The notes beneath the pieces were generated by a model. That model saw nothing but the letters and a program-made list of their open reading frames with translations, made no database searches and was not told the origin of the DNA. Positions 1 to 64,000 of a stretch of DNA of 64,000 nucleotides are shown piece after piece. This DNA comes from a bacterium (lineage in GTDB: Bacteria; CLD3; SB21). The stretch covers positions 19,530 through 83,529 of the forward strand of contig JABWCP010000012.1 in the NCBI GenBank assembly GCA_013360215.1, given 5' to 3'. A program made the position numbers and the translations under genes. Numbering within the stretch: the stretch's first letter is position 1; each line of letters begins with the position of its first letter.

Positions 1-1227
1 ACCTCTCATCACAACGAGATTACTACAGCGACCGGCGTGACGTCTATGGACGGGAACCCCTTCGATTGCATGTACGATCTGATGCAACAATATGCCGCGC
101 CAAAAAATCACGGCAACGTTGATTTTTGTACAGACGGCTGGTTTGGATATTGGGGTTATGATACGCGCGATCATCTGGAAAAAGTCGCATCACACGCCCG
201 CATGTGTTTGAATACGTCCGATGCGTTATGGATGAAATTTGACGCCGTTATCGTTTTAGATCACCAAGAGCATCAGGCGCGGATTACCGGTACTCGTACC
301 GGCATTCAGAAATTACGCGAGCGCCTTCAACAACCTGTAGCCTCGTATCCTGAAAAACCGCTTCAATTTAAAATTCATCCGACCGAAACCCGTGCATCAT
401 ACATTCAAAAAATTAACTCCCTGCATGAATCAATCGCTGCGGGCGATGTGTACGAAGTCAATCTATCGCAGCGTTTTGATGTGACGGTAGATGGCTACGA
501 TCCGAACGTGTACAGTCGTATTTTTAGATCGTTGGTCGAAACAAGTCCCGCGCCTTTTTCGGCGATTATTCAATGCGATGAAACAGCTGTAATCAGTTCA
601 TCACCTGAGCTCTTTTTGCAAATGCATCAAAATATATGCACCAGCAAACCGATCAAAGGCACACGGCCACGCACGGGTAATTTTGATTCCGACGAAAAAA
701 ATTATTTCGATTTACAAACCGATGAAAAAGATCGCGCCGAAAATCTCATGATCGTTGATCTCGTCCGCAATGATCTTGGGCGCGTTTCACAGGCGGGCTC
801 TGTTGTTACGAAAGATCTTTTTGCTGTCGAAACGTACGCCACCGTTTTTCAGATGGTTTCTACGATACAGAGCCGATTGTCCGAACATGCTACGATGATG
901 GATGCCGTGAAAGCAGCATTTCCGCCCGGTTCGATGACAGGCGCCCCCAAAATAAGCGCCATGCAACATATCGAATCGTTAGAACCTTATAAGCGCAGTG
1001 TTTATGCCGGCGCTATCGGCTGGATGCAAGCTTCGGGGGAAACAATGTTATCGGTGGTAATTCGAACACTTATTTTCAACGGAGCCTCCGGTTATTTTCA
1101 AACCGGCGGGGCCATCGTGTGGGATTCTATACCCGATGAGGAGTATCAGGAGTGTTGGGATAAAGCTCAGGGAATTCTGCGCGCGCTTGAAAAATTGGGA
1201 GTAATTAACTTACCGGTATATATATAA
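1..1227 (+). CDS. pabB: Aminodeoxychorismate synthase component I (5' end outside window)
   Basis: This enzyme aminates chorismate to 4-amino-4-deoxychorismate for folate synthesis, using ammonia from a PabA glutaminase. The chorismate-binding domain fills the visible part: SSSPELFL, KPIKGTRPR, an ENLMIVDLVRNDLG stretch and PGSMTGAPK. The PIKGT lysine is typical of PabB, where it acts as nucleophile; anthranilate synthase TrpE has PIAGT. The reading frame is open to base 1 with no stop, and the usual N-terminal domain is short here, so the gene almost certainly begins upstream; the GTG at 37 is only the first possible start inside the window. No PabC (lyase) domain is fused at the C-terminus. 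The stop is followed by a convergent gene with no clear terminator between them. The assignment to PabB over TrpE rests on the lysine. Confidence 0.88.
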   Translation, partial: TSHHNEITTATGVTSMDGNPFDCMYDLMQQYAAPKNHGNVDFCTDGWFGYWGYDTRDHLEKVASHARMCLNTSDALWMKFDAVIVLDHQEHQARITGTRTGIQKLRERLQQPVASYPEKPLQFKIHPTETRASYIQKINSLHESIAAGDVYEVNLSQRFDVTVDGYDPNVYSRIFRSLVETSPAPFSAIIQCDETAVISSSPELFLQMHQNICTSKPIKGTRPRTGNFDSDEKNYFDLQTDEKDRAENLMIVDLVRNDLGRVSQAGSVVTKDLFAVETYATVFQMVSTIQSRLSEHATMMDAVKAAFPPGSMTGAPKISAMQHIESLEPYKRSVYAGAIGWMQASGETMLSVVIRTLIFNGASGYFQTGGAIVWDSIPDEEYQECWDKAQGILRALEKLGVINLPVYI

Positions 1228-1334
1228 CCTATACGTCATTCTATCGCCCATCGTCACATCATCTGCAATGCCTAGCCGAACCAGCTTTTTAGATTCTTCA
1301 AAATTTCATTTTTATTTTTTGTCAGCAAAAGCGG

Positions 1335-2354
1335 CTATTTGAAAAGCGCATCCATCGAGTAACCTTTGGCATCAATGCTTTTTTTGTATTTTTCGTACAT
1401 TGAACGCAAAATTTCTGTTGATACGACATGGGTGATGCCGTAACGGTATTCTGTTTTAAGGCGAGCGTACAGTTCACCCTTATATAAACTTGGCGCAGGA
1501 ATTTCCTGTGTAAAACCGGGATCCGGCATCAGATAATATTCCTGCGTAGCGGATATGGATTTCGCCACGCCCACAAGTTCAAAATTGGGCACCCCGTCTT
1601 TGATGGCGAGCACGATCCCTCCACTGAGTCCTTCATTCATCGGCGCATCGGTCAGAAAGGAACCGTTACGATCGCGATTGGGACTGCTCACTGTGCCTTT
1701 GGTTACCATTTTAAAACCCATCGGATAACCGATCACGTACACAAATGAACCCCATCGTAATTTTTTGGATTTCCCGATCGGATATCCGAAAACATGCACG
1801 GGTTCCTGTGGCATATGATCAAATGAACGGCCGATGATCGCGATATCATTTTTGCTATCTATGGCTAAAACTTCCAACTCTCCGCCTTCCGGCAAATCGC
1901 GTATAAAATTGCTTTGACGTTGAAGAAAAGACACCGACTGGACATGCCCGCTCGGATAATAAGAATACACCGTATCCGAAAATTCGACAACATGCGCACA
2001 CGTAAGTAAAGCCACACGTTTGGTATCATAATAAATCACCGTCGCCGTACCGGACACAGAGGCTTGCGTATTAAGATAACGGTACGCGTATTTTTCTGCT
2101 GCACCGGCGCGCACCGCCGTCGGAGTTACGGCAAATTTTTCATCAAAATAGTACGAATTATAAAACGCCGTGGAGAACATGATTTTTACCGAAGCGCTGA
2201 TCTCTTCCAATTGATCCGAACTGCTTCGGTATGGGAATTCGCTGTCGTATTCATTATCAAATAAGGTCGGATAAGCCGCTTGGCGAATACGTGACGAACA
2301 CGAAAGCAAGAGGCCAAATGCGATAATGACCATCATACGCAATAATGTTTTCAT
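1335..2354 (-). CDS. Lipoprotein trypsin-like serine protease (S1 fold)
   Basis: The N-terminus is a lipoprotein signal (basic start, hydrophobic core, lipobox LLLSC with Cys19), so the protein should be anchored in the outer or inner membrane facing the periplasm. The rest fits a chymotrypsin/DegP-like fold: His121 in TCAHVV, Asp170 in KNDIAI and Ser244 in GLSGG form a complete catalytic triad in the right order. There is no PDZ domain, unlike DegP/HtrA proteases. At 339 residues it is a single-domain protease. Its substrate is unknown. It is not in an obvious operon: the next minus-strand gene upstream is 237 bases away and pabB is convergent. The family call is solid; activity is inferred from the intact triad. 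Confidence 0.8.
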   Translation of the reverse strand: MKTLLRMMVIIAFGLLLSCSSRIRQAAYPTLFDNEYDSEFPYRSSSDQLEEISASVKIMFSTAFYNSYYFDEKFAVTPTAVRAGAAEKYAYRYLNTQASVSGTATVIYYDTKRVALLTCAHVVEFSDTVYSYYPSGHVQSVSFLQRQSNFIRDLPEGGELEVLAIDSKNDIAIIGRSFDHMPQEPVHVFGYPIGKSKKLRWGSFVYVIGYPMGFKMVTKGTVSSPNRDRNGSFLTDAPMNEGLSGGIVLAIKDGVPNFELVGVAKSISATQEYYLMPDPGFTQEIPAPSLYKGELYARLKTEYRYGITHVVSTEILRSMYEKYKKSIDAKGYSMDALFK

Positions 2355-2591
2355 AAAATTTCCCCGATTTAGTTTAACGATGAACCTTTTCGCATCTCTA
2401 CCGGCTTTACACGAGATAAGTTAATCCGACAGATTGGTTTTCGCATCGGTAGTTAAGGCTCACAATGCAAAATACATTTAAAGTGTAGTCAAATCCACGA
2501 TCAATAAATACGATATTTTGAGAAGAATGTATTTTGTATGATCTCACATATCGTTACATCGGGGTAATTAATATTATTCCATGCAATGCGC

Positions 2592-3524
2592 CTAATAAGA
2601 TTCTTGAAAGCAGTTTATTTTTCTGCGCCAGGGGCGATAACGCCTGTCCGCATACGCGGATCGTGATAAACGTTTAGGAAGTGCAGTAAACGCTTGCATG
2701 TGGTCCAACGGGTGATCAATCTGGTTGAATTCACGTGCTTGCAATTGGATATATTGCAGCGTGGGATTGATACTGCGATGACCGAGTACACGCTGGATCG
2801 TCATCAGATCCGTACCGTTTTCATAAAGATGTGTCGCCAAGCTATGACGCAGGGCATGCATATTGAGTTGTTTACTGAGCCGGCTTCTTTTTTGTAATGT
2901 ACGGAAAAGCCCTTGCACATAACGATCGGCAAGCGGTTCATCCCCTATTTGCCCTGGAAAAAGCCACCGTTGCTTCGGTTGCGTACGCAGATAATTTTCT
3001 ATATGAATTAAAAGCGTCGCATTCATAGGTACATAACGCGCTCTGCCGCCTTTGGCATAGCGCACCAAAATAAGCATGCGCTCCCGATCAATGTCGCGCT
3101 GCCGAACATGCAAAAGCTCATTCAATCGCATACCCGTCGCATAAATCATCATAAAAATAAGCCGATATTTTGCGTTAGGTTCATGCGTCAAAAGCCGCTC
3201 GACTTCACTAATGGACAGAACAACCGGAAGGCGTTTCTCACGCGTCGGTCGCGGCATCGGAAAATGATTGATAACCACGCCCAAGGTTTGTTCGTATAGA
3301 AACTTTATCGCGCTATAGACGATATTAACGCCGGACCAACTGTAGTTTTTTGTTTCACGCAAAAACATAAGATATCGCCCAATCTCGTCGTCGCGGATAG
3401 TTTCTGGCGCTTTTTGAAAATGCATCAAAAAACAACGCACTCTGTAGGTGTACACGTCAACCGTTCTATCACTCATGTTTCTCAATTTCATTTCCATGAC
3501 CATACGTTGAATAATATTTTCCAT
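2592..3524 (-). CDS. Tyrosine recombinase / integrase (Xer-like)
   Basis: A site-specific recombinase of the tyrosine family. An N-terminal SAM-like core-binding domain (about residues 1-85) is followed by the catalytic domain. All catalytic residues can be seen: Arg133 (GMRLNEL), Lys158 (YAKGG), His223 and Arg226 (HALRHS), His249 (LGHR) and nucleophile Tyr258 (TLQYIQ). The C-terminus carries an unusually basic extension after Tyr258 (about 50 residues rich in Arg). The domain style is closer to the stand-alone integrases that often travel with IS91-type elements than to housekeeping XerC/XerD, but there is no transposase, tRNA target or direct repeat that I could find beside it. It could therefore be a remnant of a mobile element or a chromosomal inversion/resolution enzyme. 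Confidence 0.85.
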   Translation of the reverse strand: MENIIQRMVMEMKLRNMSDRTVDVYTYRVRCFLMHFQKAPETIRDDEIGRYLMFLRETKNYSWSGVNIVYSAIKFLYEQTLGVVINHFPMPRPTREKRLPVVLSISEVERLLTHEPNAKYRLIFMMIYATGMRLNELLHVRQRDIDRERMLILVRYAKGGRARYVPMNATLLIHIENYLRTQPKQRWLFPGQIGDEPLADRYVQGLFRTLQKRSRLSKQLNMHALRHSLATHLYENGTDLMTIQRVLGHRSINPTLQYIQLQAREFNQIDHPLDHMQAFTALPKRLSRSAYADRRYRPWRRKINCFQESY

Positions 3525-3627
3525 AACTGTGGTGGGTTAGATGATGAAGTATATTGAATGAAACTATCATAATTTAGATGCGTATTCACGATCAATCCTC
3601 TATCATCTCTCTAAAAAGGAAACGCTT

Positions 3628-4098
3628 ATGCGCGGCTTCACACGATTGTTTTTCGTACACCTAAATTTAGGTATTTTTGGTTTGGCTCTTATTACACCGT
3701 GCCTAGGGCAAAGCCGGTCTCAAACTGATTCCGTGGCGGCCGTTAGAAAATTACATTTAAGTGCACTCAACAAAACCCTTGAAGGCCGTGAATCATTACC
3801 GGCGGATTCGGTTTTTAAAAACCTGCAGACCATCGGGGGATTTGAAGCCGGGTTAATGCCGGTCATTATGGAAAAATGGAGTATCGCTTTGGGGGTCGGT
3901 TGCGACTATTGCCACGATACAAATAACTGGGCTTCGGATGCTATTCACGAAAAAAAGACGGCGCGTCAGATGGCCGGACCACTCAATGAAGCGATACGTA
4001 ATGTACTTAGCAAAATTGACGGACTAAGTGAACGACCTGTGGTCAATTGCGCAACATGCCATCGCGGCGAAGTCAAACCGGCTACGCGGGTAAAATAA
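3628..4098 (+). CDS. Diheme cytochrome c, photosynthetic-reaction-centre cytochrome-like
   Basis: A secreted c-type cytochrome of 156 residues. The first 28 residues are a signal peptide ending near CLGQS. Two heme-attachment motifs follow: CDYCH (92-96) and CATCH (141-145). The spacing and the surrounding sequence (GVGCDYCHD, VNCATCHRG) match the half-size members of the reaction-centre cytochrome c subunit family (PF02276), which in non-phototrophs are small periplasmic electron carriers of unknown partner. No photosynthesis gene is present in the window. The start ATG has an AAAAAGGAAA ribosome-binding stretch about 8 bases upstream. The transhydrogenase operon follows with its own promoter, so the gene appears to be monocistronic. 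Confidence 0.8.
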   Translation: MRGFTRLFFVHLNLGIFGLALITPCLGQSRSQTDSVAAVRKLHLSALNKTLEGRESLPADSVFKNLQTIGGFEAGLMPVIMEKWSIALGVGCDYCHDTNNWASDAIHEKKTARQMAGPLNEAIRNVLSKIDGLSERPVVNCATCHRGEVKPATRVK

Positions 4099-4210
4099 AT
4101 CAATTCAAGCCATTTATAGCCGAAATACCTTTCACGAAAGGCTTTTGTCATACTATAAAATAATCACATTGTGTGATGCATAGGCCGATTTCTTCAAAAA
4201 TAGTCCCCTC

Positions 4211-4239
4211 TTGAATACTCTTTTTTTTTAGCGTACAAT
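4211..4239 (+). promoter_or_regulatory. Sigma-70-type promoter of the pnt operon
   Basis: TTGAAT (4211-4216), a 17-base spacer rich in T, then TACAAT (4234-4239). Transcription would begin near 4246, leaving an 80-base leader before the GTG start of pntAA. It is the best match in the 228-base gap before the operon. Confidence 0.55.
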
Positions 4240-4326
4240 ATGACCGAAGTCATTCTTTTTCCCGTCTCATGACTCTTAATTAAGTGTGAATTTGCATACA
4301 CCCCCGGCTATTAAGGAGATTATTCC

Positions 4327-5451
4327 GTGGTCATAGGAATTCCCAAAGAAACTGCAGCAGGCGAAAACCGCGTTGCCGTGACGCCCGATACTGCTGCCAA
4401 ACTCATCAAAATGGGGTTTGAAGTCCGCGTCGAAAAAAGCGCCGGCCAAAATGCTCATTATACGGATGAACAATACACCAAACATGGCGCGGCCATTGCC
4501 GCTACGGCGACAGACCTGCTCGGTCAGTCGGATATCATTCTCAAAGTTCAAAAACCCAGCGATGCGGAAATCAAACAAATCAAAAAAGGCGCATTGCTGA
4601 TTTCGTTTGTGTATGGGCTAAATTATCCGCAAGTGCCCAAAGCGTGTGCTGAAGCGGGCGTCAATCTGATGTCCATGGACTTCATTCCGCGCACTACACT
4701 GGCTCAAAAAATGGATGCCCTGAGTTCACAATATAACATCGCCGGCTATAAAGCCGTTCTGATGTGTGCTGCGGCTTTCGGTAAAATGTTCCCTCTGATG
4801 ATGACGGCCGCCGGTACGATTTCACCGGCCAAAGTTGTGATCATGGGCGCCGGCGTTGCCGGATTGCAGGCTATAGGAACGGCTCGCCGTCTCGGTGCTG
4901 TCGTCGAAGTGTCCGACGTGCGCGCTGCGGTCAAAGAAGAAGTGCAGAGTCTCGGCGGTAAATTCATCGAAGTGCCCGGTGCTGAAAATATGCAGGATGC
5001 CGGCGGATATGCCAAAGAAGCCTCGGCAGAATTTCTGCAAAAACAAAAAGAATTACTTTTCAAACACATCACCGAAGCCGATATCGTCATTACCACCGCG
5101 CTGGTACCCGGTAAAAAAGCACCTGTGCTCGTCACCGAAGAAATGATCAAACACATGCGCCACGGTTCCATCGTTTTGGATATGGCGGTCGAATTTGGCG
5201 GAAATTGCGAAGTCAGCGAAGTCGGTAAAACCGTAACCAAACACGGTGTAACAATTATCGGCGAATCCAATATTCCCGCTACCGTACCTACGCATGCCAG
5301 CGAATTGTATTCCAAAAACCTGCTCGCATTGCTTCAGTACATCGCCAAAGACGGCAACCTCCAGCTCAAACTGGAAGATGAAATCGTCAAGTCGGCGTTA
5401 CTGGTACACAATGGCGCGGTAGTCAACGAACGCATTAAACAAGTTTTATAA
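4327..5451 (+). CDS. pntAA: NAD(P) transhydrogenase subunit alpha, NAD-binding part (split PntA)
   Basis: Domain I of the proton-translocating transhydrogenase, which moves hydride from NADH to NADP+ using the proton-motive force. The protein opens with GIPKETAAGENRVAVTP, the alanine dehydrogenase/PntA N-terminal signature, and has a Rossmann loop GAGVAGLQA at 174-182. It ends at 374 residues with no membrane segments, so this is the split form in which the membrane part of alpha is a separate gene (the next one). The GTG start is chosen because AAGGAG lies 8 bases upstream and the family N-terminus begins there. The three pnt genes run together with gaps of 21 and 30 bases. The product is cytoplasmic and attached to the membrane subunits. 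Confidence 0.95.
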   Translation: MVIGIPKETAAGENRVAVTPDTAAKLIKMGFEVRVEKSAGQNAHYTDEQYTKHGAAIAATATDLLGQSDIILKVQKPSDAEIKQIKKGALLISFVYGLNYPQVPKACAEAGVNLMSMDFIPRTTLAQKMDALSSQYNIAGYKAVLMCAAAFGKMFPLMMTAAGTISPAKVVIMGAGVAGLQAIGTARRLGAVVEVSDVRAAVKEEVQSLGGKFIEVPGAENMQDAGGYAKEASAEFLQKQKELLFKHITEADIVITTALVPGKKAPVLVTEEMIKHMRHGSIVLDMAVEFGGNCEVSEVGKTVTKHGVTIIGESNIPATVPTHASELYSKNLLALLQYIAKDGNLQLKLEDEIVKSALLVHNGAVVNERIKQVL

Positions 5452-5472
5452 CCGATCCCGGAGGATATATAT

Positions 5473-5751
5473 ATGGGTGATATCGTTATGCTCATCACGG
5501 TTTTTGTGCTCGCCTGTTTCGTGGGCGTGGAATTGATTTCCAAAGTACCCCCGACGCTGCACACACCGCTGATGTCCGGTTCCAATGCTATTTCGGGCAT
5601 TACCATCGTAGGCTCGCTGATCAGTGCCGGTATCGGTGAAATGACTATCAGCACTATTTTGGGCGTGATTGCTGTGGCTTTTGCCATGATCAATGTGGTC
5701 GGCGGTTATCTTGTCACTGACCGTATGCTCAAAATGTTTAAAAGAAAATAA
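5473..5751 (+). CDS. pntAB: NAD(P) transhydrogenase alpha, membrane part (split PntA)
   Basis: A 92-residue membrane protein with about three or four hydrophobic helices and the conserved segment FVGVELISKVPPTLHTPLMS, which is the start of the proton-channel domain II in PntA. In enterobacteria this region is fused to the C-terminus of PntA; here it stands alone between the NAD-binding subunit and PntB, as in many non-enteric bacteria. The ATG follows GGAGG (about 5460) at normal distance. Confidence 0.94.
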   Translation: MGDIVMLITVFVLACFVGVELISKVPPTLHTPLMSGSNAISGITIVGSLISAGIGEMTISTILGVIAVAFAMINVVGGYLVTDRMLKMFKRK

Positions 5752-5781
5752 TTTTCTCAGCGATAAACCAACAGGTTCACT

Positions 5782-7224
5782 ATGGAACATCTCCGCGAAA
5801 GTATTGAAAATATCATGTACCTCATCGGTGCCGTACTTTTTATTTTCGGCATCAAAATGCTCGGTTCACCGAAGACGGCACGTAAAGGTAATTTTTATTC
5901 AGCGGTCGGTATGCTGATCGCTATCGTTGTTACGTTATTTGACAAACACATTCTCACATACGAATGGATTATCGTAGGCGTTTTGGCCGGATCTTTAGTC
6001 GGCGCTGTATTAGCCGTTAAAGTGGAAATGACTTCCATGCCGCAGATGGTCGGTTTGCTCAACGGATTCGGCGGCGGTGCATCGACCCTGGTGGCCTTGG
6101 CGGAATATTACCGCGGTATGGCGACCTATCAAACTGCGCTTCAGTCCAATCCGTCATTGACGCTTCTTGAGCATATGCCGTATCAAACCACTGTTTCAAT
6201 AGTGCTCGGTATTCTTGTCGGCGCGGTTACATTCAACGGTTCACTCGTCGCGTACGCCAAACTTCAGGGTTTGATTTCCGGTAATAGTATCCGTTATCCT
6301 ATGCAGCATCCGCTCAACGCGCTGATGATCGTTGTTACGTTGGTCATTGGTGCCTTAGGCGTTATGGACTTGAACAACCAATGGTACTTTTTAACGGTCA
6401 CTATACTCGGGCTTATTCTCGGTATCACGCTTGTGATTCCCATCGGCGGTGCCGACATGCCGGTAGTTATCTCGTTGCTCAATTCCTACTCCGGTATTGC
6501 CGCGGCGATTACGGGATTTGTGATCAACAATAATATGTTGATCATCACCGGCGCATTGGTTGGCGCTTCGGGTATCATCCTTACGGACATTATGTGCAAA
6601 GGCATGAATCGTTCGCTGATGAATGTGCTCCTCGGCGGCTGGGGTACGGCGCCGGCTGTCGAAGCCTCGAAAGATAAAAAACAAGTAGTCGTCAAATCGG
6701 TGGATGTCGAGGAAGCCGCTATGCTGTTTGATGCCGCGCGTCTTGTGATCGTCGTTCCGGGTTACGGTATGGCCGTCGCACAAGCACAGCATGCTGTTCG
6801 TGAACTGATGAATGTACTCGAGAAAAAAGGATGCGCCGTTAAGTTCGCTATTCACCCGGTCGCCGGTCGTATGCCCGGTCACATGAATGTGCTCTTGGCA
6901 GAATCCAATGTGCCCTACGAACACATGTACGCTCTTGAAGAAATCAATGATGACTTCCGCAATGCCGATATCGCACTCATCATCGGTGCCAATGACGTCG
7001 TCAATCCGGCCGCACGCCATGACCAGTCCAGCCCGATTTATGGTATGCCTATTCTTAATGCGGATTACGCTAAAACCGTAATTATCAACAAACGCTCCAT
7101 GGCGGCCGGTTATGCCGGTATTGATAACGAACTCTTCGGATTCCCCAATGCGTTGATGTACTTTGGTGACGCGAAAGATGCCGTTTCCAAACTCACCAAC
7201 GAACTGAAGAGCATGAATAATTAG
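5782..7224 (+). CDS. pntB: NAD(P) transhydrogenase subunit beta
   Basis: This subunit carries the remaining proton-channel helices (about residues 1-265, highly hydrophobic) and the NADP(H)-binding domain III at the C-terminus. Domain III shows the family signatures: VVPGYGMAVAQAQH, HPVAGRMPGHMNVLLAE and IIGANDVVNPAA. At 480 residues it is full length. It is the last gene of the pnt operon and is followed directly by a strong hairpin terminator. With the two preceding genes it should make NADPH for biosynthesis from NADH and the proton gradient. Confidence 0.96.
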   Translation: MEHLRESIENIMYLIGAVLFIFGIKMLGSPKTARKGNFYSAVGMLIAIVVTLFDKHILTYEWIIVGVLAGSLVGAVLAVKVEMTSMPQMVGLLNGFGGGASTLVALAEYYRGMATYQTALQSNPSLTLLEHMPYQTTVSIVLGILVGAVTFNGSLVAYAKLQGLISGNSIRYPMQHPLNALMIVVTLVIGALGVMDLNNQWYFLTVTILGLILGITLVIPIGGADMPVVISLLNSYSGIAAAITGFVINNNMLIITGALVGASGIILTDIMCKGMNRSLMNVLLGGWGTAPAVEASKDKKQVVVKSVDVEEAAMLFDAARLVIVVPGYGMAVAQAQHAVRELMNVLEKKGCAVKFAIHPVAGRMPGHMNVLLAESNVPYEHMYALEEINDDFRNADIALIIGANDVVNPAARHDQSSPIYGMPILNADYAKTVIINKRSMAAGYAGIDNELFGFPNALMYFGDAKDAVSKLTNELKSMNN

Positions 7225-7254
7225 AACCCCCCTTCGTTTGATAGACGGTTACAC

Positions 7255-7297
7255 ACAATCGCCATGATCACAAATGTTCATGGCGATTGTCCTTTTT
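7255..7297 (+). terminator. Rho-independent terminator of the pnt operon
   Basis: A perfect 13-bp inverted repeat (ACAATCGCCATGA at 7255-7267 and its complement at 7278-7290) with a 10-base loop, followed by CCTTTTTATC. It also decides the start of the next gene: an ATG at 7264 lies inside the stem, so the downstream ATG at 7315 is the better start. Confidence 0.9.
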
Positions 7298-7314
7298 ATC
7301 CTTTATCTTTTTTT

Positions 7315-8967
7315 ATGAAGCGTTTTACTATCGTACGTTATCAACGCATCGTGTATTGTACAGGTCTGTATTTGGCCATTTTCATTTGGTTAGGATCAGC
7401 ACCATCCGTCATCGCGCAGCGTTCATTTAAAATGCCAAATGAAACCGGTGCAATTGCACAAGAGCGCCCTTCCGGTAATTCGATCGGTGTTATTACCACA
7501 ACCGGCGATACAGTTTTTATCGCTGCAGGAAGCAATCTCAATATCACCACAAATGCGGGTGCGGCATGGAACATCATCGGACGCTCTGACGGATTATACA
7601 AGGGTTCGCCTGTCGCCATCACGCATCATAAATCCGTTTTGTATGTAACGACGGCTTACGATTCGTCCCTCGCCATTGAACCAACCTACGGTGTCAGTGG
7701 CGGTATTTCCATTTCCAAAGATTTCGGCAACACGTGGTCGCATATTGCGCAACCCACTGACACCGGCACCATTCGGGGCCCCGTCGTACGCACGGATGCA
7801 CGTACATCGCAGCCGATCGTTCTTAATTTGGTACGTGATGTGATGCGACGGCAAACGGGTTTCCTTACCGATTCGATCTACGTCGTTACGATCAAGTCGG
7901 CGATAGATAATATCACGTTTGATATCGCTGTCAACGACAGTTCGATTTGGCTGGCCGCATTTGCCGGCGGACTCCGTCGCGCACGTATCGCCTTGGACGG
8001 CACGATCGGATATTTCACGCCAATGCCATTGCCGCCCGACTCGCTGCTTGAAATTAAAGCCGACCGCGATTATGATTTTTCGATCGACCCTTTAGAGCAT
8101 TACAATCATCGCGTTTTTTCGGTGATCAGCGCACGCGATGGCATATGGTGCGGTTCGGCCGGCGGTATCAATTTTTCGTCCGATTTCGGTCAAACATGGA
8201 AACGCTATACGTCCGATCAACACCATATCAGCGGTAATTTTGTCACCGCCTTAGCTGAACAATTTTATACCGAATCCGGTTCGCTGCATCGGGTTATTTG
8301 GGCAGGGACCAACCGCGCCCTGAGTTCGGCCGAAGAATCCGGCGTTTCTTTTACTACCGATTCGGGTGCGACATGGCAAACTTCGCTTCGCGGTTATTTT
8401 GTCAATAACATTACTTTTGACGGAAAAACAGTGTACGTTGCTACGTCGGACGGTCTTTTTCGCTCGTCGAACCTCGGCCAAAGTTGGGAACGTTTTATTA
8501 CCATTATAGATCAAACAAGCGGCGATCGTATTTTTACGAGCGAATTTACAACCATCGGTGTCACTCCTAAATCCGGAACGCATACTATCTTTGCAGGAAC
8601 CTATGATGGTTTGGGCATTTCTACTGATGATGGCGTGACGTGGACCATACCGCGTGCGTATGCCAAGCCCGGGCAAAAAGGAAATCCATCTTCATACGCA
8701 TATCCTAACCCTTTCTCTCCGAAGTATGGCATCACACGATTCCAATTTGACAAAGACGACCTTTCATCCGACGATCGTGTCACGTTATCCATCTATGATT
8801 TTTCTATGACACCGGTCGTCACACTTGTCAAAAACGCACCGATTGATCAAACCATTTTCTGGAATGGCAGGAACCAAAAAGATCAACGCGTTGCCAATGG
8901 TACGTATATTTATATTATCGAAGCGGGGAAAAAGAAGTTTCACGGCAAAGTAACGGTGAGAAAATGA
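7315..8967 (+). CDS. Secreted BNR/sortilin-type propeller protein with FlgD-like C-terminal sorting domain
   Basis: About 550 residues. A signal peptide (MKRFTIVRYQ to about IAQ at residue 35) is followed by repeated blades of the BNR/sortilin type, seen as motifs such as SKDFGNTWSH, SSDFGQTWKR, TTDSGATWQT, SSNLGQSWER and STDDGVTWTI. The last 90 residues form an Ig-like FlgD/Por-type domain starting at YPNPFSP and ending with FHGKVTVRK; this kind of domain directs type IX secretion or surface attachment in FCB bacteria. The stop codon overlaps the start of the PorV-like gene (ATGA), so the two are translationally coupled. Function beyond surface display is unknown. An ATG at 7264 would add 17 residues without signal-peptide character and lies in the terminator stem. 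Confidence 0.82.
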   Translation: MKRFTIVRYQRIVYCTGLYLAIFIWLGSAPSVIAQRSFKMPNETGAIAQERPSGNSIGVITTTGDTVFIAAGSNLNITTNAGAAWNIIGRSDGLYKGSPVAITHHKSVLYVTTAYDSSLAIEPTYGVSGGISISKDFGNTWSHIAQPTDTGTIRGPVVRTDARTSQPIVLNLVRDVMRRQTGFLTDSIYVVTIKSAIDNITFDIAVNDSSIWLAAFAGGLRRARIALDGTIGYFTPMPLPPDSLLEIKADRDYDFSIDPLEHYNHRVFSVISARDGIWCGSAGGINFSSDFGQTWKRYTSDQHHISGNFVTALAEQFYTESGSLHRVIWAGTNRALSSAEESGVSFTTDSGATWQTSLRGYFVNNITFDGKTVYVATSDGLFRSSNLGQSWERFITIIDQTSGDRIFTSEFTTIGVTPKSGTHTIFAGTYDGLGISTDDGVTWTIPRAYAKPGQKGNPSSYAYPNPFSPKYGITRFQFDKDDLSSDDRVTLSIYDFSMTPVVTLVKNAPIDQTIFWNGRNQKDQRVANGTYIYIIEAGKKKFHGKVTVRK

Positions 8968-9938
8968 TCATACTGCGGCGCTATTTATATATTCCCACAA
9001 GTTATTTGATTTGGATGCAATGGATGGTTTTCAGCATTACAACCGCCGCGGCTTTGTATGCCGGAGATAATGGTGGACGCGCAGGGTCCTTCCTTCGCCT
9101 GGGATTAGGTCCGCGTGCACGCGCTATGGGTGATGCGTACACGGCATTAGCTGATAATGTGTACGCCCCATACTACAATCCCGCAGGACTGCCTCTGATT
9201 GTTCAGCCGGAGGTTGCTGTTTCAACTGGTATTTTGAGTTTTGATCGCCAATTCACTTCTGCAGGATTTGCCAAGTTTCTTCCGCCCAAAGCAGGATTTG
9301 GGATTAACGTACTGCGCAGCGGTTTCGGCGAAAGCGATGTACGCGATGCCGATGGCAACGCTACCGGCGAACACATCGAGGATACACAGTACACCGTGAT
9401 GTTCGGGTTCGCATTACGTTTCAGTGAAAAATTTTCAGCCGGTATCGCACCGCAATGGATTCACTCCCGGATTTACGATGTGACCGCTTCGTCCGTCGGA
9501 TTAAATGTCGGAGCTTTGTATCAATATTCTCCGGTTTGGTCGTTCGGTATTTCACTCAAAAATCTTTTACAAAAACTTCAATACTCCCGCAATGCAACCG
9601 GGCTCGGCGATGAAACCACGGTGGACAAGCTTCCGGCAACATTACGACTCGGCGTCGCACATCATCATTCGCTCAACGAAAATTTCTCGTTGGTCGCATC
9701 CTATGATCTGGAAAAAACATCCGGTTACACATTGGCGCATCACTTTGGAGCTGAGATCGGCTGGCAAAACAAATTTTTCTTACGCACAGGCTTGGATCAA
9801 TACGATTGGACGGCGGGATTGGGAATCCCGTTTGATACGTTTGGGGAAAAACTCATCGTGGATTACACTGTTATATTGGACGGGCGCAACGGCATTAGTA
9901 CCGTATCGCACGACATGGGGCTCTACGTCAGATTTTGA
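8964..9938 (+). CDS. PorV/PorQ-like outer-membrane beta-barrel
   Basis: 324 residues. An N-terminal signal sequence ends near ALYAGD, followed by the family hallmark GLGPRARAMGDAYTALAD and YYNPAGLP, found in PorV/UPF0164 proteins of the FadL superfamily. The remainder alternates aromatic and small residues as expected for beta-strands and ends in a C-terminal Phe (LYVRF), typical of outer-membrane insertion signals. In type IX secretion PorV is the shuttle that receives cargo with C-terminal sorting domains, and here the gene overlaps by four bases a gene that encodes such a cargo. No other type IX component is in the window, so the secretion role is inference. Confidence 0.82.
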   Translation: MIILRRYLYIPTSYLIWMQWMVFSITTAAALYAGDNGGRAGSFLRLGLGPRARAMGDAYTALADNVYAPYYNPAGLPLIVQPEVAVSTGILSFDRQFTSAGFAKFLPPKAGFGINVLRSGFGESDVRDADGNATGEHIEDTQYTVMFGFALRFSEKFSAGIAPQWIHSRIYDVTASSVGLNVGALYQYSPVWSFGISLKNLLQKLQYSRNATGLGDETTVDKLPATLRLGVAHHHSLNENFSLVASYDLEKTSGYTLAHHFGAEIGWQNKFFLRTGLDQYDWTAGLGIPFDTFGEKLIVDYTVILDGRNGISTVSHDMGLYVRF

Positions 9939-10030
9939 ATCTCTGCGTTTGTCCGGCAACGATTTCGATTCTGAAAATTAAAATCAACACACAAACGGTG
10001 AGAAGCCGACGTAACGTACGAACTGATTTT

Positions 10031-12835
10031 TTATAATGCTTTTATCACAACGACCGTCTCGTCATCGTGCTGCATGGCTTCACCGGTAAACGAATGCACA
10101 TCATCAATGATCCGATGCACCAACATCTCCGCTGAGGAATCCGGTTTTTCATCAATTAGTTTCAATAACCGCTCTTCACCGTATTCATGACGATGAATAT
10201 TGTGCGCTTCGATCACGCCATCCGTTACAAAAACAAAGACATCCCCTGGTGCATAAGCGAATTCTTTCTCTTCCAGATTTTCCTCAAATGTCCCGTCATC
10301 GGTTATGCCCAATCCTACTCCTAGCGGCGTAATAAGCTCCACCTTGCGTTGGGATGCATTGTAACAATACAACGGTAAGTGCCCTGCACGTGCGAGACGA
10401 ATTTTTTTCTCTTCCAATAGAAACGTTGCACCGATCGAAGTGACAAATGATTTTTTCTCCAGATCACGACATAAAATACGATTGGAACGAATAAACAATT
10501 CGCGCGGTGTCAGATCAAAGCTGTTGAGCGAATGAATAATACCCTGCACCTTGGACATATATAACGCCGCTGACGTGCCTTTGCCGCTCACATCGCCTAC
10601 GATAACAGTAAACTTATCCGGTTTACCGTTGAGATAATCGAAATAATCACCGCCCACCTCGAGCGCCGGTACCGAGCGCCCTGCGATTTCCAAACCTCTC
10701 ACGTTCGGTGTTTTTTGAGGCAATGACTCCAACTGAATGCGACGGGCGATATTCAGCTCATGCTTCAAACGATCTTGCTCGGCAAGATTCTCATACAAAA
10801 AGGCATTCTCGATCGCAACCGAAGCTTGTTTGGCGACCGTCGTCAAAAACATAAGATCATCATGATCAAACGGCGATTCCGACATGCGTTCCCCGACGAT
10901 AATCGCGCCGACAGTGTGCTCTTTTGAGCGAATCGGTATCACAAAACGAAAACCGCATTGGCGCAATTCGTTGCGCAGCGGTCCCGGTAAATTATCCACA
11001 TTGATCGTAGCTGTTGACGTATTGGCACGCACAGCCGCCATAAGAGGTTGATCCGACTTCGAGCATAACGCCTGCCACGCGCCGGATTCATACCCATATA
11101 CTTCACTGCAACACAACGATTTTTCATCCCGATAAAAAACGACGCCGGCCATTTTGAGATGCATGAGCGAAGCTAATTTTTCAACCATTCCGCGCGCCAA
11201 ATCATTCATATTAAGATTGGTCGCCATCACCTCCGCAAGCTCTGCCGCCGCACGCCGGTAGTCGTGATGGGATCGGTGAAATTTATAATCGATCCAACGT
11301 TGGCCCCATGATCGCAGGCGTACCCAAACAAACGTCATCAAAACAGCTAATAGTATCAGAACGACTTTAAGAATTTGCATGCGTTCATCCGCACTTACAG
11401 GTACATCCGTAATTTCGACAGAAGATTCCGTAAAACGGATATTAGGCAAATCCATATTCGAAGTGACCGCTATGACAATCAATTGTACAGCGCCGTACAC
11501 CACGGTTAAATTCCAAACCAGCGATGCGATTACATATTGCACATTACGACGCACACGGAAGTTTAGCTCCATCAAGTGGTATCGTGCGATCGTATAAAGA
11601 TGCGCGAGAGGGATCAGCGCAAAGAAGAATCCGGCATAACCGAAAAGGTAACCACGTCCTGAATTACCGTCACTGAAAAATGTCAGTACATAACCCAAAA
11701 CAGCGCATGCGAAAGCAATCCAACCGCTCAGACGCGAAACCGAACGATATGAGGATGAAAAATACGACTTGTAACGCAATCGGATAAATATATAATACAC
11801 CATCATCGCAATACCGCTTACAAACGCGGCAAACGCTTGTTGGTAAACTACAATTCCGATAAACGTTATCGCCGATATGCCATAGGGTACGATGGCTACC
11901 CATTTTTTCTGAATTAATTCCTGAACGGAAAACGGAAAATATAATCGGCTGTGCATCAGCATGGCCATACCAAGTACGAGGCTCCACCATCGCACATTGG
12001 TCACAAATACTCCGAATGGTGTAGTACTCAAGGATCCCCGCTCACCTAAAAGCGACAACATCATTCCGATAAGAAAAAAAGCCATTCCCAAAAGCACTGC
12101 CGCTGTGGTATCCGCGCGTTTGTAAACCAAAAATGATCCTACTAATATATACACGAGACCGGCGCCATAAATCACCAACAGAAAAAATGGTATGCCAAAC
12201 TTGGCCAGCGTAACATCCAAGGTAATGATTTGGTTGTCGCGCAAAATATCGTAAGCAATGGTCTTACCGATTTGTCCGGATGACAGAATTCGATCCGCTT
12301 CGATCGCCGATTTGAATGTTCGCCCGTTGATACGAACAATCAAATCACCGACCAACATGCCCGCGCGATCGGAAGCGCCGTTGTGGGCCACTTCACGCAC
12401 ATGCGCCGTAAAAGGAATTTCATGATAAAAACTATCCGGGGCATCTTTCCGGATAAAATTGGCCACGAACATCTTGGATGCTTTGGAGCGAAAAACAATG
12501 GCGTTGATTTTTTCTTCAGATCCGACGCGTTTCAAAAATCGGGCTATGGAATCCTGATCTTTCCAAAAGATACCGCCGACGGATACGAGCAAGTCGCCTG
12601 CATATACGGAATCGCGAATAAATACACCTGTCGTATCGCGTTTTTGATAATAACTGATATCGGCCGGAAAACTGCGAAAGATGTATAGCTGAGACGGTGC
12701 ATCATCAAAAATATTTTCATCTGTCGGAGAAGCGGCAAAACGATAAAAATTGACAACGACTAAGACTACGGCAGCGATCATAAAGGCTGTCAGAAAAATG
12801 CGCCGAAATAGGAGGTGTGTGGGCTTCATGGTCAT
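10031..12835 (-). CDS. Membrane PP2C/SpoIIE-type serine phosphatase with PDZ and GAF domains
   Basis: 934 residues with an unusual order: one N-terminal TM helix (about 14-33), a periplasmic region that ends in a PDZ domain (about 140-210, NGASDRAGMLVGDLIVRING), a block of about eight TM helices (about 213-500), a cytoplasmic GAF domain and a C-terminal SpoIIE/RsbU-type PP2C phosphatase. The phosphatase shows its metal-binding signatures VGGDYFDYL, VGDVSGKG, FVTDGVIEAHN and DDETVVVI. Such enzymes dephosphorylate anti-anti-sigma factors in partner-switching pathways. No RsbV/RsbW-type gene is adjacent. The periplasmic PDZ suggests sensing of peptide ends or envelope stress. The start could also be the ATG two codons further in (12829). 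It is convergent with the PorV-like gene. Confidence 0.85.
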   Translation of the reverse strand: MTMKPTHLLFRRIFLTAFMIAAVVLVVVNFYRFAASPTDENIFDDAPSQLYIFRSFPADISYYQKRDTTGVFIRDSVYAGDLLVSVGGIFWKDQDSIARFLKRVGSEEKINAIVFRSKASKMFVANFIRKDAPDSFYHEIPFTAHVREVAHNGASDRAGMLVGDLIVRINGRTFKSAIEADRILSSGQIGKTIAYDILRDNQIITLDVTLAKFGIPFFLLVIYGAGLVYILVGSFLVYKRADTTAAVLLGMAFFLIGMMLSLLGERGSLSTTPFGVFVTNVRWWSLVLGMAMLMHSRLYFPFSVQELIQKKWVAIVPYGISAITFIGIVVYQQAFAAFVSGIAMMVYYIFIRLRYKSYFSSSYRSVSRLSGWIAFACAVLGYVLTFFSDGNSGRGYLFGYAGFFFALIPLAHLYTIARYHLMELNFRVRRNVQYVIASLVWNLTVVYGAVQLIVIAVTSNMDLPNIRFTESSVEITDVPVSADERMQILKVVLILLAVLMTFVWVRLRSWGQRWIDYKFHRSHHDYRRAAAELAEVMATNLNMNDLARGMVEKLASLMHLKMAGVVFYRDEKSLCCSEVYGYESGAWQALCSKSDQPLMAAVRANTSTATINVDNLPGPLRNELRQCGFRFVIPIRSKEHTVGAIIVGERMSESPFDHDDLMFLTTVAKQASVAIENAFLYENLAEQDRLKHELNIARRIQLESLPQKTPNVRGLEIAGRSVPALEVGGDYFDYLNGKPDKFTVIVGDVSGKGTSAALYMSKVQGIIHSLNSFDLTPRELFIRSNRILCRDLEKKSFVTSIGATFLLEEKKIRLARAGHLPLYCYNASQRKVELITPLGVGLGITDDGTFEENLEEKEFAYAPGDVFVFVTDGVIEAHNIHRHEYGEERLLKLIDEKPDSSAEMLVHRIIDDVHSFTGEAMQHDDETVVVIKAL

Positions 12836-13002
12836 AACTTATGGCTTAGAACGCAATGCTGCAAGCTTCAAAAAATACTCTAACAAAGGTTACGCGCTAT
12901 GATAAAAAAAGATTCACTATTTATATGCGCATCCGGTTCATGCCCACTGGAATACGTTCCGATTACCGCCGCGCAGAACATACTGATACATTACAATTCA
13001 TT

Positions 13003-13842
13003 CTATCGTATCACATGCATTCCCGATAGCGTCAAAATCAATATGCCGAGAACGATACGATAAACGATAAAAATCGTCGTCGAACGTGTCTGTAGCCATT
13101 TGATCAGAAAAGCAATGGAAGCATATCCGACGATACCGGCGACAAGCGTGGCTACGAAAAGATGAATCAACCCTTCGTCACCGAGACCGTATTTAATAAG
13201 GTCTTTTAGTTCGAAAAGCCCGCTGGCTAGCACGGCAGGGATCGAAAGTAGAAACGAAAATCGTGCGGCGCTTTCACGCGTCAAACCTAGAAATAATCCG
13301 GCCGTGATCGTCACTCCCGAACGCGATGCGCCCGGTATCAATGCAACAGCCTGCGCAAGCCCGATGATCTGGGTATCTTTAAAATCCATGTCGGTAATAC
13401 TACGACGATGCTTGGCCACCACCTCCGCCAATGCTAAGATCACAGCCAGTCCGATCAGACTCCATCCTATGATGGTGAGGCTGCGAAAATCGGTTTCAAT
13501 CGTATCTTTGAAAATAATTCCCAGTATTCCGAGCGGCAAGGTTCCAAGTGCAATAAACCAAGCCATTCGTACGTCCTGTCGTAACTCGGCATCCCATTGC
13601 GCTTTCTGACTCCATCGTGTCACAGAAAAAAAAGCCGCTTTGATAAGGCGGATAATATCGTTTCTAAAAAAGATAAGCACCGCCATCAGCGTCCCAAGCT
13701 GTGTCACCGCCGTCACGGCGGCGCCGGGATCTGACCAACCCAAAAGCGCCGGCACGATGCGAACATGCGCCGTACTGCTGATCGGCAAAAATTCAGTAAG
13801 TCCTTGTATGATACCGATCACTATCGCTTGAAAAAAATCCAT
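13003..13842 (-). CDS. uppP: Undecaprenyl-diphosphatase UppP (BacA)
   Basis: Recycles undecaprenyl diphosphate to the monophosphate carrier lipid for peptidoglycan and other envelope polymers. The N-terminus shows the conserved GIIQGLTEFLPISSTAH motif and the second signature PGASRSGVTITAGLFLG is in the middle; together these form the active site. At 279 residues with about eight hydrophobic helices it is a complete BacA-type enzyme. It is separated from the upstream MglA operon by a terminator, so it should have its own promoter in the short gap before it. Confidence 0.96.
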   Translation of the reverse strand: MDFFQAIVIGIIQGLTEFLPISSTAHVRIVPALLGWSDPGAAVTAVTQLGTLMAVLIFFRNDIIRLIKAAFFSVTRWSQKAQWDAELRQDVRMAWFIALGTLPLGILGIIFKDTIETDFRSLTIIGWSLIGLAVILALAEVVAKHRRSITDMDFKDTQIIGLAQAVALIPGASRSGVTITAGLFLGLTRESAARFSFLLSIPAVLASGLFELKDLIKYGLGDEGLIHLFVATLVAGIVGYASIAFLIKWLQTRSTTIFIVYRIVLGILILTLSGMHVIR

Positions 13843-13870
13843 ACGTTTCCTGAAGTTTAAAGTAACAATA

Positions 13871-13904
13871 AAAAAGCCCTACACCAATGATGTAGGGCTT
13901 TTTT
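13871..13904 (-). terminator. Terminator of the MglA/roadblock operon
   Basis: AGCCCTACA / TGTAGGGCT stem with a 7-base loop, flanked by an A-run on one side and a T-run on the other. On the minus strand it lies just after the mglA stop codon and ends in a U-run. It could work in both directions. Confidence 0.85.
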
Positions 13905-13920
13905 CCGCATATCAGAAAAA

Positions 13921-14505
13921 TTATAATTGTGTTTGAACGTTGGCAATCACTTTATTGATGATCGCTTTGAGTGTGTCAAAAACACCGACACCTTTGATAC
14001 CGACGGCTTCATAATAAGGTACATTAAAATAATTGAGGCGTTTTTGAAGATTTTCTACTGTATCAACATCCGGAAGATCGCGCTTATTGTACTGGATCAC
14101 CCAAGGAAACGAGTCCAGCGAGTGGCCGTCTTCACGCAGATTGTTTTCCAGATCAAGCAAGGTTTCAATATTGCCGTCCATACGATGCTTTTGTGAATCG
14201 GCAACGAAAACGATACCGTCCACGCCGTTGAGAATAACTTTACGGCTGGAGGCGTAATAAACCTGACCGGGAACGGTGTATAAATTAAATTTCGGTTTTT
14301 TACCTTTGATACGACCGACTTCAAGTTGTAAAAAGTCGAAAAATATCGTACGATCTTCTTTGGTTTTAAGCGATACGAGTTCGCCGGCCAGCGAGGGATC
14401 CATTTTGGAATGGATGTATTCCAAATTGGTCGTCTTGCCGCTCATACCGGGGCCGTAGTACACTATCTTCAGATTGATCTCTTGTAATGCCCAGTTGATA
14501 AACAT
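13921..14505 (-). CDS. mglA: MglA-family small Ras-like GTPase
   Basis: 194 residues. The P-loop is GPGMSGKT (18-25), the switch II region is TVPGQ (77-81; the classical DxxGQ aspartate is replaced, as is usual in MglA), and the base-recognition motif is NKRD (140-143). MglA proteins are bacterial polarity and motility switches; their GTPase-activating partner MglB has a roadblock fold. Here the gene is the last of seven co-directional genes including three with roadblock-like folds, which fits a GTPase with local regulators. A strong terminator follows. The output is unknown: no gliding motor or pilus genes are in the window. Confidence 0.92.
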   Translation of the reverse strand: MFINWALQEINLKIVYYGPGMSGKTTNLEYIHSKMDPSLAGELVSLKTKEDRTIFFDFLQLEVGRIKGKKPKFNLYTVPGQVYYASSRKVILNGVDGIVFVADSQKHRMDGNIETLLDLENNLREDGHSLDSFPWVIQYNKRDLPDVDTVENLQKRLNYFNVPYYEAVGIKGVGVFDTLKAIINKVIANVQTQL

Positions 14506-14555
14506 TCGTATCCTCTCTAAGGTTTTATGGTTGAATCAGCAGACCGGATAATCCG

Positions 14556-15071
14556 TTATTTAAACGATTCGTCGAGTGCATCCCCGAGGAGCGAACCGAA
14601 TTCGGAGTCAATCAGGTCTTTTGCGGAATCATCGCTGGAATTGGAAGAATCTTCAAAAATTTCAATCAGATTCTGGATGGCTTTTTTCGTGTAAATACGA
14701 ATGAGGCCGAGCGTTACGCTGGTATCAAACACGACGACGAGGAAAAAATTGTCGCCGACATTGGAAAGATAAACATTGCGTTTTTCACCCTCGTGAAAAA
14801 GCAATTTGAACTTAGCGTCTTCGCCGACAAGTTTGGCCATTTCCGCCGTCGCTGCAAAATCCGATGCAGCTAACGCCGAAAGCACTGTCGTGTTCATTTT
14901 GTCCGTATTGCCGCGCTGGCTGATGAGCTGGCCGCTCATATCCGCAAAAAGAATCGCCGAAGCTTTCGTTTTCGACGCCAGCTCAGACAAAACTTTGGTA
15001 ACGCCCTCAAATTGTTTCCCGTTGAGAATAATTTGCTTGCTACCGTCTTTCAATTTTTTCGTCTGCAACAT
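14556..15071 (-). CDS. Roadblock/LC7-domain protein (possible MglB-like regulator)
   Basis: 171 residues. The central region fits the roadblock/LC7 fold: an N-terminal helix (GVTKVLSELASKTKASAIL), a strand pair with ADMSGQLISQRG, a long helix with ASDFAATAEMAKLVGED, then LLFHEGEKRNVYLSNV and FFLVVVFDTSVTLGLIRI. The last 35 residues are acidic and serine-rich and probably disordered. It sits 50 bases upstream of mglA in the same operon, the place where mglB is often found, so it may be the GTPase-activating partner. Unlike short MglB proteins it has the acidic tail. Confidence 0.78.
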   Translation of the reverse strand: MLQTKKLKDGSKQIILNGKQFEGVTKVLSELASKTKASAILFADMSGQLISQRGNTDKMNTTVLSALAASDFAATAEMAKLVGEDAKFKLLFHEGEKRNVYLSNVGDNFFLVVVFDTSVTLGLIRIYTKKAIQNLIEIFEDSSNSSDDSAKDLIDSEFGSLLGDALDESFK

Positions 15072-15206
15072 AGCGGTTACCCTTTGCTCTGGTTATGGTA
15101 ATCTTAAAAGAATAATCAAAATTGGATCTTGATAAGCGGACGTGCATCGCATTACGGATTAACAACCGTAACCTATGGAATTTTCGTCCTTTAGTCAAAT
15201 AATTTT

Positions 15207-15953
15207 TTAACCGGCCTTTTTCTTTCGCAAACGTTCGATAGCCGCTTTCAACGATTCACGCAAACGCTCAATCGCATCCGCCAAATCACCGATTTCATCG
15301 GTCGCTTCGACGCGCACGATGGATTCCAGATCGCCTTTACTGATCTGCTCGGCCGATTCCGTCAGATACAATAGCTGTTTGGTAAGCGCGTTCGAAAGAT
15401 ACAACGCGACGATCATACCGAAAACCACGGCCAGAGCGAGTACGCCGCCCACTAAAAGCGCCGTAGCACGGATCGTGTCATCAATAAATTTTCCGGACAT
15501 TCCGACGTGTGCATTGCCCAACGTACCGGCGCCGATCGGTGTGGAAATTTCGTAGGTTTCTGTATTTTCGACTTGTGTCAAGTCAATCTTATAATCACCG
15601 CCGCCGTCAATCACGGCCGCTTCTACCATCGTGCGTTGATTGTACGAACCGACTTTAAATTTCTGTGCAACCACTTTATTTTCTTTGTCGGAAATATACA
15701 CGTAAGATACGGCGGTAAAACCGGAAGCTATATCCACGAGATTCTGGATGTCCACTTCATCATCGCCGACCAGCGGACGTTCCACCTGTTTGGACAGTGT
15801 GGTCACGATCGCTTTGCCGCGCTCTGTCAGTTCGGACTGCAGTGAACCCGACACCAACTGTACCACAAGAATGGTAATCGTGATACCGGCAATCAACGCA
15901 CCGCTCACGATCACGAGCGGCACTTTCCATTTTAGGCTTAGTCCTTTGGCCAT
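15207..15953 (-). CDS. Membrane sensor with periplasmic domain and HAMP, no output domain
   Basis: 248 residues: TM helix 1 (about 11-33), a periplasmic domain of about 120 residues, TM helix 2 (about 161-184), then a HAMP linker (about 185-237, including EQISKGDLESIVRVEATDEI) and a short basic coiled-coil end. No methyl-accepting, kinase or cyclase domain follows. The protein resembles the input half of a chemoreceptor and must pass its signal to another protein, most likely one of the operon neighbours. It begins 10 bases after the DUF4388 gene, so it is translated from the same transcript. A gap of 135 bases separates it from the next gene. Confidence 0.75.
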   Translation of the reverse strand: MAKGLSLKWKVPLVIVSGALIAGITITILVVQLVSGSLQSELTERGKAIVTTLSKQVERPLVGDDEVDIQNLVDIASGFTAVSYVYISDKENKVVAQKFKVGSYNQRTMVEAAVIDGGGDYKIDLTQVENTETYEISTPIGAGTLGNAHVGMSGKFIDDTIRATALLVGGVLALAVVFGMIVALYLSNALTKQLLYLTESAEQISKGDLESIVRVEATDEIGDLADAIERLRESLKAAIERLRKKKAG

Positions 15954-15963
15954 AATCGTCCGA

Positions 15964-16767
15964 TCACAATGTACGGATTTGTTTGAGCATCAGTTGTTTA
16001 AAGGCCAATTGTTTGGCCGGATCGTAGATCTCATTGGCGATCGCCTCCACCAACGGCGGCACTTTGTCTTTGGGAAACGTTCTCTGATCTTCGCCAAACG
16101 TCTCAACCACGTCGTCGATAATGATCGAGGCCACCGGCCCGATCAATTGAATCAATTCATTTTCCAGGTTCTTGAAAAATGCAGAGGATACGTTTTGTTT
16201 ATCGGCCGACGCTGTAGCGCCTGAAACTGCCGTGATCAACCCGGCTTCGGCCAGCATGTATACGATCCCCGCCACATCCATATCTTTCATACCAAGACGC
16301 GAGGATAACTCATCCACGGAATATTCGTCTTTTTCTAAGAGATGTAGCAATTCCCAGTCTTTAGCTTTAAGACGAATGGTCGGCGAAGGTTCATTATCTG
16401 TTTTACGAAATTTGACGCGGAACGAAGGTATGTGGCGTGCAATTTTTTGCCAGGCTTCATACTCTAACGTCGCTTCCGTGATGAGCTTGCCTGTTTCCTT
16501 ATCAATGCTTTTCTGAAGCGACGCCACATCCGGTTCAAATGAAAACTTACCGCTGGTCCAGAGTATCAACTCGTGGAAGGCGGGTTCGCCGAGATAGGTA
16601 TCGCACACGGCATGGACGATACGCTTATTGGCCAGATAAATTTCCCCATTTTCGCGTTGATCGCCGCGCTCCAGCAAAATGCGTCCTGTACGGTCACCTG
16701 CGACCAATAACTTGACGATGCTCAGCACGTCAACGTGAGATAAATTTCCGGAGAGAACGGTTGCCAT
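15964..16767 (-). CDS. DUF4388 protein with helical C-terminal domain
   Basis: 267 residues. The first 85 are a DUF4388 (PATAN-like) domain: GNLSHVDVLSIVKLL, then a GRILLERG strand, GEIYLANKRIVHAV, and LWTSGKFSFEPD. Residues about 115-180 look like a small winged-helix domain (DWELLHLLEKDEYSVDELSS), and 185-267 form a separate helical domain (LIGPVASIIIDDVVETFG). DUF4388 domains are common next to receivers, roadblock proteins and GTPases and are thought to mediate protein contacts in these systems; no catalytic residues are apparent. Position in the operon: fourth gene, just before the HAMP sensor. Confidence 0.78.
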   Translation of the reverse strand: MATVLSGNLSHVDVLSIVKLLVAGDRTGRILLERGDQRENGEIYLANKRIVHAVCDTYLGEPAFHELILWTSGKFSFEPDVASLQKSIDKETGKLITEATLEYEAWQKIARHIPSFRVKFRKTDNEPSPTIRLKAKDWELLHLLEKDEYSVDELSSRLGMKDMDVAGIVYMLAEAGLITAVSGATASADKQNVSSAFFKNLENELIQLIGPVASIIIDDVVETFGEDQRTFPKDKVPPLVEAIANEIYDPAKQLAFKQLMLKQIRTL

Positions 16768-16789
16768 GGATCAGGCCCGCACGTGTTGG

Positions 16790-17227
16790 TTAATTGACAA
16801 CTTCGACCAGTGCCCAGCTTTCCGCATCCATATTGCTCCGCACCAGAAAACTGCGGCGGGACGCTTCAACTTTACTGAGTCTTTTTTGAAATTTTTTATC
16901 GGCTTCCAGATCCGCCAGCGCCACATTGACCGTGAGGCGCAGCATCGCCACGCTCACATTGGGCTGACACAGAATGATCAAGTTAAAATTACTCATCGGA
17001 TAGGCGATGACGCGCCCATTATCGTATTTGAGATCGTATTCATGCAGCGGCGTGGAGAGGCGATCAAACATGGCCGCCACCTGGATCACATCGCGCGCGA
17101 TTTCCACATACGTCGCTTCGTCAAAACCTTGCGGCATATTGGCATACACCGTTTCGCCGTCATTAAAATAAATAAATGAGGTTTTGACACCGTTGACGCT
17201 ATTGATTTCTTCGAGTTTGTCTTTCAT
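16790..17227 (-). CDS. Small roadblock-like protein
   Basis: 145 residues, no signal peptide or TM segment. The pattern fits a roadblock/LC7 fold: LEEINSVNGVKTSFIYFNDG, a helix EATYVEIARDVIQVAAMFDRL, a strand pair around LKYDNGRVIAYPMSNFNLIIL and a final helix. Similarity is by pattern only and no close family is recognised. It lies between two DUF4388 genes in the MglA operon with 21-22 base gaps, so it is probably a scaffold or GTPase regulator in the same pathway. Confidence 0.6.
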   Translation of the reverse strand: MKDKLEEINSVNGVKTSFIYFNDGETVYANMPQGFDEATYVEIARDVIQVAAMFDRLSTPLHEYDLKYDNGRVIAYPMSNFNLIILCQPNVSVAMLRLTVNVALADLEADKKFQKRLSKVEASRRSFLVRSNMDAESWALVEVVN

Positions 17228-17248
17228 AATCCTGTCCGTGGAAAACGC

Positions 17249-17911
17249 TTATTCGGAAACTTTTTGAATACCGGGCGCTTTTTCTATTGCCTGCTCGATC
17301 AGATCCGCTGCCGCTTTTTGTTCTACGGTCAGCGTGATAATATCGTCATGCCACTTGGAAATAATTTTTCGATCATTTTTGCCCGTTACGATGCCAAACT
17401 TATACGTGCCTGATTTGGAAGCACGGCCTATCTTAGCCAGTTTGCGCATTATAAAACCCATACCGGCAGAGGTGCGTTTTCCGTTGGCAATGCCGTCTTC
17501 CATCAGAATCTCGCCCTGCGGTGACGATACCAGCACCGCGTTTACGCCGTTGATGGTTTTGATGTCACGGGTAAACTTGGCCATGGCTTCGCCTTTGGCT
17601 TCTAAGGCTTCATCAATCAGGCGAAGGCCTTCCATCATCAGATTGCCCCACGGTGCATTGATCGTACGCTTCGGTGAAGCAACACCGTTTTCGACTTTAA
17701 AAGGGCCTTCTTTGATAGCTAATATTTTATACACGGCATCTTCACCTTCTACAGCACCAAATGTCGCGTGTACGATATTACCTTCCGCAAAATAAATACG
17801 TCCGACCGCATTGCGTAATTCGACCGTAAACATCGCTTCGTTCTTTTCCATACAGTTCAGTTGAACGATGTTGGTCAATTTGAGATCTCTTAGATTTCCT
17901 ACAAGCGCCAC
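17249..17911 (-). CDS. DUF4388-roadblock fusion protein
   Basis: 220 residues. Residues 1-80 are a DUF4388 domain (GNLRDLKLTNIVQLNC, GRIYFAEGNIVHATFGAVEG, KEGPFKVENG); residues about 95-210 look like a roadblock domain (FTRDIKTINGVNAVLVSSPQGEIL split by a helix with FIMRKLAKIG, then ISKWHDDIITLTV). The fusion physically links the two domain types that are otherwise on separate proteins in this operon. The start is a GTG at 17911; the previous gene ends 17 bases before it. Likely cytoplasmic adaptor between the receiver protein and the GTPase, which is inference from operon position. Confidence 0.72.
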   Translation of the reverse strand: MALVGNLRDLKLTNIVQLNCMEKNEAMFTVELRNAVGRIYFAEGNIVHATFGAVEGEDAVYKILAIKEGPFKVENGVASPKRTINAPWGNLMMEGLRLIDEALEAKGEAMAKFTRDIKTINGVNAVLVSSPQGEILMEDGIANGKRTSAGMGFIMRKLAKIGRASKSGTYKFGIVTGKNDRKIISKWHDDIITLTVEQKAAADLIEQAIEKAPGIQKVSE

Positions 17912-17928
17912 GTCAATACCCTTTATTC

Positions 17929-18303
17929 TTATTTCAACGCTTCGGCAATTACGCTTTTCATCATCTTGATTTCAAACGGTTTTTCGATATAGCGGTATGC
18001 GCCAAAACTCAGCGCTTCCTCTTTTTTTTCATCCGAACCGTATGCCGTCATGATAATCACATGCGTCTGCGGGCGTTCTTTTTTTACGCGTTTGAGCAAT
18101 TCGATCCCGCTGATGCCGGGCATGGTAATATCCGTCAATATCAGATCAAACGGATGTTCGGCAAATTTTTCCCACGCTTCGGTACCGGAGGAAGCTGTCA
18201 CGACTTCGTAATTTTCTTTAGATATGATAAAACTCTGGTAGAGACTAAACGTAAGCGTCTCTTCGTCATCTACAATCAAAATTCGCTTTAAAGTACCCGA
18301 CAT
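17929..18303 (-). CDS. Stand-alone CheY-like response regulator
   Basis: 124 residues, a single receiver domain with no output domain. Conserved residues are present: acidic pair Asp12/Asp13, phospho-acceptor Asp58 (LTDITMPG), Thr86 (MTAYG) and Lys108 (EKPF). It is the first gene of the seven-gene operon that ends with mglA. With no DNA-binding or enzyme part it should work by binding a partner, most likely a DUF4388 or roadblock protein encoded just downstream. No cognate histidine kinase is adjacent. Confidence 0.92.
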   Translation of the reverse strand: MSGTLKRILIVDDEETLTFSLYQSFIISKENYEVVTASSGTEAWEKFAEHPFDLILTDITMPGISGIELLKRVKKERPQTHVIIMTAYGSDEKKEEALSFGAYRYIEKPFEIKMMKSVIAEALK

Positions 18304-18719
18304 AAGGCCTCAGATTGCCATTGAAAAAAACATTTGTTTTAATAATTACAAAACCGAACTGCATCGGTTTAACAGACACCATACGCTTAATAATTTGAAA
18401 TTTTATGTTTGTGACCGATGATTGGAATCTTTACTGCAATGAATTGCGTAATGATTATTCGGGTATTCTTTCAGACTTTCAAATTACAAGATAAATTAAA
18501 TAGCGGGGAAATATATGAAAAGCGAATGGAGATTGTCAATTGAAAAGATATGCTTCGTGAAGAATTTTCAAGACTTTAGCATCGTTTTAAGACAAAGAAA
18601 CTCCTTTACTTTTTATTTTTAGCTGTGTATTTTCCCAAAATTTTGATATACCTGACTTATATTGGTTGTATATAGTTTCGGGTATCGTTGAGGGTGTCAT
18701 CCAATAACCGGAGCAGGGC
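18304..18719. other. Divergent intergenic region, 416 bases
   Basis: Lies between the signalling operon (leftward) and the alpha-oxoamine synthase gene (rightward), so it must hold both promoters. It is AT-rich. I can see a short inverted repeat AAACCGA/TCGGTTT (about 18352-18371) close to the leftward start, and a weak promoter for the rightward gene. A 35-codon open frame at 18515-18622 with a GGGGA upstream is possible but has no other support. No RNA gene recognised. Confidence 0.5.
18643..18671 (+). promoter_or_regulatory. Possible promoter of the alpha-oxoamine synthase gene
   Basis: TTGATA (18643-18648), 17 bases, TTGTAT (18666-18671); an alternative -10 TATATA starts three bases later. 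Moderate match only. Confidence 0.35.
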
Positions 18720-19973
18720 ATGAGTACGTGGTTAGTCGAAAAATGTAAACCGTTTTCTAACTTTGTCGAAGATATTAAGGCCAAAGGCTTATACAGTTAC
18801 TTTACGGAACTGGAACGCACCGGCACATATATCACCGTCAAAGGTCAAAATCTCGTCAATTTTTCATCCAACGATTATTTGGGTCTTACGCATGATCCGC
18901 GTGTGATCGAAGAGGCACGCAAAGCGCTGGATATTTACGGGTCGGGACTCTGCGGATCCCGCTATGTCGTCGGCACGACCATCGAACATACGCGCTTGGA
19001 AGAAAAAATTGCCGACTGGAAGCAAAAAGAAAATTGCATTGTATTTAGTACCGGTTATCAGACTTTGCTTGGCACCGTATCGGCCATGCTGGTCAAAGCC
19101 GATGATTCGATCGAAGATAATATTGTGCTGGCCATTGACAAACTGAGCCACGCCTGTATCCTTGACGGATGCGCGCTGGCCGTAGGAACCCACATGACGC
19201 GCGGCGGAAGTACCAAAAATCTGGACGGACAGATACGGTATTTTCGACACAATGATCCGGGAAGCCTAGAGTCCATCGTTGAGTCCAGTGTCAAACGCGG
19301 TAAAAATGTGATGATCATTGTAGAAGGTGTTTACAGTATGGACGGCGACATTTGTCGTCTTCCGGATTTTGTCAATATTGCCAACAAATACGATGCGTGT
19401 ATCGCCGTAGATGACGCCCATGGCACCGGTGTTTTGGGTAAAACCGGACGCGGCACGGGTGAACACTTCGGCATGGACAAAGATATTGATCTGCTGATGG
19501 GCACCTTCAGCAAAGCCCTAGGCGGCGTCGGAGGCTTTGTGTGTGGCCAGCGCGATGTGATTTCCCACATCAAACATAAAGCCCGCAGCCTCATCTTCTC
19601 CGCCGCATCCCCCGTCTCCAATATCGTTTCCGTATCCAAAATCATAGACATCATTCGTTCTGAACCCGAGCATCTTCAAAATCTGCGCGTCAACGAGTCG
19701 TACTTCAAATCCAAACTCAAAGAATTCGGATTTAACTACGGCGACAGTGAAACACCGATCGTACCGATCATCATCGGTGACTCGGAAAAAACGATGTACA
19801 TTTCCAAAAAATTGTACGAGAACAATATTCTCATGCTGCCGATGATTTTCCCTGCCGTTGCGCGCGGCCAGGAACGTCTTCGCTGTACGATCAGCGCCAA
19901 ACATACGCGCCAGGATTTAGATCACGCCTTGGACGTGCTCTACACGGAAGGTAAAAAAATCGGCGTTATCTGA
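18720..19973 (+). CDS. PLP-dependent alpha-oxoamine synthase (serine palmitoyltransferase / KBL / BioF family)
   Basis: Condenses an amino acid with an acyl-CoA, releasing CO2. Family features: NDYLGL (51-56), GSGLCGSR (75-81), LSHACILDG with stacking His144, the cofactor Asp231 and His234 in DDAHGTG, and Schiff-base Lys265 in TFSKALGG. An N-terminal extension of about 40 residues precedes the fold. Members with this length (417) and N-terminus in FCB bacteria are often serine palmitoyltransferase-like or involved in sulfonolipid/sphingolipid synthesis, but glycine C-acetyltransferase and 8-amino-7-oxononanoate synthase cannot be excluded from sequence alone. No bio or tdh gene is adjacent, which slightly favours a lipid role. 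A ribosome site GGAG lies 8 bases before the ATG; a terminator follows. Confidence 0.85.
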   Translation: MSTWLVEKCKPFSNFVEDIKAKGLYSYFTELERTGTYITVKGQNLVNFSSNDYLGLTHDPRVIEEARKALDIYGSGLCGSRYVVGTTIEHTRLEEKIADWKQKENCIVFSTGYQTLLGTVSAMLVKADDSIEDNIVLAIDKLSHACILDGCALAVGTHMTRGGSTKNLDGQIRYFRHNDPGSLESIVESSVKRGKNVMIIVEGVYSMDGDICRLPDFVNIANKYDACIAVDDAHGTGVLGKTGRGTGEHFGMDKDIDLLMGTFSKALGGVGGFVCGQRDVISHIKHKARSLIFSAASPVSNIVSVSKIIDIIRSEPEHLQNLRVNESYFKSKLKEFGFNYGDSETPIVPIIIGDSEKTMYISKKLYENNILMLPMIFPAVARGQERLRCTISAKHTRQDLDHALDVLYTEGKKIGVI

Positions 19974-19995
19974 TATAAAGCAACCTCCATTTTTT

Positions 19996-20030
19996 AAAAC
20001 CCTGCAAGCTTTGGCATGCAGGGTTTTTTT
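19996..20030 (+). terminator. Rho-independent terminator
   Basis: AAAACCCTGCA / TGCAGGGTTTT stem (11 bp), 10-base loop, seven Ts. It closes the alpha-oxoamine synthase transcript. Confidence 0.9.
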
Positions 20031-20124
20031 GTGTTCGGCCATTTTCATACGCCAATTCCCTTGATTCCCCCTATTTGCTTCTCTATATTCAAAACAATCG
20101 TTTTTTACGGCGGTACGCGGCACC

Positions 20125-21867
20125 ATGACAAAAAAATCGGTCGGTAATTTTATCCTCGTCCTGCATACGCATCTACCCTATGTGCTGCATCATGGTCAAT
20201 GGCCGCATGGCATGGAGTGGCTTTATGAAGCCGCGTCCGAAACTTATATTCCGCTGCTCAATGCCCTGAATGCATTGCAAAACGAAGGCCGCCGGCCGCG
20301 CCTTACCATCAGCATGACTCCGGTCATTACCGAACAACTTGCGAGCGAAGCGTTTAAAAAAGAATTTGTCGCTTTTTTGTACGATGAGATTGAACGCGCC
20401 CGCACGGATATGGTGTCTTTTGAAAAAAGTCCGACGGAGAAAAAGTTAGTTTCGCTGGCGGAATATTGGTTGGATTTTTATCAAAATACGCTCAAAGATT
20501 TTACACTCACATACCGCCATGATTTAATCGGCGCGTTTCGCACCTTACAGGATCAAGGCGTACTTGATATCATCACCTGCGGTGCTACCCACGGATATTT
20601 TCCTCTCCTCGGTACCGATGCCAATATCCACGCGCAAATCCGAATGGCCGTCGTGACACATGAAAAATATTTTGGTCGTAAACCGCGCGGAATATGGCTT
20701 CCGGAATGCGCCTATCGCCCCCGGTATGTATGGACACCGCCCGTGGCTTCGGCGCTTGGCTCCGAGCCGCGTCTTCGTAAAGGTATCGAGGAAATACTGG
20801 ACGCTAACGGTTTGGAATATTTTATCGTTGATTCCTCGCTCGTCGAGCCGGGTCGGGCCGTACCGATGTACATGGGACGGTTTGAAAATCTACGCAAACT
20901 GATGATGCGTTTGGCCAGTGAAAATCGCCCGATACCTAAAGCGGATTTTCTGCAATCGGTATATGATGTCTATAAAACCAAATCATCGTACGACGCACCC
21001 GGTAATCCCGTTTCCATTTTTGCAAGGGATATGGAAACATCCATGCAGGTTTGGTCCAGTGAACAAGGTTATCCCGGCGGCGAATGGTATTTGGATTTCC
21101 ATAAAAAGCACGAGCAAAGCGGACACCGCTACTGGCGCGTCACCAGTCTTGAGGCCGATCTCGGTCTAAAAGCACCATACGAGCCTCAAAAAATCCAATC
21201 GGCCATCGCCGATGATGCACAGCATTTTGTGCAAGCCGTGCGTCAGGCACTCACTCGATTTAAAACAAAACACGGATACGAAGGCACGCTTACCGCTCCT
21301 TTCGATTCCGAGCTTTTCGGGCATTGGTGGTTTGAAGGTCCCGGTTTTCTCAAAACCATCTTCGAACTGATGGATGACGATCCCGCAATCCAAACTATGC
21401 ATTGCGCCGAATCGTTGGATCAGAATCCGCCTGAAAAAATCATCGCTATTCCGGAAGGCAGTTGGGGTGCGGGCGGCAACCACTATGTGTGGTTTAATCA
21501 TGAGGTGGATTGGATGTGGCCTTTTATCTACAATGACGAAGCGGCTATGCGCGATCATGTGCAGCGATGGAACAATAATACCGATCCCGAATGGACCGCG
21601 ATCATCAAACAAATGGTGCGCGAACTTTTTCTTCTCGAATCTTCCGATTGGCCTTTTTTGATCAGCACGCAGTCGGCGATAGATTATGCGACCGAGCGCT
21701 TTATGGAACATCATACTGCTTTTGAAAAATTAGCACGTCTGTCCGAATATCATTGTAACGGTTCTGCATTGCATCCGGACGACCGCGCCTGGTTACGCGA
21801 AATCACATCGCAAGATCACATTTTTGATGATGCGCTGATTGATCCGAATTGGTTTTTGAACGATTGA
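20125..21867 (+). CDS. GH57-family 1,4-alpha-glucan branching enzyme
   Basis: A cytoplasmic glycogen-branching enzyme of glycoside hydrolase family 57 (580 residues), unrelated to the GH13 GlgB type. The N-terminus has the GH57 signature LHTHLPYV (13-20); the nucleophile region GIWLPECAY gives Glu194 and the acid/base region APFDSELFGHWW gives Asp394, both in the order seen in characterised GH57 branching enzymes. The C-terminal helical part with many Trp residues (about 430-580) matches the DUF1957 region of the family. The enzyme would make alpha-1,6 branches in storage glucan. No other glycogen gene is adjacent, although the subtilase at 29292 carries a glycogen-binding-type domain. Confidence 0.88.
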   Translation: MTKKSVGNFILVLHTHLPYVLHHGQWPHGMEWLYEAASETYIPLLNALNALQNEGRRPRLTISMTPVITEQLASEAFKKEFVAFLYDEIERARTDMVSFEKSPTEKKLVSLAEYWLDFYQNTLKDFTLTYRHDLIGAFRTLQDQGVLDIITCGATHGYFPLLGTDANIHAQIRMAVVTHEKYFGRKPRGIWLPECAYRPRYVWTPPVASALGSEPRLRKGIEEILDANGLEYFIVDSSLVEPGRAVPMYMGRFENLRKLMMRLASENRPIPKADFLQSVYDVYKTKSSYDAPGNPVSIFARDMETSMQVWSSEQGYPGGEWYLDFHKKHEQSGHRYWRVTSLEADLGLKAPYEPQKIQSAIADDAQHFVQAVRQALTRFKTKHGYEGTLTAPFDSELFGHWWFEGPGFLKTIFELMDDDPAIQTMHCAESLDQNPPEKIIAIPEGSWGAGGNHYVWFNHEVDWMWPFIYNDEAAMRDHVQRWNNNTDPEWTAIIKQMVRELFLLESSDWPFLISTQSAIDYATERFMEHHTAFEKLARLSEYHCNGSALHPDDRAWLREITSQDHIFDDALIDPNWFLND

Positions 21868-21911
21868 CTTTTTCCGCTTATTTTTCCTACTCAACAAACA
21901 CCGGAGGTGTT

Positions 21912-22325
21912 ATGAAAAATTCCCGGATTTTAGTTTTATTTTGTTTGCCGCTCATGACCACGGCCATCCATGCACAATCGGACCCTTTCACAGGTTCCTA
22001 CACCGGCAAAGGATTTCGCCCCGGCGAAAAATATACGGAAAAACCAAGTTATGTGATCGATGTGACGATCGAAAAAACCGGCGATTATTATATGGTACGT
22101 TGGTTTGAAAACGGTAATCTCTCGTATTACGGGCTCGGCATTCACATTGATAATGTTCTTTCTGTCAGTTATGTATCCGTGGATAAATCCATTTACGGAA
22201 CGGTATCGTATAAAGATTTTAAAAAAGATAAAGGTTATCTCGTCGGCGCATGGTGTATCGCGCCCATGGATCCCGACGCCGTCGGTAACGGAAAAAACGG
22301 AATGGAAGTCCTCTGGCCCAAATAA
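21912..22325 (+). CDS. Secreted protein of unknown function
   Basis: 137 residues with a clear signal peptide (MKNSRILVLF to about IHAQ at residue 20). The mature part is mainly beta-strand (repeated Tyr/Gly-rich segments such as FTGSYTGKGF and YYMVRWFENG) and looks like a small lipocalin-like or fibronectin-binding-like barrel; no family is recognised with certainty. The ATG at 21912 is chosen because GGAGGTGTT stands directly before it; an in-frame ATG at 21849 would overlap the branching enzyme gene and add 21 residues without signal-peptide character. Confidence 0.7.
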   Translation: MKNSRILVLFCLPLMTTAIHAQSDPFTGSYTGKGFRPGEKYTEKPSYVIDVTIEKTGDYYMVRWFENGNLSYYGLGIHIDNVLSVSYVSVDKSIYGTVSYKDFKKDKGYLVGAWCIAPMDPDAVGNGKNGMEVLWPK

Positions 22326-22429
22326 AGTCCTCGTGAATGGCTTGAAATTCAGATTTTTTGAGTTTATCTTGCCGCGTTCGGATAAAACACACGGAATATA
22401 AATCGTCCCATAAATTAAAGGAGTTTTTT

Positions 22430-22891
22430 ATGAAAAAATGGATGATGATTGCAGCACTGATCACTGCATTTACATTTTCTCAAAATGCCAACGCTCAATT
22501 ACCTGTTAAAATGGGACCGCGCGCAGGCGTCAATATCGGTGACGGCGGCGATTATTTTGTCGGCGGACATATCGAAGTCAGTTTGCCGGTATTACCTTTG
22601 ACCTTCGTTCCGAATGCCGAATACGTCTTCGTAGATAACGCGACAAACATCCATACCGGTGCGGATGTACAATATACATTCATCGGTGTCGGCGTGGCAA
22701 AACTGGTTGCAGGCGGCGGGTATACTTTTCAATACGCCAAACCTAAAGGTGTTGATGCCAGCACCAACAGTGGATTTAACTTGCAATTCGGCGCAAAGGC
22801 CAGCCTAGGTGTGAGTGCGTTTGGATTGATTCGCACAACAAATATTGACGGTAGTTGGGTGAAGTCCATGGTTCTTGGCGTGACGTTTTAA
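22430..22891 (+). CDS. Small outer-membrane beta-barrel-like protein
   Basis: 153 residues with a signal peptide ending at NANAQ (about residue 22). The mature part starts KMGPRAGVNIGD and has alternating hydrophobic strands ending in VKSMVLGVTF, with terminal Phe, as in eight-stranded outer-membrane barrels. A strong AAAGGAG lies 7 bases before the ATG. Function unknown. It follows the previous secreted protein by 104 bases and is followed by the acyl-CoA dehydrogenase after 28 bases. Confidence 0.7.
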   Translation: MKKWMMIAALITAFTFSQNANAQLPVKMGPRAGVNIGDGGDYFVGGHIEVSLPVLPLTFVPNAEYVFVDNATNIHTGADVQYTFIGVGVAKLVAGGGYTFQYAKPKGVDASTNSGFNLQFGAKASLGVSAFGLIRTTNIDGSWVKSMVLGVTF

Positions 22892-22919
22892 TTTTAAGTG
22901 AATGCATACAAGGAGTTTT

Positions 22920-24092
22920 ATGGCTGGAAAGTTTAAGAATGTAGATTATTATGATATGGATACGCTGCTCTCCGACGAAGAACGGATGACGCGTGATACG
23001 GTTCGGGATTTTGTGGATGACAAAATCCTGCCCATCATCGAAGAGCATAACCGTAACGGCACGTTTCCTATGCATCTGGTAAAAGAGATGGCCGACCTCG
23101 GTGTTTTTGGAGCCAATCTGCCAGAGAAATACGGTTGTGCCGGCATGAACAATGTCGCGTACGGACTTATCATGCAGGAGCTGGAACGCGGTGACAGCGG
23201 GGTGCGCAGTTTTGCATCGGTGCAGGGCGCGCTCGTAATGTATCCGATCTACGCCTACGGTTCCGAAGAACAAAAAAACTATTGGTTACCTAAACTGGCT
23301 AAGGGTGAAAAAATCGGATGCTTCGGTCTGACTGAACCTGATAACGGCTCCGATCCCGGCGGTATGAAAACTAAAGCCGTCAAAGACGGAAAGCACTATA
23401 TCCTCAATGGCGCCAAGATGTGGATCACCAATGGCACGGTTTCCGATGTGGCCGTTGTCTGGGCGAAATTGGATGGTGTGGTGCGCGGCTTCCTCGTAGA
23501 AAAAGGAACGCCGGGATTTACAGCACCGGAAATGAAAGGTAAGTTTTCATTACGCGCATCCGTTACAAGCGAACTTGTACTTCAGGATGTTCGCATTCCT
23601 GAAGAAAATATTTTACCTAACGGCTCCGGCCTCAAAGCGCCTCTCGGATGTCTTACCCAAGCGCGTTACGGTATCGCGTGGGGTGCACTCGGTGCCGCGA
23701 TGGCGTGCTTTGATTCGTCCGTTCGTTACGCTAAAGAACGTATCCAATTCGATAAGCCCATCGGCAGCTTCCAGTTGGTACAGGAAAAATTGGCTTATAT
23801 GATTACTGAAATCACCAAAGGCCAACTTTTGGTATTGCAACTGGGTCGCCTGAAAGACAGCAACAAGATGAAATTCCATCAGGTTTCGATGGCCAAACGC
23901 AATAACGTGTATATCGCCCTTGAGATAGCCCGGATGGCGCGCGATCTGCATGGCGCTAACGGTATCATCGACGAATATCCGATCATACGCCATATGATGA
24001 ATCTCGAATCCGTGAAAACCTACGAAGGTACGCACGACATTCATACGTTGATCATCGGCGAAAGCGTGACGGGCATTCCGGCTTATAAGTAG
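22920..24092 (+). CDS. Acyl-CoA dehydrogenase, glutaryl-CoA dehydrogenase-like
   Basis: A flavin-dependent dehydrogenase of 390 residues. Signatures include CFGLTEPDNGSDPGGM (FAD/substrate contact), KMWITNG, and the catalytic-base region KTYEGTHDIHTLIIG, where the glutamate of YEGTHDIH matches the active base of glutaryl-CoA and related dehydrogenases. The Arg-containing loop (GVRSFASVQG) also fits the glutaryl-CoA subgroup. It would take part in lysine/tryptophan or aromatic acid breakdown, or more generally acyl-CoA oxidation, passing electrons to ETF. The ATG at 22920 follows AAGGAG at good distance; the ATG 18 bases upstream does not. A strong terminator follows. Confidence 0.88.
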   Translation: MAGKFKNVDYYDMDTLLSDEERMTRDTVRDFVDDKILPIIEEHNRNGTFPMHLVKEMADLGVFGANLPEKYGCAGMNNVAYGLIMQELERGDSGVRSFASVQGALVMYPIYAYGSEEQKNYWLPKLAKGEKIGCFGLTEPDNGSDPGGMKTKAVKDGKHYILNGAKMWITNGTVSDVAVVWAKLDGVVRGFLVEKGTPGFTAPEMKGKFSLRASVTSELVLQDVRIPEENILPNGSGLKAPLGCLTQARYGIAWGALGAAMACFDSSVRYAKERIQFDKPIGSFQLVQEKLAYMITEITKGQLLVLQLGRLKDSNKMKFHQVSMAKRNNVYIALEIARMARDLHGANGIIDEYPIIRHMMNLESVKTYEGTHDIHTLIIGESVTGIPAYK

Positions 24093-24105
24093 TACTCATT
24101 TCACA

Positions 24106-24154
24106 GCCGCAGCATAGTTTTCGTATTGCATCGAGATTATGCTGCGGCTTTTTT
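24106..24154 (+). terminator. Rho-independent terminator
   Basis: GCCGCAGCATA / TATGCTGCGGC stem (11 bp) with a 21-base loop, followed by six Ts. Ends the acyl-CoA dehydrogenase transcript. Confidence 0.88.
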
Positions 24155-24217
24155 ATTTTCAAAGTAACCGATCGTCATTTCCCGCGTATATTGTAAAGAT
24201 CAATTTCGGAAATACTC

Positions 24218-24658
24218 ATGAAAATCTGTCCTAACTGCACGACCAACAATCTTGACACGTCGGCCTACTGTGTCAGTTGCGGCGCGGAACTGACAATGCC
24301 TGTTAAAGAAGAACCTGCGCGCGAATCCCGATTTCCCAAAGACCATATCACACATCGCGAAGATCATCCGGCCAGCGGTATGGCAAAACTCGCCATGACG
24401 CTCGGATTGATTTCGTTGTTTTTTGTTTTTTTTGCAGTGATTTGTGCGCCGCTGCCGGGGATCATGGCTATCATCATCGGAAACAATGAACTCAAAAAAC
24501 TGCGCGGTGAAAGATATTCGACCAACGGCGAAACATATTGCCAGATCGGCATTTGGTCGGGTTGGATTTCTACTGCCATCGGCATACTGCTTATTGCCAT
24601 CGGCGGGATCGCGACGATTTGGCTTGTCAATTGGTTTATCGAAGCTTTTACACGTTAA
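24218..24658 (+). CDS. Zinc-ribbon plus DUF4190 membrane protein
   Basis: 146 residues. It begins with a zinc ribbon (CPNCTTNN then CVSCG; four cysteines in two pairs) of about 25 residues, then a short charged linker, then two hydrophobic helices with the DUF4190 pattern (AKLAMTLGLISLFF, LPGIMAIIIGNNELK, CQIGIWSGWISTAIG). Such proteins are small membrane proteins with unknown function; the zinc ribbon should face the cytoplasm. It is probably co-transcribed with the following membrane protein (39-base gap). Confidence 0.75.
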   Translation: MKICPNCTTNNLDTSAYCVSCGAELTMPVKEEPARESRFPKDHITHREDHPASGMAKLAMTLGLISLFFVFFAVICAPLPGIMAIIIGNNELKKLRGERYSTNGETYCQIGIWSGWISTAIGILLIAIGGIATIWLVNWFIEAFTR

Positions 24659-24697
24659 TAAGTATTCTTCGTATTCAGATTTTTTAGAGGAGCAGAC

Positions 24698-25351
24698 ATG
24701 TTCATCGGACATTTTGCGACGGGATTTATTTCCAAAAAATGGATGCCGCATATTTCACTTCCCGTGCTTTTTATCACCGTACAATGGCCGGACTTGATAT
24801 GGCCTGCCATGCTTTTATTGGGATGGGAATCGGTACGCATCGAACCCGGCAATACGGTAATGACGCCGCTGGCATTTGATCACTATCCGTACTCGCACAG
24901 CCTCATGACCAATCTTCTCGTTGCATCTCTATTTGCTCTCTGGGCGCTACGGCGATATCGCGATCAACGCGTAGCCGCTTTACTTTTTATCACGGCATGT
25001 AGTCACTGGATTTTGGATTTTGTAACGCACCGACCGGATTTACCGCTTTCGCCGGGCAGTTCGCAAATGTTTGGTCTCGGCTGGTGGAATATTCCTCCGG
25101 TTGCTGTCGTTGCAGAGTTGGCATTAATGGCTGCGGGAATTTTTATCTATCATCGCACAACCCGAGCAACCGGAAAAACAGGCGTATGGGCGTTTTGGGG
25201 TTTGATCGCTTTTCTTATGATCATTCATACAGGAAATCTCCTCGGTCCTCCGCCGCCAAATATTACAGGCATAGCACTGGCCGGGAACCTGATGTGGTTA
25301 TTTGTACTGTGGGCGTATTGGATCGAAAAAAATCGCACCGTAATCAAATAA
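24698..25351 (+). CDS. Membrane protein, YdjM/DUF457-like metal-dependent hydrolase type
   Basis: 217 residues with about six hydrophobic helices. Polar residues typical of the membrane-bound hydrolase family are spaced across the first half: His5 (FIGHFATG), Asp (QWPDLIWP), His-Ser (YSHSLMTN) and HWILDFVTH, which could bind a metal. Similar proteins include YdjM/YbcI, whose biochemical role is still uncertain. The ATG has GAGGAG 6 bases upstream. Confidence 0.65.
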   Translation: MFIGHFATGFISKKWMPHISLPVLFITVQWPDLIWPAMLLLGWESVRIEPGNTVMTPLAFDHYPYSHSLMTNLLVASLFALWALRRYRDQRVAALLFITACSHWILDFVTHRPDLPLSPGSSQMFGLGWWNIPPVAVVAELALMAAGIFIYHRTTRATGKTGVWAFWGLIAFLMIIHTGNLLGPPPPNITGIALAGNLMWLFVLWAYWIEKNRTVIK

Positions 25352-25385
25352 ATTACCATTATCGTTTAACTACAGGATCAGCCGT

Positions 25386-26765
25386 ATGAAACAATGGTTT
25401 TGTGTTTTTTTGATCATCATGGTCGCATCATGCCAAAAACCAGCTCCGAAACAACCGGATGTCAAACATTTGGAACCGGCCGCGATGGCTTTGATGAAAC
25501 AAGGTTTGAATGATCTACACGCATACACGATGTTATCCGAACTTACGACGAAAGCGCCCAAAAGACTGAGCGGTTCCGCAATGGCGGACAGCGCCGTTGC
25601 GTGGGGCGAACGTACGATGAAAAATCTCGGATTTGAAAATGTTCGTTTGGAACCCGTAATGGTACCGCATTGGGTACGCGGACCTGTCGAAGAAGCCTTT
25701 ATCACATCAACCGCACCCTCTCAAAAACTCAATATCTGTGCGCTGGGCGGCAGTATCGCCACACCTAAAGAAGGCATCGAGTCCGAAATCATCGAAGTGA
25801 AAAGCCTTCAAGAAGTGCGTACGCTTGGTGACAAAGTGAAAGGCAAAATTGTATTTTACAATCGCCCGTTTGATAAAACGTTATTTGCTCCTTTTGAGGC
25901 CTACGGCGGCGCGGTAGATCAACGCGGATACGGCGCGGTCGAAGCGGCCCGTTTCGGAGCCGCCGCAGTACTGGTTCGCTCCATGACCAATCGGATTGAT
26001 ACCTATCCGCACACCGGCGCGATGCGTTACAACGATTCCATTCCGAAAATTCCGGCCGCCGCGATCAGCACGCTGGATGCCAATAACCTCAGCGCTATGC
26101 TGACCAAAGGACAACCGGTAAAAGTGCGGATGAAACTCACATGCGAAACGTTGGCTGATAAGCTGTCGTACAATGTCATCGGTGAAATTCGCGGAACGGA
26201 AAAACCGGAAGAAGTGATCGTGATCGGCGGGCATCTTGACAGTTGGGATAAAGGTACAGGTGCACACGATGACGGCGCCGGGATCGTACACTCTATCGAA
26301 GCGTTGCGGTTGATGAAGGCTACCGGCCTTTTACCCAAACGCACCGTTCGTGTCGTATTATTTATGAACGAAGAAAACGGCGTCCGCGGCGGTAAGGGTT
26401 ATGCGGCGGTTGAGCGGCCAAACGAAAAACATATTGCCGCTTTGGAATCCGACGGCGGTGGGCATGCACCGCGCGGCTTTGGCGTAGAAGCTGATTCCGT
26501 AAAACTACCGCGGATTACACGATTTGAATCGCTCCTCAAAATCATAGATGCCGATCGCGTCGGGCCCGGGCACGGCGGAACCGATATCGAACCTTTGGGT
26601 AAAACCGGTGTACCGTGTATCGGACTTCATCCCGATCCCCAACGTTATTTTGATTACCATCACTCCGATCACGATACGATCGACAAAGTACATGATCGCG
26701 AACTCGAACTTGGAGCTATTGCCATGGCGATTCTAACTTACGCCATCGCGTTTGAAGGCATTTAA
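25386..26765 (+). CDS. M28-family metallopeptidase lipoprotein (carboxypeptidase Q-like)
   Basis: 459 residues. The N-terminus is a lipoprotein signal with lipobox VASC. The peptidase domain has the M28 metal-binding set: His283 and Asp285 in GGHLDSWD, Asp295 in GAHDDGAG, the catalytic/ligand glutamates in MNEENG, Asp in ESDGGG, and the final His in DYHHSDHDT. A PA-type insertion domain occupies about residues 115-265. The order matches carboxypeptidase Q-like aminopeptidases, which trim small peptides in the periplasm or outside the cell. It starts 34 bases after the preceding gene. Confidence 0.88.
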   Translation: MKQWFCVFLIIMVASCQKPAPKQPDVKHLEPAAMALMKQGLNDLHAYTMLSELTTKAPKRLSGSAMADSAVAWGERTMKNLGFENVRLEPVMVPHWVRGPVEEAFITSTAPSQKLNICALGGSIATPKEGIESEIIEVKSLQEVRTLGDKVKGKIVFYNRPFDKTLFAPFEAYGGAVDQRGYGAVEAARFGAAAVLVRSMTNRIDTYPHTGAMRYNDSIPKIPAAAISTLDANNLSAMLTKGQPVKVRMKLTCETLADKLSYNVIGEIRGTEKPEEVIVIGGHLDSWDKGTGAHDDGAGIVHSIEALRLMKATGLLPKRTVRVVLFMNEENGVRGGKGYAAVERPNEKHIAALESDGGGHAPRGFGVEADSVKLPRITRFESLLKIIDADRVGPGHGGTDIEPLGKTGVPCIGLHPDPQRYFDYHHSDHDTIDKVHDRELELGAIAMAILTYAIAFEGI

Positions 26766-26825
26766 AAAACTTGCAGTATCAAAAAGAAGAAACTACCACG
26801 ATATGCTTAAGGTCGTTTTTATCGC

Positions 26826-27668
26826 GTGAAACCCGTAACAGAAATTAATACGGTTCATTTATTTCCCGAGCTGGACCGATTGCTCATCGCGTGCTTGCGG
26901 AATCTAAGGCCGGAAGACTGGCGTGTACAGACATCAGCCGGTTCGTGGACGGTTCGTGATGTAGCCATACATCTGCTTGACGGTAATATTCGTTTAGTAT
27001 CAGCGATGCGCGACCATCATTTTGCACCGACACCGAACGATCTTTCTTCGTATGAAGCGACGGTACAGTTTCTTAATACACTCAATGCCGACTGGATCAA
27101 AGCTTTTGAGCGAGTCAGTCCGGCGATGATTTGCGAATTGCTTGAAATTACGGGCGCGTGGTACTGTGCTTATTTGAAAACGATACGCCATGATGATGAT
27201 GCGGTATTTCCCGTTACGTGGGCGGGTGAATCCATGTCTAAAAATTGGTTTCATGTCGCTCGGGAGTACACTGAAAAATGGCATCATCAGCAACAAATTC
27301 GTTCATCGCTCGGCGATGAGGTGACACTTTTGCAGAACGTATGGTATTTGCCTTATCTTGATACCAGTATGCGTGCGCTGCCGTATGTATATCGTAATAT
27401 GCCGGCTCCCGACGGCATAGTTTTACAGTTTACAGTATCCGACTTGACTGATGCTAATTGGTTTTTGAAAAGAAATAATAACAAGTGGGAACTTTTCAGT
27501 GGTACCGATCCGAAGCCGCACGCACACATGCGTATCGAAAAAAAAGCGGCTTGGCGTATTTTTACTAAAAATCTGAATGGCGAGCGTGCACGTCCCTATA
27601 TCCACATGCTTGAGGGCGATGATTTTTGGCTTAACCCCTTGCTGAATATGGTGGCTGTCATGGCTTGA
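26826..27668 (+). CDS. DinB/MDMPI-like four-helix protein
   Basis: 280 residues. The first half fits the DinB-like / mycothiol-dependent maleylpyruvate isomerase N-terminal fold: SWTVRDVAIHLLDGNIRL supplies the first His, and HVAREYTEKWHHQQQIR the later His pair; together these make the usual three-histidine metal site. The second half (about 180-280) is a separate small alpha/beta domain reminiscent of SCP2-like domains in MDMPI proteins. The start is GTG; no in-frame ATG precedes it. Substrate unknown: thiol-dependent transferase activity is known in the family. Confidence 0.7.
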   Translation: MKPVTEINTVHLFPELDRLLIACLRNLRPEDWRVQTSAGSWTVRDVAIHLLDGNIRLVSAMRDHHFAPTPNDLSSYEATVQFLNTLNADWIKAFERVSPAMICELLEITGAWYCAYLKTIRHDDDAVFPVTWAGESMSKNWFHVAREYTEKWHHQQQIRSSLGDEVTLLQNVWYLPYLDTSMRALPYVYRNMPAPDGIVLQFTVSDLTDANWFLKRNNNKWELFSGTDPKPHAHMRIEKKAAWRIFTKNLNGERARPYIHMLEGDDFWLNPLLNMVAVMA

Positions 27669-27710
27669 TTTTTTTATAACCGACGGTCAATAACTTATTT
27701 ATACAATCAA

Positions 27711-28220
27711 ATGAAACCTATGATTATTGCAGAAACAGATCGTTTGATCCTCCGCCGATTGACCCATGAAGATAAACATTTTATCCTGCGCTTGGTCAAC
27801 GAACCATCGTGGTTACGGTTTATCGGAGATCGTAATGTACACAGCCCCGAAGACGCTGTACGTTATATTACCGATGGCCCGATGGCGATGTATGCCAAAT
27901 ACGGATTTGGTTTATTTCTTGTAGTTCTAAAAGGGTCGGATACACCTATCGGCATGTGCGGTTTGCTCAAACGTGACACACTCGAACATGCGGACATCGG
28001 GTTTGCTTTTTTACCGGAATATTGGGGGCAAGGTTATGCGTACGAAGCGGCGGCGGCTACGATGGCTTATGGTCAAAAACAGCACGGCCTCAATAAAATC
28101 ATCGCCATCACTTCACCGGATAATGCGTCTTCTATCAAACTGCTCAAAAAACTCGGCCTCGTCGAAAAAGAAATCATCCAATTACCCGGCTACAGCGGCG
28201 AAACTTTGGTCATGGAATAA
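27711..28220 (+). CDS. GNAT-family N-acetyltransferase (RimJ/RimL type)
   Basis: 169 residues. It has the RimJ/RimL-type opening AETDRLILRRLTHEDK, and the acetyl-CoA loop region EYWGQGYAYEAAAAT (Q/RxxGxG/A-type motif A). The C-terminal SIKLLKKLGLVEK is also typical. The substrate could be a ribosomal protein terminus or a small amine; sequence alone does not decide. An ATG three codons further (27720) is an alternative start. Confidence 0.85.
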   Translation: MKPMIIAETDRLILRRLTHEDKHFILRLVNEPSWLRFIGDRNVHSPEDAVRYITDGPMAMYAKYGFGLFLVVLKGSDTPIGMCGLLKRDTLEHADIGFAFLPEYWGQGYAYEAAAATMAYGQKQHGLNKIIAITSPDNASSIKLLKKLGLVEKEIIQLPGYSGETLVME

Positions 28221-28250
28221 AAAAAGAGCTGCAATTAGCGGCTCTTTTTT
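28221..28250 (+). terminator. Bidirectional terminator
   Basis: AGAGCTGC / GCGGCTCT stem (8 bp with one G-T pair), 5-base loop, A-run before and T-run after. Lies between two convergent genes and can serve both. Confidence 0.82.
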
Positions 28251-28276
28251 CTAGTAAAATAGAATTAATCAAAATT

Positions 28277-29086
28277 CTACATCGCCGATGTATTCAATAT
28301 TTTTGTAGTTTTTTCCTGAAAACGGCGTTTTCTATCTTCGCGTGTACGACGTTCCTGTACATGCGAGGACGATTTTTTAACATTGGAGCCGGCTTCTATA
28401 CCGACAGCAAAAGACATATAGAAAGTATCATCTGATACAATATGCCACATAAATCCGGTACCATCGCCGCCCATGTTACCGGACGCACCGGCTTTAGCGA
28501 TAGGTCCATTGGCGCAATCAATACCATAAATATATAGATACGACTCCGTATCAAGCATGCTGGCCGGAAAAGTAAAGGTATTGCCCTCAAATGCTGAATC
28601 AATTTCAACATAATACCATGATTCGCCATCATAATATTCTAATTCCGCGGAAATATATTTGAAGTCTGAGTTTCCACCGTACGTCGTCAATGTCAACGCG
28701 GTATTCAAAGGAATATAATAATCCGTCGTACTTGCTTTGACACTATCATACATCGTCGGCTGATCTACGGTGCCTGTTATCGTTCCTTCGGTAGTTTTGA
28801 TCGCGATATCTCCATCGCCAAATGAGGCTTCGGATGCAAAATCAAAATCGAATGAATTTTGAAAAACAAATAAATCTTCCACGCCGGTGATGTTTTTTGC
28901 AGTAACCGATTCGATAAACGGCAGAGGATCGCCCATAACAATTCCGTCATAATCAAAATCATTTCCTTCGGAGCCCAAATACTCATGCTGATAAACATAA
29001 GCGATAAGCACATTGGAATTATTGCTGTCGCAGCCCAACATGGTCAGCGTCAGAACACCAAACACAAATAATCTCATACTTTTCAT
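28277..29086 (-). CDS. Lipoprotein of unknown function with basic C-terminal tail
   Basis: 269 residues from the ATG at 29086, which has AGAGGGGA upstream and gives a proper lipoprotein signal (MKSMRLFVFG, lipobox MLGC). The mature body is strongly acidic and rich in Asp, Tyr and Ser, consistent with a secreted beta-rich domain. The last 33 residues switch to a highly basic, Arg/Lys/Gln-rich segment (such as QERRTREDRKRRFQEK). I recognise no family. It is transcribed alone, convergent with the acetyltransferase. Confidence 0.65.
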   Translation of the reverse strand: MKSMRLFVFGVLTLTMLGCDSNNSNVLIAYVYQHEYLGSEGNDFDYDGIVMGDPLPFIESVTAKNITGVEDLFVFQNSFDFDFASEASFGDGDIAIKTTEGTITGTVDQPTMYDSVKASTTDYYIPLNTALTLTTYGGNSDFKYISAELEYYDGESWYYVEIDSAFEGNTFTFPASMLDTESYLYIYGIDCANGPIAKAGASGNMGGDGTGFMWHIVSDDTFYMSFAVGIEAGSNVKKSSSHVQERRTREDRKRRFQEKTTKILNTSAM

Positions 29087-29291
29087 AAAATCCCCTCTGG
29101 TTTTGTTATACAGGTTAATTATTGATGACACCTGTAATTACGATTGAATACCATTTACGTGAACAAAGTAAATATATTTTATAATGATTACGATGTCCAT
29201 CTCTTTTATGTGCTTATAATAAAAACCGCTTGATTTCCATAACGATAATTGTTTTTATTGATCAATCATGTATCATAAAGTGTACCGTTGA

Positions 29292-30686
29292 TTGAAAAAA
29301 TACCCTGTCCTTTCTTTACGCGAACGCGTCCGGCCGCATGCCGACTATGATGGTAGTGGTGTGACTATCGCTTTTGTGGACAGCGGATATTATCCACATC
29401 CGGAATTGCGCGGTCGTATTCTAAAATTTGTGGATGTGTCATCGGAAGCATTTACGGAAAAAGATTTTCATACAATCCGGCCGTCCAGTTGGCACGGTAC
29501 GATGGTAGCCTGCTCCGCCTGCGGGAACGGCATCTGGTCCAAAGGTTATTATCGCGGAATCGCATCCGGAGCTAATGTAGTTTTGATCAAAGCCTTTGAC
29601 GGTAAAAAAGTAAAATCGTCGTATATCCTTAAATCCCTCACATGGATTATCGCCCATCACAAGCCGTATCATATTCGCGTCGTCAGTGTATCCGTGGGCG
29701 GTGACCGCAATGAACCTTCCGAAAAAAGCCGCATTTGCAAGGCTATTCACCGTTTACATCAGTTAGGCATTACCGTGATTGCGGCGGCCGGCAATAATCC
29801 TTCACGACCGGTGATTCCACCGGCGAGCTGCCGCTTTGCTATCGCCGTCGGAGGTATCTACGATCATAACGACAAAAACCCGGATACGGCCAGCGAATAT
29901 GGTTCCTCCTACGGTATTACTTTAGATGGTCTGAGTAAACCGGAAATCGTAGCGCATGCCCGGTTTTTACCGGCACCAATGCTGCCGGAAAATTTTACAT
30001 ATGCGGAATCGGAAATTCTGCATGTACTTTATAAAACACCGGCCAGTAATCTGAAGCGTAAGTTAAGGTCGTTGATACATAAAACGCGCTTAGACGCGGC
30101 TATTCTTTCTCTCAAGCCGGCAGAAATCAAAAAAGCTATACGGCAACGCATGGACGGCGAAAAATTTATCGCACCGGGTTTTCAACACGTTGATGGCACT
30201 TCATTTGCCGCGCCGATCATAGCCGCCGTAGTGGCGCAAATGCTGGAAGCTAATCCATTGCTGACGCCGACCATGATACGTATGATCCTCGAAACGACGG
30301 CCAAACGTATACCCGGCATTGCACCCGAGAAACAAGGATTCGGCCTCGTTCAAGCCAAGGCTTGTGTAGAACAGGCTTTGATAGAAACGTCTATGCCGGA
30401 AATTCACGAGTCTCCATTGATACTCAAAGATCGCATTGTTTTTTTGTATTACCATCGCAATATCCGCAAGGTCAATCTTGTCGGTGATTTTACGGATTGG
30501 CAAAAGAACAAATTACTCTTCGTTGAAATTCGTCCCGGTGTATGGCGTGTTGATATACCCCTTTTATCAGCCGGGCAATACCAGTACAAATTTTTTGTGG
30601 ATGATACTTTATGGACCGAAGACCCGCTCAATCCGCATAAAACTGCCGACTCGTTCGGAGGAATGAATAACATTCTGCATATCTGA
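29292..30686 (+). CDS. Subtilisin-like S8 protease fused to a C-terminal glycogen-binding (CBM48-like) domain
   Basis: 464 residues. The S8 triad is complete: Asp30 (VDSGYYPHPEL), His68 (SWHGTMVA) and Ser304 (DGTSFAAP), with oxyanion Asn168 (AAGNNP). There is no signal peptide, prodomain or TM helix, so it appears cytoplasmic, or secreted by an unknown route. Residues about 382-464 form an early-set domain of the AMPK-beta/CBM48 type: VNLVGDFTDW, GVWRVDIPL, GQYQYKFFVDD and a final DPLNP. About 75 residues lie between the Asn and Ser motifs, longer than in short subtilases. The start is TTG at 29292, forced by a TGA stop directly upstream; no good ribosome-binding site is present, so a later start is possible but would have to lie before Asp30. 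Confidence 0.8.
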   Translation: MKKYPVLSLRERVRPHADYDGSGVTIAFVDSGYYPHPELRGRILKFVDVSSEAFTEKDFHTIRPSSWHGTMVACSACGNGIWSKGYYRGIASGANVVLIKAFDGKKVKSSYILKSLTWIIAHHKPYHIRVVSVSVGGDRNEPSEKSRICKAIHRLHQLGITVIAAAGNNPSRPVIPPASCRFAIAVGGIYDHNDKNPDTASEYGSSYGITLDGLSKPEIVAHARFLPAPMLPENFTYAESEILHVLYKTPASNLKRKLRSLIHKTRLDAAILSLKPAEIKKAIRQRMDGEKFIAPGFQHVDGTSFAAPIIAAVVAQMLEANPLLTPTMIRMILETTAKRIPGIAPEKQGFGLVQAKACVEQALIETSMPEIHESPLILKDRIVFLYYHRNIRKVNLVGDFTDWQKNKLLFVEIRPGVWRVDIPLLSAGQYQYKFFVDDTLWTEDPLNPHKTADSFGGMNNILHI

Positions 30687-30707
30687 TCGTCTGTCCTTCA
30701 TACAAAT

Positions 30708-30746
30708 GCCTGCCAACTGCCTCTTTTTCCTTGCAGGCTTGTATTT
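30708..30746 (+). terminator. Probable terminator after the subtilase gene
   Basis: GCCTGC (30708-30713) pairs with GCAGGC (30733-30738), with an additional ACAA/TTGT pairing outside; TTGTATTTTATTTT follows. Loop is long (19 bases), so confidence is moderate. Confidence 0.45.
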
Positions 30747-30829
30747 TATTTTCACTCCTGTGAATTAATCTTCTGAATTGCACATCATTAAATCCTTAAT
30801 TTTTAATGTTATGTTTTTGGCATACAAAT

Positions 30830-30845
30830 TGTGATCTCTATCACA
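30830..30845. promoter_or_regulatory. CRP/FNR-family operator-like palindrome
   Basis: TGTGA TCTCTA TCACA: a perfect inverted repeat with the half-site and 6-base spacing of the E. coli CRP consensus (TGTGAN6TCACA). It lies 41 bases before the start codon of the outer-membrane protein gene at 30886, in the promoter region. No CRP-family regulator is encoded in the window, so binding is inferred from the site only. Confidence 0.55.
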
Positions 30846-30885
30846 CGTAGCAATAACATATCAAAAACTTTTAGGGAGTCTCGTC

Positions 30886-31476
30886 ATGAAAAATTTACTG
30901 AAAATCTTCACATTCGTTTTCGCAACCCATGTAATGGTGGCCGCTCAAACGATCGAAGTCGCAAACGAAGAACCGCTTACGCCCGAGCCAAAAAGCACTT
31001 ACTATGAAACCAAAAACCGTATCGGCTTTGCTGCAGGAAATGTATCCGGGGTTGGCTTATCATACGAACGTGATCTTTTTAGAAATTTTTCAGCACTGTT
31101 TGTCATCGGCGGTGTTGCCCAAAAAAGCCAAAGCGATTTTAATACCGGCCTTACTTTCAAATACACTTTTAGCCGAATCAACAAACGTGTCAGTGTCAAT
31201 GTCGTAAGTGGTGGCAGCTATTTTCTTGACATTGACCGTTTTGGGATCTACGACCCTACAACCGGCGATCGCAGTGAATCGGAACGTCGTCGTAACTATA
31301 TCAAAATGGGATTGGGTCTCGGAATGACGGCGTTATTTTTCGACGGACGTTTGGGTATTGATGTCAATTTTATCGGTATGGGCGCCAGCTTTCAGAAAAA
31401 ACAAAACAAGAAAGACTATCAGCTTGGCGATAAACCCATTCGCGGACCTCAAGTTAATCTGACGTATCACTTTTAA
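30886..31476 (+). CDS. Outer-membrane beta-barrel-like protein
   Basis: 196 residues. A signal peptide ends near MVAAQT (about residue 21). The mature part begins with an acidic linker and then shows beta-barrel strands: RIGFAAGNVSGVGLSYERDL, LTFKYTFSRI, INVVSG-like strands and a terminal VNLTYHF with C-terminal Phe. It resembles the small OmpA/OmpW-like barrels but no family can be named. The ATG has AGGGAG 8 bases upstream. A CRP-like palindrome lies in its promoter region and a terminator follows. Confidence 0.7.
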   Translation: MKNLLKIFTFVFATHVMVAAQTIEVANEEPLTPEPKSTYYETKNRIGFAAGNVSGVGLSYERDLFRNFSALFVIGGVAQKSQSDFNTGLTFKYTFSRINKRVSVNVVSGGSYFLDIDRFGIYDPTTGDRSESERRRNYIKMGLGLGMTALFFDGRLGIDVNFIGMGASFQKKQNKKDYQLGDKPIRGPQVNLTYHF

Positions 31477-31578
31477 TTCCGATATCGTTTTCACGGGTCC
31501 TGTCGTGCCAAGGGGGTAACATGGGAATCTGAATCTTTTAGAAAACGTATCGGGAGCATCGGATCCTCTCCGGTATTT

Positions 31579-31609
31579 AGGCTGAAAACAAATGTGTTCT
31601 CAGCCTTTT
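31579..31609 (+). terminator. Rho-independent terminator
   Basis: GGCTGAAAACA / TGTTCTCAGCC, 11-bp stem with one mismatch and a 4-base loop, then TTTT. Closes the outer-membrane protein transcript. Confidence 0.75.
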
Positions 31610-31649
31610 GCCGTCATGTGTCCGAATAATCAACGAACTGAAAAAAATC

Positions 31650-31678
31650 TTGACATCCTCGGTCTCTTTTGATATTAT
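31650..31678 (+). promoter_or_regulatory. Strong sigma-70-type promoter of tRNA-Phe
   Basis: TTGACA (31650-31655), 17-base spacer, TATTAT (31673-31678). The predicted start of transcription is about 25 bases before the mature tRNA end. Confidence 0.85.
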
Positions 31679-31711
31679 TGCCTGCCTGAAAATAAAAAAA
31701 CATATGAATTT

Positions 31712-31784
<73 letters not shown>

Positions 31785-31792
31785 CAGCAAAG

Positions 31793-31824
31793 ACCCTTAA
31801 GTTACAACAGCTTAAGGGTTTTTA
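31793..31824 (+). terminator. Terminator after tRNA-Phe
   Basis: ACCCTTAAG / CTTAAGGGT stem (9 bp), 9-base loop, TTTTT. It begins 9 bases after the tRNA. Confidence 0.88.
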
Positions 31825-32062
31825 GTTTATGTCCTATGACATTATTTCACGTAGTTTTATTTCTTCCGTGAACTAGTGTATGGTGATGACCGATCGTGCC
31901 GTGATATTTTTTCATTTCTTGAACTTATGGGGCATTTTTTTGTAAGTTATGTATAATTGTGACCGGGCACGTCCCTTGCCACACATCGGTTCCAATGTTC
32001 GTGCTTTCCGGTTACCCCTACCTTTTTTGAAACTGCCGACGCTGTTACGAAAGTAAAGCTTC

Positions 32063-35000
32063 ATGAGTATCACATCTAAAAAAATATTTCGTCGTCTGTT
32101 TTGTTTTTTCCTTTTTCTTTTCATGTTGGCTGCCGATACGAAGGCGCTGGATCCGGAGCGCAGTGTAACGCAATACGTGCACGATGTTTGGTTGAAAGAA
32201 GACGGTTTACCCGGAATCTCCGTACTGTCGTTTTATCAAACCCGTGAAGGGTATTTATGGATCGGTTCGTTTGAAGGATTGGCGCGTTTTGACGGCGCAA
32301 AATTTACGCTTTTCAATCGCCGTTCCATTGATGCTTTTCTCAGTTACGGGCTCTGGCGAATCTTAGAAGATAAACACGGTTATATTTGGATGGGAACCAA
32401 CGGCAACGGTATTTATCGCTTTAAAGATCCTAACTTCCAACGCCTTGCCGTAACCAACGGGCTCACCAATGACAATGTTTTATCACTGGCGATGGATCAG
32501 GATGAAATAGTTTGGGCGGGCACGCGAAAGGGATTAAACAGAATACGAATTATTTCACAAGATAGTTTTGCCGTTGAACCCGTGATGTATCGCAGTAATG
32601 TACTGCAGGACGTTTTTGGGTTGTGTACCGATCACGACGGCACCGTATGGATAGGCGCTACAAATACTATTTATCGTTATGTCGAAGGCCGCCTTGAGGA
32701 GTTTGCAAACATCGGCGAGCGCATCCGTTCGATGTATGTAGATCGCGATAATAGGATATGGATCGGCACCACCAACCCCGGCGTTTTTCAAATTTCAGAA
32801 AATCAACTGCGCCATTTTACAACTAAAAACGGGCTCCCCCCGGAATCCATCTGGCGTGTGTGGTATGACCGTGACGGCAATGTTTGGTTGGGTTCGGATG
32901 GTATGGGTCTTTTTCGCGCCAAACCCGGAAGTTTCCGCGACGAAAACGAATTGATTTCCCTTGAGCAGTTTTCAGAAAAAGAAGGATTAACCAATAATCG
33001 AATTTCGGCGCTTTTTGAGGATCGGGAAGGCAGTTTGTGGATCGGCACATTTCGCGGTGGTCTCAATCGCCTGCGTGACGGAAAATTTATCACTTATGCA
33101 TCCGCCAACGGAATGGTGCACCCGGTTGTTTATCCCATCGTACAGGAACATAACGGCGATATGTGGTTTGGTACGGAGGGCGGTTTGTCGCACTATTCGG
33201 GCAACCGTTTTGTAAATTACACGACGGCCAACGGGCTTTCCAATAATCAGGTACGCGGCATTGTTCGTGATTCCAGGGGCCGCCTGTGGGTCGGCACGTA
33301 CGGTGCGGGTTTAGATATTTTTAATCCGGCCAGTGGACGATTCGCGCCGGCTCCGTCTGCGATTAACCACGCCTTTCGCAACATTCGTGATATGCTTAAA
33401 GACCGCGAAGGCCATCTGTGGATCGGCACTATCAACAGTATCGGATTGATCAAACCAGACGGCAGCCACCGTACTTTTACCATGCAAGACGGCCTGCTTA
33501 CCACATCTATTTTATGTTTGTACGAAGACATCTATGGCAACGTGTGGGCCGGTACGGATGGTGGCGGCGCTGCACGCTACGATCGTAACAAAGGTTTTTT
33601 CAGAGTACTGACGATGAAAGACGGATTGAGCAGCGATATTGTTTTTGCAATACACTGTGACCGGGACAGCGTATATTGGTTTGCGACGCAAAGCGGCATT
33701 ACGCGCTACGATCCACGCGCCACAGATTTGCCGTTTGCTTCGCTCACCGTACGCCAAGGTTTGCCGGCCGATGCGGCATTTGAAATCCTCGAAGATAATC
33801 ACGGTTACATCTGGCTTGGCGGTGCAGAAGGAATTTTTCGCATCAGTAAAAAGGATTTTGAAGATGTCGCGCGCGGTAAAACCAATCAATTGACCCCGCT
33901 TCTTTTTGGCAGACCGGACGGTATGAAGACCAGCCAAACAACCCCTTCGGGACGTGCGCACAAAACATCCGACGGAAAGCTTTGGTTTCCCACCCCTAAA
34001 GGCGCCGTGGTCATCGATCCGGATAAAATAAAAACCAACCCTGTACCGCCACCCGTGGTGATCGAACGATGCATAGCCGATGGGCAATCATGGCCGATAC
34101 AAAACGATGTGGTATTGCCGCCCGGTATTTTGCGAATTGAGTTTCAATACGCCGCTTTGAGTTTTCTCGCTCCGCAGCGCGTATTTCACAAATTTAAACT
34201 CGAAGGATTTGACACCGATTGGATGGATGCCGGTACACGACGCACGGCATTCTACACGGGACTTCATCCCGGCGAATACACTTTTAAAGTCATCGCCTGC
34301 AACAACGACGGCATCTGGGCATCGGAGCCGACTTCGTTTTCTTTTACGATTCGTCCGCATTTTTACGAAACACGGTGGTTTTTGCTTCTCATTTTCGGCG
34401 GTATGATCGCTGCGGCTTTATCATTATACCGTTGGCGTGTTCGCCACTTGATGCACCGTGAAAAGGAACTAGCCGCATTGGTCAAACTGCGCACGCATAA
34501 TCTGGAAGAAGAAAAAAAACGCACCGAGGACGCACGCATCGAAGCCGAACGTCAACGCGAAGAGGCGTTGCGCGCCAATGAGCTTAAAACACAATTTCTC
34601 GGTATGGCATCCCATGACTTAAAAAATCCGTTAGCGGCTATCATAAGTTATACCGATCTGATCATCGAAGCGTATGACGATAAAGCTCAGTCCATGCGCG
34701 ATCTGGGTTATATTCGCAAGGCGGCCCATCGCATGCTTCATCTTATTAACGGTCTTCTCAATACGGTTAGCCTGGAAAGCGGAAAAGTCGTCCTGCAAAA
34801 AGAAAAATTAGATGTATCCGATTTGGTGGAACAGGTTCTTTTTAGTAATCAACAAATGCTGGAACGAAAACGTCAACATGTGCAGGTACAAACTGTACCC
34901 GGACTCTATGTTAACGCCGACCGTGACCGTCTCTACGAAGCGCTGGATAACCTGATCAGTAACGCGATCAAATATTCCGATTACGATAAAACAATACGCG

Positions 35001-35260
35001 TAGATTTGGGCATGAATGAACTTAAAATCATAATTCGAATCACGGATGAAGGTCCCGGAATGACTACCGACGATATGAAAAAACTTTTCGGTAAATTTCA
35101 ACGTCTTTCAGCCAAACCTACCGGCGGAGAGACATCTACAGGCTTGGGTTTGTCTATCGTCAAACAAATCGTCGAAATGCATGAAGGCCAGGTTTGGGCC
35201 GAAAGTGAATTCGGTAAAGGCAGTACCTTTGTCGTGGAGTTGCCAAGATTCACTTCATAG
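32063..35260 (+). CDS. Propeller-type sensor histidine kinase
   Basis: 1065 residues. A signal peptide (to about KALDP) precedes two seven-bladed two-component-regulator propellers in the periplasm, seen as repeated blades ending in WIGT/WVGT/WAGT (for example YLWIGSFEGLARFDG and NVWAGTDGGGAARYD). Then a Y_Y_Y Ig-like domain (about 680-770), one TM helix (about 772-790), a coiled coil, HisKA with phospho-acceptor His851 (ASHDLKNPLAAI) and an HATPase domain (NLISNAIKYS, TGLGLSIVKQ). No receiver or DNA-binding domain is attached, unlike the HTCS regulators of Bacteroidetes, so a separate response regulator is needed. In characterised relatives the propeller binds oligosaccharides, but the ligand here is unknown. 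The following gene is a paralogue. Confidence 0.9.
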   Translation: MSITSKKIFRRLFCFFLFLFMLAADTKALDPERSVTQYVHDVWLKEDGLPGISVLSFYQTREGYLWIGSFEGLARFDGAKFTLFNRRSIDAFLSYGLWRILEDKHGYIWMGTNGNGIYRFKDPNFQRLAVTNGLTNDNVLSLAMDQDEIVWAGTRKGLNRIRIISQDSFAVEPVMYRSNVLQDVFGLCTDHDGTVWIGATNTIYRYVEGRLEEFANIGERIRSMYVDRDNRIWIGTTNPGVFQISENQLRHFTTKNGLPPESIWRVWYDRDGNVWLGSDGMGLFRAKPGSFRDENELISLEQFSEKEGLTNNRISALFEDREGSLWIGTFRGGLNRLRDGKFITYASANGMVHPVVYPIVQEHNGDMWFGTEGGLSHYSGNRFVNYTTANGLSNNQVRGIVRDSRGRLWVGTYGAGLDIFNPASGRFAPAPSAINHAFRNIRDMLKDREGHLWIGTINSIGLIKPDGSHRTFTMQDGLLTTSILCLYEDIYGNVWAGTDGGGAARYDRNKGFFRVLTMKDGLSSDIVFAIHCDRDSVYWFATQSGITRYDPRATDLPFASLTVRQGLPADAAFEILEDNHGYIWLGGAEGIFRISKKDFEDVARGKTNQLTPLLFGRPDGMKTSQTTPSGRAHKTSDGKLWFPTPKGAVVIDPDKIKTNPVPPPVVIERCIADGQSWPIQNDVVLPPGILRIEFQYAALSFLAPQRVFHKFKLEGFDTDWMDAGTRRTAFYTGLHPGEYTFKVIACNNDGIWASEPTSFSFTIRPHFYETRWFLLLIFGGMIAAALSLYRWRVRHLMHREKELAALVKLRTHNLEEEKKRTEDARIEAERQREEALRANELKTQFLGMASHDLKNPLAAIISYTDLIIEAYDDKAQSMRDLGYIRKAAHRMLHLINGLLNTVSLESGKVVLQKEKLDVSDLVEQVLFSNQQMLERKRQHVQVQTVPGLYVNADRDRLYEALDNLISNAIKYSDYDKTIRVDLGMNELKIIIRITDEGPGMTTDDMKKLFGKFQRLSAKPTGGETSTGLGLSIVKQIVEMHEGQVWAESEFGKGSTFVVELPRFTS

Positions 35261-35449
35261 CAAACGAATCATTTTATCGTTTATACAAGGAAAGACCCAT
35301 CATACAACCAACTCCGATCCGACCGGATTGAATTTTTAATAAAACGGCGGATCGCCACTCACTGTAGCGACCGAGTTTGAATTGGAAATCAAGTTGGCAA
35401 AGGCAGCATATCCATTTTGAATTACATATAAAAAAATCATAGTGTATTT

Positions 35450-38400
35450 ATGCAATCATGTCATCCTCTTAGAAGCCGTGTTCAAATAACCCTGATTTGG
35501 TTACATTGCCTTTTCGTCACCGGTTCCTTATACGCGCTGGATCCGGATCGGCGCGTGACACAATACATGCATACGATGTGGACGACCGATCAGGGGCTGC
35601 CACAAAATAATATTACCTCTATGATCCAAACGCGGGACGGCTATATCTGGTGTGGCACGTTGGATGGGCTTGTACGATTTGACGGTGTACGCTTTGAAGT
35701 TTTTGATAAGCGTAATACGCCGGCCATTCGCAATAATGCAATCATCACGATGTTCGAAGATCGCTCCGGTGGTTTGTGGGTAGGTACCATAGGCGGAGGC
35801 CTAGTGCATTATAAGAACGGAAAATTTATTTCTTACGGATTAACGGAGAAGTTCCCCAGTGCGTATATCTTGCATATGGCCGAAGACGAACAAGGGCGCT
35901 TGTGGTTCGCTACGCGCGACGGATTGGTCACTCGCGGCGATACGTCGTGGATTACCTATACGGCAAAAGAAGGTTTAACGCATACTTCCGTACGTTCGCT
36001 GTTTTTTGATCGTAAAGGACGGCTTTGGATCGGCTCTTCGGTCGGACTCAGTTTAATGGAAAACGGCGTGATTCGTAAAATTTTCGCGCACGAACTTGCC
36101 GACAAAAACGTCACTTCGATCACTTCCGACAGCACGGATATCATTTGGATTACGGTACTCGGCAAAGGCGTGTATCGTATCAAGGGAGATAGCATCGCAC
36201 ACTTGCAAGCACCCAAAAGTATTCCTCATAATTTTATCAATGCGATCGCTCGTGATAAAAACGGTAATCGCTGGTTGGCTACCGATGGCGGTCTCTATCG
36301 TGAACATCACGGACGCTTTGAACGATTTATGGATGAATCGAATTTTCCTCTCGACAAAGTCATGTGTCTGCTGGAAGATCGCGACGGCAATTTGTGGTTT
36401 GGCACCAACGGTAGCGGGCTTAACCGTCTGCGTGATGAAAAATTTATCACTTATACGACCCTTGAAGGTTTTAAAGACAACAGCGCCAACGTCGTATTCG
36501 AAGACAGCCGTGCTCGCATCTGGGTCGGTACCGAAGCCGGCGTTTCGATCATTGACGGCGATACGATCCGTAATCTCGGTGAATCCAGCGGACTGACCAA
36601 CACCAAAGTGCGTTCTTTTGCGGAAGATACAGACGGACGAATATGGGTCGGCACGCGCGAAGGTGTTTTTGTATGGAATGAGGTACGTTTCGAATCATGG
36701 AATGCGCGCCTCAAAATTCCACCCTTGGTCATTCTCTCCATGCTGCGCGCGCGCGACGGTACGATGTGGATCGGCACCGGCGGCGCTGGTGCGGTATCTT
36801 ACAAACCTCAAAACGTACAACAATATACCTCCAAACAAGGTTTAGCCGGCATCGTCGTGATCGCTATAGCGGAAGACTCGCTCGGGCGAATGTGGTTTGG
36901 CACCAATAGCGGACTGAGTCGCTTCGACGGAAAAAACTTTGTCACATACAATTCCAAAAACGGTATGTCATCTGATATTTTTTTATCTCTGTATGTGGAC
37001 AAAACCAATACGCTGTGGGCGGGTACATTTGGTAACGGACTCAACCGCTTACAAAACGACTCCATCGCCATATTTACGACGGCCGATGGTTTATTCAACG
37101 AAAACATGTATTCCATTCTGGAAGATGGCGAAGGTTATCTGTGGATGAGCTGCGGTAAGGGCGTGTTTCGCGTCGCCAAAGAAGATTTTGAACGATACCG
37201 TCAGAAAATAATACCCGTTATACCATGCAAAGTGTTTGGCCGCAGCGACGGTATGCGCAGCAGCGAATGCAATGGCACTACACAACCCGCCGCATGGATG
37301 ACCCGCGGCGGATGGCTTCTGTATCCGACCGGTAAAGGTCTTGCTGCCGTGAATCCGCGTTTGTTGTCGCGCGTTTCCCCGTCACCGCTGGTCGTCATTG
37401 AGCGCATGCTGGCTGAACAAAAACTCATCACCTTAGGTGAAAAAATCGAATTGACGCCGGGACACCGCCGTATCGAATTTACATTTACCGGTTTAAGTTT
37501 TACCGCTCCGGAAAACAACACATTTATGTACCGGCTTATCGGTTTTGATAAAGAATGGATCCAAGCCGAAAAAACTCGTCATGCCGTCTATACCAATGTA
37601 CCGCCCGGTGCATACCGCTTTGAGGTGATGGCTTCCAATAGCGACGGCATTTGGTCCTCGCAACCGGCGACAGTATTATTTTCAATTGATCCGTATTTTT
37701 TTGAGACCGTGTGGTTTTACAGTTTGTCCGGTGTATTCCTTTTGTATCTCGGTTTTACGTATTACCGTTCGCGTGTGCGCGAACTGCACGAACGTCAGGA
37801 AGAACTGACACGGCTTGTACAGGAACGCACACGTAATCTGCGCGAGGAAAAAGAAAAAACCGAACACGCGTTGCGGGAATCCGAGGAAGCTAAACGCGAG
37901 ATCGAAAAATCTCAGCAGGTCATTCAGTCGCAATCACAAAAATTGATCGAATTGGATAAAGTAAAAACCAATTTCTTTACCAATATTTCTCACGAATTTC
38001 GTACCCCGCTCACATTGATCATCGGACCTTTGGAAGATGTATTGCGATCCGCCACGCTTTCGGCCGATCAACGCGTTTCATTTGAACTCATGTTACGTCA
38101 AGCCAAGCAACTATTGGGTTTGATCAATCAACTTCTGGAGGCAGCCCGGCTTGAGTCCAATCGGGTTCAGTTTCATCCTTCACTTCGACCGCTGGTTCCT
38201 TTTGTTCGCGAACTGACTTCTATGTTTGAATCGGCGGCTCAGCGTAAAGGCATTCATCTTTCGCTGGAGACCTCCGACGAGAAAATACAATTGTACTATG
38301 ACCTTCATGCGATGGAACGCGTTTTGACAAATCTTATTTCTAATGCGATCAAGTTTACCGAGCAAGGGTTTATAAAAATTACGATCAAACATAGTGAACA

Positions 38401-39883
38401 TACGCATCGTCCGTCGGTTGTCATTTTTGTCGAAGACAGCGGACGCGGTATTCCGCAGGAACATCTCGGCCACATCTTTCAGCGTTTTTATCAAGCGGAC
38501 GGTGTCGAAGCCGATCAACTGGGGAGCGGAATAGGTCTTTCGCTGGTCCACGATTATGTGGAGATGCACCGCGGCTTGATCACTGTCGAAAGCACGGTCG
38601 GCAAAGGCACACGTTTTATGATAACGCTTTTTACCGGCGAAGAACATTTATCCGGTACGATCACACCTCATGCTGAAATAAAAACGGAGACCGAATTTAT
38701 TTACGCCCGTTCCATCGCCGCACTTTCATCCGAACATAACATTACTCCCGAAATATCAGCGCCGGATCCGACGGAGCGTCAAACGGCCGATAAGCCTAAG
38801 GTATTGATCGCCGATGATAACGCCGATATTCGTTTGTACTTATATAACCTCTTGCGGGACGAATACCGCATGATCATGGCGCACGACGGCGCCGCGGCGT
38901 TGGATTTGCTTCAACGGGAATTTCCGGATATGGTGCTCAGCGATGTGATGATGCCCAATATGGACGGAATGGAATTGTGCCGTCGTATCAAATCCGATGA
39001 ACGCACCCGCCACATTCCGGTCATACTGCTCACCGCACGCGCCGATGAATCCAGCAAAGTGGAAAGCCTCAATCTGGGTGCGGACGATTTTGTCGCCAAA
39101 CCATTTAGCGCTAATGAACTGAAAGCACGCATGCGCAATTTGCTCGGCATCCATGCCATGAAACTGCAGTTGATCGAACAAGAAAAAATGGCTTCTTTAG
39201 GACATCTTGCCCGCGGTGTCGCACATGAAATCAATAATCCGCTCTCCTTTGTAACAGGTAATCTTTCCGTTTTGGAATCACGGCTAGCCAAACTACATCC
39301 GGATGAGAATATTAAACCCATTGTCACCGATATCATGAGCGGAACCAAACGCATTGCCGCGATCGTGCAACACTTGCGTGAATTCACACGTCTGGATGAA
39401 GCCGAACGTAAATTCGTTGATCTGTCCGATATGGTGGATAACATTCTCACGCTCTTAGCCGGCGAAATGCAATCCGATATTCGCATCGAAAAAAATATCG
39501 CACAGGTGCCCATGATTGATTGTTTTCCGCGCGATCTCAATCAAGCGATAGCACAAATCCTTATGAACGCGACATATTATGTACGTGAACGCAACCGCAT
39601 TGAAAACCGGTCTCTTGGTCATATTACCATTCATCTGAACAAAACCGATGAGAAATATGTCGAACTTATCATAGAAAACGACGGCTTCCCGATTGCACCC
39701 GAAATTCGCGAACATATATTTGAACCCTTCTTTACGACCAAACCCATCGGCAAAGGTACCGGACTGGGCTTAAGCGCTGTTTACGGCATCATTCGCCGTC
39801 ACCACGGACAGATACGCTGCGTGTCGGAACCGTCCCAGCCGGTGCGCTTCATTATAATGTTACCGTTTGCAATACCGTCATAA
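35450..39883 (+). CDS. Propeller-type hybrid sensor with two kinase modules (HK-REC-HK)
   Basis: 1477 residues. After a signal peptide ending near LYALDP come the same two periplasmic propellers as in the preceding gene, a Y_Y_Y domain, one TM helix (about 757-775) and a coiled coil. The cytoplasmic part has three signalling units: kinase 1 with His848 (NISHEFRTPLT) and an ATPase domain (GSGIGLSLVHDY); a receiver with Asp1165 (LSDVMMPNMDG) and Lys in AKPF; then a second kinase with His1259 (RGVAHEINNPLSF) and a second ATPase domain (GTGLGLSAVYGI). A kinase placed after the receiver is rare and could be controlled by receiver phosphorylation. No DNA-binding domain. It is close enough in sequence to the upstream kinase to be a duplication. 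The next locus is the sulfur gene cluster. Confidence 0.9.
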   Translation: MQSCHPLRSRVQITLIWLHCLFVTGSLYALDPDRRVTQYMHTMWTTDQGLPQNNITSMIQTRDGYIWCGTLDGLVRFDGVRFEVFDKRNTPAIRNNAIITMFEDRSGGLWVGTIGGGLVHYKNGKFISYGLTEKFPSAYILHMAEDEQGRLWFATRDGLVTRGDTSWITYTAKEGLTHTSVRSLFFDRKGRLWIGSSVGLSLMENGVIRKIFAHELADKNVTSITSDSTDIIWITVLGKGVYRIKGDSIAHLQAPKSIPHNFINAIARDKNGNRWLATDGGLYREHHGRFERFMDESNFPLDKVMCLLEDRDGNLWFGTNGSGLNRLRDEKFITYTTLEGFKDNSANVVFEDSRARIWVGTEAGVSIIDGDTIRNLGESSGLTNTKVRSFAEDTDGRIWVGTREGVFVWNEVRFESWNARLKIPPLVILSMLRARDGTMWIGTGGAGAVSYKPQNVQQYTSKQGLAGIVVIAIAEDSLGRMWFGTNSGLSRFDGKNFVTYNSKNGMSSDIFLSLYVDKTNTLWAGTFGNGLNRLQNDSIAIFTTADGLFNENMYSILEDGEGYLWMSCGKGVFRVAKEDFERYRQKIIPVIPCKVFGRSDGMRSSECNGTTQPAAWMTRGGWLLYPTGKGLAAVNPRLLSRVSPSPLVVIERMLAEQKLITLGEKIELTPGHRRIEFTFTGLSFTAPENNTFMYRLIGFDKEWIQAEKTRHAVYTNVPPGAYRFEVMASNSDGIWSSQPATVLFSIDPYFFETVWFYSLSGVFLLYLGFTYYRSRVRELHERQEELTRLVQERTRNLREEKEKTEHALRESEEAKREIEKSQQVIQSQSQKLIELDKVKTNFFTNISHEFRTPLTLIIGPLEDVLRSATLSADQRVSFELMLRQAKQLLGLINQLLEAARLESNRVQFHPSLRPLVPFVRELTSMFESAAQRKGIHLSLETSDEKIQLYYDLHAMERVLTNLISNAIKFTEQGFIKITIKHSEHTHRPSVVIFVEDSGRGIPQEHLGHIFQRFYQADGVEADQLGSGIGLSLVHDYVEMHRGLITVESTVGKGTRFMITLFTGEEHLSGTITPHAEIKTETEFIYARSIAALSSEHNITPEISAPDPTERQTADKPKVLIADDNADIRLYLYNLLRDEYRMIMAHDGAAALDLLQREFPDMVLSDVMMPNMDGMELCRRIKSDERTRHIPVILLTARADESSKVESLNLGADDFVAKPFSANELKARMRNLLGIHAMKLQLIEQEKMASLGHLARGVAHEINNPLSFVTGNLSVLESRLAKLHPDENIKPIVTDIMSGTKRIAAIVQHLREFTRLDEAERKFVDLSDMVDNILTLLAGEMQSDIRIEKNIAQVPMIDCFPRDLNQAIAQILMNATYYVRERNRIENRSLGHITIHLNKTDEKYVELIIENDGFPIAPEIREHIFEPFFTTKPIGKGTGLGLSAVYGIIRRHHGQIRCVSEPSQPVRFIIMLPFAIPS

Positions 39884-39983
39884 TACCGGTTTTTTGATAT
39901 ATGTAATTTTCGAAAAATTGATTTTTATCATCCCGACTCCTCATCCCGATCATAGACAAATCTCCCATAACATGATAGTTTAA

Positions 39984-40013
39984 GGAAGAGCTGCAAAACA
40001 GCTCTCCTTTTAG
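39984..40013 (+). terminator. Terminator after the hybrid kinase
   Basis: AGAGCTG / CAGCTCT stem with loop CAAAA, extended by GG/CC, followed by TTTTAG. Confidence 0.7.
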
Positions 40014-40052
40014 TTTAAATAAATAACTAAATGGTTATGTAACTAATTAGTT
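40011..40052. promoter_or_regulatory. Array of TAGTT/AACTA inverted repeats (possible operator)
   Basis: TAGTT at 40011-40015 faces AACTA at 40025-40029, and a perfect 12-base palindrome AACTAATTAGTT occupies 40041-40052. All lie within 75 bases upstream of the FadL-like gene that heads the sulfur locus. Such paired palindromes are typical of TetR- or MarR-type repressor sites; the regulator is not in the window. Confidence 0.4.
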
Positions 40053-40081
40053 TTTATGTACTTCCACTTTGGAGAGATCGT

Positions 40082-41350
40082 ATGAAATCTATTTTACACT
40101 CCTTTACCCGTACCCTGACACTCTTTTATATACTGGCTTTTATAAATCAGGCTTGGGCTACCGACGGATATTTTTCACATGGCTATGGTACCAAACAAAA
40201 AAGTATGGGTGGTGTATCCACCGCGTTGACCTTTAATGCGTTTTCCGCCATCACGAACCCGGCGAATGCCGTTTATATTCAAAACAACTGGGGACTGGGT
40301 ATTGCTTTCTTTAATCCCAACCGGCAATACGCCGTGAGCGGTTCACCTTCCGGTTTTCCCAATACGTTTCCGCTCACACCGGGAACGGTCAAAAGTAAAA
40401 GTACGGGATTTTTTATTCCATCCCTGAGTTACAATCGCCTGATCAATGAAAAATCCGCTTTCAATTTTGCTATTTTTGGCAACGGCGGAATGAATACCGA
40501 TTATAAAACCAATACGTTTAATACGACCAAACCCACGGGTGTTAATCTATCACAACTTTTTGTCAATACGAGTTATGCATATAAAGTGACCGACAACCAT
40601 GCTTTTGGCGTTACCGCGATTTTCGGGTACCAATGGTTCGAAGCCAAAGGGCTCACAGCCTTCAGCGGATTTTCAAGATACAACACCAAACTCACGGACA
40701 ATAAATCGGATAAAGCTTACGGATACGGCGCTCGTCTGGGTTATAGCGGACAGATCACGCCGCAGTTGCGCATCGGCGCATCGTACCAAACGCGTATATG
40801 GATGACCGAATTCAACGACTACAAAGGCCTCTTTGCGGAAAAGGGTGATTTTGATGTGCCGGCCACATGGAATGCCGGATTAGCATGGGATATTAATTCC
40901 GCATGGACGCTCGCGGCAGACCTTACTCAAATCTATTATAGCTCCGTCAAATCCGTCGGCAATCCGATGAAACCGGCTGATTTTCAAAACGACATTTTAC
41001 TCGGCGACAAAAAAGGTGCCGGATTTGGCTGGAACGATATGACGGTTTACAAAATCGGCTGCGAATATCGTCACGGCAACGATTGGTCGGCCCGCGTCGG
41101 CTACAACTACGGCAAACAACCTATCCCCACGAGCGAAGTGATGTTTAACATCCTCGCACCCGGCGTGATCGAACATCATCTCACGTTTGGCGCCAGCAAA
41201 AAAATCGGATCGAAATACGAAATCAGTTTGGCTGTCATGCGCGGTTTCTCCAATGAAGTCAAAGGTGCCAATCCGATGGAAGCTCCGGGGCAACAAGCGA
41301 TTGCGCTCAAAATGAATCAATGGGAATTTGAAATCGGTTTAGGTTTCTAA
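40082..41350 (+). CDS. FadL/OmpP1/TodX-family outer-membrane protein
   Basis: 422 residues. A signal peptide (MKSILHSFTR to about AWATD) is followed by the FadL-family start, in which TDGYFSHGYG, QKSMGGVSTALT and SAITNPANAVY form the hatch and NPA region. The rest is a 14-strand-type barrel ending in WEFEIGLGF with a terminal Phe. FadL-family proteins let hydrophobic compounds cross the outer membrane. Here the gene is 21 bases before a Tat-exported molybdoenzyme and is likely its operon leader, so the cargo may be hydrophobic sulfur compounds or aromatics rather than fatty acids (inference). A strong GGAGAG ribosome-binding site precedes the ATG. Confidence 0.85.
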   Translation: MKSILHSFTRTLTLFYILAFINQAWATDGYFSHGYGTKQKSMGGVSTALTFNAFSAITNPANAVYIQNNWGLGIAFFNPNRQYAVSGSPSGFPNTFPLTPGTVKSKSTGFFIPSLSYNRLINEKSAFNFAIFGNGGMNTDYKTNTFNTTKPTGVNLSQLFVNTSYAYKVTDNHAFGVTAIFGYQWFEAKGLTAFSGFSRYNTKLTDNKSDKAYGYGARLGYSGQITPQLRIGASYQTRIWMTEFNDYKGLFAEKGDFDVPATWNAGLAWDINSAWTLAADLTQIYYSSVKSVGNPMKPADFQNDILLGDKKGAGFGWNDMTVYKIGCEYRHGNDWSARVGYNYGKQPIPTSEVMFNILAPGVIEHHLTFGASKKIGSKYEISLAVMRGFSNEVKGANPMEAPGQQAIALKMNQWEFEIGLGF

Positions 41351-41371
41351 TACTTAACAGGCGATTACATC

Positions 41372-43564
41372 ATGTTATCACGCAGACGTTTTTTAAAAAT
41401 CGGGGCCGGATTTACAGCCGGCGCAACCATCGCGGCCGGCGCCGCTCATACTTTGGCGGATCGTTTAGCCGCGTTGGAAAAACCTTCCGGACAAGTAGAA
41501 GTGATACCGACATATTGCGATATCTGTTTTTGGAAGTGCGGCGTTTTGGCGCATGTCAAAGAAGGTCAGCTGTGGAAACTGGAAGGTAATCCGGAAGATC
41601 CTCTTAGCCGCGGGCGCTTGTGTCCGCGCGGCACAGGCGGGGTCGGCGCACACTACGATCCGGATCGGCTGCGTACGCCCCTGATCCGCCGCGGCGAAAA
41701 AGGCGCCGAAGAATGGACCTCCGTCACATGGGATGAAGCGCTGGACTTCATCGCCGAAAAAATGAAAAAAATTAAAACCGAATACGGTCCGGAATCCGTG
41801 GCACTCTTTAGCCATGGCATCGGCGGTAATTTTTTTAAGCATACGATCAAAGCCTACGGCTCACCCAATATCGCGGCGCCTTCGTTTGCCCAATGCCGCG
41901 GTCCGCGGGATGTCGGATTTCGCCTCACCTTCGGTGAAGATGTAAGTTCACCCGAGCGCACCGACATCCGCAACGCCAAGTGTCTTGTTTTGATCGGATC
42001 GCATCTCGGCGAAAATATGCACAATACGCAGGTTCAGGAATTTGCCGAAGCCGTAGACAATCACGCGACGATCATCGTCGTGGATCCGCGCTATTCCGTC
42101 GCAGCCAGCAAAGCGCAGCATTATCTCCCGATCAAACCGGGTACCGATCTCGCGCTGATCTTGGCGTGGATGCATGTCATCATCAAAGAAAATCTTTATG
42201 ATAAAGCGTACGTCGAACAGTATGGTTTTGGTTTCGACGCATTGGTTGCGGCTTTGGAAACTTACACACCGGAGTGGGCATATCCTGAAACCGGCATTGA
42301 ACCGGAAACGATTCGCACTACCGCCCGCGTGATGGCACAATACAAACCTGCGACACTCGTGCATCCGGGACGCCACGTCACATGGTATGGGAATGATGCC
42401 CAACGCAGCCGTGGCATTGCTCTGCTTAACGCGTTGCTCGGCAGCTGGGGACGCAAAGGCGGTTTTTATACGCCGGTCAGTATGGATGTGCCGGCTTTCC
42501 CCTATCCCTCTTATCCCAAATCGGATAAAGGTAAAGTGGATAACCCCGGTCATAAATATCCCTTTGCGCACGAAACGATCACCACCGGCATACGCGAAGC
42601 GACACTCACCGGTAAACCTTATCCGATCAAAGGTTGGTTTGTGTACGCAACCAATCTGCTGCATGCTTTGCCTAATGAGGAAGAAACGATCAAGGCCATT
42701 CAGAATCTCGATCTGATGGTCGTGATTGATGTTATTCCCAGTGAAATCGCCGGCTGGGCCGATGTGATATTACCGGAGTCGGTGTATCTTGAGCGGCACG
42801 ACGATCTTAATGTCGAATGGTTCCGCGATCCGTTTGTGGCACTGCGCCAACCCGTCGTATCTGCCCCGCATGAGCAGAAGCCCAACTGGTGGATGGCCAA
42901 GCGTCTTGCCGAAAAACTCGGGCTCGGTCATTATTATCCGTGGACTCATATCGAATCGTATTTTGAAACGCGGCTTCGGCAGGCGGGATTGAGTTATGAA
43001 ACACTGAAAAAAAACGGAATCCTCCTCGGCGAAAAAAAACCGGTTTATTTCGATGAAGGCGTACCGGCCGAATTTCCCACGCCATCAGGAAAAATAGAAT
43101 TTTATTCATCCCAACTCGCAGAAGCCGGTTTTGAACCGGTACCCAAATATGTAGCCCCGCCTCAACCGCCACCGGGTTCATTTCGGCTTTTGTTTGGTCG
43201 TGCGCCGGTGCACTCGTTTAGCCGTACGCATACCAACCCCGTACTGATGGATATGATGAATGAAAACGAACTGTGGGTCAATGCGGACATGGCGTTACGG
43301 TACGGTTTAAAATCCGGCGATTATGTTCGTCTCAAAAATCAGGACGGTGTGGTCAGTACTAAAATCAAAATCAAAGCGACGGAACGCATTCGCACCGACT
43401 GCGTGTATATGGTGCACGGATTTGGGCATAACGCCAAAGCGCTCAAGCGCGCTTTCGGACGTGGTGCCAGCGATGCACAGCTTATCACACGCTACGATAC
43501 CGATCCCTTGATGGGCGGCACCGGTATGAATAATAATTTTGTCACTCTGGAAATGGAGGCTTAG
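41372..43564 (+). CDS. Molybdopterin oxidoreductase catalytic subunit (PsrA/PhsA type)
   Basis: 730 residues. The N-terminus is a Tat signal (LSRRRFLKIGAGF), so the enzyme is exported folded to the periplasm. A 4Fe-4S site is formed by Cys49, Cys52, Cys56 and Cys84 (CDICFWKC, RGRLCPRG). Cys175 (FAQCRGPRD) is placed as the ligand of molybdenum. The length and layout match polysulfide, thiosulfate and tetrathionate reductases and related sulfur dehydrogenases of the DMSO reductase family. With the following FeS and NrfD-type genes it forms a membrane complex exchanging electrons with quinone. Direction (reduction or oxidation) and substrate cannot be set from sequence. The adjacent YeeE pair and rhodanese argue for a sulfur compound. 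Confidence 0.9.
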   Translation: MLSRRRFLKIGAGFTAGATIAAGAAHTLADRLAALEKPSGQVEVIPTYCDICFWKCGVLAHVKEGQLWKLEGNPEDPLSRGRLCPRGTGGVGAHYDPDRLRTPLIRRGEKGAEEWTSVTWDEALDFIAEKMKKIKTEYGPESVALFSHGIGGNFFKHTIKAYGSPNIAAPSFAQCRGPRDVGFRLTFGEDVSSPERTDIRNAKCLVLIGSHLGENMHNTQVQEFAEAVDNHATIIVVDPRYSVAASKAQHYLPIKPGTDLALILAWMHVIIKENLYDKAYVEQYGFGFDALVAALETYTPEWAYPETGIEPETIRTTARVMAQYKPATLVHPGRHVTWYGNDAQRSRGIALLNALLGSWGRKGGFYTPVSMDVPAFPYPSYPKSDKGKVDNPGHKYPFAHETITTGIREATLTGKPYPIKGWFVYATNLLHALPNEEETIKAIQNLDLMVVIDVIPSEIAGWADVILPESVYLERHDDLNVEWFRDPFVALRQPVVSAPHEQKPNWWMAKRLAEKLGLGHYYPWTHIESYFETRLRQAGLSYETLKKNGILLGEKKPVYFDEGVPAEFPTPSGKIEFYSSQLAEAGFEPVPKYVAPPQPPPGSFRLLFGRAPVHSFSRTHTNPVLMDMMNENELWVNADMALRYGLKSGDYVRLKNQDGVVSTKIKIKATERIRTDCVYMVHGFGHNAKALKRAFGRGASDAQLITRYDTDPLMGGTGMNNNFVTLEMEA

Positions 43565-43566
43565 CC

Positions 43567-44106
43567 ATGGCGCGTCTCGCAATGGTCATAGATACCCGAA
43601 AATGCGTCGGATGTATGGATTGTGTCGTGGCCTGCAAAACTGAAAATCAGGTTCCCGAAGGATACAATCGCGACTGGATCACGACCGAAGCCAAAGGAAA
43701 GTTTCCCGACGTGCGTCTCGAAATTCGATCCGAACGTTGTAATCACTGTTCCAATCCACCGTGTGTGACATGCTGCCCTACCGGTGCGAGTCATGTGCAT
43801 GACTATGGCGGCGTCGTGCTGGTCGATCATGATGTATGTATCGGCTGCAAAGCATGCGTCGCATCGTGTCCGTATGATGCGCGTTTTGTTCATCCCGAAG
43901 GTTATGTGGACAAATGTACATTCTGCATTCATCGCGTGGAAAAAGGACTTGAGCCGGCTTGCGTGTCCGTTTGCCCTACGCATTGTATGTACTTTGGCGA
44001 TCTGGATGACCCTAATAGTAAAGTTTCTCAACTTCTGCAGAAACGCGGTTACCATACGAATTTACCGGAAGCCGGTACGCAACCGAATATTTTTTATCTC
44101 ACGTGA
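43567..44106 (+). CDS. Four-cluster ferredoxin subunit (PsrB/PhsB type)
   Basis: 179 residues. Four cysteine groups for four 4Fe-4S clusters are present: CVGCMDCVVAC, CNHCSNPPCVTCC, CIGCKACVASC with CPYD, and CTFCIHRV with ACVSVCPTHC. No signal peptide: like other PsrB subunits it should be carried across the membrane by the Tat-exported partner. It passes electrons between the molybdenum subunit and the NrfD-type quinone subunit. GGAGG precedes the ATG, which begins two bases after the catalytic subunit's stop. Confidence 0.93.
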   Translation: MARLAMVIDTRKCVGCMDCVVACKTENQVPEGYNRDWITTEAKGKFPDVRLEIRSERCNHCSNPPCVTCCPTGASHVHDYGGVVLVDHDVCIGCKACVASCPYDARFVHPEGYVDKCTFCIHRVEKGLEPACVSVCPTHCMYFGDLDDPNSKVSQLLQKRGYHTNLPEAGTQPNIFYLT

Positions 44107-44113
44107 GGACGCT

Positions 44114-45055
44114 ATGAACGAATTGACACATACGCGCATGAATCCGATGATTGATCCCGCGCTGCACATTTGGGGCTGGGAAATCCCCGTGTATCTTTTT
44201 CTTGGCGGATTGGTGGCAGGGTTTATGATTTTGTCCGGTTATTTTACGCTTAAAGGCCATCATAAACATGATCACTTCTCTTCTTTTTATTTACCGCATG
44301 TGAGTTTGGCCTTACTGAGCCTCGGTATGTTTTCCTTATTTCTCGATCTTGAGCACAAGCCTTATGTATGGCGTCTTTATACGACATTTGAAATCACTTC
44401 GCCGATGTCCTGGGGATCTTGGATTTTACTGTTAGTCTATCCTTCGTTACTTCTCAATACGTTGGTGCGCATTCCGGAGGCTTTTAGTAACCGCATTCAT
44501 CTGTTTGATAAATTTTCGGAACGCATCCATGCGCATCCTTATCTCATCAAAAACATCGGTGTTCTCAATATGATCGTGGGTGCGATATTGGGGATATACA
44601 CGGGTGTTCTCTTAAGCGGGCTGGCGGCACGGCCGTTGTGGAATAGCTCTATGCTATGGATACTTTTTCTCACGTCCGGAATATCCGCCGCGGCAGCTTT
44701 CGTTCACCTCGTCACGACAGATTCTGTCGAACGAGAGATTTCAGCGAAAGCGGATAATGCATTTTTGATTTTTGAATTGTTTGTAATCACGCTGTTCATC
44801 GTAGGTATGTTGAGTTCCGCACAAGCGCAACAAACCGCAGCAAGGCTGATATTAAACGGTCCTTACGCTGCGGTATTCTGGGTATTTGTGGTCGGTTGCG
44901 GCATCATCATTCCTTTGATCATCCAACTGCTGGCGGTCAATCATAAAATACAACATACGCCGATAGCGCCGATCATGGTGATGCTGGGCGGGCTCATTTT
45001 ACGATTTGTTATCGTATATGCCGGGCAGGCTTCACACTGGACTATTGTACACTAA
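44114..45055 (+). CDS. NrfD/PsrC-type membrane quinone subunit
   Basis: 313 residues with about eight or nine TM helices, starting WGWEIPVYLFLGGLVAGF, which is the conserved quinone-pocket segment of NrfD/PsrC proteins. It anchors the molybdoenzyme and exchanges electrons with the quinone pool. The ATG at 44114 is chosen because it follows the ferredoxin stop by 7 bases with GAGG upstream; the same frame is open much further upstream, but that region overlaps the ferredoxin gene and is not membrane-like. Confidence 0.9.
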   Translation: MNELTHTRMNPMIDPALHIWGWEIPVYLFLGGLVAGFMILSGYFTLKGHHKHDHFSSFYLPHVSLALLSLGMFSLFLDLEHKPYVWRLYTTFEITSPMSWGSWILLLVYPSLLLNTLVRIPEAFSNRIHLFDKFSERIHAHPYLIKNIGVLNMIVGAILGIYTGVLLSGLAARPLWNSSMLWILFLTSGISAAAAFVHLVTTDSVEREISAKADNAFLIFELFVITLFIVGMLSSAQAQQTAARLILNGPYAAVFWVFVVGCGIIIPLIIQLLAVNHKIQHTPIAPIMVMLGGLILRFVIVYAGQASHWTIVH

Positions 45056-45072
45056 TATTCGGAGAGTAATCT

Positions 45073-45630
45073 ATGGCATCTTCAGAAGAACATTTTAATG
45101 AACATCGCGCCATGAAGCTACCGCAGCCGTACTGGAATCCATATCTGTCCGGCATCGGCCTCGGGTTGGTTTTGCTAGCGTCGTATCTGATCATGGGGCG
45201 TGGACTTGGCGCATCGGGTGCGTTTACTACGACGACGGCCGTTACTGTGAATGCCGTAGCGCCGGAGTATGCACACCAAAATACGTTTTACAGCGAATAC
45301 CTCGGTGACGGCACACGCAGTCCGCTCAAAGATTGGTTAGTTTTTGAAGTGCTCGGCGTTTTTGTCGGCGGATTGGTTTCCGGTCTTCTGGCCGGACGTA
45401 TCAAAAAATCCGTCGAAAAAGGCCCGCGCATTTCCGTCCGATCACGCCTCTTGTTTGCTTTTGCAGGCGGCATGCTGATGGGCATTGGTGCAAAACTTGC
45501 TCGGGGTTGCACGAGCGGGCAAGCCTTGACCGGCGGCGCCGTGCTTAATCTCGGAAGCTGGGCATTTATGCTGATGGTATTCGCCGGCGCTTACGGACTG
45601 GCTTATTTTTTGAGGAGGCAATGGACATGA
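45073..45630 (+). CDS. YeeE/YedE-family half transporter, first member
   Basis: 185 residues with about four TM helices. The signature is ARGCTSGQALTGGAVLNLGS near the C-terminus, with the single conserved cysteine of the GCTSG loop. YeeE/YedE (TsuA) proteins pass thiosulfate across the inner membrane through chains of cysteines; in several bacteria the transporter is split into two half-length proteins, as here. Its stop overlaps the start of the second half (ATGA). Located behind the PsrABC-type genes with 17 bases between, so it belongs to the same operon. Confidence 0.88.
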   Translation: MASSEEHFNEHRAMKLPQPYWNPYLSGIGLGLVLLASYLIMGRGLGASGAFTTTTAVTVNAVAPEYAHQNTFYSEYLGDGTRSPLKDWLVFEVLGVFVGGLVSGLLAGRIKKSVEKGPRISVRSRLLFAFAGGMLMGIGAKLARGCTSGQALTGGAVLNLGSWAFMLMVFAGAYGLAYFLRRQWT

Positions 45631-46226
45631 ACGCACCTTTTTTCAAATATGGATTATTCGGTGACGAAGCGAGCCTGATCGTGGCTTTTATCATCGGTAT
45701 CGGGTTTGGTTTTTTTCTTGAACGCGCCGGATTTGGCAGCGGTGTAAAACTCGCTGCACAGTTTTATTTTTATGATATGAGCGTACTCAAAGTCATGTTT
45801 AGTGCGATCGTGACGGCCATGCTGGGCGTATATTGGTTCTCATGGTTTGGCTTGCTTGATCTCGATCTGATTTATATCAATCCCACATTTCTTCTTCCGC
45901 AAATCGTCGGAGGCCTTCTGCTTGGGTTCGGATTTGTGATCGGCGGATATTGTCCGGGCACTTCGGTCGTGGCGTGTTCGACAGGACGAATGGACGCGAT
46001 GGTTTATGTGGCCGGTATTTTCGGAGGAATTTTTACGTTCGGATTTATTTTTCCTTACGTCGAATCGTTTTATACAGCGACGCCGATGGGTGCGATCACT
46101 CTGCCGCAATGGCTCAATCTGCCGTACGGCACCGTCGTATTTCTTGTCGTTGTCATGGCGATCGGCGCATTTGCCGCCGCCGAGTGGGGCGAGAGAAAAA
46201 TGGCCTCCCAAGGAGGTGCATCGTGA
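45627..46226 (+). CDS. YeeE/YedE-family half transporter, second member
   Basis: 199 residues from the ATG at 45627. This start is preferred to the ATG at 45621 because GAGGAGG ends 8 bases before it and it overlaps the upstream stop as ATGA. About five TM helices. The conserved cysteine is in the GGYCPGTSVVA loop, and a first half-motif LERAGFGSGVKLA is near the N-terminus. Together with the preceding gene it should form a complete thiosulfate- or sulfur-compound-conducting unit. The stop overlaps the GTG start of the rhodanese gene, so transporter and rhodanese are made together. Confidence 0.88.
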   Translation: MNAPFFKYGLFGDEASLIVAFIIGIGFGFFLERAGFGSGVKLAAQFYFYDMSVLKVMFSAIVTAMLGVYWFSWFGLLDLDLIYINPTFLLPQIVGGLLLGFGFVIGGYCPGTSVVACSTGRMDAMVYVAGIFGGIFTFGFIFPYVESFYTATPMGAITLPQWLNLPYGTVVFLVVVMAIGAFAAAEWGERKMASQGGAS

Positions 46227-46876
46227 AAAACCGATGGCGTGATCTCACGTTAACGCAGAAGCTCGGCGTCGTCGCGATGCTGCTCGGTTTATTGGCATTG
46301 ATCGGCGGTACGCCGCAACGCGGTTCTTTTTATACGATAGACAGCAAAGCCATGCTGATGGACGTCGCTAAAGAGACCGATCACATCGCCGTGGAAACAT
46401 TGGCCGACTGGATCATTCAAGGCCGCTCGGATTACAGACTGCTGGATATCCGCGACGCCAAAGCGTTCGAGACGTACCACATTCCTTCAGCCGAATCCGT
46501 GCCGCTCGCCGAACTCCATCAGGCCGAATTGCGCCGTAACGAAAAAATTATTTTCTACTCCGATGGCGGTATTCATGCTTCGCAGGCGTGGTTTGTACTC
46601 AAAGCCCGCGGCTACAATGGAGTATATATGCTGCGGGGTGGACTGGAAGAATGGCAGGATCGTATTTTGTATCCGCACAAGCCATCAAAAAACGATACGG
46701 AATCCCTGAGGCAGTTTGAAAAGTCCGCGGCGGTTGCCAAATTTTTTGGCGGCGAAGCACAAGGCGAACAATCTACCGCGGCCGTCAAATCAGTGGCGAC
46801 ACCGATGCCCAAAGCCCCTGCGGGCGCTAAAGCCGTCGCACCTAAAACCGGAAAAAAGAAAAAAGAAGGATGTTGA
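46223..46876 (+). CDS. Membrane-anchored rhodanese-like protein lacking the catalytic cysteine
   Basis: 217 residues from GTG 46223 (AGGAGG 6 bases upstream, overlap GTGA with the YeeE stop). One TM helix or uncleaved signal lies at about 14-28, then a rhodanese domain at about 55-150 (LLDIRDAKAFETYHIPSA, MLRGGLEEWQ). The active-site loop reads FYSDGGIHAS: Ser113 stands where the persulfide-forming cysteine should be. The tail (about 155-217) is low-complexity, Ala/Pro/Lys-rich, and ends KKKKEGC. Cys217, the last residue, is the only cysteine in the whole protein. The protein probably sits in the inner membrane with its domain in the periplasm. It may bind sulfur compounds without classical sulfurtransferase activity, or use Cys217 as a mobile carrier. 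Confidence 0.85.
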   Translation: MKNRWRDLTLTQKLGVVAMLLGLLALIGGTPQRGSFYTIDSKAMLMDVAKETDHIAVETLADWIIQGRSDYRLLDIRDAKAFETYHIPSAESVPLAELHQAELRRNEKIIFYSDGGIHASQAWFVLKARGYNGVYMLRGGLEEWQDRILYPHKPSKNDTESLRQFEKSAAVAKFFGGEAQGEQSTAAVKSVATPMPKAPAGAKAVAPKTGKKKKEGC

Positions 46877-46987
46877 TCAAATTTATATGACTTTTCGCAT
46901 GGCTAAATCCCCTATGGCATAGGATATTTAGAAAAACATGCGGGCTGACGATATGCCCATAGATTGATACATATGATTTTGTAATGC

Positions 46988-47018
46988 AAAGACGTTCCTC
47001 AAAGAACGTCTTTTCTTT
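46988..47018 (+). terminator. Terminator of the sulfur locus
   Basis: AAAGACGTTC / GAACGTCTTT perfect 10-bp stem, 6-base loop, then TCTTTT. It lies 110 bases after the rhodanese stop. Confidence 0.8.
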
Positions 47019-47142
47019 TGGATACCGTGAAAACCGTTTGCAACTTCTGTTTTTGTTTGTGAAATTTAACGCGCATGTATCTTCATATTTTTTACCTACG
47101 CTGAACGGCCGCCAGGTCGTCTTCAGGTTTCGGAGAATCATC

Positions 47143-49170
47143 ATGAGAAGCCTTTCCAACTTTATTTTGATTATGGCCTTGAGTTTACCCCTTTACGCTC
47201 AAGACACGTTGATCTTAAAGAATATTTCTTACCAACCCGGTCAGAAATTATTTGTCGGACTTGAAAACGAAGATCTTGGAGCGCCGTTGCGTGTCCAATT
47301 GCTCAACGCCGACGGGAAACCTGTAAGTAACCGCATCGTCCTATTTGAGATCATCGAACGACCTTCAAAATCTAAAGGCGAAAAACTCGGGCAAGCTGAA
47401 GCGGTAACCAACGCCGAAGGTATTGCCGAAACAAGTTTTCGTCTCGGCGATCATGCGGGTGATTATATCATCATTGCCCGGACGGACGGCATGACCGGCG
47501 ATACACCGCATATCATCGTTCGCGCCCAACGCACAATGTGGTGGATGTTTTTGATTTTCGGATTGATCGGCGGCTTGGGCATATTTTTATACGGGATGAA
47601 TTTGGGTTCCGGCGGTCTACAAAAAGTAGCCGGCGATCGTTTACGTACTATTCTCGGCGCATTGACCAGTAACCGTTTTTTGGGATTGCTTGTCGGTATT
47701 GCCGTGACCGCCATAGTGCAAAGCAGTTCGGCCACATCGGTGATGGTCGTCGGATTGGTTAGCTCCGCTTTGATGACGTTACAACAAGCCATCGGCGTAC
47801 TCATGGGCGCCCATATCGGCACTACGATCACCGTACAATTGATAGCCTTCAATGTTTCCGATTATTCTTTGTTGCTGGTTGGCGCCGGATTTCTTATGAC
47901 GATTGCAACGAAACGAAAATTTTACATCTATATGGGTGAAATCATCCTCGGATTCGGTTTTATATTTTTCGGAATGGCCGTGATGTCGCAGGCCATTAAT
48001 CCGTTAAAATCCATGCCGGCTTTCATCGCGTGGCTGATCGAATTTGGAAACTCTCCGATTCTCGGTATTCTCGCCTCCACTGTGTTTACGGCCATTATTC
48101 AATCCAGCGGCGCGACGATCGGTTTGTGCGTCGTCATGGCCGGAGAAGGGCTGCTTTCTTTACAATCCGCCATGCCGCTTGTATTTGGCGCCAATATCGG
48201 TACATGCGCAACGGCTTTGCTTTCTACCATCGGTGCGACAACCGACGGCAAACGTACGGCCTTGGCCCATACGGCTTTCTCCGTGATCGGCGTAATTTTA
48301 TTCACGCCGTTCCTCACCCCGTTCGAAGCGTTCATCCAGAGTATCACCTCCTGGATGGGTACCGAAGCCGTGGCGCGTCAGATCGCCAATGGGCACATGA
48401 TATTCAATATCATGACGGCGATGATCCTGATCGGATTTGTACCGCTGATGACTCAATTGATCACCAAAATTATTCCCGAAAAAGCCGAAGGGGATGCGTT
48501 CAAACCGAAATACCTTAACAACGCCTATTTAGAAACTCCGGACATTGCTTTGCAGAATGCCCAGCGTGAAGAAGTGCGGTTGGTCACTATCGTACGTGCC
48601 ATGTATGACAATACCATGAATCTTTTTTCCTCAGAAAACGAGGAAAAAGTGGCCAAAGTGCGCGAACAGTTGAAACAAGTGAATTTCCTCGAGGGTGAAA
48701 TCCGGCGTTATCTGACGCGTTTATCGCAAAAGAGTATCAGTTTGACGCAGAGCCGGCGACTTATGCGGCTTCTGCTCACCATTGATGATTTGCGGCATAT
48801 GGCCGAACGCCTTGGTGACAGCATCGCCAATCTGGCCGAACGTTATGCGGATAATCACGTGACGTTTTCTCCGGAAGGGCTGGAAGAGCTAAAACGTTTC
48901 TACGGTATGATACATGAACGGCTTGACGCGGTACTCACGGCACTTGAAAAAGAAGACGCCGTCATGGCCGAACATATCATTAAAAACAAACATACGGTTT
49001 CCGAAGAGGAAGTGCGGCTGCGCCAGCTGCATATGACACGCCTTCAGGGTGGCAACGAACAACTCTTTGTCAGCAGTCAATACCACTTTGATTTGCTCAC
49101 GGCATTGCAGCGAATTCATATTTTCTCCGTCAAGATGGCGCATGAAATAGTGGAACAACACAATCTTTGA
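47143..49170 (+). CDS. Na+/Pi cotransporter family protein with N-terminal Ig-like domain and PhoU-like tail
   Basis: 675 residues. The ATG at 47143 (CGGAGA upstream) gives a signal peptide ending near LYAQD; an earlier in-frame ATG lies in the terminator stem at 46984. Residues about 21-125 form an Ig-like beta domain in the periplasm. Two Na/Pi-cotransporter repeats follow, marked by IVQSSSATSVMVVGLVSSAL and IIQSSGATIGLCVVMAGEG, with about eight or nine TM helices. The C-terminal 170 residues are a PhoU-like helical domain. Bacterial relatives (YjbB type) export phosphate or related anions. A periplasmic beta domain at the N-terminus is not a usual part of this family. Confidence 0.88.
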   Translation: MRSLSNFILIMALSLPLYAQDTLILKNISYQPGQKLFVGLENEDLGAPLRVQLLNADGKPVSNRIVLFEIIERPSKSKGEKLGQAEAVTNAEGIAETSFRLGDHAGDYIIIARTDGMTGDTPHIIVRAQRTMWWMFLIFGLIGGLGIFLYGMNLGSGGLQKVAGDRLRTILGALTSNRFLGLLVGIAVTAIVQSSSATSVMVVGLVSSALMTLQQAIGVLMGAHIGTTITVQLIAFNVSDYSLLLVGAGFLMTIATKRKFYIYMGEIILGFGFIFFGMAVMSQAINPLKSMPAFIAWLIEFGNSPILGILASTVFTAIIQSSGATIGLCVVMAGEGLLSLQSAMPLVFGANIGTCATALLSTIGATTDGKRTALAHTAFSVIGVILFTPFLTPFEAFIQSITSWMGTEAVARQIANGHMIFNIMTAMILIGFVPLMTQLITKIIPEKAEGDAFKPKYLNNAYLETPDIALQNAQREEVRLVTIVRAMYDNTMNLFSSENEEKVAKVREQLKQVNFLEGEIRRYLTRLSQKSISLTQSRRLMRLLLTIDDLRHMAERLGDSIANLAERYADNHVTFSPEGLEELKRFYGMIHERLDAVLTALEKEDAVMAEHIIKNKHTVSEEEVRLRQLHMTRLQGGNEQLFVSSQYHFDLLTALQRIHIFSVKMAHEIVEQHNL

Positions 49171-49186
49171 TGTATTGGACTCTAAT

Positions 49187-49220
49187 AAAAAAAACCTCCG
49201 CGCTTACGGAGGTTTTTTTT
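49187..49220. terminator. Bidirectional terminator
   Basis: AACCTCCG / CGGAGGTT stem with 6-base loop, eight As before and eight Ts after. Lies between convergent transcripts. Confidence 0.9.
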
Positions 49221-49346
49221 ATTGAGTAACGTACTTATCGGAATAGAACTCTTCAGTCCGAGCGAAGTCAAAGCCTGATTGTACTAAACTTGGTCACGGT
49301 TCGACGCCGCTCACCGTGACGAATGTGAATCATCCCGGTAAGCATA

Positions 49347-51125
49347 CTAAGTAAAGCTTTCCATTCCAAGATCCATGGCTTCTTCGATCGCAAAAGTCGG
49401 CGGTGGAAGTTGGCGTATCATGGTTTCTTGCAGCATCAGCGCTTTGATTTGATTGGAAACGCGCGACGACTGGTGATCACTGAGCGCATACAGGAAAAGC
49501 TCTAACGCACGGCTAGCATTCTTTTTGATTTTTACTACGTCTTTATCGTTGATCGTCATGAGTTCCTGGATTTCGGCATTGCCCGCAAAATTGGCTAATA
49601 TTCGATCCGGATTGCTGACCATAGCTTGTGCCTTTTTATATACGATCTTGGCTACTTCGAGGTATTGTCCCAATAATTGATCATCTTCCGTACGCCCCAA
49701 AAGATCAACACCGACTTTGAGGGAATACATACGATCTAGAAATTCACGTATCAATGCGCCGCGAATCAACGATCCGTGTTGCGGAGCGATCATCACCGGC
49801 CCCGGATCAAGCTTACGTATCTGATCAATGGCAAATTGAATCGCTTTATTGGCCGGCATGTAGAGTTCGTGGAATGCGCGCATTCCGTCCCAATGGCTTT
49901 CATCGGCCCACAAACCGTAATTGTCCGTACCGGTAAGTCCTCCGAATAAATCACCGGAGAAAAGAATGCGGGATTCGATATCGTACACCATTACGGCACC
50001 GCGAAAATGACAATACGGCGTAGGAATAAATTGTAACGTATGCCCGGTCGGAAGATTGGTCTGCCAGTTGGTCAATTTATCGGTAAGAATCAAACGTTCT
50101 TTATTAATACCAAAGCTGGACACGAGCCGCCACGTGTCTTCCGATGTAAGGCAAATAGCTTTAGGGTTGGCCGACTTGAGGAAAAACGTATTGGAAGCTA
50201 CATCGGGATCCTGATGATTGAGGCTGTATAAATTGACCTTGGACACATCACCGATCACTTCGCCGATTTTTCCGGAAATCGTCGTATAGTCAATCGTCGG
50301 TCCGGGATCAACCAAAAAATTGACCTTATTGTTATACACGCGCAAAAAAGGATTAATCTGAAGAATACGCGATTCTTTTCTGTCGCCGACAAAATAAATA
50401 TCTTCGGCAATCGCTATAGGTTTAGAAAAATCCTCACTTTTCATCGCGTTTCCTTCCTTCGTTGAGTGCACCGATACCGGCATTTTGTTTTCGCTTTCGG
50501 TTAATTCAGAGGGGCGCCGTGCGAGATAATATGAACCGCTGCTCCACTGCAGCATCGTCTCCAGCGCTTCCGAGTCTTTTAATTCACCGCATACGATCGT
50601 TTCGCATACACCGCGATTAAACTCGATCGAGCCGACACCATGATCGCTCTGGATAGTTAAAATTCCGTGAACCCCTTCTTTTTCCGCCGACGCGATGAGT
50701 TCTTCGATTTTTCCGAGCACGAGCGAACCGCTTCGCAGAATACCGCTGGACCGTTGGGCGTCCACAAATCGAAACAATGCCTGAATTTTCAAAAACAACA
50801 AATTCAGATTGATCGGTTTTGGTAAAAAATCAATGGCTCCCATTTGAATGGCTTTGGCCGTCAATGACGGATCTTTGTCGCCCGACATCAGCAGAAACGG
50901 TATGGACGCAAGACGCGGTTGTCTGCGAACGGCTTCGATAAAACCGAATCCGTCCAGTTCCGGCATCATAATGTCCGATATGATCAAATCCGGTGATTGA
51001 CCGGCCAGGATTGTAAGTGCCGCTTTGCCGTTTAACGCTGTCACTACCGAATAACCGGATTGCCCCAAAGCCAAACTTAAAGCGTCTACGGAAGTTCTTT
51101 CATCGTCCACAATCAATATCGTCAT
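49347..51125 (-). CDS. Response regulator: receiver, DUF4388 and diiron-type metallo-beta-lactamase domain
   Basis: 592 residues. Receiver (1-120): Asp7/Asp8, phospho-acceptor Asp51 (ISDIMMPELDG), Lys103 (LPKP). DUF4388 domain (about 131-205): GILTIQSDHGVGSIEFNRG, LQWSSGSYYL. The third domain (about 235-480) is of the metallo-beta-lactamase fold in its flavodiiron/ODP form: LNHQDPD gives His304, Asp306 and Asp308; His373 (PYCHFRG), Asp392 (SGDLFGG) and His450 (PQHGS) complete the ligand set. The 19-residue step from His373 to Asp392 equals that of flavodiiron enzymes. There is no flavodoxin domain, so this is likely a diiron sensor of oxygen or NO rather than a reductase. Residues about 480-592 are helical. 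It is 29 bases after the giant kinase gene, so the two form a kinase-regulator pair. Confidence 0.85.
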   Translation of the reverse strand: MTILIVDDERTSVDALSLALGQSGYSVVTALNGKAALTILAGQSPDLIISDIMMPELDGFGFIEAVRRQPRLASIPFLLMSGDKDPSLTAKAIQMGAIDFLPKPINLNLLFLKIQALFRFVDAQRSSGILRSGSLVLGKIEELIASAEKEGVHGILTIQSDHGVGSIEFNRGVCETIVCGELKDSEALETMLQWSSGSYYLARRPSELTESENKMPVSVHSTKEGNAMKSEDFSKPIAIAEDIYFVGDRKESRILQINPFLRVYNNKVNFLVDPGPTIDYTTISGKIGEVIGDVSKVNLYSLNHQDPDVASNTFFLKSANPKAICLTSEDTWRLVSSFGINKERLILTDKLTNWQTNLPTGHTLQFIPTPYCHFRGAVMVYDIESRILFSGDLFGGLTGTDNYGLWADESHWDGMRAFHELYMPANKAIQFAIDQIRKLDPGPVMIAPQHGSLIRGALIREFLDRMYSLKVGVDLLGRTEDDQLLGQYLEVAKIVYKKAQAMVSNPDRILANFAGNAEIQELMTINDKDVVKIKKNASRALELFLYALSDHQSSRVSNQIKALMLQETMIRQLPPPTFAIEEAMDLGMESFT

Positions 51126-51154
51126 TTAAAAAAACCTTTCCGTTAATATGAAAA

Positions 51155-54100
51155 TTAGGACTGCTCACCGGAACGTAACGGTGCGAGTACATCGTTCAAC
51201 GTTTGAAGTATTTTTTCAGCGCGGTATGGTTTCATCAAAAAGGCCTGCACTTTGAATCCGTTTTTCTGAATGGATTTTTCATTTTCCGGAAGACCGCTCA
51301 TGGCGATGATGGGGATATCTTCACGAATACTGCGCAACATGCGAATAAACGCATGACCGTCCATGTGTGGCATGCTTATATCGGTTATCACGGCACGAAT
51401 GGATGCCATTTGGGCGGCGAATACCGTCATCGCTTTTCCGCCGTCCTCGGCTTCGACTATTTGGTATCCGTGATGCGTCAGGATCGTCCCCAATATTTTG
51501 CGTATGGCCGGCTCATCATCTACGATCAGGATCAATTCACCACGACCCCATAACGATTCCGGAACACGAGATTCAACCGATTCCGTGTGGAAACCGGCGC
51601 TGGCGGGGATGTAAATTTTAAACTGTGTGCCTTTACCGACCTCACTATACACGCTCACAAAGCCGCCATGCCCTTTGATAATCGCCGCAACCGTGGATAG
51701 TCCCAAACCTGTACCGTGTTCGAGGTCCTTGGTTGTAAAAAACGGATCAAAGATATGATCTATGATATCCGAAGGAATCCCCAGTCCTGTATCCGTAACT
51801 GTAAACAGAACGTACGGGCCGGGTTTAGCCTGATGTTCCTTGTAGACATACGCCTCATCAAAAATTACATTTTCGACGTGGATCGTCAGGTCACCTCCGG
51901 AAGGCATGGCATCGCGCGCATTGACACACAGATTGAGAAATACTTGATGAAGCTGCGTGCTATCGGCCGTGATCGGATACAGACCTTTGGCTACGTTGCA
52001 GGCAATTCTTATGTTTTTAGGAAACGTTGAAACAAGGATACGCTCAATTTCCTCAATCGTTTTTTTGGCATCCACGGCATGATGCGCCCCTTCTGCACCG
52101 CGCGAAAACATAAGGAGTTTACGCATCAGATCGGCAGCCCGTTCTATATTAGATTCCAGCATGACGATCAGACGTTGACTCGTATCATCCGATAATTTGG
52201 ATTTGAACATTTGAACAGCCATCAAAATCGGCGATAAAATATTATTAAGATCATGCGCGATACCGCTGGCCATACGGCCGATGCTTTCCATGCGCTGCGC
52301 TCTAAAATACTGTTTCTCAAGTCGTTTACGTTCAGTAACGTCGGTCTCGATATACAAAAATGATTTGACCGCGCTGTCCGCATCCCGCACAGGACTCTTG
52401 CGGCATTCGACGATGACACTTCTTCCGTCCCGCGTATAGTGCTCGATCTCACCGCTCCACGCCTCGTTGCCGCTGAATAGTGAACGTACCACAGCATCCG
52501 TCGCGCGGGTATGCCCGAGAACTTCCGTCGCTTGATGGCCGATGACATTGGTTTTTTCCCAGCCATACAACGTTTCGCATTGACTGTTCCAATACACTAT
52601 CCGCCCATCCGGATCGGTCATAAAAATCGCATCCCGCGCATTATCGAGGATCATCGCTTGCTCTTGGATGATCTCGTTGGCTTTTTTATGAAATGTGATA
52701 TCCCGACCGATCACGACCAATCCCAGCCGTGTTCCGTTCTCTTGCAACAGAGGAATCTTGGTCGTATCATAATGCAATAAATCACCGCCGGGTTTTTCGA
52801 TAATTTCTATGGTTTGATACCGTTGCCCTGTCTGCCAAGCCAACTCATCCGTACCGATGCACCCCTCGTACAGCGAACGCAAAGCGGGAAAAGCTTCAGC
52901 TAGCTGCCGGTCCGTTTTCCCGTACCAAGGATACGCCGTCAATTCAAAAAGTTTGAGCACGGCGGGATTGGCGATCAACCATCGCCCGTTCCCGTCTTTG
53001 AATAATACGGCATCCGGTATCGCTTCGACTAATGTTTCAAATTCACGCAACGTTTCGCTCAATTTGACTTCGGCCTGTTCGCGTTCCGACGATAGGCGAT
53101 GTTTGAGCAGCGCCAATTCGATTTCCCGCGATACGCTGTCGAGAAAATTCAGTTCTTCCTCCTGCCATTGGCGCGGACGGATCATATCATTGACAACCAA
53201 AAGGAAAAAACCATCCTCCCGAAATGAGAACGGATACCAAAGCAAACTCTGTACTTTCATGACACGATGCAATATTTCGGCAGATCCTTCCTCGACAAAA
53301 CATGCGTGCGGTGCATCAACCGTACTCGTGATGCAGGTTCGTGTGCTATGCAGCCGGCTAATACTGGACGCAAATACGGACGAGGGATACACCTCCTGAG
53401 GCGGGGCAAAATCGGAAAAATCCGGGCGAATCCATTTGGCAATAGAAACGGCTTCGCCGGCCGCCATGCGTATATCAAATAACAGCGCGCGTTCTATATC
53501 AATCGTTTCACCGCAAATGGTCGTCATTTCCCGCAACAACGTATCGGCTGTACCGTCCGAATTCATAATCGATGTCGCCATACGATTGAGTGCACGGGCG
53601 TAGCGTAGTTGCTCACGGATATGGTTTTCATATTTACGACGGCTTCGGTTATCGCGTCCGATACATACGATGACCGGCGTTCCCGATGACACGGCCTTAC
53701 TTGTGCGCACATCAAAGGGAATCGCTTCACCGTTTAGGTGAATAAAATCCATTTCGCGCGACGCGGCGCCGTTTTCATGGCCTGTGCCACCGGTGAGGTA
53801 CGATATCGCGTCATAATCCGCATTACCGGGTAAAATCGAACTGATCATTTTCCCGGCCAATGCGCCTTGCGCATATCCGAGATTTTGTTCTACGGCCGGA
53901 TTAGCATAGATGATGTAGCCGTTGTTCTCAAACAACAAAACCATATCCTGGGATGTCTCGGCGAGCGTGCGGTATTTTTGCTCACTGTGAAGCAACGCTT
54001 CCTCGGCGTTATGCCGTTCGGTGACATCTTTAAAATTAACGACGATCGCCTGAACTTCCGGCGCCTGAAGTAAATTAGTAAACGTACTTTCGATCCATTT

Positions 54101-56407
54101 CCATGACCCGTCTTTATGCTTGAAGCGATACATCGCCCGTGCGTCAATATCCGGATTTTCGATCACGGATAAGATAAGCTGTACGACACGCTCGACATCA
54201 TCCGGATGGGTCATTGCGGCGGGATCCAGATCGGACAACTCCGACATTTCGTATCCGAACATGCGCGCCGAAGAAGGACTGATGTATTGAAATTTTCCTT
54301 CGACATTGATCAATACCACACCGTCCGGTGCACGTTCGATGAGGGCCTGAAAATGTTTCTCTACGCGACGGCGCTCCGAAATATCCCTTACTATACCCTG
54401 AATACGTCCGTCATCAAGCATTTTGGCGCTGATTTCAACTTCGACATGTGTCCCGTCTTTGCGGACTAAACGCCGATGCGATAAAATTGATTGACCCTTT
54501 TCCAATTGTCTGATTTTGAGCGGTTGGCGGATTAATTCTTCCGCATCCAACAAACCGTAAAAAGGTTTCTTCAACAATTCGTTTACAGTATATCCCATTA
54601 AACGGCAACCGGCGGGATTGACATCTTCGATTTGTCCGTCACGGGTAGCTACAAAAATACCGTCCGCGGCCTGATCAATCAACGTACGATACCGCTTTTC
54701 ACTGGCACGCAACGAATCTTCCGCCGTTTGACGTACCATCTGTGATAACAAACGATCTATCGTCGCCGACATATGACTCGCTAAAGTCGTGAGATATTGA
54801 AGGGCGGATTCATCCGGCACACGCACCCCTTCATCATCATAGGTTCCCATACCGATGGATGCTAAGCGCCCTTCGGAAAGATGAACCGGTATATTTACGA
54901 TCGTACGCACCCCGGTAGATTGTACGATTTTTTTATTGGTTCGTACATCCTCCGCCGCATCGGGAATAACCACCGCACCCGCTCCCCGAGCCACTGCACT
55001 AAGCATCGCATCATTTTTGATATCAAGGCGTTTAGGTGCAAACGGTCTTGACATGCCGGCCTCGGCCAATACTTCTGCTTCAGAGCGATCATTCGAAAAA
55101 ACGTACACCCATAATCTCTGATATCCCACCAGGCGTTGCACTTCGTTTAATGCTGCCTGAGCCGCTTCATCGAAACCCGCGACACGCTCCAGCTGACGCG
55201 CTAATCGCAAAAGTGATTCCGCCTGTGATTCTTTTTGCCTGAGCGCCAGCTCGGCCAGTTTACGTTCGGTAATATCGCGATTGCTTCCCCGAATACCTCG
55301 AAAAACGCCGGTGGCGTCGGAAATAGGCTGACAGACATGGCCAATCCATTTGATAGTGCCGTCTTTACAGACAATACGAAAATCCAGATTACCCGGTAAA
55401 CGCCGCTGCTGAATATCTTGCTGGTGAGCTAAAAAAGCCGCGCGGTCTTCGGCATATACGATGCGTTGCAGAAAATCACGATCCGTCGTAAAAGAAACCG
55501 GCGAATATCCCGTGATACGCTCGCACGACGGCGAACTGTAAATGTAGGATCCGTCCGTATCCAGCCAAAACTCCCAATCAAATGTATTATCCGCGATGAT
55601 CTGATATTTGATTTCGTTTTGCTTTAATTGATTTTGTGCTTGCCGCGTTTCGTTTTCCGAACGAATTTTTCCGCTGATATCTTTCCAAATGCCGATAAAA
55701 TGCGTTATCTCTCCGTTTTCGTCACGGACCGGAGATATCGTATGCTCGACGGGTATGATGCTGCCGTCTTTTCGGCGATTATATTGAATATTTCGAAATA
55801 CGCTCCCCGATAAAATTTTTTCCCACATTCCGGTATAAAAAGCCTGCTCATGGTAACCGGATTTTAATATTCGCGGATTCTTTCCCAGTACTTCATCACG
55901 CCCGTATCCGGAATTTTTTTCAAACCCACCATTCACATAGAGAATATTACCATCTTTATCGGTTATGATAACAGCGTCATCCGTTGACTCCACCGCTCTT
56001 AAGAATAAATCCGATGCAATGGAATTATCATATTGCTTCGGCCAGTGTGATGTCGGCGATAGAAACGATAGAACATTTTTTTTAGTAAAAGGAAGAGGGA
56101 TAACTTCATCCGACTTCAGCACACCCTCTTTCACGAGCCGTTTTCCTTGGGCCGCAGGCAAAGCAAACCCAACACGCAAATTCGCCGCGTGCATCATTTT
56201 CTTTTTTAAGACAAGCGCAGAAGCTATTCCACGGTAGGTTGTAGTTAGGATGGCCGATGAAGGTCGGATTTGTGTGACTTTACGCAGCGCATTCCGATCG
56301 GTTACAGAGACAACCTCCCGTTGCGTGAGGGCGGCCAAAGCGGACGCCTGCGTCGTGCTGCCCAATAATAACACTATTTGCGTATGTGATTTACCCGCTT
56401 TATTCAC
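51155..56407 (-). CDS. Giant cytoplasmic PAS/GAF hybrid histidine kinase
   Basis: 1750 residues with no TM segment. The first 125 residues resemble a degenerate receiver. Then in order: PAS, PAS, GAF, PAS, PAS, PAS, GAF, PAS, PAS (seven PAS and two GAF by motif), a HisKA domain with His1385 (GIAHDLNNILSP), an HATPase domain (FFTTKDLEHGTGLGL) and a C-terminal receiver with Asp1676 (ITDISMPHMDG) and Lys in MKPY. The HisKA/HATPase style is NtrB-like. Many PAS domains allow heme, flavin or small-ligand sensing; none can be assigned by eye. The partner gene follows at 29 bases. Its C-terminal receiver could donate phosphate to a phosphotransfer protein or act as a sink. Confidence 0.9.
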   Translation of the reverse strand: MNKAGKSHTQIVLLLGSTTQASALAALTQREVVSVTDRNALRKVTQIRPSSAILTTTYRGIASALVLKKKMMHAANLRVGFALPAAQGKRLVKEGVLKSDEVIPLPFTKKNVLSFLSPTSHWPKQYDNSIASDLFLRAVESTDDAVIITDKDGNILYVNGGFEKNSGYGRDEVLGKNPRILKSGYHEQAFYTGMWEKILSGSVFRNIQYNRRKDGSIIPVEHTISPVRDENGEITHFIGIWKDISGKIRSENETRQAQNQLKQNEIKYQIIADNTFDWEFWLDTDGSYIYSSPSCERITGYSPVSFTTDRDFLQRIVYAEDRAAFLAHQQDIQQRRLPGNLDFRIVCKDGTIKWIGHVCQPISDATGVFRGIRGSNRDITERKLAELALRQKESQAESLLRLARQLERVAGFDEAAQAALNEVQRLVGYQRLWVYVFSNDRSEAEVLAEAGMSRPFAPKRLDIKNDAMLSAVARGAGAVVIPDAAEDVRTNKKIVQSTGVRTIVNIPVHLSEGRLASIGMGTYDDEGVRVPDESALQYLTTLASHMSATIDRLLSQMVRQTAEDSLRASEKRYRTLIDQAADGIFVATRDGQIEDVNPAGCRLMGYTVNELLKKPFYGLLDAEELIRQPLKIRQLEKGQSILSHRRLVRKDGTHVEVEISAKMLDDGRIQGIVRDISERRRVEKHFQALIERAPDGVVLINVEGKFQYISPSSARMFGYEMSELSDLDPAAMTHPDDVERVVQLILSVIENPDIDARAMYRFKHKDGSWKWIESTFTNLLQAPEVQAIVVNFKDVTERHNAEEALLHSEQKYRTLAETSQDMVLLFENNGYIIYANPAVEQNLGYAQGALAGKMISSILPGNADYDAISYLTGGTGHENGAASREMDFIHLNGEAIPFDVRTSKAVSSGTPVIVCIGRDNRSRRKYENHIREQLRYARALNRMATSIMNSDGTADTLLREMTTICGETIDIERALLFDIRMAAGEAVSIAKWIRPDFSDFAPPQEVYPSSVFASSISRLHSTRTCITSTVDAPHACFVEEGSAEILHRVMKVQSLLWYPFSFREDGFFLLVVNDMIRPRQWQEEELNFLDSVSREIELALLKHRLSSEREQAEVKLSETLREFETLVEAIPDAVLFKDGNGRWLIANPAVLKLFELTAYPWYGKTDRQLAEAFPALRSLYEGCIGTDELAWQTGQRYQTIEIIEKPGGDLLHYDTTKIPLLQENGTRLGLVVIGRDITFHKKANEIIQEQAMILDNARDAIFMTDPDGRIVYWNSQCETLYGWEKTNVIGHQATEVLGHTRATDAVVRSLFSGNEAWSGEIEHYTRDGRSVIVECRKSPVRDADSAVKSFLYIETDVTERKRLEKQYFRAQRMESIGRMASGIAHDLNNILSPILMAVQMFKSKLSDDTSQRLIVMLESNIERAADLMRKLLMFSRGAEGAHHAVDAKKTIEEIERILVSTFPKNIRIACNVAKGLYPITADSTQLHQVFLNLCVNARDAMPSGGDLTIHVENVIFDEAYVYKEHQAKPGPYVLFTVTDTGLGIPSDIIDHIFDPFFTTKDLEHGTGLGLSTVAAIIKGHGGFVSVYSEVGKGTQFKIYIPASAGFHTESVESRVPESLWGRGELILIVDDEPAIRKILGTILTHHGYQIVEAEDGGKAMTVFAAQMASIRAVITDISMPHMDGHAFIRMLRSIREDIPIIAMSGLPENEKSIQKNGFKVQAFLMKPYRAEKILQTLNDVLAPLRSGEQS

Positions 56408-56701
56408 ACCGCCATACTCTCATTATTATTTAAATTACCACGAGAACCTTATTGAAATTTGGTAAGAATAACATATTACGGCAATAATTCTCATGATTTT
56501 CATCATGATTTAAAAAAATAAATGTAAACAAATTTAAAAAAGGAGGGGAGTTACGAGGGAATAACACGGCGTTACTTTAAATACTTAAAATCCCGCCGTG
56601 TTACAAAATCCGTTTCACTATCTCTAATAACAGATAACTTTAGAATGCACTTTAAATCAAAATTACCGATTGCCAATCAGCGATGGAACGCCTTTGCGTT
56701 A
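56408..56701. other. Intergenic region, 294 bases, with inverted repeats
   Basis: AT-rich gap before the giant kinase gene. It contains a 7-bp inverted repeat TCATGAT/ATCATGA with loop TTTC (56491-56508) and a longer repeat TAACACGGC (56562-56570) pairing with GCCGTGTTA (56595-56603). A purine tract (about 56537-56560) lies between them. These could be operators for the kinase operon or part of an untranslated leader; no gene is visible. Confidence 0.45.
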
Positions 56702-58069
56702 TCAATTGTCCGATGACGATGCAATTCTTTTTTCAAGTATAGCGATCACCGACTGTACCGTAACGGCAGAAGACTCTTCCGTCGAGGCGATATAAAGCTG
56801 GTACTTACCATTGCGGTTCGAGGAAAAAATAATTTTGTTGCCGTCGGGTGAAAATTTAGGATAAACGTCATCTCCGTCGTCATTGGTAATACGGGTTTGA
56901 TCGCGCCCGTCGGCTTGCATACGGTACACTTCGTAATTGCCATCACGATCCGACACAAAAGTTATAAAGTTACCGTTTTTGGAAACGGACGGCTGCAGAT
57001 CGTTCTTCGGATGATTTGTAAGATTGATCGGTTTTTCTTTAGTATCCGTACTGGTCATGTAAAGATCAAAATCAGAATCGTCGGCACGCTGTGCAAATAC
57101 GAATTGGTTCGATACTGCCTTGTACGCAACATCCGTATAATTCATCTTGTCCTGATAAAACATTTTGAAGAGGAAGCTGCCGTTTCTTTCAATCGTGTAA
57201 ATGCCCGTATTCTTCTTTGCAAACGGTGTAGACGAAAAATCCGAACGATCACTGGAAAAAGCAATCGTCACGGTATCTAAGAAAATCGGACTCCAGTTAT
57301 CACCACCATAACTTGAGGTCAGTCGAGTAACCCGTTTTCCGGTTTTATCCATGAAGTACAGTTCGCGCGACTTATATTCTTTGGTACTTTTATCATCCCG
57401 CGTGGAGGCAAACGCGATCCATTTACCATCGGTAGAATAAGCCGGATTTTCATCGGCTTCCAGGTCATCTGTCAGTTTTTTGACAGAGGACTCTCCCTGA
57501 TCCGGATTCATCGTGAAGATATCCCAATTACCGCTGCGATCGGATTGAAAAATAATAGATTTTCCGTCCGGCGCGTAGGACGCCATGACGTCATTAAATT
57601 TGTTATTGGTTATCTGTGTAATTTTGAAATTACTGACAAATTTAGGGCCGATACGATCCAAATACGCCTGCCCTTTGAAATCACGCATCACCAGCAGAAA
57701 TGCTTCATACGCCGATTTTTTCTTTCCCATTTCCAAAAGCAATTCGCCCTTTTCGTACAAGACATCCATGTTGGTCGGATCTTTGCGAAGCGACGCATTG
57801 ATGAATTCGACGGCATAATTGCGGCGACCTATTTTCAGATACTCTTTATAAATATCATACAGTAAAGCGGCATTATTGCTGTCGGTGCGCAGCTTGGTAA
57901 AAAGCTCCGTCAATTTGGGGGTCAGTGTTTGCGTCGAATCCAGCGGCGTTTCCTGCGGTGTCGCAGCTACAGCGGAATCCTGAGGCGTTGTTGTAGCGCC
58001 ATCTTGTGCCCACGCGTTGATCGCATACATCATAACGGCGATAATGAATAACCTATGGCGTAACCGCAT
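56702..58069 (-). CDS. Secreted TPR plus PD40 (TolB-type) propeller protein
   Basis: 455 residues. A signal peptide ends at NAWAQ. A low-complexity Thr/Pro segment is followed by two or three TPR-like helical pairs (about 60-130: DSNNAALLYDIYKEYLKIGR, VLYEKGELLLEMGKKKSAYE). The C-terminal 300 residues hold TolB-like PD40 blades, each ending in a motif such as IIFQSDRSGNWDIF, WIAFASTRDDKS, ITFVSDRDGNYEVY and IIFSSNRNGKYQLY. The architecture is common for envelope proteins in FCB bacteria, where it often accompanies OmpA-like domains; here no OmpA domain is fused. CCAGGAGGA lies before the ATG. Confidence 0.85.
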   Translation of the reverse strand: MRLRHRLFIIAVMMYAINAWAQDGATTTPQDSAVAATPQETPLDSTQTLTPKLTELFTKLRTDSNNAALLYDIYKEYLKIGRRNYAVEFINASLRKDPTNMDVLYEKGELLLEMGKKKSAYEAFLLVMRDFKGQAYLDRIGPKFVSNFKITQITNNKFNDVMASYAPDGKSIIFQSDRSGNWDIFTMNPDQGESSVKKLTDDLEADENPAYSTDGKWIAFASTRDDKSTKEYKSRELYFMDKTGKRVTRLTSSYGGDNWSPIFLDTVTIAFSSDRSDFSSTPFAKKNTGIYTIERNGSFLFKMFYQDKMNYTDVAYKAVSNQFVFAQRADDSDFDLYMTSTDTKEKPINLTNHPKNDLQPSVSKNGNFITFVSDRDGNYEVYRMQADGRDQTRITNDDGDDVYPKFSPDGNKIIFSSNRNGKYQLYIASTEESSAVTVQSVIAILEKRIASSSDN

Positions 58070-58192
58070 GAAAAAAATCCTCCTGGAAATTCGGGAGTTG
58101 GTAAACGGATAATCTGTATTATAATTGCCCGCATTTTAGCCAAAAGCCCCTATAAATGCAAGCGGTTTTTCCCCTGATAACCTCTTAAAAAT

Positions 58193-58225
58193 AAAAGGAG
58201 CCGAACGTCGTGCGCGGCTCCTTTT
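58193..58225 (-). terminator. Terminator after the small acidic protein gene
   Basis: AAAAGGAGCCG / CGGCTCCTTTT stem (11 bp) around a 10-base loop; on the minus strand it begins 27 bases after the stop codon. Confidence 0.82.
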
Positions 58226-58252
58226 CAAACTTAGATTGTATACCCGAGATTA

Positions 58253-58495
58253 TTATTGCTCAAGTTCCATTTCATCTTCGCCTTTGAAGTCTTCGATGAA
58301 GCGTTCCTGCGCCTCGGTCATATCCGAATTGAACCCGCGAATGATTTCATCGGGCGAAAGATTGAGTTCTTGCAGGCAGTAGCGGATATAATAATCGTAT
58401 TCCAGATCCGGATCGTCTTCGATCATGACTTCGGCTTCCGGTTCCGAACAATTATTTTCGCGTGCGACCCACTCCGACGCGGTTAATCTCGCCAT
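58253..58495 (-). CDS. Small acidic protein of unknown function
   Basis: 80 residues, strongly acidic (long runs of Glu/Asp, for example EPEAEVMIEDDPDLEYD and KGEDEMELEQ). Two cysteines, no signal peptide or TM segment. It appears mainly helical. No family recognised. It is likely real: AAAGGAG lies 6 bases before the ATG, a perfect consensus promoter stands 73 bases upstream, and a strong terminator follows. Such acidic small proteins can be anti-sigma, DNA-mimic or ribosome-associated factors; none of these can be chosen from sequence. Confidence 0.8.
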   Translation of the reverse strand: MARLTASEWVARENNCSEPEAEVMIEDDPDLEYDYYIRYCLQELNLSPDEIIRGFNSDMTEAQERFIEDFKGEDEMELEQ

Positions 58496-58567
58496 AACAG
58501 CTCCTTTGCGTACGTGTTAAGTGAATATGATAAAATAAATTATTTACACGGTTTTCAAATTCGGCGA

Positions 58568-58596
58568 ATTATAATAACACATGCATGGTTTGTCAA
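58568..58596 (-). promoter_or_regulatory. Perfect consensus sigma-70 promoter
   Basis: On the minus strand: TTGACA (58591-58596), exactly 17 bases, TATAAT (58568-58573). It drives the 80-residue acidic protein gene with a leader of about 65 bases. It lies just past the stop codon of aroK. Confidence 0.9.
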
Positions 58597-58604
58597 GGTC
58601 AAAC

Positions 58605-59126
58605 TCATTTTTTTTCAATCCCCGGCGGATTCATGATATATCGCACCACCGCATCGGCTACGGATTGGGCAGTGAACCCGTCCGTATCAAAGCTCCGATC
58701 AGCTGTCCGGTATCCTTCCTCCCGTGCCTCCATAAGTCTATCCAAGCGATCCGCGTCCCATAAAGGACGGTTACCATCGCGTCCGATACGACGGATGATT
58801 TCCGCATGCGAAACCGCTAAATGAATCAACGCACCGGAGTTCTTGACCAAAACTTGATTTTCTCGGCGTAGTAACGCTCCACCTCCCAACGCAAAAATAC
58901 CCTGATGGTAATTTTGTACCGTTTCCTTGAGGCAGACGGTTTCAGCGTCACGAAAGTACGTTTCGCCGAAATCGGCAAACAAATCGGAGACGGTGCGGCC
59001 CGTTTTTTTTTCGATGATATGATCTGTATCAAAAAACGGAAAATTCATCCGCTGCGCTACGAATGCGCCGACCGTCGTTTTGCCGGAACCCATAAATCCG
59101 CATATAAATATCCGACGGGTATTCAT
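58605..59126 (-). CDS. aroK: Shikimate kinase
   Basis: Phosphorylates shikimate at the 3-OH in aromatic amino acid synthesis. Walker A GFMGSGKT (10-17), the substrate-binding Asp35 in FDTD, the GGGALLR-like segment and a C-terminal YR-rich lid region are present. At 173 residues it is a typical monofunctional enzyme. Its start overlaps the upstream transporter stop (ATGA), so the two are translationally coupled. It may also feed chorismate to pabB at the start of the window. Confidence 0.95.
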   Translation of the reverse strand: MNTRRIFICGFMGSGKTTVGAFVAQRMNFPFFDTDHIIEKKTGRTVSDLFADFGETYFRDAETVCLKETVQNYHQGIFALGGGALLRRENQVLVKNSGALIHLAVSHAEIIRRIGRDGNRPLWDADRLDRLMEAREEGYRTADRSFDTDGFTAQSVADAVVRYIMNPPGIEKK

Positions 59127-60070
59127 GCGCGTTCTTTGTTAAAAAAAGTATTAACCAGCATAGCCGCAACGATCAGATTGGCGCCGATGATAGCCCAAAA
59201 GCCGGGCACCTCACCGGTTCCCAAAAAAGTCCAGATCGGATTGAGAATAGGCTCTAATATCGTGTATATGGCGATTTCAACACTGGATATATATTTGGCG
59301 CCGGCAGCAAAAAACAGATAACCGCACCCCAGCTGAAATATGCCCAAGATCAAAAGGCCTATGATATCGGATGTCGTAATGGTAAATTGTGTACCGAAAA
59401 TCGGTGCCAATGCATCCGGCATCGTAACGGCATGCATCAAAAACATGGCCGATACAAAACCCATCATGACGGTCACCAGATTACCGATGACAATTGCAAA
59501 TATCGAACGTAAATGATGTTGATCGGCTGTGAGGGTTTCGGCCGTCCCGGCTTCGGAACGTTTGACGTAAATCTGCAAAAACGCAAACGCAACACCCGAA
59601 AGAATGGCTATCATATTGCCGGCAAAAGCGGTTGATTTTTCCTCCTCCAAAAAGAAAAGCACCATCCCGCCGAGGCAAATAACCACCGTTAGAATTTCCG
59701 CCCGGTATATTTTTTCTTTTAAAAAAAAGTATGTGATCAGTATGACAAAAACCGGCGAGGTATATTGCATGAACACGGCATTGGCCGCCGTGGTCATTTT
59801 ATTAGCCGTGACAAACAGTGAAACAGTAAAAAAATAAAAAATGGCCGTGATCAATCCGTGCCGGTTGACCGAAAAATCAAAATCAATATCCCGGGCATGA
59901 CGGCGATACAAGATGTAACCTAACAAAAAAATACCCGCAATCAGCGAACGATACATCGCGATATGGACCGGCGGCAGATTGACTAATTTGATAAATAAAC
60001 CCGCGCTGCTCCAACACACGGCGGACAAACAAATAAAAATAACGCCTTTGAAATACGCTGAACGCGCCAT
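59123..60070 (-). CDS. EamA-family (DMT) metabolite exporter
   Basis: 315 residues with ten predicted TM helices in two EamA repeats (for example LSAVCWSSAGLFIKL in repeat 1 and LILGIFQLGCGYLFFAAG in repeat 2). DMT exporters move amino acids or other small metabolites. Coupling to aroK by a 4-base overlap hints at an aromatic compound as cargo (weak inference). Confidence 0.88.
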   Translation of the reverse strand: MARSAYFKGVIFICLSAVCWSSAGLFIKLVNLPPVHIAMYRSLIAGIFLLGYILYRRHARDIDFDFSVNRHGLITAIFYFFTVSLFVTANKMTTAANAVFMQYTSPVFVILITYFFLKEKIYRAEILTVVICLGGMVLFFLEEEKSTAFAGNMIAILSGVAFAFLQIYVKRSEAGTAETLTADQHHLRSIFAIVIGNLVTVMMGFVSAMFLMHAVTMPDALAPIFGTQFTITTSDIIGLLILGIFQLGCGYLFFAAGAKYISSVEIAIYTILEPILNPIWTFLGTGEVPGFWAIIGANLIVAAMLVNTFFNKERA

Positions 60071-60204
60071 AGATAATTCCGATTTTGATTTTGGGGAATA
60101 TAAAGCATTCCTTGTGATTCACAACGGTAAATTGCGCTACCGGTTTTTCGCTAAATATCTTTGTGGTAATCTGTTTTTAGTCCTTTGACGTAAGGAAAAT
60201 AAAT

Positions 60205-60233
60205 TTGACAAAAACGGGGCTTTCACATATATT
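60205..60233 (+). promoter_or_regulatory. Sigma-70-type promoter of gatC
   Basis: TTGACA (60205-60210), 17 bases, TATATT (60228-60233). The TTG of the -35 box is also the first possible start codon of the gatC frame, which shows that the ATG at 60262 is the true start. Confidence 0.88.
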
Positions 60234-60261
60234 GCCCGCGTTAAAAAAAAGAGCGCAACCT

Positions 60262-60549
60262 ATGCCGGTTACACGTACCGATGTCGAAAAAATAGCTTCC
60301 CTTGCGCATTTGGAATTTTCCGATGCGGACTTGGAAAAATTCACCGGCCAGCTCAATCAGATACTGACGTATGTGGAGCAGCTCAATACCGTGGATACGA
60401 CGGATGTGGAGCCCACCTACCATCCGATCACCTACCCGGATGTATTTCGTGAAGATCAGGTAGCCGAGAGCCTCCCGGTGGATAAGGTTCTCGCTAACGC
60501 ACCGGATAAAACCTGGCAGTATATCGCGGTGCCGAAAGTTGTCGGCTAA
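60262..60549 (+). CDS. gatC: Asp/Glu-tRNA amidotransferase subunit C
   Basis: 95 residues, full length for GatC. It starts PVTRTDVEKIASLAHLEFSD and contains LNTVDTTDVEPTYHP, both family signatures. GatC wraps around GatA to stabilise the GatCAB complex that converts Glu-tRNA(Gln) and/or Asp-tRNA(Asn) to the amide forms. gatA and gatB are not in the window. The gene has its own promoter and terminator. The longer reading frame starting with TTG at 60205 is rejected because that codon is part of the promoter. Confidence 0.93.
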   Translation: MPVTRTDVEKIASLAHLEFSDADLEKFTGQLNQILTYVEQLNTVDTTDVEPTYHPITYPDVFREDQVAESLPVDKVLANAPDKTWQYIAVPKVVG

Positions 60550-60555
60550 AAACCA

Positions 60556-60586
60556 AAAGAGACACGGAAGCGTGTCTCTTTTTTTA
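60556..60586 (+). terminator. Rho-independent terminator of gatC
   Basis: AGAGACACG / CGTGTCTCT stem with GAAG tetraloop, then TTTTTTT. Confidence 0.92.
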
Positions 60587-60618
60587 TAATTACCTTTCAT
60601 CATTAAGTTTCCCTTTAA

Positions 60619-62262
<1,644 letters not shown>

Positions 62263-62271
62263 TCCGCAGCG

Positions 62272-63882
62272 ATGCCGTCGTCATACACATCCGATTTCCT
62301 TGTTATCGGCACAGGCATTGCCGGATATTCTTGTGCGCTGAAATTGGCTGAACTGGGAACGGTCGCCGTCATCACCAAAAAAAATCATCGCGAAAGTAAT
62401 ACCAATTACGCACAGGGCGGCATTGCCAGTGTTATTGATCCTGACGACAGTTTTGACGCACATGTACGTGATACCCTCAATGCCGGCGCCGGTTTGTGCC
62501 ATCGGGATGCGGTCGAGCTGATCGTTCGCCAGGGCCCCTCTGCGATTGACGAATTGATACGTATCGGTGTCGAATTTACACGCCACGACGACCGCCTCGA
62601 TCTCGGCAAAGAAGGCGGACACAGCACACATCGTATCGTCCATGCTAAAGATCTGACCGGCCGCGAGATCGAACGTGCCCTGATCGAAGCCGTGAAACGC
62701 CACCCCAATATTCAAGTATTCGAAGATCATATCGCCGTCGAAGTCATCACCGAACATCACCTTCTTAAAAAACTCACGGCGTATGCCAATATTCACTGCT
62801 ACGGCGCATATGCGCTCGACATTCCCAACAATATTGTCAAAAAATTTATCGCCAAGGTAACCATCCTTGCGTCCGGCGGTTGCGGTCAGGTGTACAAACA
62901 CACGACGAATCCGAAAATTGCCACCGGCGACGGCATTGCAATGGCGTATCGGGCGGGCGCACGCGTAGGTAATTTGGAATTCATGCAGTTTCATCCGACC
63001 TCACTGTATCATCCCGACGGAGAATCCTTTCTCATCAGTGAAGCGGTACGCGGTTTCGGCGCCTATCTTATCAATCATGCCGGCGAACGTTTTATGGAAC
63101 GTTATTCGCCCATGAAAGAATTGGCGCCGCGTGATATAGTGGCCCGTGCGATTGACGCCGAAATGAAAAAACGCGGCGAGCCATGTGTATATCTGGATTT
63201 GCGGCATATCGAAGCGCATAAAACGCTGGAACATTTTCCCAACATTTCCCGCCGCTGTGCCGAACTTAATATTGATATGACACGCGAACCTATCCCAGTG
63301 GTACCGGCCGCACACTATATGTGCGGCGGCGTGGTGACGGATTTGCACGGCCGAACTAATATCCATCATCTTTATGCCTGCGGTGAAGTGGCGATGACCG
63401 GCGTACACGGTGCCAATCGTCTTGCCAGCAACTCCCTGCTCGAAGCGGTCGTTTTCGCACATCGGGTAGCCGATCATATTCGCACCGCATCGGACGATAT
63501 CGAACACAAGATACCTGAATTCCCGGATTGGGATGACAGTGGTACTTTTGACACGGAAGAATGGGTACTGATCGCACACAATCGCGCCGAAATACAGGAA
63601 ATCATGTGGAACTATGTAGGCATCGTGCGCTCCAATCTCCGTCTGGAACGGGCCGAGCGCCGTATCGGCATGATCGTCGAAGAAACGGAGAATTTTTACA
63701 AAAAAACCAAAGTTACGGAAGAGTTGCTGGAACTGCGTAATTTAGCCAAACTGGCGCGCCTGATCATTCGCTGCGCCAAATCCCGCCACGAAAGCCGCGG
63801 CTTGCACTATACGACCGACTATCCCGAAAAAGACGATCACCGCTGGCTGAAAGATACTATCACCAGCACATTTGACGCGTAG
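62272..63882 (+). CDS. nadB: L-aspartate oxidase
   Basis: First enzyme of de novo NAD synthesis: oxidises aspartate to iminoaspartate for quinolinate synthase NadA. FAD-binding [10 protein letters not shown] (13-22), [10 protein letters not shown] (43-52), [15 protein letters not shown] with active-site residues, and [17 protein letters not shown] near residue 385 are all typical. 536 residues, complete, with the C-terminal helical domain. NadA and NadC are not in the window. Two hairpins follow. Confidence 0.95.
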
Positions 63883-63897
63883 CGAATAGAATCGTCC

Positions 63898-63934
63898 GTA
63901 CTGTGTCGTCCTAGAAAAAGTACACAGTTTTTTA
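63898..63934 (+). terminator. Terminator of the pyrG-nadB transcript
   Basis: ACTGTGT / ACACAGT stem (7 bp) with a 15-base loop, followed by TTTTTTAG. Confidence 0.7.
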
Positions 63935-63953
63935 GTTAGTGATTTATTCCGTT

Positions 63954-63986
63954 AAATCGGTGTAGGCATGCCTACACCGATTTTTT
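63954..63986 (+). terminator. Second terminator: perfect 30-base palindrome
   Basis: AAATCGGTGTAGGCA and its exact complement lie side by side (centre between 63968 and 63969), followed by a T-run to 63986. A hairpin with a small loop at GCATGC would stop transcription that passes the first terminator. Confidence 0.8.
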
Positions 63987-64000
63987 GTCCATAAAATTCT

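Follow-up and report, generated by a model that had tools for sequence, protein, structure and literature searches.

What does a response regulator sense, and by which part, when a diiron-type domain lies behind its receiver? One such protein is encoded in the 64,000-nucleotide stretch of bacterial DNA analysed here (the window). A preliminary description, made from the sequence alone, had read it as a candidate O2- or NO-sensing regulator with a flavodiiron-like output domain.

Domain Organization of the Regulator

The gene lies where it was first placed, at positions 49,347 to 51,125, and is on the minus strand (51125→49347), which had been left unstated. It is a complete ORF of 592 aa with the order REC-DUF4388-ODP-tail, ODP standing for oxygen-binding diiron protein. 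The full-length AlphaFold model, built from a 44-row alignment, has a mean pLDDT of 89 and is confident in the receiver, the helix that follows it, the DUF4388-like domain, the ODP and the tail. Confidence is low for residues 209–227 and 580–592, which are probably disordered, and the pTM is low as well (0.55), so that the relative placement of the domains is not to be interpreted.

The receiver (residues 1–122; 50,760–51,125, minus strand) is matched by Pfam with E 5e-25 and by receiver structures with Z of 22–23. Asp51, already pointed out as the phospho-acceptor, is in place together with Asp8/Glu9, Ser81 and Lys103, the residues by which the receiver of a response regulator is recognized. 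In the model, a long helix (residues 107–127) links it to the DUF4388-like domain (residues 129–203; 50,517–50,741, minus strand). The earlier assignment of this second domain to DUF4388 (PF14332) stands in part: the match of the 592-aa protein itself is weak (20.6 bits, E 5e-4) and below the Pfam gathering cut-off of 25, but homologues in which REC-DUF4388 is a separate gene score above that cut-off, and the predicted fold of residues 129–203 is confident. Next come the ODP domain (residues 236–477; 49,695–50,420, minus strand) and a C-terminal helical tail (residues 482–570; 49,416–49,682, minus strand; pLDDT about 90), which amounts to some 100 aa beyond the ODP and had been overlooked, as had Gln449. 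Nearly all of the ODP subfamily has this tail, extending about 97–128 aa past the ODP in most homologues and further in a few. No DNA-binding or catalytic output domain was recognized in the 592-aa regulator.

Identity of the Third Domain and Its Predicted Metal Site

By profile match and predicted fold, the third domain is a member of the oxygen-binding diiron protein family. Residues 255–451 are matched by Pfam ODP (PF19583) with E 5e-52 (177 bits against a gathering cut-off of 27.2). Among PDB sequences the best matches are 6qrq/6qwo (30% identity to 6qwo) and 6qnm/6r9n, all of them oxygen-binding diiron proteins. ODPs also head the structural matches of the model, with Z of 31.2 to 6qwo_A (zinc form) and 29.9 to 6r9n_A (peroxy diiron form). 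Structure prediction had been proposed as a check, and residues 236–477 are predicted to fold like ODPs (Z 27–31) and like flavodiiron proteins (Z 28–29, some less than one Z unit from 6r9n). The domain is more than flavodiiron-like; it is an ODP proper.

All seven predicted ligand residues are present. The motif H304-Q-D306-P-D308, followed by Val309 (50,202–50,216, minus strand), has ligand columns that are invariant in 27 aligned homologues and is shared with both solved ODPs. His373 (50,007–50,009, minus strand) and Asp392, at the expected bridging position (49,950–49,952, minus strand), also fall in invariant columns of the homologue alignment, as do Gln449 and His450 in the motif PQHG (49,776–49,781, minus strand). 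Apart from Gln449, these residues had been located exactly, and the spacing of 19 between His373 and Asp392 was the same on recounting. Flavodiiron proteins also have this His-Asp spacing of 19 residues. The alignment and the fold match together point to a site that would bring the seven residues together.

Asp306 and Val309 had been taken as deviations that might alter the ligand chemistry, a view that does not hold. The ODP chemotaxis sensors of T. denticola (TDE2498) and T. maritima (6qrq, 6qwo, 6qnm, 6r9n), which have the same fold (Z 27–31), carry identical ligand residues (HQDPDV ... H ... D ... PQHG), and we rejected unusual ligands as a novelty, the set HxDxD(V/L/I), H, D, QH being normal in ODPs. 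Gln449 is likely to be an extra ligand in place of the absent His; PMC7785958 describes a Gln ligand of ODP at the position that reads PQHG here. The Treponema ODP is stand-alone and has a chemoreceptor partner, whereas the 592-aa regulator adds a receiver, a DUF4388-like domain and the helical tail.

A metallo-beta-lactamase fold, flavodiiron relatives that are reductases and an ODP crystallized with zinc would suit an enzymatic output, i.e., an oxygen or NO reductase controlled by phosphorylation, or a zinc hydrolase. We consider this very improbable. Flavodiiron proteins (ROO, FprA, Flv) have the core fold in common with the regulator (Z 28–29) but join it to a flavodoxin domain and an HxExDH motif, whereas the regulator has HxDxDV, with Gln449 for the missing His. 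Pfam finds neither flavodoxin, as had been noted before, nor rubredoxin, and the helical tail occupies the place of the former. A flavodiiron reductase was rejected on the absence of the C-terminal flavodoxin domain and on HQDPDV in place of HxExDH; a zinc metallo-beta-lactamase hydrolase was rejected on HQDPDV in place of the HxHxDH zinc motif, the ligand set with Gln449 being that of ODPs.

Gene Neighbourhood and a Putative Kinase Partner

Directly upstream of the regulator, on the same strand and with 29 nt between, lies a gene whose Pfam matches describe a soluble hybrid histidine kinase of 1750 aa (51,155–56,407, minus strand), with multiple PAS domains, GAF, HisKA (His1385), HATPase and a C-terminal receiver (Asp1676); no strongly hydrophobic segment was seen in it. 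Reading of the sequence also gave a Shine-Dalgarno-like GGAAAGG 9 nt before the regulator ATG (51,135–51,141, minus strand) and, downstream of the regulator, an intrinsic-terminator-like hairpin, CCTCCG-6-CGGAGG-T8 (49,187–49,212, minus strand). Kinase and regulator look like a two-gene operon. It is by adjacency that we name the kinase as putative phosphodonor of the regulator. Phosphotransfer from a hybrid kinase to a separate receiver often needs an Hpt protein, and none linking the two was identified. Two strong matches to heme-copper oxidases are present in the source genome; therefore, O2 is probably physiologically relevant to the organism.

Other genes in the surroundings deserve mention in their own right. 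Two DUF4388 proteins (267 and 220 aa) are encoded nearby (15,964–17,911, minus strand), and a total of 11 DUF4388 matches in the source genome exceed the cut-off. At 41,372–46,876 (plus strand) there follow in series a molybdopterin oxidoreductase, a 4Fe-4S subunit, a membrane protein, two Sulf_transp (YeeE-like) proteins and a rhodanese-looking ORF, the membrane and rhodanese-looking ORFs being outside the Pfam scan; this cluster may be a sulfur-compound reductase with sulfur transport. Just upstream of it and of a FadL-like porin are two large adjacent Reg_prop/Y_Y_Y (two-component-regulator-propeller) histidine kinases (32,063–39,883, plus strand), the second of which is a hybrid.

ODP Relatives in Other Signalling Contexts

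A scan of named genomes for relatives gave 31 loci, and the ODP subfamily, mostly with its tail, appeared in many settings. Myxococcota, other former deltaproteobacteria and an acidobacterium have fusions in which a Ser/Thr kinase precedes the ODP. At the Myxococcaceae loci examined (L106–L108, L123 and most of L080–L105), the ODP gene stands alone and adjoins one for a Ser/Thr kinase in the same orientation; in Myxococcota outside this family the two are in one protein. In Fermentibacteria the ODP follows HEAT-like repeats, with an HD-type gene and a CHASE2-cyclase gene close by, and more distant ODPs are fused to GGDEF or to nucleotide cyclase domains (L037:1501-3141, L040:1513-3135). In one Coatesbacteria genome, a rubrerythrin/ferritin-like gene (L013:4792-5292) is directly upstream of a stand-alone ODP, a possible link to oxidative stress.

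Closer to the window protein in composition are the Desulfobulbaceae, including cable bacteria, in which the ODP is next to a REC-DUF4388 gene. In cable bacteria and relatives (L005, L006, L009, L011, L012 and L019), a gene of the size of REC-DUF4388 directly follows the ODP and was confirmed as REC-DUF4388 in L005, L009 and L019; in L005, a universal stress protein gene precedes the ODP. It is possible that the two form an O2-sensing pair in these organisms, which live across an oxygen gradient. A split locus of Calditrichota holds together a REC-DUF4388-like gene, a small protein, the ODP, a weakly V4R-like protein and a PAS hybrid kinase. The protein between ODP and hybrid kinase has about 408 aa (L016:3327-4550, with the weak V4R match, and L017:3234-4454). 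The window protein thus joins parts that are neighbouring genes elsewhere.

In these other contexts the ODP, judged by its gene partners, usually appears to be the sensing part. Coupled as it is to Ser/Thr kinases, GGDEF domains, nucleotide cyclases and a chemoreceptor, it was probably wrongly called an output domain. We see it as a widely shared sensor module, which adjoins a Ser/Thr kinase gene at the Myxococcaceae loci examined and a REC-DUF4388 gene in cable bacteria; no experimental work on either pair was found in the literature searched. That ODPs occur in operons with signalling domains or fused to them is already reported in PMC7319448, citing Muok et al. 2019.

A Fusion Family of Probable Single Origin

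The order receiver-DUF4388-metallo-beta-lactamase, which was to be sought in other genomes, was found by profile search in 21 of 40 Calditrichota genomes. The Calditrichota proteins (G351/G588, probably Caldithrix, and others) have the same domain order, 578–611 aa and form one clade. No such fusion appeared among the best 30 of 71 matches in 193 genomes of the Myxococcaceae phylum (probably Myxococcota), in 247 genomes of the Desulfobulbaceae phylum (that of L005) or in other sampled genomes of the window organism's family; a broad sample of 386, the window's own class included, gave only the window itself and one Caldithrix-like genome. Outside Calditrichota, the only receiver-fused ODP found in the genomes sampled is that of the window.

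In an unrooted maximum-likelihood tree of 55 ODP domains, calculated with the ligand columns excluded, a branch with support 98/92 separates the 21 fused proteins (window plus 20 from Calditrichota) from the rest, so that a single fusion event suffices. The window copy is the fused branch nearest to the unfused ODPs and would be the deepest if the fusion is taken as derived. From these relationships it is most likely that the architecture arose once, by fusion of genes still neighbouring elsewhere. ODPs fused to signalling domains in general are known, but a single-origin receiver-DUF4388-ODP family appears to be new: neither the receiver-DUF4388 partner nor ligand loss after fusion was found in the literature searched, although the PNAS 2019 ODP paper may list receiver fusions.

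Loss of the Metal Site in Calditrichota

Conservation in homologues had been proposed as a test of the metal site, and the outcome is divided: unfused relatives keep the site, but most receiver-fused relatives of Calditrichota lost it. The seven ligand positions read HDDHDQH in 34/34 ODPs of the tree that are not fused to a receiver, whereas 17/20 fused Calditrichota copies have lost one to seven ligand residues. Three copies are intact (L137, L138, L150), two lack one ligand, four lack three or four, and eleven lack six or seven; on the tree, at least two changes are required. Some of the unfused proteins were retrieved by peptide patterns that included the ligand motifs, which biases the unfused set toward intact copies. 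The profile-search set, in which all unfused rows are intact, and the stand-alone Calditrichota copies of a permissive search are free of this bias, the latter comparison leaving out one short match (G593:C126, 265 aa); stringent thresholds, as in the 193- and 247-genome searches among others, could hide decayed stand-alone copies.

The switch itself did not decay with the site. Receiver phosphorylation residues are retained in essentially all fused relatives, and Glu9, Asp51 and Lys103 are invariant in the eleven most decayed copies. Mean receiver identity to the window protein is 40% both in these eleven and in intact copies; for the ODP, identity drops from 50% in intact copies to 36%. The eleven vary at the ligand columns roughly as much as at an average ODP column, while 24 other ODP positions are fixed. 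The decayed copies are mostly not pseudogenes, because their ORFs are full length; as receiver and fold-core residues are conserved across many genomes, we rejected pseudogenes or assembly artefacts as an unlikely explanation. One decayed relative, L153, has an in-frame TAG within the matched frame. With the site lost so often, a metal-independent role of the fold is likely within the receiver-fused family.

The ligand loss in most fused relatives means that the architecture can do without the metal, which could be vestigial in the window copy too. The window protein would then be a phospho-switch only, its ODP fold a structural or interaction module and its ligands a relic not yet decayed. 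The 17 of 20 relatives that lost ligands while keeping receiver residues and fold-core positions favour this, and recurrent loss of the metal site is the strongest reason for caution about use of the site in the window copy. However, that copy, unlike all but three of the Calditrichota ones, retains all seven ligands although its branch is long, at 0.6 changes per column, and its ODP is about as close to unfused ODPs as those of intact fused relatives are. Both would be expected if selection had continued to act on the site, and we regard a purely metal-independent switch as unlikely for the window protein.

Proposed Function

We favour, with modest confidence, a cytosolic response regulator that does not bind DNA and would combine two inputs, phosphorylation by a kinase and O2 or iron at the ODP, read out through protein contacts. 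The multi-PAS hybrid kinase would phosphorylate Asp51, directly or through a phosphotransfer protein. Independently, the ODP would bind two irons via His304, Asp306, Asp308, His373, Asp392, Gln449 and His450, and would change conformation upon formation of an O2 peroxo adduct or loss of iron, by analogy with what is described for ODP. The combined state may be read out by protein–protein contacts of the DUF4388-like domain, the helical tail or both; such a readout is the most likely because no DNA-binding or enzymatic output domain was recognized. PATAN receiver proteins act by binding other proteins, e.g., the pilus motor PilB1 in cyanobacteria, according to PMC7690835. We offer them as an analogy of protein-binding output only, with no identity of domains implied. 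Counting against two inputs are the missing ligands of most receiver-fused relatives.

As to what the site would report, O2 sensing, one part of the O2/NO-sensing role first suggested, is the leading reading given the ODP family, the full ligand set, the absence of flavodoxin and a functional-looking receiver; NO has no specific support. NO chemistry is known in the flavodiiron relatives of ODP. This would agree with a site that reports Fe(II) availability or NO/peroxide, with O2 only a by-product, as would a published ODP whose title names it an Fe(II) and oxygen sensor (cited in PMC7785958). No sequence feature here separates O2, Fe(II) and NO/peroxide, and the adjacent genes scanned with Pfam show nothing iron- or NO-specific; we give such an iron or redox sensor a low probability.

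Under the two-input reading, the fusion would have arisen once, the window copy keeping the full site, while in Calditrichota the site would have decayed in stages and the phospho-switch stayed. We tentatively extend this to the whole series, at somewhat short of even chances: after its fusion to a phospho-switch, a diiron gas sensor may have been freed from its metal stepwise, with kinase input replacing the gas and the fold staying as a signalling module, and the window protein may be a surviving dual-input form near the ancestral state. The fusion family suggests that a switch can outlive the gas sensor fused to it. It offers a graded set of one sensor domain on one switch, from intact to fully ligand-free, which lets one ask whether phosphorylation can substitute for ligand binding over the same output.
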